The notes under the pieces were generated by a model, which saw only the letters and a list, made by a program, of their open reading frames with translations, did not search any database and was not told the DNA's origin. Of a stretch of DNA of 64,000 bases, positions 1 through 64,000 are shown in pieces. Each line of letters opens with the position of its first letter. Within the stretch, counting starts at the first letter, position 1. Source of the stretch: Algoriphagus sp. TR-M9. GTDB lineage: Bacteria; Bacteroidota; Bacteroidia; Cytophagales; Cyclobacteriaceae. The translations under genes and the position numbers were made by a program. The stretch is taken from NCBI RefSeq assembly GCF_027594545.1, contig NZ_CP115160.1, positions 2,737,001 to 2,801,000 of the forward strand, given 5' to 3'.

Positions 1-1
1 T

Positions 2-805
2 GCCAGGGAGTTTGATGATTGGACCCAGGAAACGTTTGCTTACGACGCGGCACTTCGGGACAAAGCCAATACAGATTATCTGAAAAATATCCTCACTGAA
101 AACAGCTCCAGCATATCAGACTTCGCACTGAAAACCGTGGGTTCGATGACCGGTTTGGTACTGATTCCTGTTTTCATGTTCTTTTTCCTCCTGTATAGGG
201 ATCATCTCACTCAGGTAATAATTCAGATCTATAGAGATAAAGATCCCGAACTGGTCAAAATGCGGATCACCAGCCTGAGAAAAGTAATCCTAAATTACAT
301 AGTAGGCGTGGTGAAGGTAATGGGGATTTTGGCGATTCTGAACATCACTGCATTCTCCATCTTAGGCATCAAGCATGCGGTGTTTTTTGGGACTTTGGGG
401 GCTATACTGAATATCATTCCTTATGTAGGCCCCTTCTTTGGTGCCATGCTCCCAATGGTCTATTCCTTCCTGACCAAGGATAGTTTATTCTATCCTGCAG
501 GGGTATTAGTCAGCTATCAGATTATCCAAATGATAGAAGGTAATATTCTCACACCAAAGATTGTAGGAGGAAATGTCAATCTAAATGCATTCATCACCTT
601 CCTAGGTTTGATTATAGGAGGTACGATATGGGGAGTGGCAGGGATGATCCTGGTGATTCCTATGATGGCCATTTTGCGGGAAATATTTGATCTTTCTGAT
701 GCTACCAGACCCTTTGCTTTACTATTGGGAGAGGAAAAAGTTGAAAACCAGAATTCTGAAGAGGAACAAGAAGCCGAAGAAGTAGAAAACGAAAATGAAA
801 AGTAA
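2..805 (+). CDS. AI-2E family transporter (PerM-like), 5'-truncated
   Basis: This is the C-terminal 267 residues of a polytopic inner-membrane protein of the AI-2E/PerM exporter family. The frame is open from base 2, so the true start lies upstream of the window. The visible part has several hydrophobic helices and the family's glycine/proline-rich stretch NIIPYVGPFFGA (about residues 136-147 of the fragment), followed by the typical GNILTPKIVGGNVNLNAF region. The tail is strongly acidic (Glu-rich), predicted cytoplasmic. The family name comes from E. coli TqsA; other members act as ion antiporters, so the substrate cannot be read from sequence. The stop overlaps the start of the next gene by 11 bases, indicating translational coupling. 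A second family member lies at 10574-11668. Confidence 0.88.
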   Translation, partial: AREFDDWTQETFAYDAALRDKANTDYLKNILTENSSSISDFALKTVGSMTGLVLIPVFMFFFLLYRDHLTQVIIQIYRDKDPELVKMRITSLRKVILNYIVGVVKVMGILAILNITAFSILGIKHAVFFGTLGAILNIIPYVGPFFGAMLPMVYSFLTKDSLFYPAGVLVSYQIIQMIEGNILTPKIVGGNVNLNAFITFLGLIIGGTIWGVAGMILVIPMMAILREIFDLSDATRPFALLLGEEKVENQNSEEEQEAEEVENENEK

Positions 806-1724
806 AATAGTTATTGGCATCGCTCTATGTGGCCTATTGATATCCTGCGACACGGAGGAAAACAAAAAAGGCCGTTTTCTCCTGAAAGGAAACGAGAAAC
901 TGGATGAGAATGATCCAAAAGGAGCAATGGAGTTTTATGCGGAAGCCATAGAAATTGACTCCACGTATGCAGATGCCTATTACAATAAAGCAGTGGCGCA
1001 TCTGCAGCTCAACCAACTTCAGGAAAGTATTGCGGATTTGACTTTGGCCATAACTTACAAGCCTGCTTACCGAGACGCATACTTCCAAAGAGGCCTGAAT
1101 TACCTGGATAACGGGGAGTTTTACAAAGCCAGGGAAGATGCTGCATTTCTTCTCAACAATGATGGGGACAACTGGAAAAGTCACTTCCTGAACGGCTTGG
1201 TTTTGGAGAAGCTAAAGGAATATTCTGCCGCGCTGGACTCCTTTAAAAAGGCTTCGGATCTCAACCCTGATAATTCTGACCTGCAGGTAAACCAGGCGAC
1301 CATGCTGTACTACTTGAAGGATTTTGACTCAGCATTAGAAATTCTGGAAAAAGCTGAGCTCAACAATCCTATGGAAGCCAATCTTTTCAATCTACGATCC
1401 ATGATTTACTTTGACCAGGACCAGTATAAAAAGGCGCTGGAAGAAGTGGAAAAGGCCATAACATTAAATAATGGCCAAGCCTATTTCTATAATAATAAGG
1501 GCTTATACCTGCTGTTCTTAGGCGATACAGAGCAAGGTTTGGAGTTAATTAACCAAAGCATCAGAATGGACTCAAACAATCCATATGCGCTCCGAAACAA
1601 GGGGATTTACTATGTGATGCAAGGAGAAAAAACCACTGCGCTACAGTACTTAGAAGAACTGAATAATAACTATCCAGAAATGGAACTGGTAACTGAGTAT
1701 CTTGAAAAAGCTCAGGCGCTTTGA
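795..1724 (+). CDS. TPR-repeat lipoprotein
   Basis: A 309-residue protein with a lipoprotein signal peptide; the lipobox LLISC puts the acylated Cys at residue 18. The rest is about eight tetratricopeptide repeats, for example AMEFYAEAIEIDSTYADAYY near residues 44-63 and SALEILEKAELNNPMEANLF near 180-199. TPR arrays are protein-interaction scaffolds, so this is probably a periplasm-facing outer-membrane adaptor; its partner is unknown. It overlaps the upstream permease by 11 bases and probably shares its transcript. Its 3' end also overlaps the convergent hybrid kinase gene by 13 bases, so the two transcripts must be complementary at their ends. The fold is clear; the specific role is not. 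Confidence 0.85.
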   Translation: MKSKIVIGIALCGLLISCDTEENKKGRFLLKGNEKLDENDPKGAMEFYAEAIEIDSTYADAYYNKAVAHLQLNQLQESIADLTLAITYKPAYRDAYFQRGLNYLDNGEFYKAREDAAFLLNNDGDNWKSHFLNGLVLEKLKEYSAALDSFKKASDLNPDNSDLQVNQATMLYYLKDFDSALEILEKAELNNPMEANLFNLRSMIYFDQDQYKKALEEVEKAITLNNGQAYFYNNKGLYLLFLGDTEQGLELINQSIRMDSNNPYALRNKGIYYVMQGEKTTALQYLEELNNNYPEMELVTEYLEKAQAL

Positions 1725-3937
1725 TTCCGCTCTAAAATAGCCTCCCGAATCACTTTCAACAATTCCGAGGCATCGATCGGCTTGGCTACGAACCCATCAA
1801 ACCCATACTCGTTGATGCGGTCCATGATCTCCAGCTTCGCGGCGGCAGTCAGGGCAATTACCGGCAGGTCTGAAAACTTTTTGATGGCCGCTGTGGCTTC
1901 AAATCCATCCATTTCAGGCATCTGAATATCCATCAAAATACAATCAAAATCAGTTTTCTTTACAGCTTCTACGGCTTCTCTGCCATTGTGCACACGTTCA
2001 AAACTATACCCCCACTTCTTGATGATCTTACCCAGTACGAGTGCGTTGACATCGTTATCTTCTGCCAGGAGTAAATGCAAAGAGGAAATAGTGCTAGGGA
2101 TCAAACCTACTTTACCCGGGTCAGAAAGTGGCTGATTCATGACATCCAACTCCAACTCAAAAGAAAACTCACTTCCCTCTCCCACTTTAGACTTCAGGTG
2201 GATTTCACTTCCCATAAGGTTTAGTAGCTTTCTGGTAATCGATAGTCCTAAGCCTGTTCCTCCATATTTGGTACTGAAAGTGGGTTTTACCTGATCAAAG
2301 TCATTAAAAATCCTTTCTTGATCTTCTGGAGCTATACCTATTCCTGAGTCTTTCACTTGGAAGTAAACTTTAGCTCTCGAGTCCATTTTATCGATCAGCT
2401 TCACTTTCACTTCTACTTTCCCATCTCTGGTAAATTTCAGGGCATTGGTAATTAAATTATTGAGAACCTGTGCCAATCGGGTTTTGTCTGCATTCACTAG
2501 GATATCCAAGCCTTCATCCATCTCTAGAGCTAGGGTATTTTTGGTATCCTTGGCATGGAATGATAAGCCCTGTATGATTTGATTCACCAGAGAATCAAGT
2601 AATAATGGAGCCTTTTCAATCTTAAGCTTACCGGCTTCTATTTTTTGAAAATCAAGTAGATCATTGATCATGGTGATCAGGTTTTCTACCGCAAAGTTGA
2701 TCGTAGTGAGGGCGTCTTTTTGGTGATGCTGAGGATTATCCTGCATCAAGGAGTAGGTAGATCCCGATATTGCGTTCAATGGTGTTCTCAACTCATGACT
2801 GATCATGGATAGAAATTCCGATTTAACCTGATTGGCTTTTTCTGCCGCTTTTCTGGAATCATCCAGCTGGGTCTCAAATTCTTTTTGGGCAGTGATATCT
2901 GTCAAATACCCATACCAAACCATATCTCCATTGGACAACACTTCTGGTCTAGCAGCACCCAATACCCAATGATAATCTTCTGAATCGCCTCTTTTGACCC
3001 TGAACTGGCATTGCCATGGCTGTAGGGTTTTTGCGGAGCTCACAGAACTCATAACTACCTGCCCCAAATCCATTGGGTGGACTTTGGCTATAGCACTGGA
3101 AATATCAGAAAAGCTGGTGATTTCCTCTGGACTCATTCCCAAAATCGTGGCTATTCCTTTGGACAAAAAGGAAAAACTCATCTTCCCTTCCTGATCCAAT
3201 ACCATCTGGTATAAGCCTCCAGGCACCTGATCGGTTAGATTTTTCAAAAATTGGCTGCTTTCTTCCAGGTTTTTTTCAAGGGCTACCTTGTCAGAAATAT
3301 CCTTAAAACTCAGCAGAATAAGTTCATTATTGTCCAAGTCAGCGGGAGTGGCATTTATTTCCAGGATAAGTTCATTCTCCTTTCCACTTACTAGTGAAGC
3401 AGTTTTCAATTGCTCTTTTCCGAGCTTCAGCCATTCCCTCCACAGATTCCTATCGCTAAACAGGAACCCTGTTTCTCTCAAATGATAGAGTTTTTCGTCC
3501 TGAGAAAACCCGAACAAGGAAAGTGCCTTTTTATTAGAAAAGCACACTTCTCCATCTGGCTTGGCCACCACATAGGCTTCTTGAGCATCATTGAGTAATT
3601 GAAGCAACTCTTCCTGGGTAGGCAGGCCATTGGTGGTGATGGTTTTGCCTTTATAGAATAGGTAGTAATTGGAAGAATTGTCCTGTGGCTGTTCAAAGCT
3701 GAATTCATATTTACTTCCCTCAAATTCAAATAAAATCTGCTCTTTGAAGAGAAAGGAATTCACATCAATGCCAAGTTGAATCAGCGTTTTGTCTTTCAGG
3801 CTATGCCCAATATTTTCTTCAAATGATTCATTCGTATAAAAAATCTCATAAGGGTAAAAATCATTTGCCAAAAAAACCATCTCAGAGGATTCTAGGATGA
3901 TCTTTTTGAAAATGTTGTTGATACTATTTCCCTGCAT
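1712..3937 (-). CDS. PAS-domain hybrid sensor histidine kinase/response regulator
   Basis: A soluble 741-residue hybrid kinase with no evident membrane segment or signal peptide. The order is an N-terminal PAS-like sensory region (about 1-110), a PAS domain (about 110-220), a PAS/PAC domain (about 225-360, including YHWVLGAARPE), a HisKA dimerisation helix with SHELRTPLNA (phospho-acceptor His381), a HATPase domain with GIGIAPEDQERIF and GGTGLGLSI, and a C-terminal receiver domain with LMDIQMPEMDG (phospho-acceptor Asp670) and the conserved Lys in FVAKPI. It autophosphorylates in response to a cytoplasmic cue and passes phosphate to its own receiver. No HPt or separate response regulator is adjacent, so the output is unknown. 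The gene is monocistronic and convergent with the TPR lipoprotein gene. Confidence 0.92.
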   Translation of the reverse strand: MQGNSINNIFKKIILESSEMVFLANDFYPYEIFYTNESFEENIGHSLKDKTLIQLGIDVNSFLFKEQILFEFEGSKYEFSFEQPQDNSSNYYLFYKGKTITTNGLPTQEELLQLLNDAQEAYVVAKPDGEVCFSNKKALSLFGFSQDEKLYHLRETGFLFSDRNLWREWLKLGKEQLKTASLVSGKENELILEINATPADLDNNELILLSFKDISDKVALEKNLEESSQFLKNLTDQVPGGLYQMVLDQEGKMSFSFLSKGIATILGMSPEEITSFSDISSAIAKVHPMDLGQVVMSSVSSAKTLQPWQCQFRVKRGDSEDYHWVLGAARPEVLSNGDMVWYGYLTDITAQKEFETQLDDSRKAAEKANQVKSEFLSMISHELRTPLNAISGSTYSLMQDNPQHHQKDALTTINFAVENLITMINDLLDFQKIEAGKLKIEKAPLLLDSLVNQIIQGLSFHAKDTKNTLALEMDEGLDILVNADKTRLAQVLNNLITNALKFTRDGKVEVKVKLIDKMDSRAKVYFQVKDSGIGIAPEDQERIFNDFDQVKPTFSTKYGGTGLGLSITRKLLNLMGSEIHLKSKVGEGSEFSFELELDVMNQPLSDPGKVGLIPSTISSLHLLLAEDNDVNALVLGKIIKKWGYSFERVHNGREAVEAVKKTDFDCILMDIQMPEMDGFEATAAIKKFSDLPVIALTAAAKLEIMDRINEYGFDGFVAKPIDASELLKVIREAILERNQSA

Positions 3938-4119
3938 GATGGATTTTTTAGGGAATGTGAATCCCCCTTGGTGAATTGCATTTTACAATAACACAAACAT
4001 ACACCAATATGCATTTCATATCAAGCTTTTTGCCTTACAAATATATTTTTTGGAAGAATATTTGACAAAAAGCAAACGACCAAGCCGGGTGAAGGGGTAG
4101 TTTTACCAAATTTCAGGAC

Positions 4120-4150
4120 AAAAAAAAACCGTGGGATGACCACGGCTTTT
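4120..4150 (-). terminator. Rho-independent terminator of the aconitase gene
   Basis: Read on the minus strand, a 6-bp GC-rich stem (ccgtgg at 4129-4134 paired with ccacgg at 4140-4145) is followed by a run of nine T (A on the plus strand, 4120-4128). It starts about 22 bases past the aconitase stop codon. Confidence 0.85.
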
Positions 4151-4171
4151 TCACTGAATTAAACCTAGTTG

Positions 4172-6433
4172 TTATGATTTCGCTTTGATTAGGTTTAGTG
4201 CAGAACCTGCTTTAAACCAATCAATTTGACCTTCATTATAAGTATGATTCACCTGAATGGTATCGTATGACCCATCAGCATGATTCAAGACCACTTGCAG
4301 TTGCTTACCTGGAGCAAAGTCTGTGAGTCCAAGAATATCAATGCTATCGTCCTCCTGAATCAGTTCATAGTCTGAAGGATTGACAAAAGTTAAGGCTAGC
4401 ATCCCCTGCTTCTTCAGGTTTGTTTCATGGATTCTAGCAAAGGATTTCACTAGGATGGCACGAACTCCCAAGAAACGAGGCTCCATAGCGGCATGCTCAC
4501 GGGAAGATCCTTCTCCGTAATTCTCATCACCAACTACGATTGATCCGATTCCATTTGCTTTGTAATCACGCTGAGTGGCTGGTACTTCACCGTACGCTCC
4601 AGTCAACTGATTTTTAACGGAATTGGTCTGGTCGTTATAGGCATTTACAGCCCCGATCAGCATATTATTAGAAATGTTATCCAAGTGGCCTCTGAACCTC
4701 AGCCATGGACCTGCCATAGAGATATGATCTGTAGTACATTTTCCTTTAGCTTTGATCAGCAGCTTTAAGCCTTTGAGGTCGGTACCTTCCCATGGTTGGA
4801 AAGATTCCAAAAGCTGCAAACGGTCAGAAGTCTCACTTACTGAAACCACTACGCTTGAACCGTCCTCAGCAGGTTTTTGATAGCCAGCATCTTCCACTGC
4901 AAATCCTTTGGTAGGAAGCTCTAGGCCAGCTGGTTCATCCAGTTTCACTTGTTTACCTTCTTCGTTCACCAAAGCGTCTGTCAGAGGGTTGAAAGTAAGA
5001 TCACCTGCGATAGCCAATGCAGTTACAATTTCCGGAGAAGCTACAAAAGCGTGGGTATTAGGGTTTCCATCTGCACGCTTCGCAAAGTTTCTGTTGAAGG
5101 AAGTGATGATGGAGTTCTTTTCTTGCTTTTCAGCCCCATGTCTAGCCCACTGCCCGATACAAGGTCCACAGGCATTGGCCAGCACTACACCGCCCATTTT
5201 GCCGAAGGTATCCAAAAATCCATCGCGGTCTACCGTATATCTTACCTGCTCCGATCCTGGAGTAATGGTATATTCAGATTTAGCGATAAGCTTTTTGTCC
5301 ACAGCCTGTTGAGCGAGAGAAGCAGCTCGTGAGATATCTTCGTAGGAAGAGTTGGTACAAGATCCGATCAAACCCACTTCTAGTTTTGCCGGCCAGTCGT
5401 TTTCTTTCACGGCAGCAGCAAACTTAGAAATAGGCCAAGCTAGGTCTGGGGTGAACGGGCCATTTACATGAGGCTCCAGTTCAGAAAGGTTAATCTCGAT
5501 AACTTCATCAAAGTATTTGGCTGGATCTGCATAAACTTCAGGGTCGCCGGTCAAGTGCTCAGCTATACCATTGGCAAGTTCAGCCACATCCGCTCTTCCT
5601 GTACCACTTAGGTATGCGGCAGATTTTTCATCGTATCCGAAAATCGAGGTCGTAGCCCCGATTTCAGCACCCATGTTACAGATGGTACCTTTTCCGGTGG
5701 CAGAAAGAGAATTGGCTCCTTCTCCGAAATATTCTACGATAGCACCGGTTCCACCTTTTACAGTGAGAATACCAGCCACTTTCAAGATCACGTCTTTTGC
5801 AGAAGTCCAACCAGAAAGTTTCCCGGTCAGTTTTACCCCTATCAGTTTAGGAAATTTCAGCTCCCAAGGAAGCCCAGCCATCACATCACAAGCATCAGCA
5901 CCACCCACACCAATCGCGACCATACCGAGTCCACCGGCATTTGGGGTATGCGAATCTGTACCGATCATCATTCCGCCTGGGAATGCATAATTTTCCAAAA
6001 CTACCTGATGTATGATACCAGCACCAGGCTTCCAAAAGCCTATGCCGTACTTATTAGAAACTGAAGAAAGGAAGTCATAAACTTCTCTGTTTTTGTCTTT
6101 GGCTTGGCTCAGGTCTTTCTCAGCCCCTACCTCTGCCTGGATCAGGTGATCGCAATGCACAGTAGACGGAACTGCCACCTGGCTTTTACCGGCTTGCATA
6201 AATTGCAAAAGAGCCATCTGGGCAGTCGCATCTTGCATCGCAACCCTATCTGGCTTAAAATCAACATAGGAGACACCTCTATCGTATGCCTGAGACGCTA
6301 CTCCTTCACTAAGGTGTGCATAAAGAATCTTTTCTGTCAAGGCCAGAGGGCGACCTACTGCCTTGCGGGCTGCAGCGATACGCTCTGGGTATCTGTCATA
6401 CACTTCCTTGATCATTTCAATATCAAAAGCCAT
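4172..6433 (-). CDS. acn: Aconitate hydratase, mitochondrial type
   Basis: A 753-residue aconitase isomerising citrate to isocitrate in the TCA cycle. The three [4Fe-4S] ligands are visible: Cys359 in [11 protein letters not shown] and Cys422/Cys425 in [10 protein letters not shown], the spacing of the mitochondrial-type enzyme rather than AcnB. The C-terminal swivel domain carries [17 protein letters not shown]. The start is placed at the ATG at 6433, giving [19 protein letters not shown]; an in-frame extension up to 6520 exists but has no family resemblance and runs through probable promoter DNA. A TATATTTG element (minus strand, 6478-6485) lies about 45 bases upstream and could be the -7 box. 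The gene is followed by a good terminator and appears monocistronic. Confidence 0.96.
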
Positions 6434-6477
6434 TATATAGGGATTTTTGTTAGGTAAAAGGTTCAATTTTTCGTCTG

Positions 6478-6485
6478 CAAATATA
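6478..6485 (-). promoter_or_regulatory. Possible -7 element of the aconitase promoter
   Basis: The minus strand reads TATATTTG, matching the Bacteroidota -7 consensus TAnnTTTG, 45 bases upstream of the chosen aconitase start. No convincing TTG -33 box was found at the expected 19-21-base spacing, so support is partial. Confidence 0.4.
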
Positions 6486-6721
6486 GAAATATAGCCCAAT
6501 ATTCTAGTACCTAACATCAACAGTAAGACATCCTTGATCCTTATTTAAAACCATTTTAGAGTACTGCTACTGATCCTATGATCTAAAGTGACAAAAACCC
6601 CCTGGTTACAGACAAGAATCGCCAAACTGAAGTGGGTGGATTTCTCTGCATTCACAACTAATTCCTATATTAGCGCTCTGGGCATATACCATCAAAACTC
6701 AGAATCCCCTTACTGCCACTA

Positions 6722-8479
6722 ATGCCTTTTTCGCTGAATCCTTTTGCTATCACTTTAATGGTTTCCGGACTCTTGGTAGGAGTTCTCTCGGGATATATTT
6801 TCTTTAAGGTAAAAGGCTCCACCCGTTGGATAGCCCTTACCATGTTTTGCGCTGCTATCTGGGGGTTTTTCTATGGCTTAGAACTGGGGATGTCGCAGTT
6901 AAATCAAATGATGACTTTCATCAAATTAGAGTACATCGGGATTTCCTATGTCTCTGCATTTTGGCTGATCTTCACATTGAAATACACGGGCATTAAGTTT
7001 AAAAATGAGGAACTTATACTATTTCTAATTTTGCTCATCCCTACCTTCACTTTTTTCTTAGTTCTGACCAATGAAATGCATTACCTCCATTACGAGCGAA
7101 TGCAGGTATCCTATTCCGGTCCTTTCCCTACCCTCAAACTTCAGGTAGGGCCTTGGTATTTTGTCCATATGATTTATTCCTATCTGAGTTTTGCGCTTGG
7201 CAATATTATACTTTGGAAAAGGTTTCGATTTGCGGATCAATTATACCGAACACAAACCAATCTTATTATTGTAGCAGGGCTTTTCCCATTGATTTTTAAT
7301 GTCTTATACCAATCCAAACTATTCATCCCCTTCGAGACCATAGACCTCACTCCTTATGCATTTTTGCTCACCTATTTGGTCATCGGCTTTGCCATAATCA
7401 AGTATAATCTATTCAGCATCAAACCCATTGCCCTCACTAAGATTATGGAGGCAATCACCAAAGGCGTGCTCGTATTAGATGTGAATCATATGGTGGTCGA
7501 CTTCAATCCTGCTTTTCAAAACTTCTTTCTAAAGTCCAAAAAAGTAAAAACCGGACTGAATGTAGATGAACTTTTTGCTGCCAAACCTGAATTGCTCAAA
7601 CTGCTGCATGACCAGCAAGCCAAGACCGTTGAACTGGCAGATAGAGAAAGCCAAAACACGAAATACTTCAGCGTAGAGTTGATTCCACTCCTGGACAAAA
7701 AAGACCAAAGCTATGGTTCGATTCTTATGTTTGAGGACATTACCAATCAAAAGCAAATCAATGAAAAGCTCAGTAATCAAGCCAGCGAACTACTGAAACT
7801 CAACAACCTGAAGGATAAATATTTCAGCATTATATCCCATGACCTCAAAGGTCCCATCACCAGCATCAAAGACCTGCTGCACTACACAGATACTGGCTTG
7901 ATTTCGCAGGAGGAATTTATGGAGCTACTGCCCGAAGTCAGCAAAAACATGGAAGATGTAACCATGCTTTTGGAAAACCTACTGGCCTGGACAAGCTCTC
8001 AAATCAGAGGAGGAGAACATATGCAGCTGAAGGAGTTTACGCTAAATGAAGTCATAGAGCAGCAAATAGAACTCCTGCAGCGCGTGGCAGATGGAAAAAA
8101 TATACAAATCGAATCAGCTTGTCAGACTGAACTAAAGGTCAAAGCAGATAAGAACATGATGGAATTGGTCCTGAGAAACCTCATGAATAATGCCTTGAAG
8201 TTCTCCACATCAGGAAGCAAGATTCTAGTGAGAACCTCTGAAGAAAATGGCATGGCCAAAACCTGTATTCAGGATTTCGGAAAGGGAATCAGCCCTGAAA
8301 ATCTAGCCAGAATCAAAGAAGGTGTCTCCTTTACTACCCTGGGTGAAAATCAAGAAAAAGGAACCGGCCTTGGGTTGATTTTGACGAAAGAGTACATAGA
8401 GAAAAACAGAGGCCAACTGGACATTGAATCTGTTCCGGGCAAAGGATCCACTTTTTGCATCAGCTTACCGAAGTCCTGA
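6722..8479 (+). CDS. 7TM-type membrane sensor histidine kinase
   Basis: A 585-residue membrane kinase. Residues 1-235 contain seven predicted transmembrane helices of the 'histidine kinase N-terminal 7TM' type. A PAS domain follows (about 240-345), then a short coiled coil, a HisKA domain with SIISHDLKGP (phospho-acceptor His373) and a HATPase domain with N-box NLMNNALKFS and G-boxes DFGKGI and GTGLGLIL. The 7TM module is thought to sense a small or membrane-associated ligand; nothing here identifies it. There is no receiver domain and no adjacent response regulator, so it is an orphan kinase. The stop lies 7 bases from that of the convergent acyl-CoA reductase gene, leaving no room for separate terminators. 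Confidence 0.92.
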   Translation: MPFSLNPFAITLMVSGLLVGVLSGYIFFKVKGSTRWIALTMFCAAIWGFFYGLELGMSQLNQMMTFIKLEYIGISYVSAFWLIFTLKYTGIKFKNEELILFLILLIPTFTFFLVLTNEMHYLHYERMQVSYSGPFPTLKLQVGPWYFVHMIYSYLSFALGNIILWKRFRFADQLYRTQTNLIIVAGLFPLIFNVLYQSKLFIPFETIDLTPYAFLLTYLVIGFAIIKYNLFSIKPIALTKIMEAITKGVLVLDVNHMVVDFNPAFQNFFLKSKKVKTGLNVDELFAAKPELLKLLHDQQAKTVELADRESQNTKYFSVELIPLLDKKDQSYGSILMFEDITNQKQINEKLSNQASELLKLNNLKDKYFSIISHDLKGPITSIKDLLHYTDTGLISQEEFMELLPEVSKNMEDVTMLLENLLAWTSSQIRGGEHMQLKEFTLNEVIEQQIELLQRVADGKNIQIESACQTELKVKADKNMMELVLRNLMNNALKFSTSGSKILVRTSEENGMAKTCIQDFGKGISPENLARIKEGVSFTTLGENQEKGTGLGLILTKEYIEKNRGQLDIESVPGKGSTFCISLPKS

Positions 8480-8486
8480 TTTTTGA

Positions 8487-9500
8487 TTAAAGCTTCAGCA
8501 AAAACGCAAGCGTATCCACGCCATCTGCATAGTCCCAAGGCTCTGGATGCTGTGCAGCACCAAAGGGTACAGCTCCTTTTATATAGTCAGGGTTACCTAC
8601 CATGCACTGAATTTTACTCGCATTAGCATCAAGGCTTTTATACAGCTGGTCTAAGTCCTGATAGAGCTCATAATTCAGCACAGAAATGGGTGACACCAGG
8701 TCTTCGCTTTCTCTCAGGAGCAGAAATCCATTGTCGAGGTGTTTTTCACCATTTACTAAATAAATTGACTTATTGTAATCGTAATTATTATGATACTTAT
8801 GATGTGCGGCAATACCGGAGTACATTTCGAGGGCATGAAGAAGTAGCTGAAGATTTTCCTCGCTTTTGACATAAAGTTTGGAGACATTTCTACATCCCAA
8901 GCCATAAAACTTAAAAATATCTTTGCCCAGGTTCTGAAAATCCTCTACTGTTTCAGCACCGGATAGCACAGCCACAGATGTTCTATTCTGACGGATCACA
9001 TGAGGATATTTCCCAAAATAGTAATTAAAGTACCTGGATGAATTGTCACTGCCAGTGGCGATGTAAGCATCCTTAGCTTTCAGCATTTCCTCCAAGCTGA
9101 TCTGGGATTCAAATCGCTGGTCTATTTCGATCAACTTCGCAACTATCCATTTCATCAGTACTTCATCTGATGAGCTCAGTTTCAGGCAAGCTTTGTGGCC
9201 AGCCAGTAACACACACATCAAATCATGAAACCCTACTGCCGGAATATTGCCTGCCAGCATCAGTCCCACAGCTTTGGGCTGCTTCACCGCAGCGAGCTCA
9301 TAGGCAGAAAGCCATTTTTGTAGCTTCTCCGGTGTGAGCATGTACGCAATTCCGGCCAAAGCTGAATCCACGGACTCAGGAGTAAACCAATTGTTCTGGT
9401 TTTCCGCACGTCGGGTCAGGGATTCCTTTTCTTCTGGAGGAATATTCTGCAGGGCTTCACCTAATTTTACAAAAGCGGCAATTCGTTCAGTAGGTAGCAT
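8487..9500 (-). CDS. Acyl-CoA reductase, LuxC family
   Basis: A 337-residue protein of the LuxC/acyl-CoA reductase family, which uses NADPH to reduce a fatty-acyl thioester to the aldehyde through a Cys-bound acyl intermediate. The likely catalytic Cys is in LGCRNVSKLYV (about residue 202), and AGNIPAVGFHDL (about 82-93) lies in the nucleotide-binding half. It is much shorter than bioluminescence LuxC (about 480 residues) and no other lux gene is present, so light production is not implied. It is divergent from a ferredoxin gene, with 141 bases between the starts. A TAAATTTG element on the minus strand (9520-9527) could be its -7 box. The physiological acyl substrate is unknown. Confidence 0.85.
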   Translation of the reverse strand: MLPTERIAAFVKLGEALQNIPPEEKESLTRRAENQNNWFTPESVDSALAGIAYMLTPEKLQKWLSAYELAAVKQPKAVGLMLAGNIPAVGFHDLMCVLLAGHKACLKLSSSDEVLMKWIVAKLIEIDQRFESQISLEEMLKAKDAYIATGSDNSSRYFNYYFGKYPHVIRQNRTSVAVLSGAETVEDFQNLGKDIFKFYGLGCRNVSKLYVKSEENLQLLLHALEMYSGIAAHHKYHNNYDYNKSIYLVNGEKHLDNGFLLLRESEDLVSPISVLNYELYQDLDQLYKSLDANASKIQCMVGNPDYIKGAVPFGAAQHPEPWDYADGVDTLAFLLKL

Positions 9501-9589
9501 ATTGTTTCGTTTGAACAGGCAAATTTAGACTTTTTGAGTCGAAGCTGAATTAGAATCAAATTAAATTAGTTAGCATGACAACTTTTTTA

Positions 9590-9620
9590 TTGTCTCTCAG
9601 TTTTAAGGTTGTTACTTTTG
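9590..9620 (+). promoter_or_regulatory. Bacteroidota-type promoter of the ferredoxin gene
   Basis: A TTG (-33) at 9590-9592 and TACTTTTG (-7, consensus TAnnTTTG) at 9613-9620 are separated by 20 bases. The start codon is 21 bases downstream, implying a short leader. This is one of the clearest promoters in the window. Confidence 0.75.
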
Positions 9621-9632
9621 TGTAATAAATAA

Positions 9633-9989
<357 letters not shown>

Positions 9990-10087
9990 ATATGCTGTCG
10001 GTTGATTAGCACCCTTATTTTTAGGGCTGGTTCTAAAGGAATTAGAGATAAAATTTAAGCTAAAGATTAAATTTTAGAGAGTTGGAT

Positions 10088-10119
10088 TTGAATTCTCGCA
10101 TCTAATTGTTTTATCTTAG
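10088..10119 (+). promoter_or_regulatory. Probable promoter of the PUR-family gene
   Basis: A TTG at 10088-10090 and TATCTTAG at 10112-10119 (one mismatch to TAnnTTTG) are separated by 21 bases, 41 bases upstream of the GTG start chosen for the next gene. Its position makes a start upstream of about 10126 unlikely. Confidence 0.5.
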
Positions 10120-10159
10120 ACCGTATTTAAACCAACCTTACACTAATAACAGAACGACT

Positions 10160-10489
10160 GTGGACGATCAAAGAGGCTATGATAGAGAAGAAATATTCTC
10201 ACAAAAAGTAAAAGCTGGTAAGAGAACATATTTCTTTGATGTGAAGGCAACACGAGCAAACGATTACTACCTGACTATTACAGAAAGTAAAAGAAGACCG
10301 AATGGTGATAGCTTCACCTACGAAAAGCACAAAATCTTCTTATACAAGGAAGACTTTCACAAATTCGCAGAGGCACTTAATGTAGCTGTAGATCACGTGA
10401 AGACGGAGCTGATGCCTGAGGTGGATTTTGAACAGTACGAAAGAGAGGATGAAGAGTCAGAGTACAAGGACGAATTAAAATGGGATTAG
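10160..10489 (+). CDS. PUR-family (DUF3276) DNA/RNA-binding protein
   Basis: A 109-residue protein of the bacterial PUR-alpha-like family (DUF3276), whose studied members bind single-stranded nucleic acid as dimers. The conserved body runs from EEIFSQKVKAGKRTYFFDVK through FHKFAEALNVAVDHV; the tail is acidic. The start is taken as GTG at 10160, giving (M)DDQRGYDREE, which matches family length; the frame also runs back to a TTG at 10106, but that lies inside the probable promoter. A short hairpin terminator at 10539-10561 follows. The cellular target (transcript or DNA) is not known. Confidence 0.85.
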   Translation: MDDQRGYDREEIFSQKVKAGKRTYFFDVKATRANDYYLTITESKRRPNGDSFTYEKHKIFLYKEDFHKFAEALNVAVDHVKTELMPEVDFEQYEREDEESEYKDELKWD

Positions 10490-10538
10490 GTAGAAAAAGT
10501 TTTTCTACTGGTTTCTAATTATAGAAATAGTAAATTGG

Positions 10539-10561
10539 AGGAGACAGAGATGTCTCCTTTT
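10539..10561 (+). terminator. Hairpin terminator overlapping the next gene's apparent start
   Basis: A perfect 8-bp stem (aggagaca at 10539-10546 with tgtctcct at 10551-10558), a GAGA loop and four T. It lies 50 bases past the PUR-family stop. The possible transporter ATG at 10550 falls in the loop, which argues for the later ATG at 10574. The T-tract is short, so read-through is possible. Confidence 0.6.
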
Positions 10562-10573
10562 CTCGTATTAGCT

Positions 10574-11668
10574 ATGCAACGATTTTTTATTTATCTGATC
10601 CTAGTTGTACTCGGATTCCTTTTATTCGGGTGGTACTTTTCCAATATCACCATTTATCTGGTGATATCACTGATTCTGGCTGCCTTGCTTCGTCCCCTCA
10701 CCAACAGGCTGAACGACTTTCACCTGCTGGGACAGCATATTCCCAGATGGGGAGCGATTTTACTCTCATACTCAGCGATTATTCTTTTGCTGGTATCTCT
10801 AAGCTTGCTCTTTTTCCCACTTATCAATAATCAAATCCTCATTCTCAGTGAACTGGATCTGAATGGAATTTATGAGCAAATTCAGCTGCCCGTCGCGCGG
10901 ATGGAGACTTTTCTACTGCGGCACGAACTCATCGAATCCCAGCCTGGCTATCTATTTGAACGCTTAAAAGGCAGCATGATAGAAACCATAGCTGGATTTG
11001 ACTTCACCAGTTTTATCGGCGGGGTCATCAATACCACCAGTAGCTTATTCATAGGCACTATGGCTATTGCCTTTATCAGTTTCTTCTTATTACTGGAAAA
11101 TGGCTTACTCAGGAGAAACCTTTTAAATCTAATTCCCAACCCCTATTTCGAACTATCAGTGGCTACTTTCACCAAGGTAGAAAAACTGCTCTCCAATTAT
11201 CTTTCTGGCCTACTGCTCCAAATGCTCGCTATTTTTTCCATAGCCAGCTTTGGACTTAGCATTTTTGGGGTGGAATATGCCCTTACCATAGCTCTTTTCG
11301 CGGCAGTGGCCAACCTAATCCCCTATGCAGGACCTTTATTGGGTGCCACTTTTGGAATAATTGTCGGGGTATCCTCAGGAAACTTCGAAACCAATACTGA
11401 TTTCAACTACCTGATAATCAAAATACTTTCAGTTTTTGGGATAGTACAGATTATAGACAACATTCTACTACAGCCTATGATTTTTTCTAAATCTGTAAAA
11501 GCGCATCCTCTTGAAATATTTGTTGTTATCTTTGCCGGGGCAAAAATCGCCGGCGTGGTCGGGATGATTTTTGCCATTCCGGTTTATACCATTTTCAGGG
11601 TATTCATTTTAGAATTCTACAAAGGGTATAAATCATACAGAATATTTACCATAAAAACTTCGAATTAA
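10574..11668 (+). CDS. AI-2E family transporter (PerM-like)
   Basis: A 364-residue polytopic inner-membrane protein of the AI-2E/PerM family: an N-terminal helix pair, a large soluble loop (about residues 75-150), then a hydrophobic C-terminal half with ANLIPYAGPLLGATFG, the same family signature as in the truncated gene at the window start. The start is set at ATG 10574 (MQRFFIYLILVVLGFLLF); earlier in-frame TTG (10535) and ATG (10550) codons lie within a terminator hairpin. The stop overlaps the ychF start in the sequence TAATG, so the two are translationally coupled. The substrate is unknown; transport of AI-2 should not be assumed. The two copies in the window are paralogues, not a recent duplication. 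Confidence 0.87.
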   Translation: MQRFFIYLILVVLGFLLFGWYFSNITIYLVISLILAALLRPLTNRLNDFHLLGQHIPRWGAILLSYSAIILLLVSLSLLFFPLINNQILILSELDLNGIYEQIQLPVARMETFLLRHELIESQPGYLFERLKGSMIETIAGFDFTSFIGGVINTTSSLFIGTMAIAFISFFLLLENGLLRRNLLNLIPNPYFELSVATFTKVEKLLSNYLSGLLLQMLAIFSIASFGLSIFGVEYALTIALFAAVANLIPYAGPLLGATFGIIVGVSSGNFETNTDFNYLIIKILSVFGIVQIIDNILLQPMIFSKSVKAHPLEIFVVIFAGAKIAGVVGMIFAIPVYTIFRVFILEFYKGYKSYRIFTIKTSN

Positions 11669-12765
11669 TGGCTTTACAATGTGGCATAGTAGGACTTCCA
11701 AACGTAGGGAAATCCACTCTGTTTAACGCCCTTTCCAGTGCAAAAGCTGAAGCAGCTAATTTCCCTTTTTGTACGATTGAACCAAACGTAGGCGTGGTCA
11801 CTGTACCGGACAGAAGACTTCAAATCCTGGAAGAGTTGGTTTCCCCTCAGCGCGTAATGCCAACGGTGATCGAATTTGTAGATATTGCCGGCCTAGTAAA
11901 AGGTGCCAGTAAAGGCGAAGGACTAGGAAATAAATTCTTGGCAAACATTCGTGAGGTAGATGCAGTTATTCACGTAATCAGATGCTTTGACGATGACAAT
12001 GTAGTCCATGTGGCTGGAGGTGTGGATCCGGTTTTTGACAAAGAAGTGATAGATACCGAGCTTCAACTGAAGGATTTAGAGTCTATAGATAAAAAGATCC
12101 AGAAGTGTGAAAAGATCGCCAAATCAGGGGATGCTATAGCCAAAAAAGAGCTTGAAACGTTAATGCTCTTTAAAAAAGCACTGAAAGATGGAAATAATGC
12201 CCGATCTGTGGACGTTGAAAAAGAAGATCTGGAAGCTGTGAAAGACCTTCATCTGCTCACGATCAAGCCTGTTCTTTATGTAGCAAATGTGGACGAAGGC
12301 AGTTTACAAAATGGAAACAAGTATGTGGATACCCTTCGGGAAAATGTCAAGCAGGAGCATGCAGAAGTTATCACACTGTGTGCAGCCATAGAGTCGCAAA
12401 TCGCTGAGTTTGAAGATCCTGAAGAAAAAGAAATGTTCCTCGGGGAGTATGGATTGGAGGAAAGCGGGTTAAACAAATTGATCAGTGGTGCGTACGCTCT
12501 CTTAGACCTGATTACTTATTTCACTGCCGGAGTGCAGGAAGTTAGAGCTTGGACGATCAAGAAAGGATGGAAAGCACCGCAAGCAGCTGGAGTGATCCAT
12601 ACGGATTTTGAAAAAGGATTTATCAAAGCTGAAGTGATAAAGCTTGCTGATTATCAGCAGTTCAAAACTGAAGCTGGATGCAGAGAAAATGGAAAAATCG
12701 CTATTGAAGGCAAGGATTACGTTGTCAAAGATGGAGATATTATGCATTTTAGGTTTAATGTTTAA
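11668..12765 (+). CDS. ychF: Redox-regulated ATPase YchF (OLA1-type)
   Basis: A 365-residue member of the Obg-related YchF/OLA1 family, which binds ribosomes and prefers ATP over GTP. The P-loop is GLPNVGKST (residues 8-16), G3 is DIAG, and the specificity position reads NVDE rather than the NKxD of true GTPases, as expected for YchF. A central coiled coil and a C-terminal TGS domain follow (about 280-365, with YFTAGVQEVRAWTIKKG). It is translationally coupled to the upstream permease by a one-base overlap (TAATG). The orphan Cas6 gene begins 98 bases downstream. Confidence 0.97.
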   Translation: MALQCGIVGLPNVGKSTLFNALSSAKAEAANFPFCTIEPNVGVVTVPDRRLQILEELVSPQRVMPTVIEFVDIAGLVKGASKGEGLGNKFLANIREVDAVIHVIRCFDDDNVVHVAGGVDPVFDKEVIDTELQLKDLESIDKKIQKCEKIAKSGDAIAKKELETLMLFKKALKDGNNARSVDVEKEDLEAVKDLHLLTIKPVLYVANVDEGSLQNGNKYVDTLRENVKQEHAEVITLCAAIESQIAEFEDPEEKEMFLGEYGLEESGLNKLISGAYALLDLITYFTAGVQEVRAWTIKKGWKAPQAAGVIHTDFEKGFIKAEVIKLADYQQFKTEAGCRENGKIAIEGKDYVVKDGDIMHFRFNV

Positions 12766-12863
12766 CATTTTCTCAAAAAAAATGGTAATTTTGAAAGTGC
12801 TTATTCACCCAAACGAATTGCCATTTTAGCTTATTAATTGTCTCATTTTATTTTTAATTCACC

Positions 12864-13751
12864 GTGAGAGTTAGACTAATATTTTCCCTAAAAAACAAAG
12901 GGTCCTATTTACCGTTTCACCACCAGTATATTCTGGCACAATTCCTCAAAGGAGTAATTGTAAAGGGAGGACGAGAAGAGTTTTATAACTACAATTACTT
13001 CAATTTCTCTGGCCTCAAAGGTCAGACGAAAGTAAGTAGAAGTGGATTGCATTATTACTCCAGCTTGGTCACCCTAGTATTATCTTCCCAAAGTGAGGAT
13101 TTTATGGATTACCTGCTTGAGCAGGTGTTTGCCACTCCGAAAATCGAACTTGGCAACCTGATCCTGGTTCCGGAATACACAGAAATTGAAAACGAGCCTA
13201 CACTGGAAACTTCCAATAAGTTCGTGTGTATTTCACCACTAGTGCTGATCACTCCTGCCTTCAATGAAGAAGCAGGCAAAAGATTCATCAGTCCTGATAG
13301 TGATGAGTTTTCAGATTTGCTTTATGAGTCCACCCTGACTAGAATGGAACGTTCGGGTTGGTACACTCCAGAGCAAATGGAGACTTTCTACAAGTTTCAG
13401 GTGGTGCCGGATATGGCCTATGTCAACAAACTGAAGGAAGCCCAGAAGAAATTTGCGAGAATTTATGCCGTCTACGATATGGACGTGAAATATGAAGTTC
13501 GTGGATACACCCTTCCAATCACGCTTTATGCAGCTCCTGAAGTTCAGGATTTCGTATTCAAATGTGGCCTTGGAGCATTCACCCATAAGGGATTCGGCAT
13601 GCTAGATCTAGCAAACCATCCTAGTGGACCTAGAACTTCTACCTACAAATTCAAACGTGAAGGTTTCGTTCCTTACAAGCCCAGCGAAAGAGTGAGGGAA
13701 AATGTAGCCCCTACTTCTGACTCCGAAGAAGAAACAACTTCTGAAGATTAA
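12864..13751 (+). CDS. cas6: Cas6-like CRISPR endoribonuclease, orphan
   Basis: A 295-residue RAMP-fold protein matching Cas6, the metal-independent enzyme that cuts CRISPR precursor RNA at repeats. The N-terminus has LPFHHQYILAQFLKGVI, with His19/His20 in the region holding the general-base His of several Cas6 proteins. The C-terminus carries the diagnostic glycine-rich loop GLGAFTHKGFGML (residues 235-247), followed by a 45-residue polar, acidic tail. The start is GTG at 12864. No other cas gene, repeat array or toxin lies in the window; neighbours are ychF and a T9SS plug protein. It has a strong terminator of its own. Codon usage looks like that of its neighbours. Identification rests on motifs and layout; activity and substrate are unproven. 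Confidence 0.82.
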   Translation: MRVRLIFSLKNKGSYLPFHHQYILAQFLKGVIVKGGREEFYNYNYFNFSGLKGQTKVSRSGLHYYSSLVTLVLSSQSEDFMDYLLEQVFATPKIELGNLILVPEYTEIENEPTLETSNKFVCISPLVLITPAFNEEAGKRFISPDSDEFSDLLYESTLTRMERSGWYTPEQMETFYKFQVVPDMAYVNKLKEAQKKFARIYAVYDMDVKYEVRGYTLPITLYAAPEVQDFVFKCGLGAFTHKGFGMLDLANHPSGPRTSTYKFKREGFVPYKPSERVRENVAPTSDSEEETTSED

Positions 13752-13759
13752 TAATTACA

Positions 13760-13790
13760 TGCCTTCTGAATGATCAGAAGGCATTTTTTT
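13760..13790 (+). terminator. Rho-independent terminator of the cas6-like gene
   Basis: A perfect 10-bp stem (tgccttctga with tcagaaggca), a 4-base loop and seven T, starting 9 bases after the stop codon. It insulates the gene from the convergent plug-protein gene. Confidence 0.93.
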
Positions 13791-13941
13791 ACGCCATTTC
13801 TATAGGCTATTCTGCCTGGAAAACGGCCTCAGCAATATAGGACTCGCTGGATTTTAATATAAGGTATCTTTGGTCTTCGGTCTCCCTTCCTAATAAAAAG
13901 AGGAAATTAGGATAATGCCAGGGTTCAGTATTTCCGTATTT

Positions 13942-15219
13942 CTAAAGCCTCCTGCGGTTGGGATGTAAATACACATAACCTACCAACTGGTCATACCTAG
14001 ATCCAAGATCACGGAAATAAACCAACACTTCGTATTCATTCTCCGTTTCGAAGTAGCTTCCTTCTAACTCATGAGTTGCTACTTCATCTCCAGATTTAAA
14101 TCCATATTGATAATCGTACCAGCCTTGCTTCAGCAATAGTGAAGTGCGGTACAGGTTCATTTCTTCATCCCATTCCATTTGGGACTCCTTCATATTTCCC
14201 CATTGAGTCAGTGCTCCTAACAGCACTACCGGATCCTCCCGCCTTGGTATAGATAATCTAAAGGTCATTAAAATATACTCACTTTCAATCTCAGGATTTC
14301 CTCCGGGCCTGTCCTTGGTCTCTATGATATACTGCCCATTCAGATCCAAGTATTGGGAATAGGCCACTCCAGGCCTAGGTCTATCGATCAACCCATCGGC
14401 AAAGATTACGTCCGGCTCCACGCGAATATTGTCCACGTTGACGCCAGTCGCCCTCATAAACCTTAAATCTGTAAAACGGAATTCGTTTCCTGCCACAAAA
14501 GTATTGGCTCCATCAAAGGATTCATATCTGAGAATCTTAGAACTTTCATTGATAAATGTGGGCCTATCGAGGACCTTGACATTGTCCCAACGCTGATTCT
14601 GCCGCATCACCACAGTAATTTGAGCTTCTGGGTTGGTTACCTGGCCGGCGGAGTAGTTTACTACCGCATTGATTTGCTGAGCTTCATTTCGGTCAGTCGT
14701 CTGGGAAGGAGGCACTATAGCCGCTCCTACCTTGAAGGTCTCTTCGTAAACCATAAACCTCCTGGTCAAAATCACATCCTCCTCATCGCGCTGCCTATAA
14801 ACTTTCACGATATAGTTTCCGGATTTAGTGACTTTTGGAAGTTCAAACTGGTAATGAATGTAAGGAATACGGGTATTGACAGAATATTCATAATCCTGAA
14901 TATTAAAAAGGTTAAAATCCGTCAAAAAATCGTTGTCTTTCAACTGGGACTTCTCCCAATTGGCATCACAATGAATCAGCTTGGCAGTGTACATCTCTGG
15001 ATCAAAAGCGATGTCATCAAACATTAAAAGTAAGGGCTTGCCCGTAAATAAAGGAACCACCGGTGCATCTATCGAGGCATCGAAAGTCACTCCCCGGGGA
15101 AAAAGCCGGACCGACTGGATATGATCTTTGTACACCTCATCTCTAATCTGCTGCGCAAAAGCAGAAAACGAGGAGAATAACAATGCAAATGTGAGATAAA
15201 AAAGGAATTTGGTCTTCAT
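13942..15219 (-). CDS. Type IX secretion system plug protein (DUF5103)
   Basis: A 425-residue exported protein with a Sec signal peptide (MKTKFLFYLTFALLFSSFSA, cleavage near AFAQ). The conserved core includes VRLFPRGVTFDASIDAPVVP (residues 37-56), IHCDANWEKSQL and the C-terminal TQWGNMKESQMEWDEE..LKQGWYDYQYGF pattern of the DUF5103 family. That family includes the protein seen to plug the periplasmic side of the giant SprA translocon of the type IX secretion system, so it probably acts at the outer membrane in protein export. The sprA and por/gld genes are elsewhere. The gene stands alone, convergent with the cas6-like gene and 40 bases downstream of the ABC-F gene on the same strand. Confidence 0.87.
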   Translation of the reverse strand: MKTKFLFYLTFALLFSSFSAFAQQIRDEVYKDHIQSVRLFPRGVTFDASIDAPVVPLFTGKPLLLMFDDIAFDPEMYTAKLIHCDANWEKSQLKDNDFLTDFNLFNIQDYEYSVNTRIPYIHYQFELPKVTKSGNYIVKVYRQRDEEDVILTRRFMVYEETFKVGAAIVPPSQTTDRNEAQQINAVVNYSAGQVTNPEAQITVVMRQNQRWDNVKVLDRPTFINESSKILRYESFDGANTFVAGNEFRFTDLRFMRATGVNVDNIRVEPDVIFADGLIDRPRPGVAYSQYLDLNGQYIIETKDRPGGNPEIESEYILMTFRLSIPRREDPVVLLGALTQWGNMKESQMEWDEEMNLYRTSLLLKQGWYDYQYGFKSGDEVATHELEGSYFETENEYEVLVYFRDLGSRYDQLVGYVYLHPNRRRL

Positions 15220-15259
15220 TCTGAAAAATAGGCAAAATGAAGACCAAATTACAAGTTAC

Positions 15260-17185
15260 TTAGGCGAGCGTTTCCTGTAGAGAGGAAATTTTCTCTACCA
15301 ACTCTTCCCATTCTTGATTGGCATCAGCCAGTTTATCGATTAGCTTTTGATACTCGGTTTGAGTTTTTTGAGCCTTTTCATCGTCATCATAAAGTCCAGG
15401 GTCGGCCATTTTTTGTTCAAAAACAGCTTTCTGCTCCTCCAGTTTCTCTATATCCTTCTCAATGCGCTGCAGCTCATCTTCTGATTTTCGGAGCTCTTTT
15501 TTCGCTTGCTGGGTTTCCGGGTTGTTGACACGAGGTTTTTGCGATTCCTTTTTCTCAGGCTTTACTTTCACTTCCGGGACAGCTTCCTCTACTTGTCTGG
15601 CTCTCCACTCCTCATATTCAGCATAGGTTCCTGGATATTCCTTGATTTCATGATCTTCAATATACCAGATCTTATTTGCTACTCCTTTGATGAAATGCCT
15701 GTCGTGGGACACCGTCACAAAAGTCCCCTCATATTGCTGTAGGGCTTGAATCAGAATATTAACAGATTGAAAATCAAGGTGATTGGTAGGTTCATCCAAA
15801 AGCAAAAAATTCGCTTCAGAAATCAGTGTTTTCGCCAAAGCGACCCGAGATTTTTCTCCACCGGAAAGGACTTTGATCTTTTTGAACACCTCTTCATTGG
15901 AAAACAAAAAGCAACCCAGCACCCCTCTAAGCTCCATCTCAGTTTTGTTGCTGCCTGCCTGGGTCATTTCCTGAAGAATTTCGTTATCCAAAGTCAAGGC
16001 CTCAAGCTGATGCTGCGCAAAGAAAGACTTGATCACATTATAGCCTTCAGTTCTTCCTTTGATACCTGGCTCTGAGCCATCAATGATTCTCAGCAGCGTT
16101 GATTTCCCCTTTCCGTTGGCACCGATCAGGGCAATCTTATCTCCTCTTTCAATTCTGGCTGAGGTGTTTTTTAGAATCACGTTATCCCCATAAGCCTTTG
16201 AGATATGGTCCAAAACCACCACATCCCTACCCGATTGCTTGGAAAACTTAAACTTAAAATTCACAGAAACTTCGTCATTGACTACTTCGTGTACCCGCTC
16301 CATCCGGTCCAGCGCCTTGATCCTTGACTGAACTTGATTGGACTTGGTAGCTTTGGCACGGAATCGTTCGATGAATTTTTCTGTCTGCTTGATCATCTGC
16401 TGCTGATTCTCATAGGCATTTTGCTGGATTTCCATCCGCTCTTTTTTCTCATCTTTATAGAATGAATAATTCCCTGAATAAAGCGTGAGCGTATGGTTTG
16501 CCACCTCTACGGTGCTGCTGATGCAATTGTCCAAAAAAGTCTGGTCGTGAGAAACTACGATGACGGCACCTTCATAATTCTTCATGTAATTTTCCACCCA
16601 TTGGATGGATGGCAAGTCCAGGTGGTTGGTAGGTTCATCCAGCATGAGCAATGAAGGTTTTTCCAGCAAAAGCTTGGCGAGCATCACCCGCATTCTCCAG
16701 CCACCGGAAAAAGTGCGCAGCGGTTTGGTAAGATCAGCAGATTTAAAGCCTATTCCTTCCAAAACTTCCTCTGCTTTTGCTTTTATGGTATAGCCTTCAT
16801 TGGCTTCAAAACGGTCTTGAAGATGAGCGAGGCGATTGATTATCTCCTCAGAGTAATCCGTCTCCATCTTTTTCAACACCTCATCGATTTCTTCCTGTAG
16901 TGCCAATGTCTCCTTAAAAGCTGCCAAAGCTACATCCAGAATACTTTCGTCAGACTGATAAGAAAGTAAGTCTTGATTGAGAAAGCCAATGGTACAGTCT
17001 TTTGCTTTTTGAACCTCACCTGAGCTGGGCTGATAATCCCCGTTGATGATTTTAAGCAGAGTGGACTTCCCGGTTCCATTTTGACCTACCAGCCCTATTT
17101 TGTCTTTTGGCTTGATATGTAAATTGGCGTTTTCGTAAAGTGGACGCCCTCCGATGAAATAAGAAAGATTACTAATCGATAACAT
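15260..17185 (-). CDS. ABC-F family ATPase
   Basis: A 641-residue cytoplasmic protein with two ABC cassettes and no membrane domain. Cassette 1 has Walker A GQNGTGKST, signature FSGGWRMRV and Walker B LLMLDEPTNHLD; cassette 2 has GANGKGKST, LSGGEKSRV and LLLDEPTNHLD. A charged linker (about residues 235-300) and a C-terminal coiled coil (about 560-640, as in Uup) are present. ABC-F proteins act on ribosomes, in translation or antibiotic protection; the C-terminal coiled coil favours a Uup/YdiF-like housekeeping role. The start is ATG 17185 (MLSISNLSYFIGGRPLYE); a frame extension to 17218 is not family-like. It is divergent from the sugar dehydrogenase, with 92 bases between starts. Confidence 0.94.
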   Translation of the reverse strand: MLSISNLSYFIGGRPLYENANLHIKPKDKIGLVGQNGTGKSTLLKIINGDYQPSSGEVQKAKDCTIGFLNQDLLSYQSDESILDVALAAFKETLALQEEIDEVLKKMETDYSEEIINRLAHLQDRFEANEGYTIKAKAEEVLEGIGFKSADLTKPLRTFSGGWRMRVMLAKLLLEKPSLLMLDEPTNHLDLPSIQWVENYMKNYEGAVIVVSHDQTFLDNCISSTVEVANHTLTLYSGNYSFYKDEKKERMEIQQNAYENQQQMIKQTEKFIERFRAKATKSNQVQSRIKALDRMERVHEVVNDEVSVNFKFKFSKQSGRDVVVLDHISKAYGDNVILKNTSARIERGDKIALIGANGKGKSTLLRIIDGSEPGIKGRTEGYNVIKSFFAQHQLEALTLDNEILQEMTQAGSNKTEMELRGVLGCFLFSNEEVFKKIKVLSGGEKSRVALAKTLISEANFLLLDEPTNHLDFQSVNILIQALQQYEGTFVTVSHDRHFIKGVANKIWYIEDHEIKEYPGTYAEYEEWRARQVEEAVPEVKVKPEKKESQKPRVNNPETQQAKKELRKSEDELQRIEKDIEKLEEQKAVFEQKMADPGLYDDDEKAQKTQTEYQKLIDKLADANQEWEELVEKISSLQETLA

Positions 17186-17277
17186 GGCGCAAAAATAACC
17201 ATTAACCCGTTCATACACCTTTGAATCCCAAACAATCTGAATCTTTCTTATATTTCTATAAATAAGAATAAACTACT

Positions 17278-18480
17278 ATGAAACCTATAGCTAAAATATC
17301 AATAGCACTCAGTCTGGGCATCACCTTACTTTCCTTTGGGTGCGAACAAGAACAAAAAACTGAGGCTCAGACTTTTAAAACCCCAAATAGTTCCAACAAG
17401 AGATCTATCAAGGATGCCAAAGCTGAGGTACAACTGGATAAGATCCAACTCCCTGAAAATTTCAATATTGAAGTTTGGGCGGCAGATATTCCCAATGCCC
17501 GTGAGATGGCACTGACCGAAGAGGGAGTGCTCTTTGTAGGGAGCAGGCAGGAAGGCAATGTTTATGCTGTCATTGATGAAGATGGGGATGGAAAAGCCGA
17601 TACCAAGTTTGTATTGGCCGAGGGGCTACGCATGCCAAACGGAGTAGCTTTTAAAGACGGAGACTTATATGTGGCCGAAGTAAGCCGAATCCTTCGGTTC
17701 AATGATATTTTAAACAATCTAGGCAATCCCAAATATGAGGTAGTTTATGATGATTACCCTACAGAATCGCATCATGGCTGGAAATTCATCGCTTTTGGCC
17801 CCGATGACTTGCTTTACATTCCTGTGGGAGCACCTTGTAATATCTGTAAATCTGAAGATGAAATATTCGCTTCCATCACACGCTTAGATGTTACAGATCC
17901 CAATGCTAGCCCTGAAATAGTGGCTCATGGAGTCCGAAATAGTGTGGGATTTGACTGGGATCCGAATTCCGGAGATTTGTGGTTTACTGATAATGGCAGA
18001 GATATGATGGGTGACGATATTCCCAACTGTGAACTGAACCATGTCAGTGAAGCCGGCCAGCATTTTGGCTACCCTTACTGGCACGAAGGGACAGTAAAAG
18101 ACCCTGAATTTGGTGACCAAGGAGGTCCCGCGAGTGACTATATCGCGCCTGCGGCAAAAATGGGCCCGCATGTGGCACCTCTAGGAATTAATTTCTACGA
18201 GGGAGAAATGTTTCCGGCTGATTATCAAAATCGTGCTTTCATTGCAAAACATGGCTCTTGGAACAGATCCAAAAAATCTGGATATGTGGTCACTTCCATA
18301 GAAATAAACGGAGGCAATGCCTCAAATGAAAAAGATTTTATAAGCGGATGGCTTGACGAAGCTTCCCAGGAAGCCTGGGGAAGACCTGTGGATTTTGAAC
18401 TAATGAAGGATGGCAGTATGCTGATATCCGATGATATGGCAGGCGTGATTTACAGAGTATCTTACGCTGCATCTAATTAA
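17278..18480 (+). CDS. PQQ-type soluble sugar dehydrogenase, lipoprotein
   Basis: A 400-residue lipoprotein (lipobox LLSFGC, Cys at residue 22) with a six-bladed beta-propeller like soluble aldose/sorbosone dehydrogenases (the Yli/GDH-B fold). Hallmarks are NAREMALTEEGVLFVGSRQE (about 77-96), MPNGVAF, the HHGWKF segment, GVRNSVGFDWDP and WFTDNGRD. Such enzymes oxidise sugars or alcohols at the cell surface using PQQ and Ca2+. A dehydrogenase activity here is inferred; some family members have other roles, and no pqq biosynthesis genes are in the window. The tail GDDIPNCELNHVSEAGQHFG is typical of the sorbosone-dehydrogenase subgroup. It is monocistronic, followed by a 115-bp inverted-repeat element. 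Confidence 0.85.
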   Translation: MKPIAKISIALSLGITLLSFGCEQEQKTEAQTFKTPNSSNKRSIKDAKAEVQLDKIQLPENFNIEVWAADIPNAREMALTEEGVLFVGSRQEGNVYAVIDEDGDGKADTKFVLAEGLRMPNGVAFKDGDLYVAEVSRILRFNDILNNLGNPKYEVVYDDYPTESHHGWKFIAFGPDDLLYIPVGAPCNICKSEDEIFASITRLDVTDPNASPEIVAHGVRNSVGFDWDPNSGDLWFTDNGRDMMGDDIPNCELNHVSEAGQHFGYPYWHEGTVKDPEFGDQGGPASDYIAPAAKMGPHVAPLGINFYEGEMFPADYQNRAFIAKHGSWNRSKKSGYVVTSIEINGGNASNEKDFISGWLDEASQEAWGRPVDFELMKDGSMLISDDMAGVIYRVSYAASN

Positions 18481-18490
18481 TCTCAAAACA

Positions 18491-18605
18491 GGCTGTCTCA
18501 AAAGAATAGTTTGGCACCTAGAGCAAAGTCAAAAAGTACCCTAAATTACAGGAAATAGCCTTCGACTCCGCTCAGAAAGACACCAAGAAAACTTTTGGGA
18601 CAGCC
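18491..18605. repeat. 115-bp MITE-like inverted-repeat element
   Basis: Terminal inverted repeats of 14 bp with one mismatch bound the element: GGCTGTCTCAAAAG (18491-18504) and CTTTTGGGACAGCC (18592-18605). The interior has no gene. It fills nearly all of the space between two convergent genes. No clear target-site duplication was identified. It may be a non-autonomous transposon remnant or a bidirectional terminator; the ends resemble IS-type termini often seen in Bacteroidota. Confidence 0.65.
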
Positions 18606-18612
18606 CCTTTTC

Positions 18613-19932
18613 TTACTCCAGCCATTCAGGCTTTGTGGTCACCACCTCTGCTTGAAGCTGATTGAGTAAATTATACAAGCCAAAATAGGTTCTATTCACA
18701 TACAAGCCATGCCTGGATCCCCGGGCCTGATTGGATTTTTTGAACAACTTGTCATTGGAAACCCGATCTCCGAGTTTAAAAATCTGTTCAAAGAAACCAT
18801 CGTCTGAGAAATCAAATTTTTCAACATGAAATGGCTTACCTAACAAGGAGATCATTTCCTTGAAAACAGACTTAAAATACTCCTGCTCCTCTGGAGAATC
18901 CTTTTCTGAAATGAATTCAAGATCGAAAAACACCTGATCTAGCTCACTCCCCCTGACCAGCAAATCCTTCTTGATTAAGGCAAAATAACCTGCATAGAAA
19001 TCCTCAGGAATCACCTTCACACATCCGAAATCTATAATTCCAAGCTGATTATTTTCCTGGATAATAAAATTCCCTGGATGTGGATCCGCATGAACTTGTT
19101 TTAGATTATGAACTTGATGATGATAAAAATCCCAAAGTGCCTGGCCAATTTGATTTCTAGCTAGTTGATCAGGATTAGTCACTAGCCATTCTTTGATGTG
19201 CTTGCCTTCCAGCCAGTCCATGGTAATGATTCGTTCTGCACTGAGCTCATCGTAATAAGTAGGGAAGTTTAAATTTGCAATGTGACTGCACTCTCCGGAG
19301 ATCTCCCTAGAACGCTGCACTTCCAGCACGTAGTCGGTTTCTTCCAAAAGCTTGCTTTCCACTTCCTCCATATAATGATCCAGTTCACGCTCATTCATAT
19401 TCAGTAATCGCAAGGCGAATGGCCTTACAAGTTTCAAATCAGAACTCACCGAATTAGCAATTCCTGGGTACTGGATTTTGACTGCCAGGGTTTTACCATC
19501 CAAAGTGGCCTGATGCACCTGCCCTATAGATGCAGCATTTACGGCCGATTTGGTAAAGCTATCGTAAAGCTGCTCAGGCGATTTCCCAAAATATTTTTGA
19601 AAGGTTTTGACCACTAGTGGGTAAGACAAGGGCGGAGCAGAGTATTGCGCCAAGGTAAACTTGTCCTGATAGGCTCTGGGCAGTAGATTTTTGTCCATGG
19701 ACATCATCTGCGCTACTTTTAGGGCAGAGCCCTTCAGCTGGCTCAAGGAGCTATAAATATCAGTGGCATTGCTCTGATGAAGTTCTTCCCGGTCCAGTGA
19801 AGGATTGACCATTTTTTTGGCATAATGCTTCACGTAATTCCCTCCCACCTTTGCTCCAGTGGAGATAAATTTGGCAGCTCGCTGTACTTTCGAAACAGGG
19901 ATTTGCTGCTGCTCATTCATAAGATCTGACAT
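18613..19932 (-). CDS. ABC1/UbiB atypical kinase family protein
   Basis: A 439-residue member of the ABC1/UbiB/COQ8 atypical kinase family. The KxGQ-like region appears as LKGSALKVAQMMS (about residues 66-78), the Ala-rich loop as NAASIGQVHQA, the VAIK-type lysine in LAVKIQYPG, and the catalytic/Mg-binding segments as HADPHPGNF and IDFGCVK. No transmembrane tail is evident. Family members support quinone synthesis or lipid homeostasis through ATPase activity; Bacteroidota use menaquinone, so the role here is uncertain. It begins 3 bases after the TetR-type regulator's stop and is surely co-transcribed with it. The KxGQ glutamine is retained but the glycine before it reads Ala (KVAQ). Confidence 0.9.
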   Translation of the reverse strand: MSDLMNEQQQIPVSKVQRAAKFISTGAKVGGNYVKHYAKKMVNPSLDREELHQSNATDIYSSLSQLKGSALKVAQMMSMDKNLLPRAYQDKFTLAQYSAPPLSYPLVVKTFQKYFGKSPEQLYDSFTKSAVNAASIGQVHQATLDGKTLAVKIQYPGIANSVSSDLKLVRPFALRLLNMNERELDHYMEEVESKLLEETDYVLEVQRSREISGECSHIANLNFPTYYDELSAERIITMDWLEGKHIKEWLVTNPDQLARNQIGQALWDFYHHQVHNLKQVHADPHPGNFIIQENNQLGIIDFGCVKVIPEDFYAGYFALIKKDLLVRGSELDQVFFDLEFISEKDSPEEQEYFKSVFKEMISLLGKPFHVEKFDFSDDGFFEQIFKLGDRVSNDKLFKKSNQARGSRHGLYVNRTYFGLYNLLNQLQAEVVTTKPEWLE

Positions 19933-19935
19933 GGT

Positions 19936-20601
19936 CTATTTGGACTGGTAAAGGAATTTTGCAAAATCAAGAAATGAATCCAAAGCACTTTTACCCATCA
20001 GATCAAAGCCTAGATTGACTGATTTTTCGATAGCAGCGTCTGTCTTCTCAAAGCCCGCAGAGCGATCTTCCAGCCAGAATCTGAATACAAAGCCGACTTG
20101 CAGCCACAGAGCCTCGTCATAACGATCTGAAATCACAGGCCTACTCGCAATCTCTTCAGTTTCTTTGCCCTGCAAAATGATCTCATTGACAAACTCTTTA
20201 AACTTCTCCTTAAATTCAGCTGACTCCCGTGGAAGGCTCACCAAAGCTTTGGCTTTATTTCCGTATAAGCTCAACAAGTAGGACCTGTTCATTTTCAAAA
20301 CTTCAATCCACGTAAAGAGAAAACTCAGGAATTTTTCTCTGGCAGTGTATTCCTCAAAAACTCCCTGAGTCTGGATCTGGCGTAAGGTTTCTTCAAAAAT
20401 ATCTACCAATATCGTAGACTTGATGGCTTCAAAGGACGTGAAGTAGACATAAAAATCACCCTCTTTCATCTTGAGTTCTTTGGCAAATTTAAAAATGGAT
20501 GTAGGCATGGTGCCGTGTTCTAGCACATGATTTTTAAAGCCTTCTAGAATTATCTTTCTATAATCTTTCTTTATAGTCTTTTTTGCTGCTGTAGCTTCCA
20601 T
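19936..20601 (-). CDS. TetR-family transcriptional regulator
   Basis: A 221-residue protein with an N-terminal TetR-type helix-turn-helix (about residues 13-62: YRKIILEGFKNHVLEHG, then TSIFKFAKELKMKEGDFYVY as the recognition region) and a helical C-terminal ligand or dimer domain. Recognition-helix position and length suit TetR/AcrR proteins. It is the first gene of a two-gene operon with the ABC1 kinase (3-base gap), so it probably autoregulates and controls the kinase in response to a small molecule. The ligand is unknown. A minus-strand terminator at 20660-20690 separates it from hslV upstream. Confidence 0.83.
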   Translation of the reverse strand: MEATAAKKTIKKDYRKIILEGFKNHVLEHGTMPTSIFKFAKELKMKEGDFYVYFTSFEAIKSTILVDIFEETLRQIQTQGVFEEYTAREKFLSFLFTWIEVLKMNRSYLLSLYGNKAKALVSLPRESAEFKEKFKEFVNEIILQGKETEEIASRPVISDRYDEALWLQVGFVFRFWLEDRSAGFEKTDAAIEKSVNLGFDLMGKSALDSFLDFAKFLYQSK

Positions 20602-20659
20602 AGTTTATGCTTTAATTTAACTAGGTAACAAGCGATTAGCGCATCAGGTTTAGAAAAAC

Positions 20660-20690
20660 AAAAAAAAACCGATGAATTTCACCGGTTTCT
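20660..20690 (-). terminator. Rho-independent terminator of hslV
   Basis: On the minus strand, a stem pairing the plus-strand arms aaaccgatgaa and ttcaccggttt (one G-U wobble, very short loop) is followed by about nine T. It lies 22 bases past the hslV stop. Confidence 0.85.
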
Positions 20691-20711
20691 GTTCATTTGC
20701 TCGCAGCTAAG

Positions 20712-21254
20712 TTAATCCGCTACTTTTTCGATCACCAAGTTGTGATTGGTATAGATGCAAATATCAGCTGCGATATTCAGGCTTTCTCTCACCATTTCTT
20801 CAGCACTCATTTGTGGTGCAAACTGCTTCATTGCTCTGGCAGCTGACTGGGCATACATACTTCCAGAACCAATGGTGGCTATTTCCATATCTGGCTCTAT
20901 GACATCACCCGTGCCGGATATGATCAAAATATCATCCTTATCTGCGACGATCATCATTGCCTCAAGCTTTGAAAGCATGCGGTCTGTCCTCCATTCCTTA
21001 GCCAATTCCACCGCAGCCCGCTTCATATTGTTGCCAAAAGCACCGAGCTTTTCTTCAAATTTTTCTAGCAGGGTAAAAGCATCTGCAGTAGATCCTGCAA
21101 AACCAGTTACAATTTTCCCACCCTGCAAAACTCTTAATTTCTTAACACTACTTTTAGCTACTGTATTCCCCAGCGTCGCCTGTCCATCTGCCCCGATTAC
21201 GACTTGGCCATTGTGACGGATCGCTACGACGGTGGTTGATCTTATTTTAGTCAT
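20712..21254 (-). CDS. hslV: ATP-dependent protease subunit HslV
   Basis: The 180-residue proteasome-like peptidase of the HslUV complex, which degrades proteins unfolded by HslU. The catalytic N-terminal threonine is Thr7 in [13 protein letters not shown], so a six-residue leader must be removed; the family core [20 protein letters not shown] and SGTGDVIEP are present. The gene stands alone: hslU is not adjacent, unlike in Proteobacteria, so the partner must be encoded elsewhere. A good terminator follows. Confidence 0.97.
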
Positions 21255-21349
21255 GAGTAATTATTTTATTAGGATTTAGTAGTCCGTGAAAAAACGAAAA
21301 TGCGATTCACTTAATTACACTCCCATTTACCAATAAACGTACAAAAAGC

Positions 21350-21375
21350 AAAAAGTCCTGAATTCAGGACTTTTT
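21350..21375 (-). terminator. Palindromic terminator downstream of pdhC
   Basis: A perfect 26-base palindrome (13-base arms, AAAAAGTCCTGAA and its complement) with A/T-tracts on both sides, so it could act in either direction. It is 21 bases past the E2 stop codon and upstream of hslV. Confidence 0.88.
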
Positions 21376-21395
21376 GGCAGTTATTTTACTTCGGC

Positions 21396-23030
21396 TCAGA
21401 CTAGAAGTCTGACCGGATCTTCAAGCATGGATTTCAAAGTAAGTAGGAATGCCGAACCTACAGCCCCATCTACTACTCTGTGGTCACAGGAAAGGGTGAC
21501 TTTCATGATGTTCCCTACCTTCATTTCTCCATCTTTCACGATGACGGTTTCTTTAATGCCGCCTACCGCAAGGATACAGGCATCAGGCGGATTGATAATC
21601 GCCGTAAACTCATCTATACCAAACATCCCAAGGTTAGAAATTGTGAAGGTATTTCCCTCCCAATCCTTAGGCTGAAGTTCCTTGTTTTTGGCTTTTCCAC
21701 CCAGAGTCTTCGCTTGGTTAGAGATCTGTGCCAAAGAAAGGTTGTCAGCAAATCGGATCACTGGAACCAAAAGTCCTTCTTCTACAGCTACTGCCATACC
21801 GATATGGATATGGTCGTTGTATCTGATTTTATCTCCTAGCCAGCTGGAATTTACTTTTGGATGCTGGCGCAAAGCCGCTGCCGCTGCCTTGATCACAAAA
21901 TCGTTAAAGGATATTTTTACAGGAGCTATTTCATTCATGGATTTACGCGCTTCTATCGCTTTGTCCATGTTGATTTCCATCGTAAGGTAGAAGTGTGGTG
22001 CCCCAAATTTGCTCTCGGCAAGTCTCTTGGCAATCACCTTTCTCATTTGAGAAACATTCTCCTCACGGAAACTCTCCACTCCTACCGCTGGAGCCGCAGT
22101 GCCTGCTGCGGCTTGTGGTGCAGCTGCCGGTACAAAGTTCTCCACATCTCTCTTAATCACTCTTCCGCCTTCTCCAGTACCATTCACCTGAGCGATATTG
22201 ATTCCCTTATCTTCAGCCATTTTCTTAGCCAAAGGAGATGCTTTTAATCTATCACCGTCAGCGGTGGAGGATGAAGTGCTTTTAGCTGCAGGAGCAGAAG
22301 AAGCTTTGGGTGCTTCCTCTTTCTTAGGTTCTGAAGCCGGCTCTGGCTTGGATTCCTCCGCACCAGCAGCAGATTCTGCTTTTTGAGCTTTCAGCAAAGT
22401 TTCAAAGTCAGCACCTTTTTCTCCGATCACGGCTATGACACCATCTACCGGTACACTGTCTCCAGATTTCACTCCTATGTAAAGCAAAGTACCATCTTCG
22501 TAAGACTCCAGTTCCATGGTAGCTTTGTCCGTTTCTACCTCAGCGATGATTTCACCGGACTTTACTTCATCCCCTTCTTTTTTCAGCCAGGAAGCAATAG
22601 TTCCTTCCTGCATAGTATCAGACATTTTAGGCATAGTGATCACCGTAGCGTTGATACTGGAAGTGTCTATTTTTTCAGCAGGAGCTTTGTCTTTTGCAGG
22701 CTCCTCCTTTTTTTCTTCAGCTTTGGGAGCTTCTTCTTTTTGATCGGACGCAGGAGCATCTGCACCATCAAGCAGGTGCTGGTAATCCTCTCCTTTTTCA
22801 CCGATCACAGCTATGACGCCGTTTACGGGTACTGCATCTTTTTCTTGAACTCCAATGTATAAAAGCACACCCTCGTCGTAGGATTCAAGCTCCATTGTTG
22901 CTTTGTCGGTTTCCACTTCGGCCAGGATATCACCTGGCTTTACAGCATCTCCAACTTTTTTCAACCATGCAGCGATCACACCTTCTTCCATGGTGTCGCT
23001 CATTTTAGGCATTCTTATTATTTCGGCCAT
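21396..23030 (-). CDS. pdhC: Pyruvate dehydrogenase E2 (dihydrolipoamide acetyltransferase)
   Basis: A 544-residue E2 core subunit, transferring acetyl groups from E1 to CoA. There are two lipoyl domains (1-80 and about 128-205) with lipoyl-lysines Lys43 and Lys169 in ETDKATMELESY, Ala/Pro/Glu-rich linkers, an E3-binding domain (about 255-290, ASPLAKKMAEDKGINIAQV), and a catalytic domain ending with DHRVVDGAVG, whose His is catalytic. E1 and E3 genes are not adjacent. A promoter of Bacteroidota type (23065-23095) lies 35 bases upstream and a palindromic terminator follows, so it is monocistronic. The two lipoyl domains are similar in DNA sequence, an internal repeat. Pyruvate rather than another 2-oxoacid as substrate is the likeliest reading. 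Confidence 0.93.
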   Translation of the reverse strand: MAEIIRMPKMSDTMEEGVIAAWLKKVGDAVKPGDILAEVETDKATMELESYDEGVLLYIGVQEKDAVPVNGVIAVIGEKGEDYQHLLDGADAPASDQKEEAPKAEEKKEEPAKDKAPAEKIDTSSINATVITMPKMSDTMQEGTIASWLKKEGDEVKSGEIIAEVETDKATMELESYEDGTLLYIGVKSGDSVPVDGVIAVIGEKGADFETLLKAQKAESAAGAEESKPEPASEPKKEEAPKASSAPAAKSTSSSTADGDRLKASPLAKKMAEDKGINIAQVNGTGEGGRVIKRDVENFVPAAAPQAAAGTAAPAVGVESFREENVSQMRKVIAKRLAESKFGAPHFYLTMEINMDKAIEARKSMNEIAPVKISFNDFVIKAAAAALRQHPKVNSSWLGDKIRYNDHIHIGMAVAVEEGLLVPVIRFADNLSLAQISNQAKTLGGKAKNKELQPKDWEGNTFTISNLGMFGIDEFTAIINPPDACILAVGGIKETVIVKDGEMKVGNIMKVTLSCDHRVVDGAVGSAFLLTLKSMLEDPVRLLV

Positions 23031-23064
23031 GAGTTATTGCGCGCTAATTCGTTTTTAAAGTGTC

Positions 23065-23095
23065 CAAAAATAGTTTTTATAATGACTTTATTCAA
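23065..23095 (-). promoter_or_regulatory. Bacteroidota-type promoter of pdhC
   Basis: On the minus strand TTG (23093-23095) and TATTTTTG (23065-23072; consensus TAnnTTTG) are 20 bases apart. The -7 box is 35 bases before the E2 start codon. Confidence 0.68.
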
Positions 23096-23151
23096 ATTTA
23101 AAACTAGTAATTTCCCCAAGCATTTCAGCCATTCACCCTTTATTCTTTGGC

Positions 23152-24111
23152 ATGCCTTTAATCGAAAACTGTAACTACACCAGACCCAAGTGGCTGTTTA
23201 ACGGACACTTAGAAACTATTTACCCATCGCTTTTCCGCAAAGTATCGGCCCCTGTACCTCAAAAGCAAAGAATCTCAACGCTAGATGGAGATTTCTTAGA
23301 TATAGATTGGTACCGACAAAAAGCCGGCAAATTAGTCATCATCAGTCACGGATTGGAAGGGAACAGCACACGGTCTTATATGCTTGGGATGGTAAATACA
23401 TTTCTTAAACATGGGTATGATGTACTGACCTGGAACTTTAGAAGCTGTAGCGGGGAAATGAACAAGCAGGTCATTTTCTACCATTCCGGTGCGACTTATG
23501 ATTTGGATATAATCGTAAGCCAAGTGCTGGAGCAATATGAAGAAATCAATCTGGTAGGATTCAGCCTCGGAGGAAACCTCACCTTGAAGTACCTGGGAGA
23601 AAAAGGAGCCAAAATCCCCAAAATCCGGAAAGGGGTGGCAATTTCAGTTCCCTTACACCTGAGCAGCTCCTCCCAAAAAATCTCTGAACTGGAAAACACC
23701 CTCTATTCCAAACGCTTTCTAAGAACCCTCAAAAAGAAAGTTTTAGAAAAATCCCATGCCCATCCCGGGCAAATCCCGGTAGAAATGCTGAAAAACATCA
23801 AAACTTTAGCTGAGTTTGATGATTATTTCACCGGCCCGCTCCATGGCTTTTCAGACGCAGAAGAATATTATGAAGTGAACTCTTCGCTGTATTTCCTGGA
23901 TCAAATAAAAGTCCCCACATTGGTTCTAAATGCACAAAACGATCCTTTTTTGAGCAAGAGGTGTTTTCCCCAAGACCTCCCCAAATCCCTAAATCAGGTG
24001 TATTTTGAATACCCTAAGCATGGAGGGCATGTGGGGTTTTCCCCTGCAAATCCACAAAAATTGTATTATTCTGAGCAGCGGGCAGTTGAATTTATAAGTC
24101 AGGATTTCTAA
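23152..24111 (+). CDS. YheT-family alpha/beta hydrolase
   Basis: A 319-residue cytoplasmic alpha/beta hydrolase of the YheT/ABHD1-3 family. The nucleophile elbow is GFSLGGN with Ser138; the family segments NGHLETIYPSLFRK (17-30), SHGLEGNSTRSYMLG (oxyanion region) and the late KHGGHVGF with the catalytic His are present, with an acidic residue in NAQNDPFL. Esterase activity on lipids or acyl esters is plausible but the substrate is unknown. It is divergent from pdhC (121 bases) and 27 bases upstream of the SRAP gene, with which it probably forms an operon. Confidence 0.9.
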   Translation: MPLIENCNYTRPKWLFNGHLETIYPSLFRKVSAPVPQKQRISTLDGDFLDIDWYRQKAGKLVIISHGLEGNSTRSYMLGMVNTFLKHGYDVLTWNFRSCSGEMNKQVIFYHSGATYDLDIIVSQVLEQYEEINLVGFSLGGNLTLKYLGEKGAKIPKIRKGVAISVPLHLSSSSQKISELENTLYSKRFLRTLKKKVLEKSHAHPGQIPVEMLKNIKTLAEFDDYFTGPLHGFSDAEEYYEVNSSLYFLDQIKVPTLVLNAQNDPFLSKRCFPQDLPKSLNQVYFEYPKHGGHVGFSPANPQKLYYSEQRAVEFISQDF

Positions 24112-24138
24112 CTTCCTGCCCCTTACAACAATAAATAT

Positions 24139-24837
24139 ATGTGCGGACGATACTCCCTTAGCAAAAGTAAAGAAGAACTGGAAGAGCGGTTTCAAGCCGA
24201 AATGCTGGCCGATTTCAATCCAAGGTACAATATAGCTCCCACACAACTGGTGCCCGTGATCACCTCCCAAAGTCCCAAAGGCTTTTCCAATTTCTACTGG
24301 GGAATCACTCCAGATTTTGGAAAAAACAGGCCTGTCTCCCAAAAACTAATCAACGCCAAGGCAGAAACCATTAATCAAAAAATTTCCTTCAAGACTGCAT
24401 TTAGACAGAGAAGGTGCATCATCCCTGCCGATGGCTTTTATGAATGGAAAAGACTGGGCAAGAAAACTTCCGTTCCATACAGGTTTACGCATAGGGATGA
24501 CGAGCTTTTTTCCTTCGCAGGAATCTGGGATGAGTATGAATCTGTAAATGGAGAAACACAACATACTTTTTTGATCTTAACCACTACACCAAACGAGACC
24601 GTTTCCGGAGTTCATGACAGAATGCCTGTAATCTTTGACCGGAAAGCTGAAAAACTGTGGCTGGATCCGTACCAAGAAGAAGAGGAGTTATTAGGTATTT
24701 TGAAGCCATATCCTGCCGATTCCATGCTGAACTTTACAGTGTCTCCCTTGGTAAATTCTGTCCAAAATGACAGTCCGGCGGTCATGCGAAAAACCTCTCC
24801 CATGGATCAGCATGGGAATTACACGCTTTTTGGATAA
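24139..24837 (+). CDS. SOS response-associated peptidase (SRAP/YedK, HMCES-like)
   Basis: A 232-residue SRAP-domain protein. Cys2 at the mature N-terminus (MCGRYSLS) forms the thiazolidine crosslink with abasic sites in single-stranded DNA; the other family residues are in PRYNIAPTQ, NAKAETI (Asn and Glu) and RCIIPADGFYEWK, with the catalytic His in SGVHDRMPVI. It protects AP sites during replication and then self-reverses. Members often sit near DNA-repair genes; here it follows a YheT hydrolase by 27 bases. Palindromic repeats follow its stop. Confidence 0.95.
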   Translation: MCGRYSLSKSKEELEERFQAEMLADFNPRYNIAPTQLVPVITSQSPKGFSNFYWGITPDFGKNRPVSQKLINAKAETINQKISFKTAFRQRRCIIPADGFYEWKRLGKKTSVPYRFTHRDDELFSFAGIWDEYESVNGETQHTFLILTTTPNETVSGVHDRMPVIFDRKAEKLWLDPYQEEEELLGILKPYPADSMLNFTVSPLVNSVQNDSPAVMRKTSPMDQHGNYTLFG

Positions 24838-24873
24838 GAAGCTCGCTCCACTCATGGAAATCACAATTAGGTA

Positions 24874-24890
24874 AAACCCTTCGAGGGTTT
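24874..24890. repeat. Short palindromic repeat, copy 1
   Basis: A 7-bp perfect stem with a TCG loop (AAACCCT-TCG-AGGGTTT). It shares its core with the second hairpin 52 bases downstream; there is no T-tract, so it is not a typical terminator. Confidence 0.6.
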
Positions 24891-24941
24891 AAGATAGGGT
24901 GGAGGTCATTTAGTCAAAAGACACCTTTGCCTGTAGAAAAA

Positions 24942-24964
24942 GATTAACCCTCGTAGGGTTAATC
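24942..24964. repeat. Short palindromic repeat, copy 2
   Basis: A 10-bp perfect stem (GATTAACCCT-CGT-AGGGTTAATC) related to the copy at 24874-24890 through the AACCCT/AGGGTT core. Both lie in the 235-base gap between the SRAP gene and fabH. Confidence 0.65.
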
Positions 24965-25072
24965 CACTTTGGATTGATAAAAGGGATTTCCCTGACTACC
25001 CCAACTCCTCTTTTTGGTTGAGTGAATTGATCTAGCGATATTGCTGTCCCTTTTACAATAAACCACTGTGTC

Positions 25073-26071
25073 ATGAAAAAGTCCCGGATTCTAGGAGTTG
25101 GGCATTACGTACCCGAGCGAAGTGTCAGCAATTTTGAGCTTTCAGAAATGATGAACACCAACAATGATTGGATCGTCGAAAGAACCGGAATAGAAACCAG
25201 ACACTGGTTTACGCCTGGAGTAGATACAGTTACCAGCATGGCGAAGAATGCTACTGAAATGGCAATGGATCGTGCAGGAGTGACGCCCAAAGAAATAGAC
25301 TTCATTATTTTCGCCACTATTACCCCTGATTATTTTATTCCCGGAAACGGCGTGCTGTTGCAGCGGGAACTCGGCTTTGGAACCATAGGAGCCCTGGATA
25401 TCAGAAACGCTTGTTCTGGATTCATCTACGCACTATCTATTGCAGATCAGTTTATCAAAACTGGCATGTATAAAAAAATTCTAGTGGTAGGTGCAGAAAT
25501 CCAATCTTCAGCTTTGGACAAAAGTGACGAAGGTCGTTCAAGTTCAGTGATTTTTGCAGATGGAGCCGGCACGGCGATACTTGGTGCAGTGGAGACTGAC
25601 CAGCCAGGAATTCTTTCCACTCACCTGCATTCTGAGGGGGAATACGCGGAGGAACTTTACTGCAAAGACCCGGGAAGTAGCCGTGAAGTCAGAATCTCAC
25701 CAGAATTGATAGACTCGGGAAGCTTTTTCCTGAAAATGAATGGAAACGCTGTGTTTAAGCATGCGGTAGTCAGATTTATGGAGGTAATAAAAGAGGCCTT
25801 GGAAGCCAACAAACTTGATCAATCGGCTATAGATTTATTGGTGCCCCATCAGGCAAATCTTAGGATTAGCCAGTACATACAGAAGCAGCTGGGTTTGCCA
25901 TCGGAAAAAGTCTTTAATAATATCATGAGCAAAGGCAACACCACAGCAGCCACCATCCCTATCGCTCTGAGTGAAGCTTGGGAGCAGGGCAAAATCAAAG
26001 AAGGGGACCTGATCTGCCTAGCTGCCTTCGGTTCAGGGTTTACTTGGGCATCTGCCTTACTTCGCTGGTAA
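25073..26071 (+). CDS. fabH: 3-oxoacyl-ACP synthase III (FabH/KAS III)
   Basis: A 332-residue KAS III condensing enzyme, joining acyl-CoA (acetyl or branched) with malonyl-ACP to begin fatty-acid synthesis. The catalytic triad is visible: Cys114 in NACSGFIYAL, His259 in VPHQANLRIS and Asn289 in GNTTAATIPIALSEA. The start is ATG 25073. Other fab or plsX genes, often beside fabH, are absent, so this may be one of several KAS III copies or a specialised one, for example for another acyl substrate. A small gene of unknown function follows 14 bases after its stop. Confidence 0.95.
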   Translation: MKKSRILGVGHYVPERSVSNFELSEMMNTNNDWIVERTGIETRHWFTPGVDTVTSMAKNATEMAMDRAGVTPKEIDFIIFATITPDYFIPGNGVLLQRELGFGTIGALDIRNACSGFIYALSIADQFIKTGMYKKILVVGAEIQSSALDKSDEGRSSSVIFADGAGTAILGAVETDQPGILSTHLHSEGEYAEELYCKDPGSSREVRISPELIDSGSFFLKMNGNAVFKHAVVRFMEVIKEALEANKLDQSAIDLLVPHQANLRISQYIQKQLGLPSEKVFNNIMSKGNTTAATIPIALSEAWEQGKIKEGDLICLAAFGSGFTWASALLRW

Positions 26072-26085
26072 TCGTACCCTTATCC

Positions 26086-26631
26086 ATGGATTTAGACCTT
26101 TGGCTAGACAGGGAACTACTAGAAAGACAAAATCGACTCCGTCAGGAATTCTGGGAAATTCTCGGTGAAGTAGGAAATGCCATAGCTCCAACCAAACTTT
26201 TAACCATTCACCCCAACTCCCAAGGCATCAAACTGACCAGAGGCAATGAGCTGAATGGATTTCCTTATCAGGTCCTGGACCTGGTCAGAGACTTTGATGA
26301 GCAAAGTGGTCTGAACATCCGATTACTCAACTGGTTTGGGAATGGCTTTTTCCTTTTTGTTCTGATAGGAAAAAATCATCCAAAGGCACCTGGGGAGATT
26401 TTGCAAAAGCACGGATGGGCCATAAGCACAGTCCCGGATCGGTGGAAGTATGCTGCCATAGTAGATCCTTCAGGTCAGCTTAAAGCACCAAATGACCTAC
26501 AGCTTAAAGAACTTACTTATATTCAATGGGTTAAACCTTTACCATTGGCAGGAAGCCGTGAAGCAGTCCGCCTTCAAATCGAAACTGAAGTGAATAATTT
26601 AATTGACCTAATGTTACAAAAAATGGGATAA
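26086..26631 (+). CDS. Conserved-looking protein of unknown function
   Basis: I do not recognise the family. The 181-residue product starts MDLDLWLDRELLERQNR (ATG 26086); a longer in-frame reading overlaps fabH and is rejected as it would run inside that gene. There is no signal peptide or clear membrane helix. It is a mixed alpha/beta protein with Trp-rich segments (NWFGNGFFLFVL, HGWAISTVPDRWKY) and a helical C-terminus (REAVRLQIETEVNNLIDLML). The 14-base gap places it in the fabH operon. Codon usage resembles its neighbours, so it is likely a real gene. Confidence 0.72.
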   Translation: MDLDLWLDRELLERQNRLRQEFWEILGEVGNAIAPTKLLTIHPNSQGIKLTRGNELNGFPYQVLDLVRDFDEQSGLNIRLLNWFGNGFFLFVLIGKNHPKAPGEILQKHGWAISTVPDRWKYAAIVDPSGQLKAPNDLQLKELTYIQWVKPLPLAGSREAVRLQIETEVNNLIDLMLQKMG

Positions 26632-26846
26632 AGCAGGAATTAAGTTATTTTTAAACAGGAAACTTAAGTTTCCGTACACTAGTCAGGAAATCCGCCGTTT
26701 TAAAGTTTTGCCCCAAACTACCCAACCGAGCGGAAATCGAAAAGAAAAATCCATGTATGAAATCGAGCATAATGCAGGTAACACCCATAAATATTTTTAG
26801 AGCAAATGCGAGATTCCATATGACCAAAACGAGAAAAAACAATCTT

Positions 26847-28415
26847 ATGAAATATATTCTTCTAGCTTTTTTGCTTTACTGCAACACCCTGATCGCCCAG
26901 GACAACGCTATAGTAAGGCAGTACAACAGTGACTCCACCCTAATGGCCACCGGTGTGCTTACCCAGTATAAGCGACAAGGACTTTGGAAGTATTACAACG
27001 CCAAAACCAATACCTTACTCACCGAAGGAACCTTCAAAGATGGGGTTAGGGATGGCACGTGGACCAGTTTTTACCCAGATGGAAAGCGAAATGTGGTTGC
27101 AGACTACCGAGACGGTAAGCTTTTTGGTCCCTCACAAGTGTACGATGCGGATGGAGCGCTGAAAAGGCAGATTGTATTTCAAGACTCAGTAATAGTAGGC
27201 AAATACACTGAATACTATGGGAGCACTGGAGTTCCGGACTATGTGGACCCTAAGCAGGTTTATCGTGAAGGGCAATACGAGAATAATATGAAAACCGGAC
27301 AATGGGTAGAATACCATGAGTTTGGGGAGTTGGCGGTACGGGAATACTATGAAAAAGGGCTGAGAAACGGCCCTTACTTAGAATACAGTCCTGAAGGAGA
27401 TTTGATCACTGAAGCCGTCTATAAGGACGGGAAACTGGAAGGGGCATTTAAGCGATATGCCTATTCCAATGCTGTGGTAGAAGAAGGGAATTATAAAAAT
27501 GGAGAAAAAATAGGTGAATGGAAGCGGTATTTCCCAGGTACCCGAACTGTAGCTGCTGAGGAGAGCTACGATGAAGATGGCAAGCGCATAGGCACATGGA
27601 AATATTATTATGAGAATAAACGAACCGCCAGAATTGAGAAATATGAGAACGGAATTGCTGTAGGAACCTGGCAGGAGTTCTTTCCAAATAAAAGCCTGGC
27701 AAAGCGTAAAATCTACGAACTAGGCGTCCCTGTGGGTGACTATGTGGAGTACCATGATACAGGCCAGGTTTCGGTAAAAGGCCAATATCAAAATGGAATG
27801 AAGACAGGCGTATGGAAAAGTTACCTTCCAGATGGCGAGCTGTATTCCGTAGGAGAGTATAGAAATGACATGAAAACCGGTCTTTGGAAGTATTTCAATA
27901 AAATCGGGATTCTCATCGCCGAAGGTGAATACTCCCTGGGTTTAGAAAAAGGTCAGTGGGTATATTATTATGATGGTGGGCAGCTCAAGTCAGTAGGCAG
28001 TTACAAGCTAGGAATGGAAGATGGTCTCTGGGGGCTTTTCTATGACAACAAACAACTCACCCAAGAAGAAACCTGGGACAATGGCCGATTGATGAACATC
28101 TCTGAATTCAATACCTACAACGGCAAAGACACCCTGGACAAGGGCACCTTGAAAGATGGAAATGGATCTAGGATCACCTATTACGTGACAGGCAAAAAAG
28201 AATCGGAAGGCAGTTATAAATCCGGCCGGGCTGAAGGAACCTGGATTTTCTACCATGAAAATGGCAGAAAGGCTTCTGAAGGACAAATGAAGGAAGGTAA
28301 AAAAGAAGGCCCTTGGAGATATTATAATCCTGCGGGGAGACTTGAAGACCTGATTAACTATAAAGCGGATGAAATCGTAGAAGATTACCCACAAACATTT
28401 ACTGACTTCAATTAG
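26847..28415 (+). CDS. Secreted MORN/YwqK-type repeat protein
   Basis: A 522-residue exported protein, nearly all repeats of the MORN-variant/YwqK type (G.W..Y...G.L..EG.Y..G), about 18-20 units, for example GQWVEYHEFGELAVREYYEK. Signal peptide MKYILLAFLLYCNTLIAQ is at the start chosen (26847); earlier ATGs at 26757 and 26820 are in frame but give longer N-terminal extensions. The repeats form a beta-solenoid of unknown target; related proteins are annotated as toxin-antitoxin 'YwqK' but that name is not evidence of a toxin here. The last repeats (about residues 430-510) are more degenerate. A 60-residue gene follows after 31 bases. Confidence 0.8.
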   Translation: MKYILLAFLLYCNTLIAQDNAIVRQYNSDSTLMATGVLTQYKRQGLWKYYNAKTNTLLTEGTFKDGVRDGTWTSFYPDGKRNVVADYRDGKLFGPSQVYDADGALKRQIVFQDSVIVGKYTEYYGSTGVPDYVDPKQVYREGQYENNMKTGQWVEYHEFGELAVREYYEKGLRNGPYLEYSPEGDLITEAVYKDGKLEGAFKRYAYSNAVVEEGNYKNGEKIGEWKRYFPGTRTVAAEESYDEDGKRIGTWKYYYENKRTARIEKYENGIAVGTWQEFFPNKSLAKRKIYELGVPVGDYVEYHDTGQVSVKGQYQNGMKTGVWKSYLPDGELYSVGEYRNDMKTGLWKYFNKIGILIAEGEYSLGLEKGQWVYYYDGGQLKSVGSYKLGMEDGLWGLFYDNKQLTQEETWDNGRLMNISEFNTYNGKDTLDKGTLKDGNGSRITYYVTGKKESEGSYKSGRAEGTWIFYHENGRKASEGQMKEGKKEGPWRYYNPAGRLEDLINYKADEIVEDYPQTFTDFN

Positions 28416-28446
28416 TTAGCCACACAACATCAAAACCTTAAAGAAC

Positions 28447-28629
28447 ATGTTTGGCTTATTTAAAAAGAAATCAGAGTTAGAAAGACTACAGAAAGTTTAC
28501 GCAGAGAAAATGTCGGAAGTGCACAAACTTTCCACCATAGACCGCAGAAAATCTGATGTAGCAGCGGCGGAAGCAGATGCAATAGCTCAAAAAATCGCTA
28601 TACTCCAGAATTCACAAAAATCCAATTAA
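28447..28629 (+). CDS. Lacal_2735 family small protein
   Basis: A 60-residue cytoplasmic protein, MFGLFKKKSELERLQKVYAE at its start, then a KLSTIDRRKSD segment and a helical ending EADAIAQKIAILQNSQ. This matches the short conserved Lacal_2735 family of Bacteroidota, function unknown; the amphipathic helices suggest a coiled coil. It may be co-transcribed with the MORN-repeat gene. Confidence 0.88.
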   Translation: MFGLFKKKSELERLQKVYAEKMSEVHKLSTIDRRKSDVAAAEADAIAQKIAILQNSQKSN

Positions 28630-28934
28630 ATGCATTTCGAATACATTTATTTGATTTTCAGTAAAATATACTTACATTCAATGACTATTTGATATAACCG
28701 TAGGACTTTTTTGACTAAACGTTTATTTAAGGGTGATTGAGCTACGGAAATGACTACTATTTTTAGAGCCTGGGATTATTCCCAGGCTTTTTTTTGAAAC
28801 GACCACTGTTTTCTCTCTCGTACTTGCAGAAAATGTTACAGGCTTGACCTGCTTCAGGCAAGTCCCCCGTAAGTTACATGCCGGGAGTTGCTTCTACTTT
28901 CAGCGCTGGATCAATTTCAGTGCTTCAATGTTTC
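28630..28934. other. Intergenic region
   Basis: This 305-base gap separates the Lacal_2735 gene from the convergent cupin gene. It contains a strong terminator at 28766-28795 and a weaker GC-rich hairpin around 28843-28862. No tRNA-like or coding signal was found. Confidence 0.7.
28766..28795 (+). terminator. Rho-independent terminator after the Lacal_2735 gene
   Basis: An 8-bp stem (gcctggga with tcccaggc), a 4-base loop and eight T. It lies 137 bases past the stop, so the transcript has a long 3' untranslated end. Confidence 0.85.
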
Positions 28935-29456
28935 TTACTTTCTGGAGTAATCATCTGAAACTCTCACAATATCCTCCTCATTAGATGGGTTTTCAGGATC
29001 TACATGCATCCAGATCTCAGCTACTATTCCCCAGTTTTCACGACCTACGAGGCGATGTCGCTCGCCTTGCTTGAGGGAAATCGTCTGCCCTTTCATCATG
29101 GAAACTTGTTCTTGCTCCTCATCAGTTTCACTTCTCACTAGCCCCGCCTCACCTTCTATAAGCTTCCAAAGCTCAGCTCTCCTGAAATGGTATTGCCATG
29201 AAAGCCTAGCTGATGGTGCTACTATCAGAAACTTAGGACTAAGCTTCTGTTGCAATTGCTGTTCAGACAGAGACACTTCATCAAAAAAACTTTCCCGAAA
29301 AGATCTGATCTGGCTTTCATCCAAAACAAAAAAACCACCCCAAGGCCTAGTTTTATCTACCTGGGAGATTCTAAAGCCCTTGTCTTTCAGATACTCCTCC
29401 ACCTTCAAAAATACCTCGTCCTTACTTAGGCCAGCATTGATATCAATCACAGTCAT
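28935..29456 (-). CDS. Cupin, mannose-6-phosphate isomerase type II-like
   Basis: A 173-residue cupin resembling the C-terminal domain of mannose-1-phosphate guanylyltransferase/mannose-6-phosphate isomerase (ManC/AlgA) and stand-alone phosphoheptose/phosphomannose-type cupins. The markers are RPWGGFFVLDE (about 37-47), the metal-site segment YHFRRAELWKLIEGEAGL (about 88-105) and the terminal SNEEDIVRVSDDYSRK. Compared with ManC, the usual HxH metal pair is reduced: YHFRRAE keeps one His, so a functional metal site needs checking. It is monocistronic and divergent from the ROK regulator. Isomerase activity is inferred only. Confidence 0.75.
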   Translation of the reverse strand: MTVIDINAGLSKDEVFLKVEEYLKDKGFRISQVDKTRPWGGFFVLDESQIRSFRESFFDEVSLSEQQLQQKLSPKFLIVAPSARLSWQYHFRRAELWKLIEGEAGLVRSETDEEQEQVSMMKGQTISLKQGERHRLVGRENWGIVAEIWMHVDPENPSNEEDIVRVSDDYSRK

Positions 29457-29600
29457 AAATTATGCTTTTTTATATTCCCCAAAAATACAGAAATAGACAG
29501 AAAAATAAATTATTAAAAATCTATTCACATTTTCAATCTTTTCTCGAAATCATACTGCCAATAGTAAAAATTTCTTGCTATTTTGGCTAACCGTAAAATG

Positions 29601-29630
29601 TTAGCTTATTTTTTTAAATAAGTAAGCTAA
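29601..29630. promoter_or_regulatory. Inverted repeat upstream of the ROK regulator, candidate operator
   Basis: An 8-bp perfect inverted repeat (TTAGCTTA at 29601-29608 and TAAGCTAA at 29623-29630) with a 14-base AT-rich spacer, 42 bases before the start codon. ROK repressors commonly bind AT-rich palindromes of similar layout, so autoregulation is possible. No T-tract terminator is formed on the plus strand. Confidence 0.5.
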
Positions 29631-29672
29631 AAAAAACAGAACAACAATAAACATTCAAGCTCAACCCAACCT

Positions 29673-30920
29673 ATGCACCTAATCAATCCTCAAGCTGTAA
29701 TCGACAAAATGGAAGGGGTAGTAGAAATCAAAAGCTACCTCAATAAAATAAAAATCATCAAGAACCTCTACCTAAAAGGTGCAAATACAGCCAGCGAAAT
29801 CTGTGCTGAAGTAGGAATATCCCTTCCTACAGTCAATTCTTTGCTTGGAGACTTGATGTCCAGTGGCGAAGTAATCAAACATGGAAGAGCAGAATCCCAA
29901 GGTGGCAGAAAGCCAGACCTTTATCGTCTCGCCGAAGACGCATTTTATGTACTTTCGGTAGATCTCTCCAAGTTTAAAATGAACCTCGCGCTCTATTCCT
30001 GCACGCACGAATTGGTTTCTGAAAAAGAGAGCCATCAGGTCACTCTTGATAACGAACAGGAAACCTTTGACCAAGTCTGTGCACACATCGATACATTTTT
30101 ACAAAATTGCGGCAAACCTGCAGACAAAATCATCGCGATTGGCTTTTCCATGCCCGGCTTGGTAGATTCTGTTGGTGGAGTTAACTACACCTATTTCAAA
30201 GTTGGCAATAAAACCCTGCTGGAGACTCTGGAAGAAAGATTTCAGAAAAAAGTATTTCTGGAGAATGATGCAAGAGCCATGACTTTGGCAGAATTTAAGT
30301 TTGCTACCGACCATCATCATAAAAATGTATTAGGCTTATTTATAGGCTGGGGCATTGGTCTGGGTATAATCATAGATGGTAAAATTTACCAAGGAGCCTC
30401 AGGATTTGCCGGAGAGTTCAGTCACTCGCCGATTTTTGAGTCTAGAGATGTTTCCTGTATCTGCGGCAAAAAAGGTTGCCTGGAAGCTGTAGCTTCTGGT
30501 ACAGCCATCGTGAAAATGGCCGAGGAGGCGATCAAGCTGGACAAAGACAGCATTTTAGCACGATTGGCACGAAATAAAGAAGGAAGCATCATGCCCGATC
30601 TCGTGGTGGAAGCGGCCCTTTCGGGAGATCAAAGAGCCATCACTATACTGTCTGAGGCAGGTTTGGATCTAGGGCGGGGAATTTCTATTTTAATTCAAAT
30701 ACTGAATCCGGAATTAATCATCATTGGGGGATCAGTGGCAGAAGCAAATCAATACTTGATCACCCCTATACAGCAAGCATTAAATATTTATAGTATGGCT
30801 AAGTCCCGCGAGAACTCCAAACTCGCCCTTTACCAACTAGGTGAGGATGTAGGACTTCTAGGGGGAGTAGCTGTAGTCAATGAGAAGCTATTTGAAGAAC
30901 TGATCAACCCGGTCAGTTAA
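29673..30920 (+). CDS. ROK-family transcriptional regulator (NagC/XylR type)
   Basis: A 415-residue repressor with an N-terminal winged helix-turn-helix (about residues 15-75, with ANTASEICAEVGISLPTVNS) and a C-terminal ROK sugar-kinase-like domain. The zinc-binding motif CICGKKGCLEA (Cys262, Cys264, Cys269) with an upstream His (FAGEFSHSP, His251) is complete, and GWGIGLGIIIDG binds sugar or nucleotide. These proteins sense a sugar or sugar phosphate and lose DNA affinity. The start is ATG 29673. It is the first gene of the plus-strand locus (VCBS protein, PAP2-type enzyme, sulfatase), 24 bases before the VCBS gene, and probably controls the whole accessory region. Confidence 0.88.
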   Translation: MHLINPQAVIDKMEGVVEIKSYLNKIKIIKNLYLKGANTASEICAEVGISLPTVNSLLGDLMSSGEVIKHGRAESQGGRKPDLYRLAEDAFYVLSVDLSKFKMNLALYSCTHELVSEKESHQVTLDNEQETFDQVCAHIDTFLQNCGKPADKIIAIGFSMPGLVDSVGGVNYTYFKVGNKTLLETLEERFQKKVFLENDARAMTLAEFKFATDHHHKNVLGLFIGWGIGLGIIIDGKIYQGASGFAGEFSHSPIFESRDVSCICGKKGCLEAVASGTAIVKMAEEAIKLDKDSILARLARNKEGSIMPDLVVEAALSGDQRAITILSEAGLDLGRGISILIQILNPELIIIGGSVAEANQYLITPIQQALNIYSMAKSRENSKLALYQLGEDVGLLGGVAVVNEKLFEELINPVS

Positions 30921-30944
30921 ATTATCCCAAAGTACAAATACCTT

Positions 30945-33900
30945 ATGCGTAATTATCCTGTCTACCGACTAGTACTGCTAATGCTCACATTAGCCATTTC
31001 ACCTTTTGGAACAGGCTTAATTGCTCAGCAGTATAAAGGAAATTTTGAAAAAATCTCTAGCCGTAAATCCAAAATCAACTTCAAAAACCAACTAAAAGAA
31101 GATGAGGAAAATAACATTCTCCGCTATGAGTATTTTTACAATGGCGGTGGTGTAGCAGTAGGAGACCTGGATAATGACGGGTTAGAGGATGTCTTTTTCA
31201 CAGGGAACATGGCTTCAAACAAAGTTTACAAAAACCTAGGTAACTGGAAGTTTGAAGATAAAACCAAGGAAGCCGGGCTAGCGGGTAAGGACACCTGGAC
31301 TACCGGAGTGAGTATGGCGGATGTGAATGGAGATGGTCTTTTGGACATATATGTTTGTTATTCCGGTAAGGGAGCCCCGTCTGATCGTGCCAATGAGCTT
31401 TGGGTCAATAATGGAGACTTTACATTTACTGAACTGGCGCAGAGCTATGGATTAGATGATAAATCCAACTCAACGCAGGCATTATTTTTTGATTTTGACA
31501 GGGATGGAGATCTGGACATGTACCTGCTCAATCATAATATCGAAGTCATAAATGAACTGGAATTTAGCGATGTAAAAAACGAAAGACACCCCTATGCCGG
31601 AGATAAACTCTATAGAAATGACGGAGGAAAATTCACCGATATCAGTGAAAAAGCTGGGATCAAAGGATCAGCACTAGGATTTGGACTTGGAGTAATCTCC
31701 TCCGATATCAATCAAGATGGATGGCCGGATATCCTGGTGACCAATGATTACATAGAGCCCGATTACCTCTATATCAACAATGGTGATGGAACATTCACAG
31801 ATCAGCTAAAAGAATATTTCAGTCATATCTCGCATTTCTCCATGGGAGCTGACATTTCAGATGTAAATAATGATGGAAAACCAGACATCTATACGCTAGA
31901 TATGCTTCCGGAGGATAATGAGCGTCAAAAACTGCTCTATGGCCCTGAAAACTATGAGCACTACGCATTAATGATCAAAGAAGGGTTTTATCATCAGAAT
32001 ATGCGTAACATGCTACAACTGAATCAGGGAAATGGACTTTTCTCAGAGGTGGGGCAGCTTTCTAAAATATCAAATAGCGATTGGAGCTGGTCAGCACTTT
32101 TTTTTGATGCTACGAATAATGGGCAAAAAGACCTTTTTATTACCAATGGATATTTTCGGGATTACACTAATAGAGATTTTTTGAAGTACAAAGGAGACTA
32201 TTACTTCAAGCAAGCTATTGCGAATGAAAAAGCTGACACCTTACATCTGGTGACCTCGATGACCTCTACTCCTATTCACAACTATTTTTTCGAAAATACA
32301 GGAGAACTAAACTTTATGGATCAATCTATTTCTTGGGGTTTTGAAGAAAAAGGTTTTTCCAGCGGAGCTGCATACGCCGACCTGGACAATGACGGTGACC
32401 TAGACCTAGTAGTGAATAATATCAATGAGGCTGCTTCTATCTATGAAAACAAAAGTTCCACAGGAAATTGGCTCCAACTCTCTCTGGTGGATCATTCAAA
32501 CAATTCCTTTGCTATAGGAGCAAAAGTAGAAGTTTTCACAGGAGAGGAAAACCAATCCCTAGAGCTTCAAACCGTACGAGGATTTCAATCCTCAGTAAGT
32601 CCAAGACTACATTTTGGATTAGGAGAAGTCAAAACAGTTCCTTCGATTCAAATCATTTGGCCGGACGGCGCTGAACAAGTCCTGACTGACATTCCCGCCA
32701 ATCAGCATTTAACTGTTAGGCGAGCAAGCAGCCCTTCTTCCTCCCCACAAGAAAAACCCTCACCTCTTCTGGACCCAAGTGATTTTGCCCCGGAATACTC
32801 CTTTGGCGAAGCCTCTTTTAATGACTTCAAGCGACAGCCTCTGATGCTTACTATGCCTAGCTATATCAGTCCTGTCATGGCTACAGGCGATCTGAATGCT
32901 GATGGCAACCCAGAAATCTTTATCGGTGGATCAAAGGGCAATGCTGGAAAAATAATGTCTTATATCCATGGAAAATGGGAAGTGTATACAGGCTTCAAGT
33001 CCGCTAGTGAATTTACAGATGCAGCTGTGATTTTTGAGGACTTTAACGGAGACGGTTATCAAGATCTTTTTGTGGGCAGTGGTGGCTATCACGATTACAT
33101 AGGCTCAGACGAGGCATTGGTTGACCGCCTGTATATCAACGACGGCTCCGGCAAACTGTCAAGAATTCTTTCATTTCCTGATTATAAATTCAGTACGGGA
33201 TCTGCCGTTGCCATAGATGCGAATGCTGATGGAAAGATGGACCTTTTCGTAGGTGGTAAATTAATTCCTGGACGTTACCCCATTATTCCTGAGAGTAAGC
33301 TTTTAATCAATGATGGGGAGGGCAATTTCACAGATCAGACAAACAGCTACTTGCCTAATGGCGGCAAACTTGGGATGATTACAGCTGTGGAAAAAATTGA
33401 TCTAAATGAGGATGGCAGACAGGACTTAGTACTCGCAGGCGAATACATGCCAATCACTTTCTTGATAAATTCTGGAAACACGTTTGTCGACCAAACTTCC
33501 ATGTATTTTGACTCGCCAATCTCTGGCTGGTGGAACACCCTTGCAAAAGCTGATCTGGACGGTGACGGAGACCTTGACCTGATTGCGGGGAACTTTGGGC
33601 TTAATTCGCAGTTTGAAGTGGATGGAGAAAAAATCCTTCGCCTTTATTCGGCAGATTTTGATAATAATGGTTCCATAGATCCGATTCTGGAATGCTTCGT
33701 AGCAGATAATATGTACCCTTACCCCAGTCGTGATGAACTGCTCGACCAGATGGCTAGTATGCGAAGCAAATTCACAGATTATGCATCCTACTCCAAAGCT
33801 ACCATGAGTGATTTATTTTCTGATCAAGCTTTAGAAGAAGCCGAAAAACTGGAAGTAAACACCTTAGAATCAATTACATTAATAAACAATCGCGGCAACT

Positions 33901-34226
33901 TCACCATACAAAACCTACCTAGAATCGCCCAATCCTTCCCCATATACAGCGTTTTACCTTATGATTTAAATCGGGATGGCAAGACAGATTTAATAGTGGG
34001 TGGAAATCAATCCCATACCCGAATCAGAATCGGGAAAATGGACGCGGGACTAGGTCTTGTATTACTGGGGGATGGCAAAGGGAACTTTAGACCATTGAAT
34101 GCCACAGAGTCTGGCTTATCCGTCAAAGGAGACATCAAATCCATCCTTCCTATAGAAACAGATGAAGGAACTCAGATCCTTTTTGGAGTCAATCTAAAAC
34201 CTTTAGAAAGCTACAAAATACGATGA
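30945..34226 (+). CDS. FG-GAP/VCBS-repeat protein with ASPIC/UnbV domain (CRTAC1-like)
   Basis: A 1093-residue exported protein with a signal peptide (hydrophobic core near residues 8-24, cleavage near LIAQQ). The N-terminal half has FG-GAP/VCBS calcium-loop repeats such as DLDNDGLEDV, DVNGDGLLDI, DFDRDGDLDM, DINQDGWPDI and DVNNDGKPDI; an ASPIC/UnbV domain follows (about 525-605); a second set of repeats (DFNGDGYQDL, DANADGKMDL, DLDGDGDLDL, DLNRDGKTDL) fills the C-terminal half. This is a calcium-stabilised beta-propeller architecture, placed at the cell surface or periplasm, with no known catalytic residues. The last four bases overlap the PAP2-type enzyme's start codon, so the two are strongly coupled and may form a complex. 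Confidence 0.9.
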   Translation: MRNYPVYRLVLLMLTLAISPFGTGLIAQQYKGNFEKISSRKSKINFKNQLKEDEENNILRYEYFYNGGGVAVGDLDNDGLEDVFFTGNMASNKVYKNLGNWKFEDKTKEAGLAGKDTWTTGVSMADVNGDGLLDIYVCYSGKGAPSDRANELWVNNGDFTFTELAQSYGLDDKSNSTQALFFDFDRDGDLDMYLLNHNIEVINELEFSDVKNERHPYAGDKLYRNDGGKFTDISEKAGIKGSALGFGLGVISSDINQDGWPDILVTNDYIEPDYLYINNGDGTFTDQLKEYFSHISHFSMGADISDVNNDGKPDIYTLDMLPEDNERQKLLYGPENYEHYALMIKEGFYHQNMRNMLQLNQGNGLFSEVGQLSKISNSDWSWSALFFDATNNGQKDLFITNGYFRDYTNRDFLKYKGDYYFKQAIANEKADTLHLVTSMTSTPIHNYFFENTGELNFMDQSISWGFEEKGFSSGAAYADLDNDGDLDLVVNNINEAASIYENKSSTGNWLQLSLVDHSNNSFAIGAKVEVFTGEENQSLELQTVRGFQSSVSPRLHFGLGEVKTVPSIQIIWPDGAEQVLTDIPANQHLTVRRASSPSSSPQEKPSPLLDPSDFAPEYSFGEASFNDFKRQPLMLTMPSYISPVMATGDLNADGNPEIFIGGSKGNAGKIMSYIHGKWEVYTGFKSASEFTDAAVIFEDFNGDGYQDLFVGSGGYHDYIGSDEALVDRLYINDGSGKLSRILSFPDYKFSTGSAVAIDANADGKMDLFVGGKLIPGRYPIIPESKLLINDGEGNFTDQTNSYLPNGGKLGMITAVEKIDLNEDGRQDLVLAGEYMPITFLINSGNTFVDQTSMYFDSPISGWWNTLAKADLDGDGDLDLIAGNFGLNSQFEVDGEKILRLYSADFDNNGSIDPILECFVADNMYPYPSRDELLDQMASMRSKFTDYASYSKATMSDLFSDQALEEAEKLEVNTLESITLINNRGNFTIQNLPRIAQSFPIYSVLPYDLNRDGKTDLIVGGNQSHTRIRIGKMDAGLGLVLLGDGKGNFRPLNATESGLSVKGDIKSILPIETDEGTQILFGVNLKPLESYKIR

Positions 34227-35548
34227 AAAAACACCTATTTGGCTTCTTTACTATATTTCTCTTAACCCAGCGGGCAATTGCTGTAGAAGAGAAAGTAGAT
34301 TGGCCAAAACTTTATGCAGAGCAGCTTTTTCACATTACGGAAGTCATGGTGACTGATGTGGCCAGCCCACCAGTAGCAGCAAGAATATACGCATACACTA
34401 CACTGGCCTCCTACATCATTACCAAAGAGTGTACAGGTGATTTTTCAAATAAGGAAATCCTCACTGAAACCTACCTTCAGAATTACGACTGGAGCATAAC
34501 GCATAGCCCACTCTCATCTCCTGAATTCAGCGCCATTTTAGCTATGCTCAAAGTAGGTCAGGCAATAATGCCATCGGGCTACCTACTGGAAGCGACGCAA
34601 AAAGAATGGATTGATCAAGCATTGAAAGACAAATTGGTCAGGAAGAAAAATCTAACTGAGCATGTAGAGCTAGCTAGTCAGGTAGCTGAAAAAGTTATGG
34701 AAATAGCCAAAAAAGATGGGTATCTACAGCTGTCAACTTTGACCCGGTATACCCCACAAAAAGGTGAAGGCTTCTGGTATCCAACTCCCCCAGCCTATAT
34801 TTCGGCGGTGGAGCCTGAGTGGAAAACGATCAAGCCATTTTTTATAAAAGACCTGAAGGAATATGACCCCGCTCCTATGGCTCCATTTGATATGAGCGAA
34901 GGAAGTTCATTTCATACCCAATTGATAGAGGTCTACCAAACCACAAACGAATTAAGCGATGAAAGAAAGCTGATAGCCAATTTTTGGGACTGCAATCCAT
35001 TCAAAGTTGAATTTTCAGGCCACATGGCTATTGGCGTCAAAAAGATTTCGCCAGGAGGCCATTGGATAGGAATCACTGGCATTGCTGCGCAAAAAGCAAA
35101 GCTTTCCTTTGCGGAAACTGCCTACATTCATGCGTTGGTGGGCATGACATTGCACGATGCTTTTATTTCCTGCTGGAAGGTAAAATATGATACAGACAGA
35201 ATCCGGCCCGAAACGGTCATTAACCAAAAAATAGATCAACGCTGGAGACCACTACTGCAGACGCCACCTTTCCCCGAATACACCTCTGGTCACTCGGTCA
35301 TTAGCCGGGCTTCGGCGGTGATTTTGACGGGGTATTTTGGAGATGATTTTGAATTCGTTGATAGCTCAGAAACCTACTTTGGCCTACCGGAAAGACCATT
35401 CCCATCTTTTCTTTATGCTTCTGAAGAAGCTGCTATTTCTCGCCTTTATGGGGGAATCCACTTTCGAGACGCTATAGAAGAAGGCGTAAAGCAAGGCGAA
35501 AAAATCGGTGATATGATTTGGACACAAGTCGCTCAAGCCAATAATTGA
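34223..35548 (+). CDS. Vanadium-haloperoxidase/PAP2-type enzyme, exported
   Basis: A 441-residue protein with a signal peptide (cleavage near AIAVE) and the vanadium haloperoxidase/PAP2 phosphatase fold. The oxyanion-site motifs are complete: KYDTDRIRP (Lys321, Arg328), YTSGHSV (Ser355, Gly356, His357) and SRLYGGIHFRDA (Arg407, His413). The same site holds vanadate in peroxidases and phosphate in phosphatases; motifs alone do not decide between them. Its length and helical N-terminal half suit the soluble bacterial haloperoxidase-like branch rather than membrane PAP2 enzymes. It overlaps the VCBS gene by four bases (ATGA) and precedes a sulfatase by 21 bases. It may modify an external aromatic, halide or phosphorylated substrate. 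Confidence 0.85.
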   Translation: MKKHLFGFFTIFLLTQRAIAVEEKVDWPKLYAEQLFHITEVMVTDVASPPVAARIYAYTTLASYIITKECTGDFSNKEILTETYLQNYDWSITHSPLSSPEFSAILAMLKVGQAIMPSGYLLEATQKEWIDQALKDKLVRKKNLTEHVELASQVAEKVMEIAKKDGYLQLSTLTRYTPQKGEGFWYPTPPAYISAVEPEWKTIKPFFIKDLKEYDPAPMAPFDMSEGSSFHTQLIEVYQTTNELSDERKLIANFWDCNPFKVEFSGHMAIGVKKISPGGHWIGITGIAAQKAKLSFAETAYIHALVGMTLHDAFISCWKVKYDTDRIRPETVINQKIDQRWRPLLQTPPFPEYTSGHSVISRASAVILTGYFGDDFEFVDSSETYFGLPERPFPSFLYASEEAAISRLYGGIHFRDAIEEGVKQGEKIGDMIWTQVAQANN

Positions 35549-35569
35549 TCTTAGAAACCACATTATACA

Positions 35570-37012
35570 ATGAAACTTACTTATTTCTTTTCCCTTATCA
35601 CCTCATTCGCAGGTTTATTGAATCTTAGTTCCTGTACATCAAAAGTGGAGCAAAAAGCAGAAAATCCGCTTGAAACAAAACCAAACATCGTATTGATATT
35701 CGCGGATGATATGGGCTATGGTGACCTAGGGGTATATGGGGCCACTCAATGGAAAACTCCCAACTTAGATCAATTGGCAGCCGATGGGGTTCGCTTTACC
35801 CAGTTCTATGTTCCTCATGCGGTTTGCTCCGCATCAAGAGCTGCATTGCTCACTGGAGCCTATGCAAATAGACTGGAAATTTTTGGTGCCCTAGATCACT
35901 CTGCGAAACATGGGTTAAACCCTGAGGAAACTACCATTGCAGAAATGCTCAAGCAAAACGGCTATGCTACTGGAATGGTAGGAAAATGGCATTTGGGACA
36001 TTTGGCGCCTTTTCTACCTACGGAACAAGGCTTTGATTCCTATTACGGACTTCCCTACTCCAATGATATGTGGCCTCATCATCCAGAGGTTAAAGGTTAT
36101 TATCCTCCATTGCCTCTTTATAGAGATACTTCCGTCATAGACACCCTGGATGATCAGAGCATGCTGACGACTAATTACACCGAAGAGGCCATCAAATTTA
36201 TAGAACAAAATAAGGATGAGCCGTTCTTCTTGTACTTGGCACATAGCATGACTCATGTCCCCCTCTTTGTTTCTGATAAATTCAAAGGGAAGTCTGAGCA
36301 AGGTCTTTATGGCGATGTCATGATGGAAGTCGATTGGTCGGTGGGGCAGGTTAGGCAAAAATTAGAAGAGTTGGGTTTAGCAGAAAACACCATTGTGATA
36401 TTCACTTCAGATAATGGCCCTTGGCTTTCCTACGGAGGTCACGCAGGCTTGACTGCCGGGTTGAAGGAAGGAAAAGGAACCTCATGGGACGGAGGTATTC
36501 GCGAGCCGGGGATTTTTGTCTGGCCAGGTCATTTTCCTGCCGGAAAAGTGGAAACACAAGCAGCCATGACGATTGATATTCTGCCTACGCTGGCAGAGAT
36601 TACGAGATCGAAGCTCCCTGATCTACCTATTGATGGAAGAAGTATTTTGCCGATTTTGGAAGGAAAAGAAATGGAACCCAAGCCTTACTTTGCTTATTAC
36701 AACAAAAACGAGCTTCAAGCAGTGATTTACGGCAAATGGAAATTGGTTTTACCTCATACCTATAGAAGTATTCCAGAAGGAACTGAGATGCGAAATGATG
36801 GAATCCCCGTGAAATATCATATGCTGACTCTAGATAAAGCTGAATTATTCGATTTATCGCTTGACCCAAATGAAACTACCGATGTAGGAGCGGACAACGC
36901 TGAAATTCTTGCAAAAATGAACCAGTTTGCCGAAGAGGCAAGAGCAGATTTAGGAGATGCTTTGACCGAATCTGAAGGAACTGGCCTAAGAAAACATGGG
37001 AGGATAGAGTAA
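35570..37012 (+). CDS. Cys-type sulfatase (S1 family), lipoprotein
   Basis: A 480-residue surface or periplasmic lipoprotein (lipobox LNLSSC, Cys about residue 22) of the arylsulfatase family. The formylglycine motif is CSASRAALLTG with Cys86 and Arg90 (Cys-x-Ala/Pro-x-Arg); the metal-binding start NIVLIFADDMGYGDLG, GKWHLGH, the HVPLFVS loop and the DNGPW segment are all present. It hydrolyses sulfate esters and needs formylglycine conversion by an anaerobic or aerobic maturase, not encoded here. It is the last gene of the ROK/VCBS/PAP2-type operon and points to a sulfated substrate for the locus. There is no good terminator in the 167-base gap before the convergent oxidoreductase. Confidence 0.93.
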   Translation: MKLTYFFSLITSFAGLLNLSSCTSKVEQKAENPLETKPNIVLIFADDMGYGDLGVYGATQWKTPNLDQLAADGVRFTQFYVPHAVCSASRAALLTGAYANRLEIFGALDHSAKHGLNPEETTIAEMLKQNGYATGMVGKWHLGHLAPFLPTEQGFDSYYGLPYSNDMWPHHPEVKGYYPPLPLYRDTSVIDTLDDQSMLTTNYTEEAIKFIEQNKDEPFFLYLAHSMTHVPLFVSDKFKGKSEQGLYGDVMMEVDWSVGQVRQKLEELGLAENTIVIFTSDNGPWLSYGGHAGLTAGLKEGKGTSWDGGIREPGIFVWPGHFPAGKVETQAAMTIDILPTLAEITRSKLPDLPIDGRSILPILEGKEMEPKPYFAYYNKNELQAVIYGKWKLVLPHTYRSIPEGTEMRNDGIPVKYHMLTLDKAELFDLSLDPNETTDVGADNAEILAKMNQFAEEARADLGDALTESEGTGLRKHGRIE

Positions 37013-37179
37013 GCCTAATTGCTAAATCCTAGGGTATGATTATAGGGTTATTTGCCAGTAATGATTAAAGCCTAATAGCATTTGCGATCACTAACCTAAA
37101 GGCGGGGTCCTGCATTATCGGGAGGTTTTTGGTCTGCTGACCGGGTGAGTTAAGAATTATTGGACAGGTATCATTCCGT

Positions 37180-39045
37180 TTAATTGTGTTCTATTTCACC
37201 ATCCCAATTCACCTTTTTGGAAAATGGATCCAACATTTCATCAATAAGAACTGAAACCTGTGCTCTATTGAGGTGTAAATCTGCGCTAAAAAATCCTTCA
37301 AGTTCTCTTCTGTTCCAGGCCTGGGTAATTTCTGATAAGGAAGTTCCAGGCTTAACTACATCCATTAAGACCCGAAAACTTTGCCCTGTCAAATAGTCCC
37401 CAGAAGCTCCCCAATAGTCTTTCAACACAGGGTAAAATGGTCTTAACCCTTCAACTAATTCAAATTCTGTAACCAACCTATCCGGATAGAACCAAGTTTG
37501 ATTGGCCCACAAGTAAGGAACGCCTTCCCCTTTTAAAATCCCTGTTGCTCCGATTTTTTGCATAGCTACAAAATGATCCTCATCGGGTTTGGTGTCAATG
37601 AACGGCATGATGAAGGCTCCTTGGGATAAAAGCAAGGATTGAACATCCCGAATGGAAACCGCATCCAGACTTTTCCCTTCTTTTAAAGCAACTGCTGCCA
37701 AAACACCTGCGGCTTGCCCAATTCCCAGGACTACCGGCTGAAGACGGGTAGCGCCATTGACAATATTGGATACTGAAATACTTTTTTCCGCCAAAATCAA
37801 AGCCGGATGCCCTTTTGGAACTAGTGAACCCAGTGGCAGATTGTAAGAGGGAACTCTGATTTTGATGAAGTCGATTGCAGGGGCTTCACGGTTTTTTTTA
37901 TGGTGATGGTCTATGGTATAATCTCCTACTGCCACACCGGTACGGTAAAGTGGCGAGGGCGCATTATAAGGGCTCTTCACAAAAGGCAAAGTAAAATCCA
38001 CTAAGCCCTCAAAACGTCTTGATTCCCTGTGATACGGAATCATCGGCAAATCATCTGCTGTAGGATATTCCTCCTCAGCGATGCCCAAATGCTTAAAACC
38101 CAACTCATGCTGGATATAATAGACAAATCGGAGACTCGCCTGCTTGGCATCTTCTAGGGCTGTTTCTCGCTCCTCTGGACTTTTTTCTATAATGTTCAAA
38201 TAGTAATCATTCCCACAATTCGGCCAATTGATCATGTATTTACCATTGGGAAGTTTTCCATAATTGATCATTTTCTGGCAATCAGAAACCGCCTCCTGAT
38301 CTGTAATCGGGTCAGAATGAGCACATGCACAATCAAATTCTGTAGGATCATAATTCTCTGGTCTAGCAATGGTCTTATCTGCACCCTTTCCATAATCCTC
38401 CAGCGTCACCACATAAGTCAGGTCCTGAATGATATCATTACTTTCTGCTGGCGCAAAGCTTTCACCGATCTCATCTCTTGCATCCATCCCAATACGGTAG
38501 GGTAATCCTTGGGCAGCAGCTACGTCTCCCAATTCTGTGGCATCAATCAACATGGAAGAAAAAACTTCGGTTAATTTTCCATTCTTGCTGTAAGAAACCT
38601 TCCAAAGCCCATTCGAATAATCTGCTGTTACCCAGGTGCTGCTCAGAGAGATCGTCAATGGATTAACGGCATTAGCCATCTCCAGTAGGATTTGACTGCC
38701 CACCTTCGGTTCAAAAAGTGTATTGCTCACCCATCCAGTAGCTAATTTTTCGGCCCCTCCATAATGAGCTTCAAGTCTGGATTTAAACTCTCCCCAAATC
38801 CCAGAAGGAAGCCTATGATTTCCATCTATCGCTGACACTCCTGCTGAGGTCAGCATTCCCCCCAGCCAGGGAGTAGCTTCTAGGATCAAAGTTTTGACGC
38901 CTAATCTACCTGCAGCGATCCCGGCCGAAGTGCCACTTGCCCCTCCCCCGACGATAATCAAATCGTATTTTTCTTGGCCAAAAGCAGGCCATGACAAATG
39001 TAAAAAGACCGCAATAAGTGAGGTGAACAGCAATTTGATTCTCAT
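37180..39045 (-). CDS. Exported FAD-dependent oxidoreductase
   Basis: A 621-residue protein with a Sec signal peptide (MRIKLLFTSLIAVFLHLS, cleavage near AFGQ) followed at once by a Rossmann FAD motif IIVGGGASGTSAGIAAG and ILEATPWLGGM. The central part resembles the FAD-dependent oxidoreductase family that Bacteroidota and Planctomycetes carry in sugar-degradation loci (GxGQAAGVLAAVAL near residue 445 is the second dinucleotide-contact segment). The C-terminal 120 residues form an added domain. A Sec rather than Tat signal means FAD must be bound outside. It overlaps the upstream ROK gene by four bases and lies downstream of the SusC-SusD pairs. The substrate is unknown, possibly a sugar or polyol. 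Confidence 0.82.
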   Translation of the reverse strand: MRIKLLFTSLIAVFLHLSWPAFGQEKYDLIIVGGGASGTSAGIAAGRLGVKTLILEATPWLGGMLTSAGVSAIDGNHRLPSGIWGEFKSRLEAHYGGAEKLATGWVSNTLFEPKVGSQILLEMANAVNPLTISLSSTWVTADYSNGLWKVSYSKNGKLTEVFSSMLIDATELGDVAAAQGLPYRIGMDARDEIGESFAPAESNDIIQDLTYVVTLEDYGKGADKTIARPENYDPTEFDCACAHSDPITDQEAVSDCQKMINYGKLPNGKYMINWPNCGNDYYLNIIEKSPEERETALEDAKQASLRFVYYIQHELGFKHLGIAEEEYPTADDLPMIPYHRESRRFEGLVDFTLPFVKSPYNAPSPLYRTGVAVGDYTIDHHHKKNREAPAIDFIKIRVPSYNLPLGSLVPKGHPALILAEKSISVSNIVNGATRLQPVVLGIGQAAGVLAAVALKEGKSLDAVSIRDVQSLLLSQGAFIMPFIDTKPDEDHFVAMQKIGATGILKGEGVPYLWANQTWFYPDRLVTEFELVEGLRPFYPVLKDYWGASGDYLTGQSFRVLMDVVKPGTSLSEITQAWNRRELEGFFSADLHLNRAQVSVLIDEMLDPFSKKVNWDGEIEHN

Positions 39046-39905
39046 GTAACTGGGTTTTCATTAATTTTCAAACAAGCTCCTAGTAGTGCAGAATTCTCAC
39101 CAAGCTCGGAGATTTTAAGTGAGACGGGATAGCCCATGGTATCTAAATACTCCTGAGTAGCCGGTAAAAAATACTCGGATGCCAAACTGACCTTTCCTCC
39201 TAAAACTACTCCTTCGGATTTTAGCCTAATGAGATAGGGAAATAAAAACTCACCTAAAGCACGACCGAATTTTTCGAAAATAGCCTTACGAACTGACGCC
39301 TCGACATACTCTGAAAAAAGCCCTTTCACTCCTTTGATCTCCAACCCAAACTGATGTAAAGCCTCCTTGACAAACCATCCTGTGCCAAGATAATCTTCTG
39401 CTATTCCATCCCGAAATGGCGCAGCCCACAGCTTCGCATCTTTTACAACATCTTGCACTTTGATGGCTGATCCTAGTCCAGTCCCTAAAGTCACACCTAG
39501 TGAATGATGAACGTTTCTTCCAGCTCCGGCGTAGCTTTCACCTGCAAGAAATGCCTCCGCATCATTGATAAAACAAATTTGTTTTTCTGCGATATCCAGG
39601 CTGTTAGCGAGCAATTCCCTCACGGAAAGTTGGTAGAGTGAAGCCATCTTGCCTTGGTCCCTGATCAGCGAAACCCCATTCTCATAGTCAAAAGGCCCTG
39701 GCATTGCGATTCCGATATACACATTTTTAGCACCTTGAGATGAAGACTTGATCACATTTGACCATTCACGAATTATATCTTCTTTTCTTCCAAATGTATC
39801 GACGGCGGCTTCACAAAAATCTGAAAAGGAAGCTGATTCAGATTTTAAATGCACTTTTGCAGCGGAGATATGAGAACCTCCTATATCAACTCCTATTTTA
39901 ATCAT
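39042..39905 (-). CDS. ROK-family sugar kinase-like protein lacking the zinc motif
   Basis: A 287-residue ROK-family protein. It has the N-terminal phosphate-binding loop GVDIGGSHISAAKV, AMPGPFDYENG and the catalytic Asp in CFINDAEAF, followed by GVTLGTGLGSAI. The zinc-binding CxCGxxGCxE motif and the preceding GHxx His of typical glucokinase/NagK-type ROK proteins are missing; the region instead reads PFRDGIAEDYLGTGWFV. Such zinc-less members exist and may still phosphorylate a sugar. There is no DNA-binding domain, so it is not a regulator. It overlaps the FAD oxidoreductase by four bases (ATGA) and is downstream of the SusC-SusD pair, with a terminator between. Confidence 0.82.
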   Translation of the reverse strand: MIKIGVDIGGSHISAAKVHLKSESASFSDFCEAAVDTFGRKEDIIREWSNVIKSSSQGAKNVYIGIAMPGPFDYENGVSLIRDQGKMASLYQLSVRELLANSLDIAEKQICFINDAEAFLAGESYAGAGRNVHHSLGVTLGTGLGSAIKVQDVVKDAKLWAAPFRDGIAEDYLGTGWFVKEALHQFGLEIKGVKGLFSEYVEASVRKAIFEKFGRALGEFLFPYLIRLKSEGVVLGGKVSLASEYFLPATQEYLDTMGYPVSLKISELGENSALLGACLKINENPVT

Positions 39906-39937
39906 TTAGTGAAATTTTCAAAAGCTCCAATTTAGCA

Positions 39938-39975
39938 TAAAAAAAGAGGCTTTGGAACAGTCCAAAGCCTCTATC
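39938..39975 (-). terminator. Rho-independent terminator of the first SusC-SusD pair
   Basis: A perfect 12-bp stem (agaggctttgga with tccaaagcctct) around an ACAG loop; on the minus strand it is followed by eight T. It lies 30 bases past the SusD stop and separates the pair from the ROK/FAD genes. Confidence 0.93.
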
Positions 39976-40004
39976 AACTATTTTAAATGGATGATTCTCA
40001 ATCT

Positions 40005-41600
40005 TTAGTTATCCCACCATACCGTAGTAGTCCAGGTATCTCCACCCATGCTGGAAATCGCATTGGCTAGGTTTTCCGGATTGGTAGTACTCTCTGATGA
40101 AGGGTAAAGCTGTCTTCTTGGGATTTGGCCCTGGGAGAAATTACCGGTGTAATTAACCGGAGTAAGTTCTGGGTATCCAGATCTTTTCCAATTGTTCCAA
40201 GACTCTACGAAATTAGCTAAAATCCCTGTAGTAGCCCAAATCTGCTCATTGATCATTTGAAGTGAAGCTTCAGCACTACTGGTATCCAATGGATTGGCAG
40301 CTACAAAAGATGCTGCATCAGAAGCAGACACACTTGCTCCACCAAATTTGCCGATGGTAACCATCGCAGCTTCAAGGCCCGCTTCATAATGCTCAGCTGC
40401 TGACATAGGCACCGAGTATCCTCTGGCCGCTGCATCTGCTAGTAAAAACTGGATTTCAGCGTAAGTCAGGATGAACACAGGTGCATCTCTATCTCTATAG
40501 ATGGCGGTAGGCCTAGAGTAATTCCCAATTGGCGCCAAGTCATCACCACTTCCCGTTCCTCCTGGATAGTTTGGTGCATTAGATACGTCCGTGGCACCGC
40601 CTCTTAGGTCATAGCCATTAGGAAGCCCCAACTGATCTTCAGGAGCGTTATTACCCGGCTCCGTACTTCTGTTTCCAGCTAAGCCAGCCACTGGAACTTC
40701 AGCAATAACCGAAAGCCTAGGATCATCATTTGCTTTTAGGAAATTGATCAACTTATCAGACCAGCGAACCTCATATACATCATCAGTTACATTCAACGCA
40801 TTGGCACTGGAGTTTGCATATCCGTTTGCCTGATCGGAAGCCAGTACCGCTTCATCATCGGTAGAGCTGAATACGCCTCCAGCGATTGCTTTTTGAACAT
40901 AAGACTGAGCTGAAGCTGGATCTACGTCTACCATTCTCATGGCCATTCTCAGCATAATGGAATAACCTAGTTTCTTCCACTTGGTCAAATCTCCATCATA
41001 CAGCACGTCATTTCTGATCGGGTCACCAGATTCATTGATTGAGCTTAGGGCTGATTCTAAGTCAGACAGCATTGCCATATAGGCTTCCGACTGCGGATCA
41101 TATTTTGGCTGGGTAATGCCTTCCTCTGCCAGCAAAGCTTCAGAATATGGCAAATCACCATAAATATCAGAGACAAATGAAAGCGTAAGTACTTTCCAGA
41201 TCTCTCCTACGGCAACTAAATTAGAATAGCCTTTTTCTTCAGCCAGTTTCTGCATTTGATAGACTCTAGATGCAGAAGAATACCCGTCATTCCAGACACT
41301 TTGTATATAACTATTGGTACTTCCAGATGCCACATACTTATCCGCATTGGAATAATAGTTTGCCCCACCGGTAGAGGTGGAAGCCATCACTTGTACCCAC
41401 ATGCTTTGAAACAGGATGGCTCCGGTATAGCCGGTCATCATGTTACTATAGTTGGCAGATACAGTAGGCAAAATCAAGTTGGGGTCGAAAACTTCCCCAT
41501 CCGCACGGTTAGGATCAGTATTGATCTCTGCAAAGTCACCATCGCAACTAGAAGCCACCAATAATACACCCGTAAGGATTATGCTTATATATTTTTTCAT
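40005..41600 (-). CDS. SusD/RagB-family surface lipoprotein (pair A)
   Basis: A 531-residue outer-membrane lipoprotein (lipobox VASSC, Cys at residue 19) of the SusD-like_2 type, with the usual DFAEINTDPNRA opening. It caps its SusC partner and binds the imported ligand. TPR-like helices fill the middle (for example WKVLTLSFVSDIYGDLPYSE, about 134-153); the C-terminus has the family's QIPRRQLYPSSESTTNPENL segment. It begins 1 base after the SusC stop and is co-transcribed with it. The nutrient (sugar, peptide or other) cannot be deduced. Confidence 0.94.
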   Translation of the reverse strand: MKKYISIILTGVLLVASSCDGDFAEINTDPNRADGEVFDPNLILPTVSANYSNMMTGYTGAILFQSMWVQVMASTSTGGANYYSNADKYVASGSTNSYIQSVWNDGYSSASRVYQMQKLAEEKGYSNLVAVGEIWKVLTLSFVSDIYGDLPYSEALLAEEGITQPKYDPQSEAYMAMLSDLESALSSINESGDPIRNDVLYDGDLTKWKKLGYSIMLRMAMRMVDVDPASAQSYVQKAIAGGVFSSTDDEAVLASDQANGYANSSANALNVTDDVYEVRWSDKLINFLKANDDPRLSVIAEVPVAGLAGNRSTEPGNNAPEDQLGLPNGYDLRGGATDVSNAPNYPGGTGSGDDLAPIGNYSRPTAIYRDRDAPVFILTYAEIQFLLADAAARGYSVPMSAAEHYEAGLEAAMVTIGKFGGASVSASDAASFVAANPLDTSSAEASLQMINEQIWATTGILANFVESWNNWKRSGYPELTPVNYTGNFSQGQIPRRQLYPSSESTTNPENLANAISSMGGDTWTTTVWWDN

Positions 41601-41601
41601 A

Positions 41602-44600
41602 TTAGTTCAATTTGAAATTAAGATTAAACCCAAAAGATCTGGTGCTAGGTAGGTTACCACCTTCTATACCTGTATAGTTGATGTTAGAACCAAAACTAGC
41701 TTCTGGGTCAATATTGTCTGCCTTGCGCATCAGAATAGCTAAATTTCTAGCTACAAAGGATACATCAAGCCCTTTCAATACCGGTGTATTTCCGAACCAT
41801 TTTTCCGGGAAGGAATACCCCAATGTTAATTGTCTCAATTTGATGAAATCACCATCTACTACACTGGTGCTGGTAACGTTTTGGGCTAAAGCTCTGTAGT
41901 ATTCCTCTGCTGGAGCAGTCACTCCATCATTGGTCACACCACCTTCTCTTCCTTCTAAGGTTACTTGATTCAAACCTCTAAAGATGGAGTAAAACTCCGT
42001 TGCCGAAAGGACTTTATTGCCAAAGTTGTAATCAATCAGGAAGGATAGTGCGATGCCTTTATAATTGAACTCGTTATTCCATCCTCCATAGAGGGTAGGC
42101 AGAACCGTACCCATATTGATCAGCTCCCCTCTCACTGGAAGGCCTGCTTCGTCTACTTGTATAGTTCCATCCTCATTATAGGCATAATCATAGGCTCTGA
42201 TTTGTGGGCCGGCTTCTCCCACCACGAATGCTGTCACCGCATTTCCCAGTGTACCTCTATTTTGACCTAGGTTGATAGGATTATTATTCGGATCTGTACT
42301 TAGGATTTTATTTTTCACACTGGACATATTGAAGGAAGATCTCCACATGAAATTCGGTGTTTGTACAGGTGTACCTGTCACCAAAACCTCAAGACCTTTG
42401 TTACTGGTAGACCCTGTAGCCACTACTGAGCTGTTGAATCCAGAGGTGATGCTGAGGTTAGCATTCATGATCTCATTGTGTGTCTCTTTCTGATAGTAAG
42501 CGACATCAAACGCCAGGCGATTGTTAAAGAAACTCAAATCCAAACCGAACTCAATTTCACTGGTAGTAAATGGTTTCAGATTCAAATTTGGAAGCGCTGT
42601 AGGAGAAGAACCTGCAGGTACGCCGTTGTAAGAGTTTGCAGAGGTATAATAAAAGGTACTCTGATAGGCATCAAAAGGCTCTCCACTGGTCACTGCATAC
42701 GAAGCTCTTAATTTACCAAAATCAAGTGCTGGCATATCGATCAACTGATCAAACACAAATGCTGCAGCCACTGAAGGCGAGAAGATACTGTTATTGTCAG
42801 TAGGCAAGGTACTGTACACATCGTATCTACCAGTGGTAGTCAAGGTTAATATGCTGTTGTAACCAATACCTAAGGAATAATATCCTGAGTGTACCTCCCG
42901 CTCATCGTAATCATAAGATCTGGAGAAAGTCTCCACGTTGAAAGGTGAGTAAAGATATGGAAGCACAAATCGGCTACCTCCAACTCCCACAGTTTCAAAC
43001 TTATTATTCCGCATATTGACACCGGCCAGGGCGTCTAGATTCCATTTTTCATTCAGATCAAATGTAGCCCCCAAAATACCATCAATGTTAGTCTCTGATC
43101 TCTGGCTTTGGCCTCTACTGTTCAGGTTTCCCTTTAGGTCTCCGGTGTATGCCAAGCCGTATGGGTCTACACTGAAGAAGTCATCATTCGAGGCGTCATT
43201 TCCTAATCTCACCATGGCATAGATGTCATCTGTGAAATTATATTTGGTGGAAATCGCTGAGATAGTACGCTTTCTACCTAAATCATTGATTCCTTGATTA
43301 ACGATAAAATAAGGGTTCGTCACGTAGATATCATCACTGAAAACCGTTTCTGCACCAGTCTCCGGATCAAAACCAGGGGCAAAAATTCCCTGGCTGATGT
43401 TTGGGGCCAATAGCAAGAAGTTGTTTGGGTTTTTAGGTCCGTCACTGAGGTTAGGGACATTTGTAGACTTCTGGTCAATGTAATTGATCATGGCAGTGAC
43501 ACTCAGCTTGTCTGTAATGTTTTGTTCCACATTTAGGTTAATGGTCAATCGATCCACTCCACTGCTTGGCACAATAGACTTTGCATCCAGATTGGAAACA
43601 GACATTCTAAAAGAACCATCCTCTCCTAGTCCTTTGGAAAGTGAAACTGTATTGGTAAAGTTAGTGCCGGTTCTATAAAAATTGATGTATCCATCACTGG
43701 TAGGGGAATAAGGATACTGATTGCCATCAAAACCAATGACTGAACTTCCGTCCATCATAGCTCCCCAGGCCAACCTTCCTGTGGACTGAGCGTCGGTAGC
43801 TGTGGCAGGTTTAGCCCCCCCTGTACCTTGCCCATACACCTGCTGAAAATCGGTAAAGTCTACTGGATCTTCTACCATATAGTTCATGGTGTAGTTCAAG
43901 GACCAATCTCCGCCTTTTGCACCTTTCTTGGTCGTGATCAGGATCACGCCGTTAGATGCTCTGGATCCGTAAAGTGCAGAAGCAGCCTGACCTTTCAGTA
44001 CGGTCATGGTCTCAATATCGTCCGGGCTAAGGTTTCCTATCCCATCTCCACTATCAGCTCCTCCCCATTGACCAGCAGATCCTCTTTGGGTATTGTCCAT
44101 AGGGATACCATTGATTACATAAAGGGGAGACCCTGTACCACTGATACTTGGCAGACCTCTCAAGGTAATCTTGGAAGTTCCTCCAGGGCCGGAATTTGTT
44201 CCTTTCACCACTAAGCCTGCCACGCGGCCGGCCAGTGAATTGGCAACGTTGGTTTCTCTGGCTTGAGTCAAGGATTCACTCCCCACCTCAGTTACAGAAT
44301 ACCCTAGCGTTTCTTTTTCTTTACTGATACCCAGGGCCGTTACTACGACCTCGGATAGTTCGCTGGCATCTTCATCCAGCACCACATTCAGTTCTGTTTT
44401 ATCTCCTACCGCTATCTCCTGTGGAGCATAACCGATAAAGGAAAAAACCAACACTGAAGATGAACTCACAGACAGGGAGAACTGGCCATCTACATCTGTA
44501 GTGGTCCCAGTCTGGTTACTTTTATCCAGGATGGTAACTCCTGGCATAGGCAAACCGTCAGACGATGAAGTCACGGTACCTCTGAGCACCCTATTCTGGG

Positions 44601-44667
44601 CTTGAGCAATGGCCGCCAGGCCAAAAATCAAAACCAGAGTAAATGCAATTGGTAGCAATTTTCTCAT
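41602..44667 (-). CDS. SusC/RagA-family TonB-dependent outer-membrane transporter (pair A)
   Basis: A 1021-residue TonB-linked transporter. It has a signal peptide (MRKLLPIAFTLVLIFGLAAI), a carboxypeptidase-regulatory-like domain (about 26-115, GVTILDKSNQTGTTTDVDGQ), a plug (about 120-245, with LQG-like GLPSISGTGSPLYVING) and a long beta-barrel ending in Phe-type strand residues (FGFNLNFKLN). No N-terminal signalling (FecR-interacting) extension is present. With SusD it imports an oligomer or small ligand using TonB energy. The leader upstream is about 460 bases long and AT-rich. The N-terminal 120 residues are similar to the second SusC in the window (46803-50111), suggesting an old duplication of the pair. 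Confidence 0.95.
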   Translation of the reverse strand: MRKLLPIAFTLVLIFGLAAIAQAQNRVLRGTVTSSSDGLPMPGVTILDKSNQTGTTTDVDGQFSLSVSSSSVLVFSFIGYAPQEIAVGDKTELNVVLDEDASELSEVVVTALGISKEKETLGYSVTEVGSESLTQARETNVANSLAGRVAGLVVKGTNSGPGGTSKITLRGLPSISGTGSPLYVINGIPMDNTQRGSAGQWGGADSGDGIGNLSPDDIETMTVLKGQAASALYGSRASNGVILITTKKGAKGGDWSLNYTMNYMVEDPVDFTDFQQVYGQGTGGAKPATATDAQSTGRLAWGAMMDGSSVIGFDGNQYPYSPTSDGYINFYRTGTNFTNTVSLSKGLGEDGSFRMSVSNLDAKSIVPSSGVDRLTINLNVEQNITDKLSVTAMINYIDQKSTNVPNLSDGPKNPNNFLLLAPNISQGIFAPGFDPETGAETVFSDDIYVTNPYFIVNQGINDLGRKRTISAISTKYNFTDDIYAMVRLGNDASNDDFFSVDPYGLAYTGDLKGNLNSRGQSQRSETNIDGILGATFDLNEKWNLDALAGVNMRNNKFETVGVGGSRFVLPYLYSPFNVETFSRSYDYDEREVHSGYYSLGIGYNSILTLTTTGRYDVYSTLPTDNNSIFSPSVAAAFVFDQLIDMPALDFGKLRASYAVTSGEPFDAYQSTFYYTSANSYNGVPAGSSPTALPNLNLKPFTTSEIEFGLDLSFFNNRLAFDVAYYQKETHNEIMNANLSITSGFNSSVVATGSTSNKGLEVLVTGTPVQTPNFMWRSSFNMSSVKNKILSTDPNNNPINLGQNRGTLGNAVTAFVVGEAGPQIRAYDYAYNEDGTIQVDEAGLPVRGELINMGTVLPTLYGGWNNEFNYKGIALSFLIDYNFGNKVLSATEFYSIFRGLNQVTLEGREGGVTNDGVTAPAEEYYRALAQNVTSTSVVDGDFIKLRQLTLGYSFPEKWFGNTPVLKGLDVSFVARNLAILMRKADNIDPEASFGSNINYTGIEGGNLPSTRSFGFNLNFKLN

Positions 44668-45131
44668 AGTACTTGCTTAATTGTTAGAAATAATTGGTGA
44701 ATTTTTAATAAACTATCAAAGGCCAGAGGCCTTACCGGAATTTTCATTTGCTTCAACGCAAACTATTAATTCAATCTTCTACAAAATGTAGATCCTATAG
44801 TAGGTTAGTGGGTTAATTCCCTATAAAGCTAGAAAAAAGAAATCTGTATCAAAAAATTAAACTGTATTTTTTATTGAAAAAAAGCAGTCTTAATATAAAT
44901 TTTCCGTTAAGTTCTAACTTCATTTAAGATTTTTTTCCACGAATAATCTTAACCATTTAATTGAAAGACAGTTATTTCAATCATTCAAGCGGGATTAAAG
45001 AAAAAAATGCAATTCAAAGACATGAACTAAGTCCAACGATGGATTAAGCAATCAGAAAAAACCTATCCCACTTTTAAATTTGAAGCAAACCAACAGCTTT
45101 GATCTGATTGGTAAAACAATGTTTGGAAGGG
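44668..45131. other. AT-rich leader of SusC pair A
   Basis: About 460 bases without a gene, rich in A/T, between the pair B terminator and the pair A SusC start. It contains a 7-bp perfect inverted repeat at 44960-44981. No promoter matching TTG-N19/20-TAnnTTTG was found. Confidence 0.6.
44960..44981. promoter_or_regulatory. Inverted repeat in the SusC-A leader, candidate operator
   Basis: ATTGAAA (44960-44966) and TTTCAAT (44975-44981) form a perfect 7-bp repeat with an 8-base spacer. It could be a regulator binding site, but the region is AT-rich and chance pairing is possible. Confidence 0.3.
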
Positions 45132-45167
45132 CAAAAAAAAGAGGCTATCTCAGGATAGCCTCTTTTT
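45132..45167 (-). terminator. Rho-independent terminator of the second SusC-SusD pair
   Basis: A 9-bp stem (gaggctatc with gatagcctc), TCAG loop, extended by A/T pairs, with a run of T on the minus strand. It resembles the pair A terminator in stem sequence start (agaggct), in keeping with related transcript ends. Confidence 0.9.
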
Positions 45168-45187
45168 AAATTTAATTACTGTTTGAA

Positions 45188-46774
45188 TTATTCAACATCC
45201 CAGAACAGCGCATTGGTAAGATTATCCTGAGGCTGAACCACGGAATAATTTTCAGCATTATAGGTCTGCTCTGAACTTGGATACACCCATCTGTAAGGAG
45301 GCTGGCTTTGCTGATTGGACTGATCAGTCCAGAACTCTAGATCGACTAGCCCCAATCTTCTATATTCAGCCCAGTTTTCGTTTGGCTGGATCACATTGAA
45401 GTGTAACCATTTTTGTTCTGCGATCAACTTCAGCTTTTCCTCAGCAGAAGTAGCAGCAGTCCAAGAGACGTCCCCTTGCGCCAAGTAAGCATCCCTATCA
45501 GCACTAGTAGGCTCCACTGGATCAGGGGAATCTCCATTATTCGAAATGCTTCTCAGATACACATATTGATCAATTGAATTGAGAACCCCAGTCTCATAAG
45601 CAGCCTGCGCCATGGCATTCTGTCCAGTTTTCAGATAATATTCAGCAGCAAGGAAGTTAACTTCCGAAGCAGAGATGATAATTCCAGGGAAATTTTGGTT
45701 CCTAGACAAAGTAGATCTATTGTAGATACTCAATGTACCGGCAAGTACCAACTCATTCTGAGCAGAAGCATTCAGAAGTGGATCCAAGCCCATATATTGA
45801 CCCGGCTCTGCCTCTAGCCCTGGTTCAAATACATACGTCAGACGAGGATCCTCATTAGCTAGCATATGATCTATGATGACCTTGCCCGCAATATTTCCAT
45901 CCCAATCTTCCAAACCGCTCTGAAATGAATTTGCTTGCATCCAAGTACCTGCCGTGTAACCATCCCAGGCAATGAAGTCCTGGATGGAAGTCACTACTGG
46001 GTAAGTAGCTGGATTTGAAAGAATATCGCCGATTTCTGCATTAGCTCTTGCAGAGAATGTACTAGTACCACTTACTCGAGTCAACATACGAAGTCTCACA
46101 GAGTTGATGTACTTTTTCCAAAGCATCAAATCACCATCATTGATTACGTCTTGGATTTCAAACTCAGCCAAAACACCAGGGTTCACAGTCATAGTATTCA
46201 TCTCATCAGCCATTGCAGCCAACTCGTCCAACATCATGGTATACAGTGTCTCGGCATCGTCATAAGGAGCATAAGAACTCTGATAATCTCCTCCATTTTG
46301 ACTCAGCATAGCCGCCTGAGTAAAAGGAATATCGCCATGATAATCTATTTCTTTCTGTGCTTGATCGTATAGAAACGTTTTCGCAGCGATCATGTAGATC
46401 CTTTGATCTGCAGCGGCAACTTCAGTTAGACCTTCATAGATTTTTTCGATCTCTCTGTACTGCGCCAATGTCTCATAGAAAGCACGCCATCTTCTATTTA
46501 TTGCTTCAGAACCAGGCACGTATTGGTTTTCACCATTTACCCAGCCGATCGCTTGAGTATATCGGTTACTTGTAATTCTTTGCCCGACAAAGTAGTCATC
46601 GTACGTCGGAAGCACATAATTCCTGAATGAATAGATCATACCTGTGAACTGCTTCCCGACTGTAGTTTCAGAGACTTTAGCTGGATCTGTATAGTTATCT
46701 GCAAAGTCTGATTCGGTGCAGCTAGCTAATGAAGCTGCCACGATTGCACCTATATATAAACTTTTAAATTTCAT
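45188..46774 (-). CDS. SusD/RagB-family surface lipoprotein (pair B)
   Basis: A 528-residue SusD-like_2 lipoprotein with lipobox AASLASC (Cys at residue 19) and the DFADNYTDPAKVSE opening. Helical TPR-type segments (for example WRAFYETLAQYREIEKIYEG, about 90-109) and the C-terminal QPPYRWVYPSSEQTYNAENY block match the family. It follows its SusC by 28 bases and is transcribed with it, ending in a good terminator. Sequence similarity to the pair A SusD is low except for family motifs, so the ligands may differ. Confidence 0.93.
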   Translation of the reverse strand: MKFKSLYIGAIVAASLASCTESDFADNYTDPAKVSETTVGKQFTGMIYSFRNYVLPTYDDYFVGQRITSNRYTQAIGWVNGENQYVPGSEAINRRWRAFYETLAQYREIEKIYEGLTEVAAADQRIYMIAAKTFLYDQAQKEIDYHGDIPFTQAAMLSQNGGDYQSSYAPYDDAETLYTMMLDELAAMADEMNTMTVNPGVLAEFEIQDVINDGDLMLWKKYINSVRLRMLTRVSGTSTFSARANAEIGDILSNPATYPVVTSIQDFIAWDGYTAGTWMQANSFQSGLEDWDGNIAGKVIIDHMLANEDPRLTYVFEPGLEAEPGQYMGLDPLLNASAQNELVLAGTLSIYNRSTLSRNQNFPGIIISASEVNFLAAEYYLKTGQNAMAQAAYETGVLNSIDQYVYLRSISNNGDSPDPVEPTSADRDAYLAQGDVSWTAATSAEEKLKLIAEQKWLHFNVIQPNENWAEYRRLGLVDLEFWTDQSNQQSQPPYRWVYPSSEQTYNAENYSVVQPQDNLTNALFWDVE

Positions 46775-46802
46775 TTTCTTTTTGGATTAGTTGGGTCCTC
46801 AA

Positions 46803-49800
46803 TTAGAATTTAGCTCTTAGCATAAAACCAACGGTTCTGGTAGCCGGGTTGGTACCCGCACTGGTAATGGTCTGCGTCCAGTTGGATCCAGCAGTCAATA
46901 CCTCAGGATCTAGATCTTTGATGTTTCTGTAAAGGAAGAACAAGTTTCTACCGAAAACAGAAACGTTCACATTGCTAGCACCGATTCTCTGAGCGAAGCT
47001 TTGAGGTAGCGTATATCCTAATGACAATTCTCTCATTTTCAAATAAGTGTTGTCTTGGATATATAATTCATATCGAGACTGAGAGTATTGAGGACCTCCC
47101 CAGTTATAGGTAGCATTGTAGTACAATGCCTGAGATATCACATTCGTATTTGGTTGACCATCAGCAGTCACACCGTCCATGAGCATTCCGTCATGGAAAA
47201 CAGCCTCTCCATTTGGTCCAGCAGTGGTAGAGTGATCTACTTGCACCCCTCTGGTGATACCGTCCTCACCAGTCACACGATAGTATGCAAGACCTCCAGT
47301 CTCTTCATTTCTAAACTTCAAACTTTCTTCTGTCAAACCACGGCTTTTCATCCAGTTGATACCCGTTGGCATCACAGAACCACCGATTTGGAAGTCCATC
47401 ATCGCAGAGAATGTGAAGTTTTTATAGGAAAGGTTGTTCATCAAACCACCTACAGCATCAGGATTGTAATTACCTACTCTTTTCCAGTTATTTGCATCTA
47501 TTTTATACAAACCATTAGGCTGTACAATGTTGTCTCCATTGGCATCTGTTTCGATCGGATGGGCATACAAATCTCCCATTGGACGACCTACCACTGACCT
47601 CAATTGTGCAGCACCTCCATCATAGTCAGCATGCAGCAATTCTGTAGCATCATTTGCTAATTTCTCTACAGTGTTAATGTTTCTAGCCAAGTTTAAGGTC
47701 ATATCCCACATGAAACTTCCGCTCTGCATGATCGTAGCATTCAACGCCATCTCTACCCCTTTGTTTCTCAAGGTACCGATGTTGGTTAATACAGATGAAG
47801 CACCACTGGTGTTTGGCAAAGTCAATGGTAGAATCTGATCACGGATTTGGGCATTATAATAAGATAGATCTATGCCTAGGCGGTTACCAAAGAATCTAGC
47901 ATCCAATCCTATTTCATATTCATGCTTTTGCTCTGGCCTGATTCCGTCATTTCCAAAAGAACTAGGCATCACAGTGTACAATACCCCGTCCAAAGTGTTT
48001 TGTGTGTAAGCAATATTCGCTCTGTAAAGACCAGGGTAGTTACCTACTATACCCCAAGAACCTCTCAATTTAGCGAAGGTGATGAATTGAGGCATTTCGA
48101 CCATTTCAGAGATTGCCAAACTGGTGTTAACTGAAGGGTAGACAAAAGAATTGTTTTCAGGATTCATAGTAGAGGTACGGTCTCTACGGATCGTCCCTTC
48201 CAAGAACCAGAAACCTTTGTAATCAAAGTTTGCCGTACCTACCAATGCATCTATCACACGATTGGATCTGGTAGCATTGCTGACCACCTGCTGATTAGAG
48301 GCAATCAAATCAAATAGATTTTCACTGCTCAAACCACCATTGGTTCTAGTGAATAGTTCTCTTCTAGTTTCTTTTGTACCAGTATAACCGGCCATTGCAC
48401 TGATAGAAATATCTTCTGCCAAGTTCTTGGTATAGGTCAAAAACACATCACCATAAAGGATATTGAATGTCTCATTGTTCATGCTGAACATCCCAGAGTT
48501 ACCGAAAGCCAAAGGTCTTTCAGTTGCTCTCTTATCTTCTGAGTATCTATTCGTGAAGTCGGTGGAAATTCTACCCCTCAAGGACAAATCGTCGGTGATT
48601 TTGTAGGTATTGGTCAATACACTGATCACACGATTAGAAGTCTCATTGAGATTATGCTTATTGACTCTCCACACATAGTCACCGATGGCATCCATGAAGC
48701 CATTGTAAATGATGTTTTCATCCGGAGTCAAACTTTGGGTATTTTGTCCCACTACATATTTGTAACCACGACTAGTCTGATAATTATCCAAGTACCAATC
48801 ACCATTATCAAATCGAGTCATCATACCACCGAAGTTATTGATCATACGATCGATGGAATAGGGTCTGTTTTTGGTGTTCTGGTTAATATAGTTAACCATC
48901 ACATCAGTCTTCCACCTATCAGTGATTCTGAAAGTTGCATTCAAGTTGGCGATGTTCTTGTTGTTTTTAGAATTCAAACTCAAGGCTTCGTTATCCTGAC
49001 GAGTCAATGAGAATCTGAAATCTGCAAACTCAGAATTATTGGCAACGGCAACGTTCACAGAAGAACTCAAAGGATTGTTAAACAATGCTGCGTAATTATC
49101 TTCCTGAGCTACATAAGGTCTCATTTCTCCATCCCAAGACCTCACCATTCTCCCGTCAAACTCAGGACCGAAGTTGTTGTTTGTACTCGCTAAACCTCTT
49201 ACACCGTCATCATAGGTAAAAAAACCATCATCATCCTGCCCATAATCATATACATGAAGTGGAGCACCTGGGCCTCTTACGTTTTGATAGCGAGGAAGGT
49301 AGGCTATTTCGTCTCTAGCGACGTTTGCACTGAAGTCTACACTAAATCCTTTTTTACCTGAGTTTCCTTTTTTGGTCGTGATCAAAACGACACCATTTAC
49401 CGCTTCAGAGCCATAAAGAGCCGCTGCTGATGCACCTTTCAAGATGGAAATATTTGCAATATCTTCCGGGTTGATATCCAATAGACCATTCCCTCTTAGT
49501 CGCTGATCACCCCAATAATTATTATTGGTTACGTTTTCGTTTCGGATAGGCACCCCGTCCATAATGATTAAAGGCTGGGTATTTCCAGTGATTGAATTCA
49601 GACCCCGTATAGTGATATTCACCGCTGAGGTTGCTCCACCTGCACCAGACTGGATCCTTACACCTGGAGCTTTACCATATAGTGCTGTTGCTACGTTTGG
49701 TGTCCCTACTTTAATCAACTCATCTGCCTGAATAGTCGTAGTAGCGTATCCCAGCTTTTTCTGCTCCTTTTCCATACCAAAAGCAGACACTACAAACTCG

Positions 49801-50111
49801 GAAAGCTCATTTGTATCTTCCACCAACTCAATGTCGATTTTAGACTGATTGCCTACTGTTACTTCTTGGGTGGCATAGCCAATAAAAGAAAAAACCAAAA
49901 CTGAATTTGGACCTACCTGGATCGAATACTCTCCGTCTATATTGGTAGTAGTACCCGTCTGGTTCGTTTTGTCCAGGACTGTAACACCTGGCATGGGCAA
50001 GCCATCATCCGCTGTGATTACACCTGACACTACTCGCTCTTGTGCCTGTACCGAGGCAGTTATGCCCAGCATCAAGATGAGTGACAATGCAATTGATAAA
50101 ATTTGTTTCAT
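46803..50111 (-). CDS. SusC/RagA-family TonB-dependent outer-membrane transporter (pair B)
   Basis: A 1102-residue TonB-linked transporter: signal peptide (MKQILSIALSLILMLGITAS), regulatory-like domain (about 26-115, GVTVLDKTNQTGTTTNIDGE), plug (about 120-250, NITIRGLNSITGNTQPLIIM) and barrel ending in a terminal Phe (VGFMLRAKF). Like pair A it lacks a signalling extension, so regulation by an ECF sigma/anti-sigma pair is not indicated. It is 81 residues longer than its paralogue at 41602-44667. It is preceded by a 640-base leader that includes a dispersed repeat. It imports an unknown ligand with the neighbouring SusD. Confidence 0.95.
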   Translation of the reverse strand: MKQILSIALSLILMLGITASVQAQERVVSGVITADDGLPMPGVTVLDKTNQTGTTTNIDGEYSIQVGPNSVLVFSFIGYATQEVTVGNQSKIDIELVEDTNELSEFVVSAFGMEKEQKKLGYATTTIQADELIKVGTPNVATALYGKAPGVRIQSGAGGATSAVNITIRGLNSITGNTQPLIIMDGVPIRNENVTNNNYWGDQRLRGNGLLDINPEDIANISILKGASAAALYGSEAVNGVVLITTKKGNSGKKGFSVDFSANVARDEIAYLPRYQNVRGPGAPLHVYDYGQDDDGFFTYDDGVRGLASTNNNFGPEFDGRMVRSWDGEMRPYVAQEDNYAALFNNPLSSSVNVAVANNSEFADFRFSLTRQDNEALSLNSKNNKNIANLNATFRITDRWKTDVMVNYINQNTKNRPYSIDRMINNFGGMMTRFDNGDWYLDNYQTSRGYKYVVGQNTQSLTPDENIIYNGFMDAIGDYVWRVNKHNLNETSNRVISVLTNTYKITDDLSLRGRISTDFTNRYSEDKRATERPLAFGNSGMFSMNNETFNILYGDVFLTYTKNLAEDISISAMAGYTGTKETRRELFTRTNGGLSSENLFDLIASNQQVVSNATRSNRVIDALVGTANFDYKGFWFLEGTIRRDRTSTMNPENNSFVYPSVNTSLAISEMVEMPQFITFAKLRGSWGIVGNYPGLYRANIAYTQNTLDGVLYTVMPSSFGNDGIRPEQKHEYEIGLDARFFGNRLGIDLSYYNAQIRDQILPLTLPNTSGASSVLTNIGTLRNKGVEMALNATIMQSGSFMWDMTLNLARNINTVEKLANDATELLHADYDGGAAQLRSVVGRPMGDLYAHPIETDANGDNIVQPNGLYKIDANNWKRVGNYNPDAVGGLMNNLSYKNFTFSAMMDFQIGGSVMPTGINWMKSRGLTEESLKFRNEETGGLAYYRVTGEDGITRGVQVDHSTTAGPNGEAVFHDGMLMDGVTADGQPNTNVISQALYYNATYNWGGPQYSQSRYELYIQDNTYLKMRELSLGYTLPQSFAQRIGASNVNVSVFGRNLFFLYRNIKDLDPEVLTAGSNWTQTITSAGTNPATRTVGFMLRAKF

Positions 50112-50696
50112 AGAAGGTAATTTGATGTTTAATGAAGTTTAATTTTTCTCTCAGTCGTGTGATTTTGATTTCACAAAACCACCTGAGGCTCGTCTTTCAT
50201 AGGTCAATGAATTTTAAAATGAGAATTGTAACCAGCTAAAAACCAAGACAAACCAAATCTATTTGACTCGATTTTCTTTGCACATCATAAATCTAGAAAA
50301 AACAATTGTTTATTAAATAGTTCTACTTGACTTTTTTTCAAAAAACAGAAGATCTTACTTTATTTTTTACCAAAAGTATCCGATTATGAACATCTTTTTT
50401 TAATCGCCAGTATTTCTTAACTCACTTTTCAAGATTAACAGTTTACTTCTATTAATTTTTTTTCAGGATTTAGGTCAAATATTAACATGGATATACGGAA
50501 TGATGCCAGTAACCAATATTTCGCTGCTCAATCGGCCAAAAGGCCGAAGACTCCCGCAGGAGCGGAACAGGCCGAAGTGGCCTCAATTCTTAAGTTTAAC
50601 CTATCCTATGAAGCTTTTGCCTCCTTACTGGCAGAAAAGCGGATATCCATAACTATTAAACTCTGAAAACCCACTCAAGCTCCCCAGTAAAAAAAG
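50112..50696. other. Leader of SusC pair B with GC-rich repeat patch
   Basis: No gene. Bases 50112-50500 are AT-rich leader. Bases 50520-50643 form a GC-rich patch with small hairpins (TCGGCC-AAAA-GGCCGA at 50532-50547; AGGCC-N5-GGCCT at 50569-50583) and end in a 25-base sequence repeated at 55035-55059. Confidence 0.65.
50619..50643. repeat. Dispersed 25-base repeat, copy 1
   Basis: Bases 50619-50643 (starting GCCTCCTTACTGGCAG) are identical to 55035-55059. A shared CCTCAATTCT lies 38 bases before this copy (50581-50590), so the full element may be 60-120 bases long. Confidence 0.8.
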
Positions 50697-50699
50697 ACC

Positions 50700-50729
50700 A
50701 AAAAAAAAGCCACCCTATTCAGGATGGCT
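50700..50729 (-). terminator. Rho-independent terminator of glnN
   Basis: A 9-bp stem (agccaccct with aggatggct, one wobble) around a 4-base ATTC loop, with nine T following on the minus strand, 23 bases after the glutamine synthetase stop. Confidence 0.87.
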
Positions 50730-50752
50730 TCTGGTTCTAGTTTTGGAGTAGC

Positions 50753-52915
50753 TTATCGAAGAAAAAGCATTTCTCTGTACTTCACTAATGGCCAAGACTC
50801 ATCGTCCACCAATAGTTCTAGCTTATCTACTGCATAACGGATTTTGTCGAAATAGGCTTCCTTGACATCTGTCTGATAGCCTTTGGCCATTTTCACTATA
50901 TCCTCTTCTTTATTGAGTTTCTTGCGAGCCTCCACCATAGCGGTGATATTGGCTTTTAGAGATTCTATATGCTTAGCCACTTCCTTGATGGTTTCTACAG
51001 CTGCGGTATGATCCAATCCAAGGCCCTTCAACCCATTTGCATTCTGAATGATCTTATTCTGATATAGGATCGCAGTAGGGATGATATGATTCAATGCCAA
51101 GTCACCCATCACTCGTCCTTCTATCTGAATCTTCTTGATGAAGTTTTCCAACATGATCTCATGGCGGGCATGCACCTCTATCCCATTCATCACATTGTGT
51201 CTTTCAAAAAGCTCCTTGGTGGCTTTTGTAGCATATACATCCAGTGCCAATGGAGTAGATTTCAAGTTGGAAAGCCCTCTCTTTTCGGCTTCTTTTGCCC
51301 ACTCTTCAGAGTAGCCATCACCTTCGAAGCGAACTTTCTTGCTGTCCTTGATATACTTTCTCAGTACATTCACGATTGCAATCTTTTTCTCCTTACCAGC
51401 GCTCATTTCCTTCTCGATGTCCTTGGCCATGTTAGTCAATACATCTGCCACGATCACGTTTAGCGTAGTCATAGGTCCGGCTACGTTAGCCTGAGATCCT
51501 ACTGCTCGGAATTCGAATTTGTTTCCGGTAAATGCAAATGGAGAAGTTCTGTTTCTGTCAGTATTGTCAAGGATGATTTCAGGTATCTTAGAGATCCCCA
51601 ACTTCATGTACATGTTGTCTCCTTTTTCAATCTTGATATTGCCGTTTTTCTCCAGCTCGTTCAAGACTTCTGTAAGGGTAGCTCCCAAGAATACGGAGAT
51701 AATTGCCGGAGGAGCTTCGTTTGCGCCCAATCTATGGTCATTACCAGCAGAAGCAATACTTGCTCTCAACAGATCAGAGTGCTCATATACCGCCTTGATA
51801 GTCGCTACCAAGAAGGTTAGGAACTGAAGATTCTCACGCGCAGAGTTGCTAGGCTGGAACAGGTTTACACCCGAATCAGTAATCAAAGACCAGTTGTTAT
51901 GCTTACCGCTACCATTTACTCCTGCAAACGGCTTCTCATGAAGAAGAACTTTCAGGTCGTGTCTCTCAGCCACCTTCTCCATGACATCCATCAAGAGCTG
52001 GTTATGATCGGTAGCTTTATTGATTTCTTCAAAAAGCGGAGCTACTTCAAACTGACCTGGAGCCACCTCATTGTGACGAGTCATCACAGGAATTCCCAGC
52101 TTCAGTGCTTCGTTTTCGAAGTCAACCATGAAGTCCTTCACACGAGTAGGGATAGATCCAAAATAATGATCATCTAGCTGCTGACCTCTAGCAGGGCTGT
52201 GACCAAAGACAGTTCTACCGCCCATTACCAAGTCTGGTCTGGCAGCAAACAATGCCTTATCAATCACGAAATATTCTTGTTCCACTCCCAAAGAAGGGAA
52301 TACCTTTTTCACATTTCTATCAAAAAGCTGGCAGATAGCCACTGAAGCCTCGTTGATTGCCTCTACAGATTTCAACAATGGAGTTTTGTAATCCAAGGCT
52401 TCCCCAGTGTAGGAAACGAAGATTGTAGGGATACAAAGTGTATTCTCGAAAATAAAGATCGGAGAAGTAGGGTCCCAAGCAGTGTACCCTCTAGCTTCGA
52501 AGGTAGATCGGATACCCCCGTTCGGGAAAGAAGACGCATCCGGCTCCTGCTGTACCAGAGCACTGCCTTTGAATTTTTCCAGTCCTCCTAGTGCATCAAA
52601 AAAGGAATCATGCTTCTCTGCTGTAGAACCTGTAAGTGGCTGAAACCAGTGCGTATAATGGGTCACTCCCTTGGACAATGCCCAGGTTTTCACTGCTGAA
52701 GCTACTTCCTCGGCTGTAGCACTATCGATTTTAGTTCCTTTGTCGATGGCTTCCATTACCCTTTTATAGGAAGAAGGTGCCAAAGACACTTTCATTTGAG
52801 CAGTACCGAAAGTATTTGTTCCGAAAAAATCCGAGATTTTGTTCGAAGGTGCTTTCACAGCTACGCGCTGTCTAGCTTGCACCATTGCTAAGGCTTGTTG
52901 TCTAAGTGTTGCCAT
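50753..52915 (-). CDS. glnN: Glutamine synthetase type III
   Basis: A 720-residue GSIII-type glutamine synthetase, joining ammonia and glutamate with ATP; the size is characteristic of the GlnN class in Bacteroidota and far above GSI (about 470). Typical segments are GVEQEYFVIDKALFAARPDL, PVMTRHNEVAPGQFEVAP, NGSGKHNNWSL and FRAVGSQANVAGP. The start is ATG 52915 (MATLRQQALAMVQARQ); the frame can be extended to 52945 but without family support. A TATTTTTG element (minus strand, 52947-52954) lies 31 bases upstream as a possible -7 box. It is monocistronic, with a terminator after it. Confidence 0.97.
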   Translation of the reverse strand: MATLRQQALAMVQARQRVAVKAPSNKISDFFGTNTFGTAQMKVSLAPSSYKRVMEAIDKGTKIDSATAEEVASAVKTWALSKGVTHYTHWFQPLTGSTAEKHDSFFDALGGLEKFKGSALVQQEPDASSFPNGGIRSTFEARGYTAWDPTSPIFIFENTLCIPTIFVSYTGEALDYKTPLLKSVEAINEASVAICQLFDRNVKKVFPSLGVEQEYFVIDKALFAARPDLVMGGRTVFGHSPARGQQLDDHYFGSIPTRVKDFMVDFENEALKLGIPVMTRHNEVAPGQFEVAPLFEEINKATDHNQLLMDVMEKVAERHDLKVLLHEKPFAGVNGSGKHNNWSLITDSGVNLFQPSNSARENLQFLTFLVATIKAVYEHSDLLRASIASAGNDHRLGANEAPPAIISVFLGATLTEVLNELEKNGNIKIEKGDNMYMKLGISKIPEIILDNTDRNRTSPFAFTGNKFEFRAVGSQANVAGPMTTLNVIVADVLTNMAKDIEKEMSAGKEKKIAIVNVLRKYIKDSKKVRFEGDGYSEEWAKEAEKRGLSNLKSTPLALDVYATKATKELFERHNVMNGIEVHARHEIMLENFIKKIQIEGRVMGDLALNHIIPTAILYQNKIIQNANGLKGLGLDHTAAVETIKEVAKHIESLKANITAMVEARKKLNKEEDIVKMAKGYQTDVKEAYFDKIRYAVDKLELLVDDESWPLVKYREMLFLR

Positions 52916-53092
52916 TTCTACAATATGTGGTTTAAAATTATACACACAAAAATAGAAAAATATGGATTCGAAAAAGCTTTTGATCGATTTTTGACCTCAT
53001 TTTTCAAAAAATTTACACTTTTTTCAATAAAATAAGCCAAAAATCCACCGAATCTCTGAAAATTCATCCAAATCTGACCTCAAATTGGAGAA

Positions 53093-53122
53093 TTGAAAAC
53101 AGCCTAAGTTTAATTACCTTTG
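53093..53122 (+). promoter_or_regulatory. Bacteroidota-type promoter of mtaB
   Basis: TTG at 53093-53095 and TACCTTTG (matches TAnnTTTG) at 53115-53122 with a 19-base spacer, 26 bases before the GTG start codon. Confidence 0.75.
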
Positions 53123-53148
53123 CAATCTCAAGATCAGATCAAGCAATT

Positions 53149-54468
53149 GTGAAAAAAGTAGCGTTTTATACACTGGGCTGTAAGCTGAATTTCTCCGAAA
53201 CGTCCACCATCAGCAGACAATTTGAAGAAAAAGGCTTCTTAAAAGTCGATTTTCAAGAAAATCCGGACATTTTCATTATCAACACCTGCTCGGTTACCGA
53301 AAATGCAGACAAAAAGTGTAAAAAAATTGTACGTGAGGCTAAGAAAATCTCCCCAAACTCCTTTATTGCTATCATAGGTTGCTATGCTCAGCTCAAACCC
53401 AGGGAGATTTCTGAGATTTCCGGAGTGGATGCTGTTTTAGGCGCTGCCGAAAAATTTCGGCTAATTGAATTGTTAGATGATTTTGCAGTAGCTCAAGAAA
53501 CAAAAGTGCTGGCCTCGGAGATTCAAGAAGCCACGGCGTTTAATAATGCCTATTCTATCAATGACCGCACCAGAACATTCCTCAAAGTTCAGGATGGGTG
53601 CAACTATGGTTGTGCCTTCTGCACCATTCCGCTGGCCCGTGGCAAAAGCCGAAGCAATACCATCCAAAGTGTATTGGAATCCGCTAGGGAAATCGCCGCT
53701 ACCGATGTGAAAGAAATCGTGCTAACTGGCGTGAACATCGGGGATTTCGGGATTGTGGACGGCAAGCGAAATGAACGGTTTGCCGATTTGGTATATGCAC
53801 TGGATGAAGTAGAGGGCATAGACCGTTTACGAATATCCTCTATAGAACCCAATTTGCTGACCAATGAGATCATCAGTTTTGTAGCCCGGTCCAAGCGATT
53901 TGTACCCCATTTTCACGTTCCCTTACAGTCAGGGTCCAATACTATTCTTAGAAAAATGGGCAGAAGATACCTACGTGAACTATACGTGGACCGTGTCACC
54001 AAAATCAAAACCCTCATGCCGCATGCCTGCATAGGAGTAGATGTAATCGTGGGGTTCCCGGGTGAGACTGATGAGTTGTTTTTAGAAACCTATAATTTCC
54101 TTAACGAACTTGACATCTCTTACCTTCATGTATTTACTTATTCTGAGCGGGCCAATACCCGGGCAGCAGAAATGGAAGAGGTAGTTCCTATGAAAAAGAG
54201 GAATGAGCGCTCCAAAATGCTCCGAATCCTTTCTGAAAAGAAAAGAAGGAATTTTTATAATGAAAATTTAGGCAAAGACTTTACTGTGCTTTTCGAAGAG
54301 GATGTGGCAGATGGCAAGATTCACGGATTCACGGAGAATTACATCCGAGTGGCTGCGAAGTTTGACCCCATGCTGGTCAATGAACTGAAAAAAGTCGCCT
54401 TAGATCAGATCAATGACGCGGGAAACGTGGAAGTACGCGAACCTGAGATGGTGTACGAAAAGCACTAG
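53149..54468 (+). CDS. mtaB: tRNA t6A37 methylthiotransferase MtaB
   Basis: A 439-residue radical-SAM enzyme that adds a methylthio group to t6A at tRNA position 37. The N-terminal UPF0004 domain has three cluster cysteines (TLGCKLNFSE, INTCSVTENA, IGCYAQL), the radical-SAM motif CNYGCAFC (Cys151, Cys155, Cys158) and a short C-terminal TRAM-like domain (FTVLFEEDVADGKIHGFTEN). The start is GTG 53149, supported by the promoter 26 bases upstream. Sequence CKLN after the first Cys and length favour MtaB over MiaB and RimO. Confidence 0.94.
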   Translation: MKKVAFYTLGCKLNFSETSTISRQFEEKGFLKVDFQENPDIFIINTCSVTENADKKCKKIVREAKKISPNSFIAIIGCYAQLKPREISEISGVDAVLGAAEKFRLIELLDDFAVAQETKVLASEIQEATAFNNAYSINDRTRTFLKVQDGCNYGCAFCTIPLARGKSRSNTIQSVLESAREIAATDVKEIVLTGVNIGDFGIVDGKRNERFADLVYALDEVEGIDRLRISSIEPNLLTNEIISFVARSKRFVPHFHVPLQSGSNTILRKMGRRYLRELYVDRVTKIKTLMPHACIGVDVIVGFPGETDELFLETYNFLNELDISYLHVFTYSERANTRAAEMEEVVPMKKRNERSKMLRILSEKKRRNFYNENLGKDFTVLFEEDVADGKIHGFTENYIRVAAKFDPMLVNELKKVALDQINDAGNVEVREPEMVYEKH

Positions 54469-54495
54469 ACAGCAGCACCCCGCCCCATTCCTGAG

Positions 54496-54529
54496 CTTAA
54501 ACATCTTGCAGGCTAGCTCGTTGTTTAAG
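54496..54529. repeat. Inverted repeat adjoining the DUF805 start codon
   Basis: CTTAAACA (54496-54503) and TGTTTAAG (54522-54529) form a perfect 8-bp repeat with an 18-base spacer, ending one base before the start codon. It could form a hairpin that affects translation initiation or serve as a binding site. Confidence 0.5.
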
Positions 54530-54530
54530 T

Positions 54531-54884
54531 ATGAACTCTATATTTAAACCAGACGGAAGAATCACCAGAAGAATGTATTTGGTGATGTTTGTTATCTTTT
54601 ACTTTATCAATATCCTTTGTCTCATGTTGATTTGGGATAGTTTTCAATCTGAGTCTTGGGCTATTTTTTACGGCGCCGGAGTAGCCTTGATAGCTTCTAT
54701 AGCAGTCTTAATGATCCAAGCCATCAAAAGACTTCATGACATAGGGTTAGATTGGAAATACTCGCTTTACCTGCTGATCCCACCTCCCGTGAATTTTATA
54801 GGATTTATCTGGCTTGCAGCCAAAAAAGGACAGCCTGGCCCCAATGAATATGGCCCCGATCCCAGAAAAACTGATGTGATTTGA
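54531..54884 (+). CDS. DUF805 membrane protein
   Basis: A 117-residue inner-membrane protein with four predicted helices. The family start FKPDGRITRRMYLVM, QAIKRLHDIGLDWKYSL and terminal GQPGPNEYGPDPR match DUF805, whose function is unknown. The start is ATG 54531, 62 bases after mtaB; an inverted repeat lies directly upstream. Confidence 0.9.
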   Translation: MNSIFKPDGRITRRMYLVMFVIFYFINILCLMLIWDSFQSESWAIFYGAGVALIASIAVLMIQAIKRLHDIGLDWKYSLYLLIPPPVNFIGFIWLAAKKGQPGPNEYGPDPRKTDVI

Positions 54885-55202
54885 ATTCAAGCAAAATCGT
54901 TTTGTAACTATTTTGATTATCCGCTAGGATGTCAGTCGCCTTTCAGCCTTCGCTTACTGGTCTGTAGACCTATACTACGACTACGATGAGTACATGTGAC
55001 CGACCTCAATTCTAATATATCCTAAATTACTTTAGCCTCCTTACTGGCAGAAAAGCGGAAATACGTAAAACTAATTATCCGGCAAGAGCTATTCAGGTTC
55101 TTGCCTTTGTTTTTTGACACACCGCCGGATTTACGGAAACTTTGACTTAATGATGATAATCTGCTGCATTTTTCTAAATTCAGCTTAGAAAAATATCACT
55201 AC
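54885..55202. other. Intergenic region with repeat remnant
   Basis: A 318-base gap between the DUF805 gene and the branching enzyme. It holds the second copy of the 25-base repeat (55035-55059), a GGTCT-GT-AGACC palindrome near 54959, and no coding or terminator signal. Confidence 0.65.
55035..55059. repeat. Dispersed 25-base repeat, copy 2
   Basis: Identical to bases 50619-50643 and in the same orientation. CCTCAATTCT occurs 31 bases before it (55004-55013), as before copy 1, with diverged sequence between. Confidence 0.8.
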
Positions 55203-57218
55203 GTGAAACATCCTCCCAAAAAAGCTATGCTCCATGAAGAACCCTGGCTTACCCAGTATTCTGAAGCCATTCAGCATAGGCAAGAAAGGTTTCAAGCTGC
55301 AATCAAAGCCATAAAATCCAATCACGGAAACCTAATAGAATACGCCAGCATCCACGAGTATTATGGGGTACACTACCTCCCTAAACGTAAAGGATGGGCT
55401 TATAGAGAATGGGCTCCCGAAGCTTCGCAACTATTCTTTTTTGGAGATTTCAATAATTGGAACCGGGAATCCCACCCCATGAAGCGAACGCCGAGAGGAG
55501 ATTGGGAAATATTTATTCCTGAATCAGAATACAAAAACTTATTTACGCATGGAAGCCGGGTAAAAGTCCATGTTATATCTGCAAAAGCTGCCCTGGACCG
55601 GATTCCCGCTTACATCAGACGAGTAGTTCAAGATCCAGAAACTCACGATATGGCCGGACAACTTTGGTTCTCTGAGGATTTTCAGTGGACTGATGAAAAT
55701 TATTCCCCAGAGCCAAGCTTAAAGCAACCTTTGATTTACGAATGCCACATTGGGATGGCTCAGGAGAAAGAGGCAGTCGGTACGTATCAGGAGTTTGAAA
55801 CTGCCATTCTGCCTAGAATAAAAGCTGCCGGGTACAATACCATTCAACTCATGGCCGTAATGGAACACCCATACTATGGTTCCTTCGGGTACCATGTTTC
55901 CAATTTTTTTGCACCCTCCTCCAGATTCGGTACTCCTGAGGAGTTGAAATCCTTAATAAACAAAGCTCACGAGCTGGGGATCGCGGTAGTGATGGACATT
56001 GTGCATTCTCATGCGATAAAAAATGTAAATGAGGGATTGAATGAATTTGATGGAAGTGATGACCAGTATTTTCACCCTGGTGAAAAAGGAAACCATGTAG
56101 CTTGGGATTCCAAAGTCTTTAATTATGGCAAAACAGAGGTCCAGCAATTTTTACTTTCCAATATTCGGTATTGGCTGGAAGAATTCCATTTTGACGGTTT
56201 TCGATTTGATGGAGTGACTTCCATACTGTACTTCCACCACGGCTTGTACATGGATTTTGTCTCTGCGGACCTGTATTTTAATGAGGATGTGGACCAAGAT
56301 GCCATACTTTATTTACAACTAGCCAACACCTTGATTCACGCACTGAAGCCAAATGCCCTATCTATAGCTGAGGACATGAGCGGAATGCCAGGAATTGCCC
56401 GCCCAATCGAAGAGGGCGGAGTTGGGTTTGACTTCCGTATGGCCATGGGTGTCCCGGATTACTGGATTAAAACCCTCAAACATAAGCAGGATGAAGAATG
56501 GGATATGTTTGAACTTTGGCACCAACTAACGAACCGACCGGACAAAGAGCGGTCGATCGGCTATGCGGAAAGTCACGATCAGGCGCTGGTGGGGGACCAA
56601 ACTTTGGCTTTCCGACTTATGGATAAGGAAATGTACTTCTCTATGTCATCCCTCCAGCAAAATCTGGTGGTGGACCGAGGGATAGCCTTACATAAGCTTA
56701 TACGCCTCATTACACTTACACTTGGTGGTGAAGGCTATTTAAACTTTATAGGGAATGAATTTGGCCATCCTGACTGGGTGGACTTTCCTCGAGAAGGCAA
56801 CCACTGGAGTTATTTGCATGCCAGGAGGCAATGGTCACTGGTCGATGACCCGCTGCTAAGGTATGCCCATTTGAACAGTTGGGACCAAGAAATCATCAAA
56901 TTGGCAAATCGATTCCAAATCTTAGCTGCTGCTCCGGCTGATCAACTGTTTTTGGATCCTGACAAAAAAATCATTGCCTATGAGCGTGCAAACTTGATAT
57001 TCATCTTTTGCTTTCACCCAACAGAATCTTTTTTTGGGTTTCCCATTCCAGTAAAAAAAGGTGGATACTACAAAATCATCCTAAATTCTGACGATGAAAA
57101 GTTCAGTGGTTTTAGCCGAATAGATGACAAAACTTCCTATCCAGCAGACGAAAATTGCACCATCAAAATCTATATTCCAAACCGCACTGCTATAGTGCTA
57201 AAACCAAATGACCCCTAA
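55203..57218 (+). CDS. 1,4-alpha-glucan branching enzyme, GH13_8 (eukaryotic type)
   Basis: A 671-residue branching enzyme, making alpha-1,6 branches in glycogen. An N-terminal CBM48 (about 60-165) is followed by the GH13 barrel. The nucleophile is Asp336 in DGFRFDGVTS, the acid/base Glu390 in IAEDMSGMPGIARP, and the third carboxylate Asp lies in AESHDQALVGDQTLAF; MDKEMY after it is typical of the eukaryotic/plant-type GH13_8 branch rather than bacterial GlgB. The start is GTG 55203; an ATG at 55227 is an alternative. No other glycogen genes are near, and the convergent GMC gene stops 36 bases away. Confidence 0.93.
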   Translation: MKHPPKKAMLHEEPWLTQYSEAIQHRQERFQAAIKAIKSNHGNLIEYASIHEYYGVHYLPKRKGWAYREWAPEASQLFFFGDFNNWNRESHPMKRTPRGDWEIFIPESEYKNLFTHGSRVKVHVISAKAALDRIPAYIRRVVQDPETHDMAGQLWFSEDFQWTDENYSPEPSLKQPLIYECHIGMAQEKEAVGTYQEFETAILPRIKAAGYNTIQLMAVMEHPYYGSFGYHVSNFFAPSSRFGTPEELKSLINKAHELGIAVVMDIVHSHAIKNVNEGLNEFDGSDDQYFHPGEKGNHVAWDSKVFNYGKTEVQQFLLSNIRYWLEEFHFDGFRFDGVTSILYFHHGLYMDFVSADLYFNEDVDQDAILYLQLANTLIHALKPNALSIAEDMSGMPGIARPIEEGGVGFDFRMAMGVPDYWIKTLKHKQDEEWDMFELWHQLTNRPDKERSIGYAESHDQALVGDQTLAFRLMDKEMYFSMSSLQQNLVVDRGIALHKLIRLITLTLGGEGYLNFIGNEFGHPDWVDFPREGNHWSYLHARRQWSLVDDPLLRYAHLNSWDQEIIKLANRFQILAAAPADQLFLDPDKKIIAYERANLIFIFCFHPTESFFGFPIPVKKGGYYKIILNSDDEKFSGFSRIDDKTSYPADENCTIKIYIPNRTAIVLKPNDP

Positions 57219-57254
57219 AAAGAAAACTGCGTTGACTTCCTGCAAAGCGTTTGG

Positions 57255-58946
57255 TCATTTTATACTTCCATTTTTCAGTTCCTTCACCGCGTAGTCCACC
57301 GCTCTTGCGGTCAAGGCCATGTAGGTGATGGAGGGGTTTTGAGTGCCTGTAGAAGTCATGCAGGCACCATCTGTCACAAAAACATTTGGCAGCGAATGCA
57401 TCTGATTGAAAGCATTTAACATAGAAGTGGCTGGATCCCGTCCCATCCGCACCCCTCCCATCTCGTGAATATCTAATCCAGGTGCCTGCTGGCTATCCGA
57501 CCTTTTAATATTTACACATCCAGCTTTTGCTAGCATTTCTTCCCCTTGCTCATGAAAGTCCCGAAGGGTTTTCTCATCATTCTCGTCATAGTCTACGTCT
57601 ATTTTAAGTAAGGGAATTCCCCATTCATCTTGTTGATCTTCACTTAAAGCTACTTGGTTAGAGGCTTTCGGAATAGTTTCTCCCTGCATCATCATATAAA
57701 CAGACCATGGGCCTGGCCTGGAATTTTCTGCTTTGAATGCTGCCCCAAACGGAGCCTCTGCAGCGTGACCAAAACCAGCCCTAGCCGCAGAATAAAAAGT
57801 CATGTAACCACGCAAGAAATCCATCTCCTGCTTTTTCACATTTCTAAAATTTGGCATCATCACCGCAGTGGGCCTTCTTCCAAAGTAATACCTGTCTTCA
57901 AACCCATCGTAATTTGCATGGATGGAACCACGGTAATTATGAAAGGCAATGTACTTACCCAACACCCCGGAATCGTTGCCCAGCCCCTCTGGAAACCGGT
58001 CCGAAATACTGTTCAATAAAATCAAATTGGTATTTAAAGCAGAAGCGTTGATAAAAATCACCTGAGCAAAAAACTCCATGGATTCCTTACTCACTCTGTC
58101 TATGACCCGCACTCCGGTGACTTTTCCCTTTTGCTTGTCATAAATCAGCGAATGAACCACAGAGTCAGGTCTCATGGTAAGCCTGCCAGTCTTCGCGGCG
58201 AATGGCAAGGTGGAAGAATTTGAACTAAAATAAGCACCAAAAGGACAACCTCTATAGCACTGACTCCTTGCCATGCACTGCCCCCTTCCTTGCGCTAAAT
58301 GCACCTCTTTGGGTTCGGTGAGATGCGCGCATCTTCCTATGATTACATCTCGGTCCTTATAGGCTGCAGTAATCCTTTTCTGGATTTCTTTCTCTACGCA
58401 ATTCATCTCCCATGCCTGCAGAAATTCTCCGTCCGGAAGTGTATCTAACCCTTCATAGCTACCGCTAATCCCGACAAATCGCTCCACATAACTATACCAA
58501 GGTGCCAGATCTTCATATCGAATAGGCCAGTCTACCGCAAAACCATCCCGTCCCGGACCTTCAAAATCATACTTACTCCATCGCTGCGTCTGACGTGCCC
58601 AAATCAATGATTTACCTCCAACCTGATATCCACGAATCCAATCAAATGGTTTCTCCTGAACATAGGGATGCGCAGAATCTTTGACAAAAAAATGTTGAGT
58701 ATCCTCCTTATAAGCGTAGCACTTATTGACTACAGGATTGGCTTTGGTATCCTGGAGAGGCATGCGGTTTCTATGTGGCATATCCCAAGGTGAGGAAGTC
58801 ATGGTGGGATAGTCCTTCAAATGCTGTACATCTCTACCCCTTTCCAAGACCAGGGTTTTCAAACCTTTCTCACAAAACTCCTTTGCTGCCCATCCACCAC
58901 TAATGCCAGACCCCACTACTATTGCGTCAAACTGATTTGATTTCAT
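57255..58946 (-). CDS. GMC-family FAD oxidoreductase
   Basis: A 563-residue FAD oxidoreductase of the glucose-methanol-choline family. The dinucleotide motif is AIVVGSGISGGWAAKEFCEK at the N-terminus, with VGGKSLIWARQTQRW and the Cys-rich CMARSQCYRGCPFGAYFSS (about residues 228-246) seen in gluconate-2-dehydrogenase-like members; the C-terminal GMC_oxred_C has HEMGGVRMGRDP and TGTQNPSITYMALTAR. There is no signal peptide at the start chosen (ATG 58946), and the usual subunit III/cytochrome partner genes are not adjacent. It probably oxidises an alcohol or sugar; the substrate is unknown. Confidence 0.9.
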   Translation of the reverse strand: MKSNQFDAIVVGSGISGGWAAKEFCEKGLKTLVLERGRDVQHLKDYPTMTSSPWDMPHRNRMPLQDTKANPVVNKCYAYKEDTQHFFVKDSAHPYVQEKPFDWIRGYQVGGKSLIWARQTQRWSKYDFEGPGRDGFAVDWPIRYEDLAPWYSYVERFVGISGSYEGLDTLPDGEFLQAWEMNCVEKEIQKRITAAYKDRDVIIGRCAHLTEPKEVHLAQGRGQCMARSQCYRGCPFGAYFSSNSSTLPFAAKTGRLTMRPDSVVHSLIYDKQKGKVTGVRVIDRVSKESMEFFAQVIFINASALNTNLILLNSISDRFPEGLGNDSGVLGKYIAFHNYRGSIHANYDGFEDRYYFGRRPTAVMMPNFRNVKKQEMDFLRGYMTFYSAARAGFGHAAEAPFGAAFKAENSRPGPWSVYMMMQGETIPKASNQVALSEDQQDEWGIPLLKIDVDYDENDEKTLRDFHEQGEEMLAKAGCVNIKRSDSQQAPGLDIHEMGGVRMGRDPATSMLNAFNQMHSLPNVFVTDGACMTSTGTQNPSITYMALTARAVDYAVKELKNGSIK

Positions 58947-59022
58947 TGATGAAAAATAGGGAAAATTAAACCTGTTGGAAAAATTCATCTCAATTAACCC
59001 AAATCACTTAACAGGGAGAGGG

Positions 59023-59062
59023 CAAAAAAAAGAACCTCCAACCCATAGGCAGGAGGTTCAAA
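59023..59062 (-). terminator. Rho-independent terminator of the ABC permease gene
   Basis: An 8-bp stem (gaacctcc with ggaggttc), loop of 12 bases, followed by about eight T on the minus strand, 23 bases after the permease stop. Confidence 0.8.
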
Positions 59063-59084
59063 ACATATAAATTTCAACTGAAAC

Positions 59085-60329
59085 TTACTCGTATCTCAAA
59101 GATTCTATAGGATCCAATTTGGAAGCTTTGAATGCCGGGAAATATCCAGACAAAAGTCCCACTACTATACAGATCAGAAATGCCACAAACATCCATAACC
59201 AAGGAATCAAAAACCCTCCGGCACCTATAATCAACGCAATCAAATTCCCAATCGAAATCCCAAGTATCACCCCAAAGATCCCGCCCAGCACACAAATCAT
59301 GATAGCTTCTAGCAAAAACTGCTGTCGGATCCTCAAAGGGGTAGCTCCCAATGCTTTTCTGATTCCAATCTCACGCGTCCGCTCGGTAACTGATACCAAC
59401 ATGATATTCATCAAACCTATAGATGCTCCCAAGAGGGTAATGAAGCCTACTCCAAAACCACCCATCCGTAAGTAGCCGGCTACTTCCTCCAAGCTTTCTG
59501 CTACAGATTCACTTTTGGTCAGATCAAATGAATCCTCCTGAGTCACTCTATCCTGACGAATCTTACGCATCATGCCTATGGCTTGACCCATTTCATAATC
59601 GATTTTATCAGGCCCTGAGGCCACACCCGTTACGTTATAATTGAAAACCCCATTCTTATCCAAACGGCTGGCATTTTCGATAGGAATCAAAATCTGCCTA
59701 TCAGCACCCTGATCCTGACCTACTCCGCCCTGCTCCTCCAGAATGCCAATGATCGTATAAGGCTTACCAAAAAATGTGATCTTCTCATTGATGGGATTTT
59801 CATTTGCTTCGAAAAGAGTGGTTTTCAATTCTTTGCCTATTATACAGACGCTATGCCCATTCTGAACCTCCATATTGCTGAAATTCCGCCCTTCTTCCAG
59901 CTTCAGCGCCTTGATATTCATGTAGTTCTCATCACCTCCACGGATTCTTACATTTGGATTGGTGGTCTTGGAACCCCGCTTTACTTCGGCTGATCCGGTC
60001 ACCGAAACAAACACAGTGGAAATCCCTACACTTTTATAATCCTCTTTGAAAGCCATCACTTCACGGAAAGTCAACTTAGAGTAAGATTTCTCTTCCATAC
60101 CCTGCTGAATGGCTCTGCCTCCACTGTACCCCTTATTTCTGATATCAAATGAATTGGCTCCCAAACCGGAAAAACTTTCTGCAATTTGGGTTTTGATTCC
60201 ATCAATTGCAGTTAGCATACCTACCAAAGAAGAAATCCCAATGGCAATGATGGCACCGGTTAAGATGGTCCTCAAAAGGTTCACCTTTACTGAGCGAATG
60301 GCTTCGCGTATATTTTCGATCAAATTCAT
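59085..60329 (-). CDS. MacB/FtsX-type ABC transporter permease
   Basis: A 414-residue inner-membrane protein with the MacB layout: an N-terminal helix ([20 protein letters not shown], about 19-38), a large periplasmic MacB_PCD domain (about 50-280) and a C-terminal FtsX domain with three helices, including the [20 protein letters not shown] motif (about 314-333). The ATPase and adaptor are not adjacent, so partners are unidentified. Exporters of this type move lipoproteins, peptides or antibiotics. A good terminator follows; it appears monocistronic. Confidence 0.92.
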
Positions 60330-60434
60330 ATTATGTTCGTATTAGAACAGCTTTTGGCTAAACATTCTTCAAGTCAGATCAATAATAAATAAATACCTCG
60401 GAAATGACTATTCGTATAGATTATTTAAGATTTT

Positions 60435-61046
60435 TCAGTGCATTCTATCTCCTCGCACGCCAAGATTGCTGATCACTTTAGCCTCAAATTCAAGCCACTC
60501 CTGCCAGCGCTCATTTACTTTTACAGGATCAAAATACTTTTTGGCCAACTCGATGAAAGTCACATAGTGCCCCGCTTCCGAAACCATCAACTCATAGTAA
60601 AAGGACTTAAGTTCTGCATCCTCCAGTTCTCTGGAAAGCAACTTAAACCGTTCGCAACTTCTGGCCTCGATCAAGGCATTCATCAGTAATTGTTCTGTCA
60701 ACTGTTGCATTCGACTCCCCCCTTTTTTTACGAAGTTGGTCAGTTCTATGACATATTCATCTTTGCGAGGAAAGCCAAATTTCAAGTCTCTTTTCCGAAT
60801 TTGCTCTAGCACTCTTTCGAAATGCCCCCATTCTTCTGCCACGATTGGAGTCAATGTATCGACTATTTCATCCAGATCATTGAACCTCAAAATCAAGCTG
60901 ATGCAAGATGAAGCCGCTTTCTGCTCGCAGTAAGCATGATCAGTCAAAATATCCTCCAGTTGCATTCCTGCCACCCCAGCCCATCTAGGGTCGGTAGGCA
61001 GTTTGAGGTGAAGCATTTTTTGTTTGGTGCTTTCTTCCCAGCTCAT
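60435..61046 (-). CDS. miaE: tRNA-(ms2io6A)-hydroxylase MiaE
   Basis: A 203-residue di-iron protein that hydroxylates the isopentenyl group of ms2i6A at tRNA position 37, using O2. The ligand segments are EEWGHFE, EARSCERFK and SEAGHYVTF on a four-helix ferritin-like bundle. The start is ATG 61046 (MSWEESTKQKML), one base after the porin stop (TGATATG); a TTG at 61055 is possible. It is the last gene of an operon with lpxK and the porin. The reaction needs miaA/miaB products, encoded elsewhere. Confidence 0.93.
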   Translation of the reverse strand: MSWEESTKQKMLHLKLPTDPRWAGVAGMQLEDILTDHAYCEQKAASSCISLILRFNDLDEIVDTLTPIVAEEWGHFERVLEQIRKRDLKFGFPRKDEYVIELTNFVKKGGSRMQQLTEQLLMNALIEARSCERFKLLSRELEDAELKSFYYELMVSEAGHYVTFIELAKKYFDPVKVNERWQEWLEFEAKVISNLGVRGDRMH

Positions 61047-61047
61047 A

Positions 61048-62979
61048 TCAGTCAAATAAATACCAAGTAATACCTAAATCTATAAATGATTTATATCCTG
61101 TATAATCAGGAGTCACAAAATAGCCTTCCTCGTTCATCAGACCACTATTTAAGTGGTGGTATTTCACTAAGACCCGAGTGCGGTTTATTCTGAAATCCAA
61201 AAACACATCTGCCACAGGATACCCGTACACATTGAAATCATTTTGGAGGTAAAACTGCTGGGTCGAAGGGAAATAGGCTTCCGCAAAATAATCCGAATGA
61301 TATCTTATGTCCAGCCCTAGCTGTACATACACATTCTCATTGAACATGGGACTATCAAAGTAGAATTTCGTGTTTCCATAAAATTGCGGTATGCGGAATT
61401 TATCACTGGCTTCTCCAGAAATCTCCGTGAATATAAGCTCGGTATCCCATTGGAATTTCTGTCCGATGCGCACTTCAGCTTTGACACCAGGGATCAACAT
61501 AAATGCCTCTCCACTCGCCTGCTCAGCTATACGTTTCTCATTGAAATACACATAGTTATTCACTCTGTTGATAGTCAATGACGGTCTTAATCTAATCTTT
61601 TCGAAATCCAGTTTAAACACCCCCTTGACCTGATCCACTCCGGTATTATCAAAGTCATTTTCCCATTGATAATGATTACCGTAATAAATCTGCTGCACAG
61701 AGGTCGGCTTGTAAACGGCCTTGGTATAATCAATATCCAGCCAAGGAGATATAAATAATCCATGTAACTTGAAAGCACCTGGGATCAGGTACTCTCCGTC
61801 TGCACTGATGGACCATTTTTCAGAGATCTTCCCAATCAACTCCCCACCAAGATATACCTCATTAAAGGTATTTTTCTCTGGAAAAAAAGTACTCTTCATC
61901 CGTCCTGTTCTGAACTTCACATGGGTATTGTAATAGAACCCCTTGAAACTCCCCTTGAATCCCATTTCATTGCCCCATTCCTTGAAATCACTGAAGTTTC
62001 GAGTAGTATCTTGCTGACCATTCAATCGATCACTAGGATAAAATAGGGAGTCAGAAGTGGTCAATGCGGCATCAAAAATCAAGTCCTTGTTCTTCTGATC
62101 AAAAATATGATAAACCTGCAGCTCATCCCGCAGTTTGAACTCATGATAAAATCTGTATTCCTGCCTTAGGTCCCTGGCTTGCGAGTTACTTAGCCAAACT
62201 TTCGCATCTTCATAAGTGAAATATACTGAGGTACTATCCTCCTCTGGCGGTATTATGCCTCCTATTTCGTTCACCTTGTGAAGCATTCTGGAGAAATTCC
62301 CCAAAAACCAATACCTGCCGTTTTCAGATCGGTAGTTGGTATGAAGGGAATAGGAGTTCTGAATGACCATGTTATCATCCCGGGCTGAAGGATTTAGGGT
62401 CTTTCTGGCTCGGATGGTATGAAACTCAAAGCCCACATTCCATCTCGGATTCACATTTCGCGCAAAAGCCAGATCCAGCATGTTTCTATGCCCTCCGCCA
62501 AACAGGGCAGACATTTCCGTGAATGGCGACTTGGTGTCAAAATATTTATTGTCTTCAGGAGCATGAAAATATAAATCATAGGCCCCAAAGCCCGTGCGAG
62601 TCCCTATCACATCTGGGATTTCATAAAACATAGGTTTGGTTGCACTCCCGATATTTCCTAAATCCTGGTACTTCCAGTTATTCTTGGCTACCGGATCATA
62701 ATTATGGAAATTGTTCAGGGAAGTATCCTGAGGATATAAAATCAGGTTATTTCTCTTGATGTCCTTTTCAAAAAAATACAAACTGGTCTTTGGGCCATAA
62801 ACCATCTTGGTACTATCATCCAACAAGGATCTGCGGCTCAGCCCCCCTTCTTCCTCTAGCACCTCTTCTCCTTGCTGGTTAGTGGATTGATTGTTCTGCT
62901 GGCCAGTGCGCTGGGCAAAAGCAAATTGCATACTTGCAATAGAAAAAAGGAACAGAAACCAGAGTAATCGTTTATTCAC
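61048..62979 (-). CDS. Putative beta-barrel porin
   Basis: A 643-residue exported protein: signal peptide (MNKRLLWFLFLFSIASMQFA, cleavage near AFAQ), a Gln/Asn-rich low-complexity segment (about 24-40), then a long beta-strand-rich barrel ending in FIDLGITWYLFD, a terminal Phe-Asp close to the outer-membrane signature. The TGFGAYDLYFHAPED and YPVADVFLDFRINRTRVLVK segments match the putative porin family of Bacteroidota. Its start overlaps the lpxK stop by four bases and its stop is one base from miaE, so the three genes form one operon. Transported solute unknown. Confidence 0.88.
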   Translation of the reverse strand: MNKRLLWFLFLFSIASMQFAFAQRTGQQNNQSTNQQGEEVLEEEGGLSRRSLLDDSTKMVYGPKTSLYFFEKDIKRNNLILYPQDTSLNNFHNYDPVAKNNWKYQDLGNIGSATKPMFYEIPDVIGTRTGFGAYDLYFHAPEDNKYFDTKSPFTEMSALFGGGHRNMLDLAFARNVNPRWNVGFEFHTIRARKTLNPSARDDNMVIQNSYSLHTNYRSENGRYWFLGNFSRMLHKVNEIGGIIPPEEDSTSVYFTYEDAKVWLSNSQARDLRQEYRFYHEFKLRDELQVYHIFDQKNKDLIFDAALTTSDSLFYPSDRLNGQQDTTRNFSDFKEWGNEMGFKGSFKGFYYNTHVKFRTGRMKSTFFPEKNTFNEVYLGGELIGKISEKWSISADGEYLIPGAFKLHGLFISPWLDIDYTKAVYKPTSVQQIYYGNHYQWENDFDNTGVDQVKGVFKLDFEKIRLRPSLTINRVNNYVYFNEKRIAEQASGEAFMLIPGVKAEVRIGQKFQWDTELIFTEISGEASDKFRIPQFYGNTKFYFDSPMFNENVYVQLGLDIRYHSDYFAEAYFPSTQQFYLQNDFNVYGYPVADVFLDFRINRTRVLVKYHHLNSGLMNEEGYFVTPDYTGYKSFIDLGITWYLFD

Positions 62980-64000
62980 TTAGCTATTGTCTTTTGGAAG
63001 ACCTTTTGTTGGATCAGTTGCGCTATCGTTTGCTCATCCTCAGGGGCAAATTTCACTGCGATTGGCAGCACAAAAATCGGAATTTCTTCCAGAAAACCTG
63101 TGGGAGCATTGGATTTAACTTTTACAGCATCTTTTTCAGTGGTTAGCACAACGGGATTTTCTTTTTCATGTTGCCTAAAAACATCCTTTATCTTTTCAAA
63201 ATCATACATGGTATAATCATGATGATCCGGGTAACTCATCACTTCTAGCAGGGTAAATTTCTTTTTCACATAAGCAATCAAAGGTGTATCATTTGCCAAT
63301 CCGGTAAGCAATAGGAGCCGCTCAGTAAAGCTGTGATTCCTCCCTAGCGGGAAAGGTTGCCCATAAGAAATAGTAGAAAAAAGCACTGGAACACCTCCGG
63401 AAGCATACCTAGAAACCTTTTGACGGATTATCTCTTTCTCTTCCTCTTCCAAGTCCTCTGGGGATTTGCTTACCACAATGACATCTGCCCGGGCCGCTCC
63501 CCCTCGGCTTTCGCGTAGCCTCCCCATAGGAAGTAGAAAATCGGAGTAAAAAGGATCCTGGTAAGTAGTGAGCAGTATTTTCAAATCCCCATTCAAATAC
63601 CGATGTTGAAAGGCATCATCCAGAATCACTACTTCTGGACAATTGGTTTTTAATGCGATTTGCTCCAGCGCACTCACTCTATCCTCACCCACATATATGC
63701 TTACATTTTTACCGAATTTTTTATAGACCTGAAAAGGCTCATCTCCTATTTGAGCAGGTGAACTTGTAGCAGTTGCCTGTAGAAAGCCTTTGGTCTGTCT
63801 ACCATACCCCCTGCTCAAAACGGCCACCTCTGCCTCTTTCAGCAGCATTTGGATCAGAAATTCAACCATGGGCGTTTTGCCCGTCCCTCCTACACTGAGA
63901 TTCCCCACCACTAAGCTGGGAATTGGAGATGGGGAGCTTTTCAACAAGCCTAAATTAAAACACCAATTCCGTACCCGGGTGATCAAATCATAGATCAGAG
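62976..64000 (-). CDS. lpxK: Tetraacyldisaccharide 4'-kinase LpxK, N-terminally truncated by the window edge
   Basis: The kinase adds the 4'-phosphate of lipid A at the inner membrane. The visible 340 residues begin inside the N-terminal membrane-associated region (the frame stays open past the TTG at 63986 to the edge, reading LIYDLITRVRNW), so the true start is outside. The P-loop is GNLSVGGTGKTPM, with DDAFQHRYL and the AxSGIAxP-like TTEKDAVKVK near the C-terminus. It is the first visible gene of an lpxK-porin-miaE operon with stop/start overlaps. Length is near the family's 340-350 residues. Confidence 0.96.
   Translation of the reverse strand, partial: LIYDLITRVRNWCFNLGLLKSSPSPIPSLVVGNLSVGGTGKTPMVEFLIQMLLKEAEVAVLSRGYGRQTKGFLQATATSSPAQIGDEPFQVYKKFGKNVSIYVGEDRVSALEQIALKTNCPEVVILDDAFQHRYLNGDLKILLTTYQDPFYSDFLLPMGRLRESRGGAARADVIVVSKSPEDLEEEEKEIIRQKVSRYASGGVPVLFSTISYGQPFPLGRNHSFTERLLLLTGLANDTPLIAYVKKKFTLLEVMSYPDHHDYTMYDFEKIKDVFRQHEKENPVVLTTEKDAVKVKSNAPTGFLEEIPIFVLPIAVKFAPEDEQTIAQLIQQKVFQKTIAK

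Follow-up and report, generated by a model that had tools for sequence, protein, structure and literature searches.

A vanadium-iodoperoxidase-family enzyme paired with an FG-GAP/ASPIC protein beside sugar-uptake genes in Algoriphagus sp. TR-M9

The closest described counterparts of the haloperoxidase considered here are the vanadium iodoperoxidases of Zobellia galactanivorans, Zg-VIPO1/2 (PDB ID: 4CIT, 4USZ), which are of similar length and share its fold and vanadate pocket. The first account of the Zobellia enzyme reportedly established a strict specificity for iodide and mutated some of its positions. In one published table the Zobellia enzyme is entered as 'I' (PMC8407142). The protein encoded next to the haloperoxidase has FG-GAP repeats and an ASPIC domain in common with the CRTAC1/ASPIC-UnbV proteins. 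The surrounding genes recall two further systems, namely polysaccharide-utilisation loci, whose usual regulators are sensor types other than ROK proteins, and the NagC/NagB amino-sugar genes, with which the locus has a NagC-like ROK regulator in common. We analyzed the locus within a 64,000-nucleotide stretch of the Algoriphagus sp. TR-M9 genome (the window).

Gene layout and the haloperoxidase

The genes begin with a ROK-family transcriptional regulator of 415 aa (29673..30920, + strand), NagC/Mlc-like and composed of HTH and ROK parts (winged HTH PF13412; PF00480 at 2.3e-52 and 178.8 bits). It is followed after 24 bases, on the same strand, by the gene for a predicted exported FG-GAP/ASPIC protein of 1093 aa (30945..34226, + strand; FG-GAP_3 at 259.9 bits in nine stretches, UnbV_ASPIC at 85.5 bits), whose stop codon overlaps by 4 bases, in the sequence ATGA (34223-34226), the start of a predicted exported vanadium-iodoperoxidase-family enzyme of 441 aa with a PAP2/VHPO fold (34223..35548, + strand; PAP2 at 40.7 bits). 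A further 21 bases separate the haloperoxidase gene from that of a lipoprotein-type sulfatase of 480 aa (35570..37012, + strand; PF00884 at 6e-64 and 216.7 bits; arylsulfatase A at E 1.1e-82), which has an LSSC lipobox and carries a CSASR motif that we take to be its active-site motif. The order, strands and spacings given in a preliminary description of this DNA are exact to the base, and the three products it had called exported each have an N-terminal signal sequence, judged by eye.

Among PDB sequences, the closest match to the haloperoxidase is the Z. galactanivorans VIPO (PDB ID: 4cit, E 1.3e-100); the next haloperoxidase follows at 4.9e-4, and acid or lipid phosphatases are not found at E ≤ 0.1. 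In a fold search, the predicted model, which is poor at residues 169-174, 188-196 and 259-275, matches 4usz with a TM score of 0.82 and E 6.6e-27, and acid phosphatases appear at E 9.3e-4 or weaker. The 441-aa enzyme groups with the vanadium iodoperoxidases and not with plain PAP2 phosphatases. Its pocket is complete (K321, R328, S355-G356-H357, R407 and H413), as the preliminary description had stated. These seven residues, presumably the vanadate site, are conserved in 161, 161, 157, 156, 161, 161 and 161 of 161 homologues, respectively. In a tree of 94 of 162 rows, thinned by identity and length, the enzyme falls in a clade of 47 rows (support 100) that does not include ZgVIPO1, which belongs to a separate clade of 35 rows (support 89). 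It also differs from ZgVIPO1 in having Lys at position 319 (Asp in ZgVIPO1) and Phe at position 260 (Tyr in ZgVIPO1). Because the enzyme lies outside the clade of ZgVIPO1, we file it as a member of the VHPO family with no iodide specificity assigned; its activity is predicted, and a halide is its probable substrate.

Pairing with FG-GAP/ASPIC proteins

The 1093-aa protein consists of a CRTAC1-like N-terminal propeller with an ASPIC domain, followed by a second propeller (residues about 604-1093). PF13517, PF01839 and PF07593 are all matched above cut-off, and the CRTAC1 fold is matched as well, but the protein is about twice the length of CRTAC1, has the second propeller in addition and contains many conserved residues that are not calcium ligands. 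Fold matches to DDB1, spliceosome proteins and the like are generic and were set aside. The N-terminal propeller of aldos-2-ulose dehydratase (PDB ID: 4a7k) shows a likeness of fold only, at 10% identity: the dehydratase is absent from the 45 sequence matches of the 1093-aa protein, is outscored by the propeller LGI1 (30.7) and occurs in the VIA-align list but not among the best 50 Foldseek matches, and we do not regard this likeness as evidence of function.

Conservation of the pair was followed in 80 close relatives, using ORFs that we called ourselves and phmmer searches in which proteins of the window or of a relative served as queries, and in 80 loci sampled across Bacteroidota from 130 matches outside the source genome (the 60 best-scoring and 20 lower-scoring ones chosen by hand for spread). 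An FG-GAP/ASPIC gene lies directly upstream of the enzyme in 64/80 relatives and, by ORF count, in 51/80 phylum loci, two of which (L127 and L180) show no more than a short FG-GAP piece beside the enzyme; tblastn within 400 nt finds 48/80 paired. The preliminary expectation that the pair extends beyond its source genome is therefore borne out, with the pair becoming rarer lower down: 44 of the 60 best-scoring loci are paired and 7 of the 20 lower-scoring ones by ORF count, or 43/60 and 5/20 by tblastn. Within an eight-row subclade that contains ZgVIPO1, the FG-GAP gene is upstream in six of the seven other rows, the exception being L159. The partner is not obligatory, since 29/80 phylum loci have no directly upstream ASPIC gene (three of them have one on the other side of the enzyme) and the enzyme is retained without an ASPIC partner in a single Cyclobacteriaceae clade that includes Cyclobacterium and Lunatimonas. 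The source genome itself encodes two iodoperoxidase-like enzymes at E ≤ 1e-20, with a third, distant homologue at 1.3e-15; each of the former two is immediately preceded by a same-strand ASPIC gene, with gaps of -4 and 216. With just five ASPIC proteins and two enzymes in this genome, both of them paired, the arrangement is not due to chance. ASPIC proteins occur at least once in 197/392 sampled genomes, and in 77/78 genomes with a VHPO versus 120/314 others (Fisher p 6e-26, a value that ignores kinship).

Of the 114 pairs whose partner exceeds 500 aa, 74 show a stop/start overlap and 106 have a gap within 30 nt; the enzyme and propeller protein are probably translationally coupled. The distances that separate paralogous pairs are correlated (r 0.469, with none of 1000 within-genome shuffles as high) and the main groups recur in both the enzyme and FG-GAP trees; a nearest-neighbour test of co-inheritance gave agreement in just 23/50 pairs. 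The FG-GAP tree comprises 83 of 145 rows, and since its non-adjacent rows come mostly from loci picked for a VHPO, it is uninformative on the frequency of unpaired ASPIC proteins. A candidate FG-GAP/VHPO fusion in L145, a 1622-codon open frame, proved to be tandem FG-GAP frames with a separate VHPO frame, and no fusion was seen among the examined loci; L145 was excluded from the 161 homologues and the 114 pairs. A rule-of-thumb lipobox count (79 pairs with none, 8 with one in both partners, 17 mixed and 10 in which the propeller received no call) gave no support for partners sharing a lipoprotein or soluble state. The conserved overlap and co-inheritance hint at a physical complex of the two proteins.

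Alternatively, the pairing could be a by-product of both families residing in SusCD sugar loci, with ASPIC proteins as general SusCD companions and the haloperoxidase as one cargo gene of many, with no functional bond between them. This explanation, which is compatible with the others discussed below, draws on the three other ASPIC genes of the source genome, each of which comes after genes for a SusC-like and a SusD-sized product (SusD being called by size), and on SusC/D-type genes in the fetched stretch of at least 28/80 phylum loci, searched with few queries. We consider it improbable, as the frequent stop/start overlap, the co-inheritance of paralogous pairs and the recurrence of the main groups in both trees all speak against it.

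Sugar, redox and regulatory neighbours

Convergent with the sulfatase gene, on the minus strand, are genes for an FAD-dependent oxidoreductase with a Sec-like signal sequence, seen by eye (37180..39045; PF12831 at 1.4e-90), a ROK kinase-like protein of 287 aa (39042..39905; PF00480 at 2.8e-14, the best profile match covering residues 4-148), a SusD-like lipoprotein (40005..41600; PF12771 at 4.4e-70) and a SusC/RagA TonB-dependent transporter (41602..44667; TIGR04056 at 1e-184); a second SusC/SusD pair occupies 45188-50111. The preliminary description held that this is not a standard polysaccharide-utilisation locus. That view stands insofar as a scan of 11 proteins between 28.9 and 50.1 kb turned up no glycoside hydrolase or PL domain, and the locus has a ROK regulator and, in addition, a haloperoxidase; it is weakened by the two SusC/SusD pairs next door, which together with the sulfatase adjoin the pair as in SusCD systems, and by GH92 genes near the pair in 8/80 relatives. 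In the CC-licensed literature we found no account of a vanadium-dependent haloperoxidase together with SusC and SusD.

The neighbours vary in how closely they follow the pair. A similar sulfatase is present in 30/80 relatives and near only 2/80 phylum loci, and it is thus a local addition and not a fixed part. The PF12831 flavoprotein occurs in 28/80 relatives, and a flavoprotein of either FAD_oxidored or amine oxidase type is nearby in 32/80; the PDB matches of the flavoprotein encoded here cover the N-terminal nucleotide-binding stretch only (best E 8.7e-5), and it may be a source of peroxide. The ROK kinase-like gene is found in 41/80 relatives. Phylum loci include 14/80 with a trehalase or GH65, one GH65 being of kojibiose-hydrolase type, and two redox-gene clusters recur beside the module, in 4 and 5 loci; the one scanned member matches an AhpC/TSA or a copper-monooxygenase domain, in both cases with a weak score below cut-off.

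The sulfatase, GH92, trehalase and GH65 neighbours would suit a different activity, in which the enzyme binds no vanadate in the cell and acts as a phosphatase; its substrate would be a sugar phosphate that is exported or a glycan that is phosphorylated, and the sulfatase and propeller protein would help to strip a substituted glycan. The pocket also binds phosphate, and an apo-chloroperoxidase with a trapped phosphate intermediate (PDB ID: 3bb0) is among the fold matches. However, iodoperoxidases are closest by both sequence and fold, with phosphatases matching weakly, and the redox genes recur by the module, so that we regard a phosphatase as possible but unlikely. We are similarly doubtful, and slightly more so, of an iodide or bromide oxidizer that serves defence or the handling of halogens, by detoxifying peroxide or taking up iodine, and is merely co-regulated with sugar genes. 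According to PMC9296495, Zobellia vIPO3 is up-regulated when the substrate is the brown alga Ascophyllum nodosum and not alginate, which would fit such a role, but the genes around the pair, in this genome as in its relatives, are those of sugar uptake and of amino sugars or disaccharides, and a Pfam scan of 28 window proteins found no dehalogenase or iodide transporter.

The regulator has NagC as its best NCBIfam match, at 182 bits against a curated cut-off of 650, and we therefore call it NagC-like only. The source genome contains no second full-length match to it, the other matches being confined to frames that are 318 and 287 aa long. A ROK gene is upstream on the same strand in 67/80 relatives, and in sister genera the regulator orthologue heads a cluster of nagB-like, ROK-kinase and haloperoxidase genes. 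A nagB-like gene (one member scores 196 bits with NF002557, below the cut-off of 384) and a ROK kinase adjoin the enzyme locus in 17/80 relatives, whereas in the source genome they lie ~1.77 Mb away. This link favors amino sugars over algal phenolics. A palindrome upstream of the ROK gene, CTTATTT-4-AAATAAG, was considered as a NagC-type operator and dropped; it occurs at one other place in the source genome, and, of 67 other ROK genes examined, few have its loose form at the corresponding upstream position.

A proposed haloperoxidase–propeller module

We favor an extracytoplasmic haloperoxidase–propeller module that has been recruited to a sugar-uptake regulon, and assign this reading a probability of roughly 0.55. 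Its core would be two genes, for a CRTAC1-like double β-propeller protein and a vanadium haloperoxidase of the bacterial iodoperoxidase type, whose products would be made together through translational coupling and then exported. The module would have been placed under a NagC-type ROK regulator with the sulfatase, facing the signal-sequence flavoprotein, the ROK-kinase-like protein and SusC/SusD. An (amino-)sugar signal would cause the regulator to release the operon; the propeller protein would bind a sugar-containing ligand, probably a glycan, or itself be sugar-active, outside the inner membrane; and the enzyme would bind vanadate and use hydrogen peroxide, perhaps supplied by the flavoprotein, to oxidize iodide or bromide next to it. 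Trimming and import of the product would fall to the sulfatase and SusCD. A bolder and quite improbable extension is that the genes form a module for oxidative, halide-mediated uptake of glycans, which would give Bacteroidota a non-hydrolytic substitute for glycoside hydrolases. Here the exported flavin oxidase would generate peroxide, the vanadium enzyme would convert iodide or bromide to hypohalite at a propeller-held glycan, and the oxidized or cleaved (amino-)sugar product would enter via SusCD, with the NagC-type regulator in control.

Among the matches listed in searches of the CC-licensed literature, we found no account of a haloperoxidase paired with FG-GAP, ASPIC/UnbV or VCBS proteins. 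The pair would provide a first functional setting for the large FG-GAP/ASPIC proteins, which are multi-copy in many Bacteroidota, and its frequent position next to sugar-uptake genes offers a testable lead on the purpose of bacterial iodoperoxidases. The conserved partner gene, the type of regulator and the sugar context may narrow the question of their role to a few experiments.

Family and active site of the enzyme

The four reading frames and spacings of the preliminary description were reproduced exactly when the coordinates were rechecked: a ROK regulator gene (29673-30920), the FG-GAP/ASPIC double β-propeller gene (30945-34226), the vanadium-dependent haloperoxidase (VHPO)-family enzyme gene (34223-35548) and a sulfatase gene (35570-37012). 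The window sits within one 4,816,080-base contig and is most closely related to Algoriphagus (Cyclobacteriaceae, Bacteroidota).

Compared with the PDB sequences, the 441-aa enzyme matches the Zobellia galactanivorans vanadium iodoperoxidase with an E value of 1.3e-100, and other VHPOs follow at 4.9e-4 or weaker. The AlphaFold model (pLDDT 84.7; weak stretches at 169-174, 188-196 and 259-275) is closest in fold to the Zobellia iodoperoxidase structures 4usz (TM 0.82) and 4cit, followed by chloroperoxidases and their relatives. We propose that the enzyme would bind vanadate and oxidize halide. The main rival explanation is that it is a phosphatase in role. Among the fold matches, acid phosphatases come after the chloroperoxidases, with E values of 9.3e-4 or weaker, and no phosphatase was matched in the PDB sequence set up to an E value of 0.1. 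Within the pocket, K321, R328, H357, R407 and H413 are each kept in 161/161 homologs, S355 in 157 and G356 in 156.

In a tree of 94 rows, thinned from 162, the window enzyme belongs to a 47-row clade (support 100), and ZgVIPO1 and the second VIPO-like enzyme of the same genome belong to a separate 35-row clade (support 89). The window enzyme differs from ZgVIPO1 in having K319 in place of Asp and F260 in place of Tyr, at positions that were reportedly mutated in the ZgVIPO1 study.

Pairing and co-inheritance with the FG-GAP/ASPIC gene

An FG-GAP/ASPIC gene lies directly upstream of the enzyme gene in 64 of the 80 nearest relatives, and the two genes overlap in 55 of these 64 pairs. Of the 16 relatives lacking it, 13 have a nagB-like gene at this locus and three have neither gene; one of these three (L044) is cut by a contig end. 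Across the phylum, the enzyme is present in 78 of 392 sampled genomes (E ≤ 1e-20), and 80 of the 130 matches outside the own genome were taken as loci. In 51 of these (two being pieces) the partner gene immediately precedes the enzyme gene in the same orientation, and in three it adjoins the enzyme on the opposite side; a tblastn recount of the upstream partner within 400 nt gave 48. An FG-GAP gene occurs anywhere in the fetched stretch in 63. Overlap was seen in 18/49 phylum-set pairs, counting partners >500 aa only and including the own second copy. ASPIC proteins occur in 77 of the 78 enzyme-bearing genomes (the exception being G247) versus 120 of 314 without the enzyme (Fisher test, not corrected for kinship).

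In the ten genomes that carry two or more pairs, between-genome distances of enzyme and partner correlate with r = 0.469, against a mean of 0.032 and a maximum of 0.405 in 1000 within-genome partner shuffles. The main groups of the enzyme tree recur in the FG-GAP tree; a weaker, nearest-neighbor test of co-inheritance gave exact agreement for 23/50 pairs and a median rank of 2. The enzyme may be in contact with the propeller protein.

Variant arrangements were also observed. At ten loci (L147, L148, L151, L153, L157, L161-L163, L165 and L171), the enzyme is preceded by at least two FG-GAP/ASPIC genes in tandem and followed directly by a 299-306 aa protein of one cluster; the sole member scanned, from L165, is GyrI-like. 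At L158, L164, L141, L139 and L133, the gene directly upstream of the pair encodes a protein of 440-476 aa, from one cluster in all five, preceded in four of them by a 192-227 aa protein. One protein of each of these two kinds was scanned: that from L158 gave weak Cu-monooxygenase C-domain and haem-binding matches, and that from L141 a weak AhpC/TSA match.

The own second enzyme (L084, contig 1, 274252-275460) has an FG-GAP/ASPIC gene upstream at a gap of 216, and this pair adjoins a bifunctional trehalose-phosphate synthase/phosphatase gene; other members of its 35-row clade lie near trehalase or GH65 genes. A third, distant VHPO homolog (L085, 7756-9369; 537-aa frame, 67 bits) has no FG-GAP neighbor in the fetched stretch. 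The genome's other three ASPIC proteins (L202-L204) each follow a SusC-like and a SusD-sized gene, with an extra 433-aa gene in between in one case, and no haloperoxidase was found in their stretches.

Sugar-gene setting of the module

The convergent genes downstream of the sulfatase gene encode an FAD oxidoreductase that bears a signal sequence (37180-39045), a ROK-kinase-like protein (39042-39905) and, in two adjoining pairs, SusD and SusC (40005-44667 and 45188-50111). Close relatives of the second pair lie near the module in at least 8/80 (SusD) and at least 2/80 (SusC) relatives, many stretches stopping short. A scan of 11 proteins encoded between 28.9 and 50.1 kb found no glycoside hydrolase domain; an alpha-amylase-family gene (55203-57218) lies past glutamine synthetase and radical-SAM genes.

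A ROK regulator is upstream on the same strand in 67/80 relatives, and the sole full-length match of the window regulator in its genome is itself. The gene order in Cyclobacterium, Lunatimonas, Pleomorphovibrio and Echinicola is ROK, nagB-like, ROK kinase, enzyme, with the FG-GAP gene retained in Echinicola between ROK kinase and enzyme. A nagB-like gene is at the locus in 17/80 relatives; that of the own genome (77% identical) lies with a ROK kinase at ∼0.99 Mb, with no adjoining ROK regulator. Gene anatomy, enzyme family, predicted fold, pocket and pairing are observed; beyond these, we suggest that an amino-sugar signal could act on the ROK regulator and that flavoproteins might supply peroxide; FAD_oxidored or amine oxidase genes are near 32/80 relatives.

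Taken one by one, the enzyme family, the CRTAC1-like proteins and the SusCD loci are already known. Searches of CC-licensed papers, a set outside which most subscription papers fall, the founding VIPO paper included, did not turn up the phylum-wide pairing, the co-inheritance or the NagC/nagB-like setting.

GH92 genes are near the pair in 8/80 relatives. The phylum sample shows a different setting: SusC/D-type genes are near 28/80 loci and trehalase or GH65 genes near 14/80, one GH65 protein scoring 1125 bits as a kojibiose hydrolase, and no nagB-like gene was found in the fetched stretches of the 80 loci. Given these varied neighbors (nagB-like, GH92, SusC/D and trehalase/GH65), the module is linked to sugars in many places, though not to one sugar.
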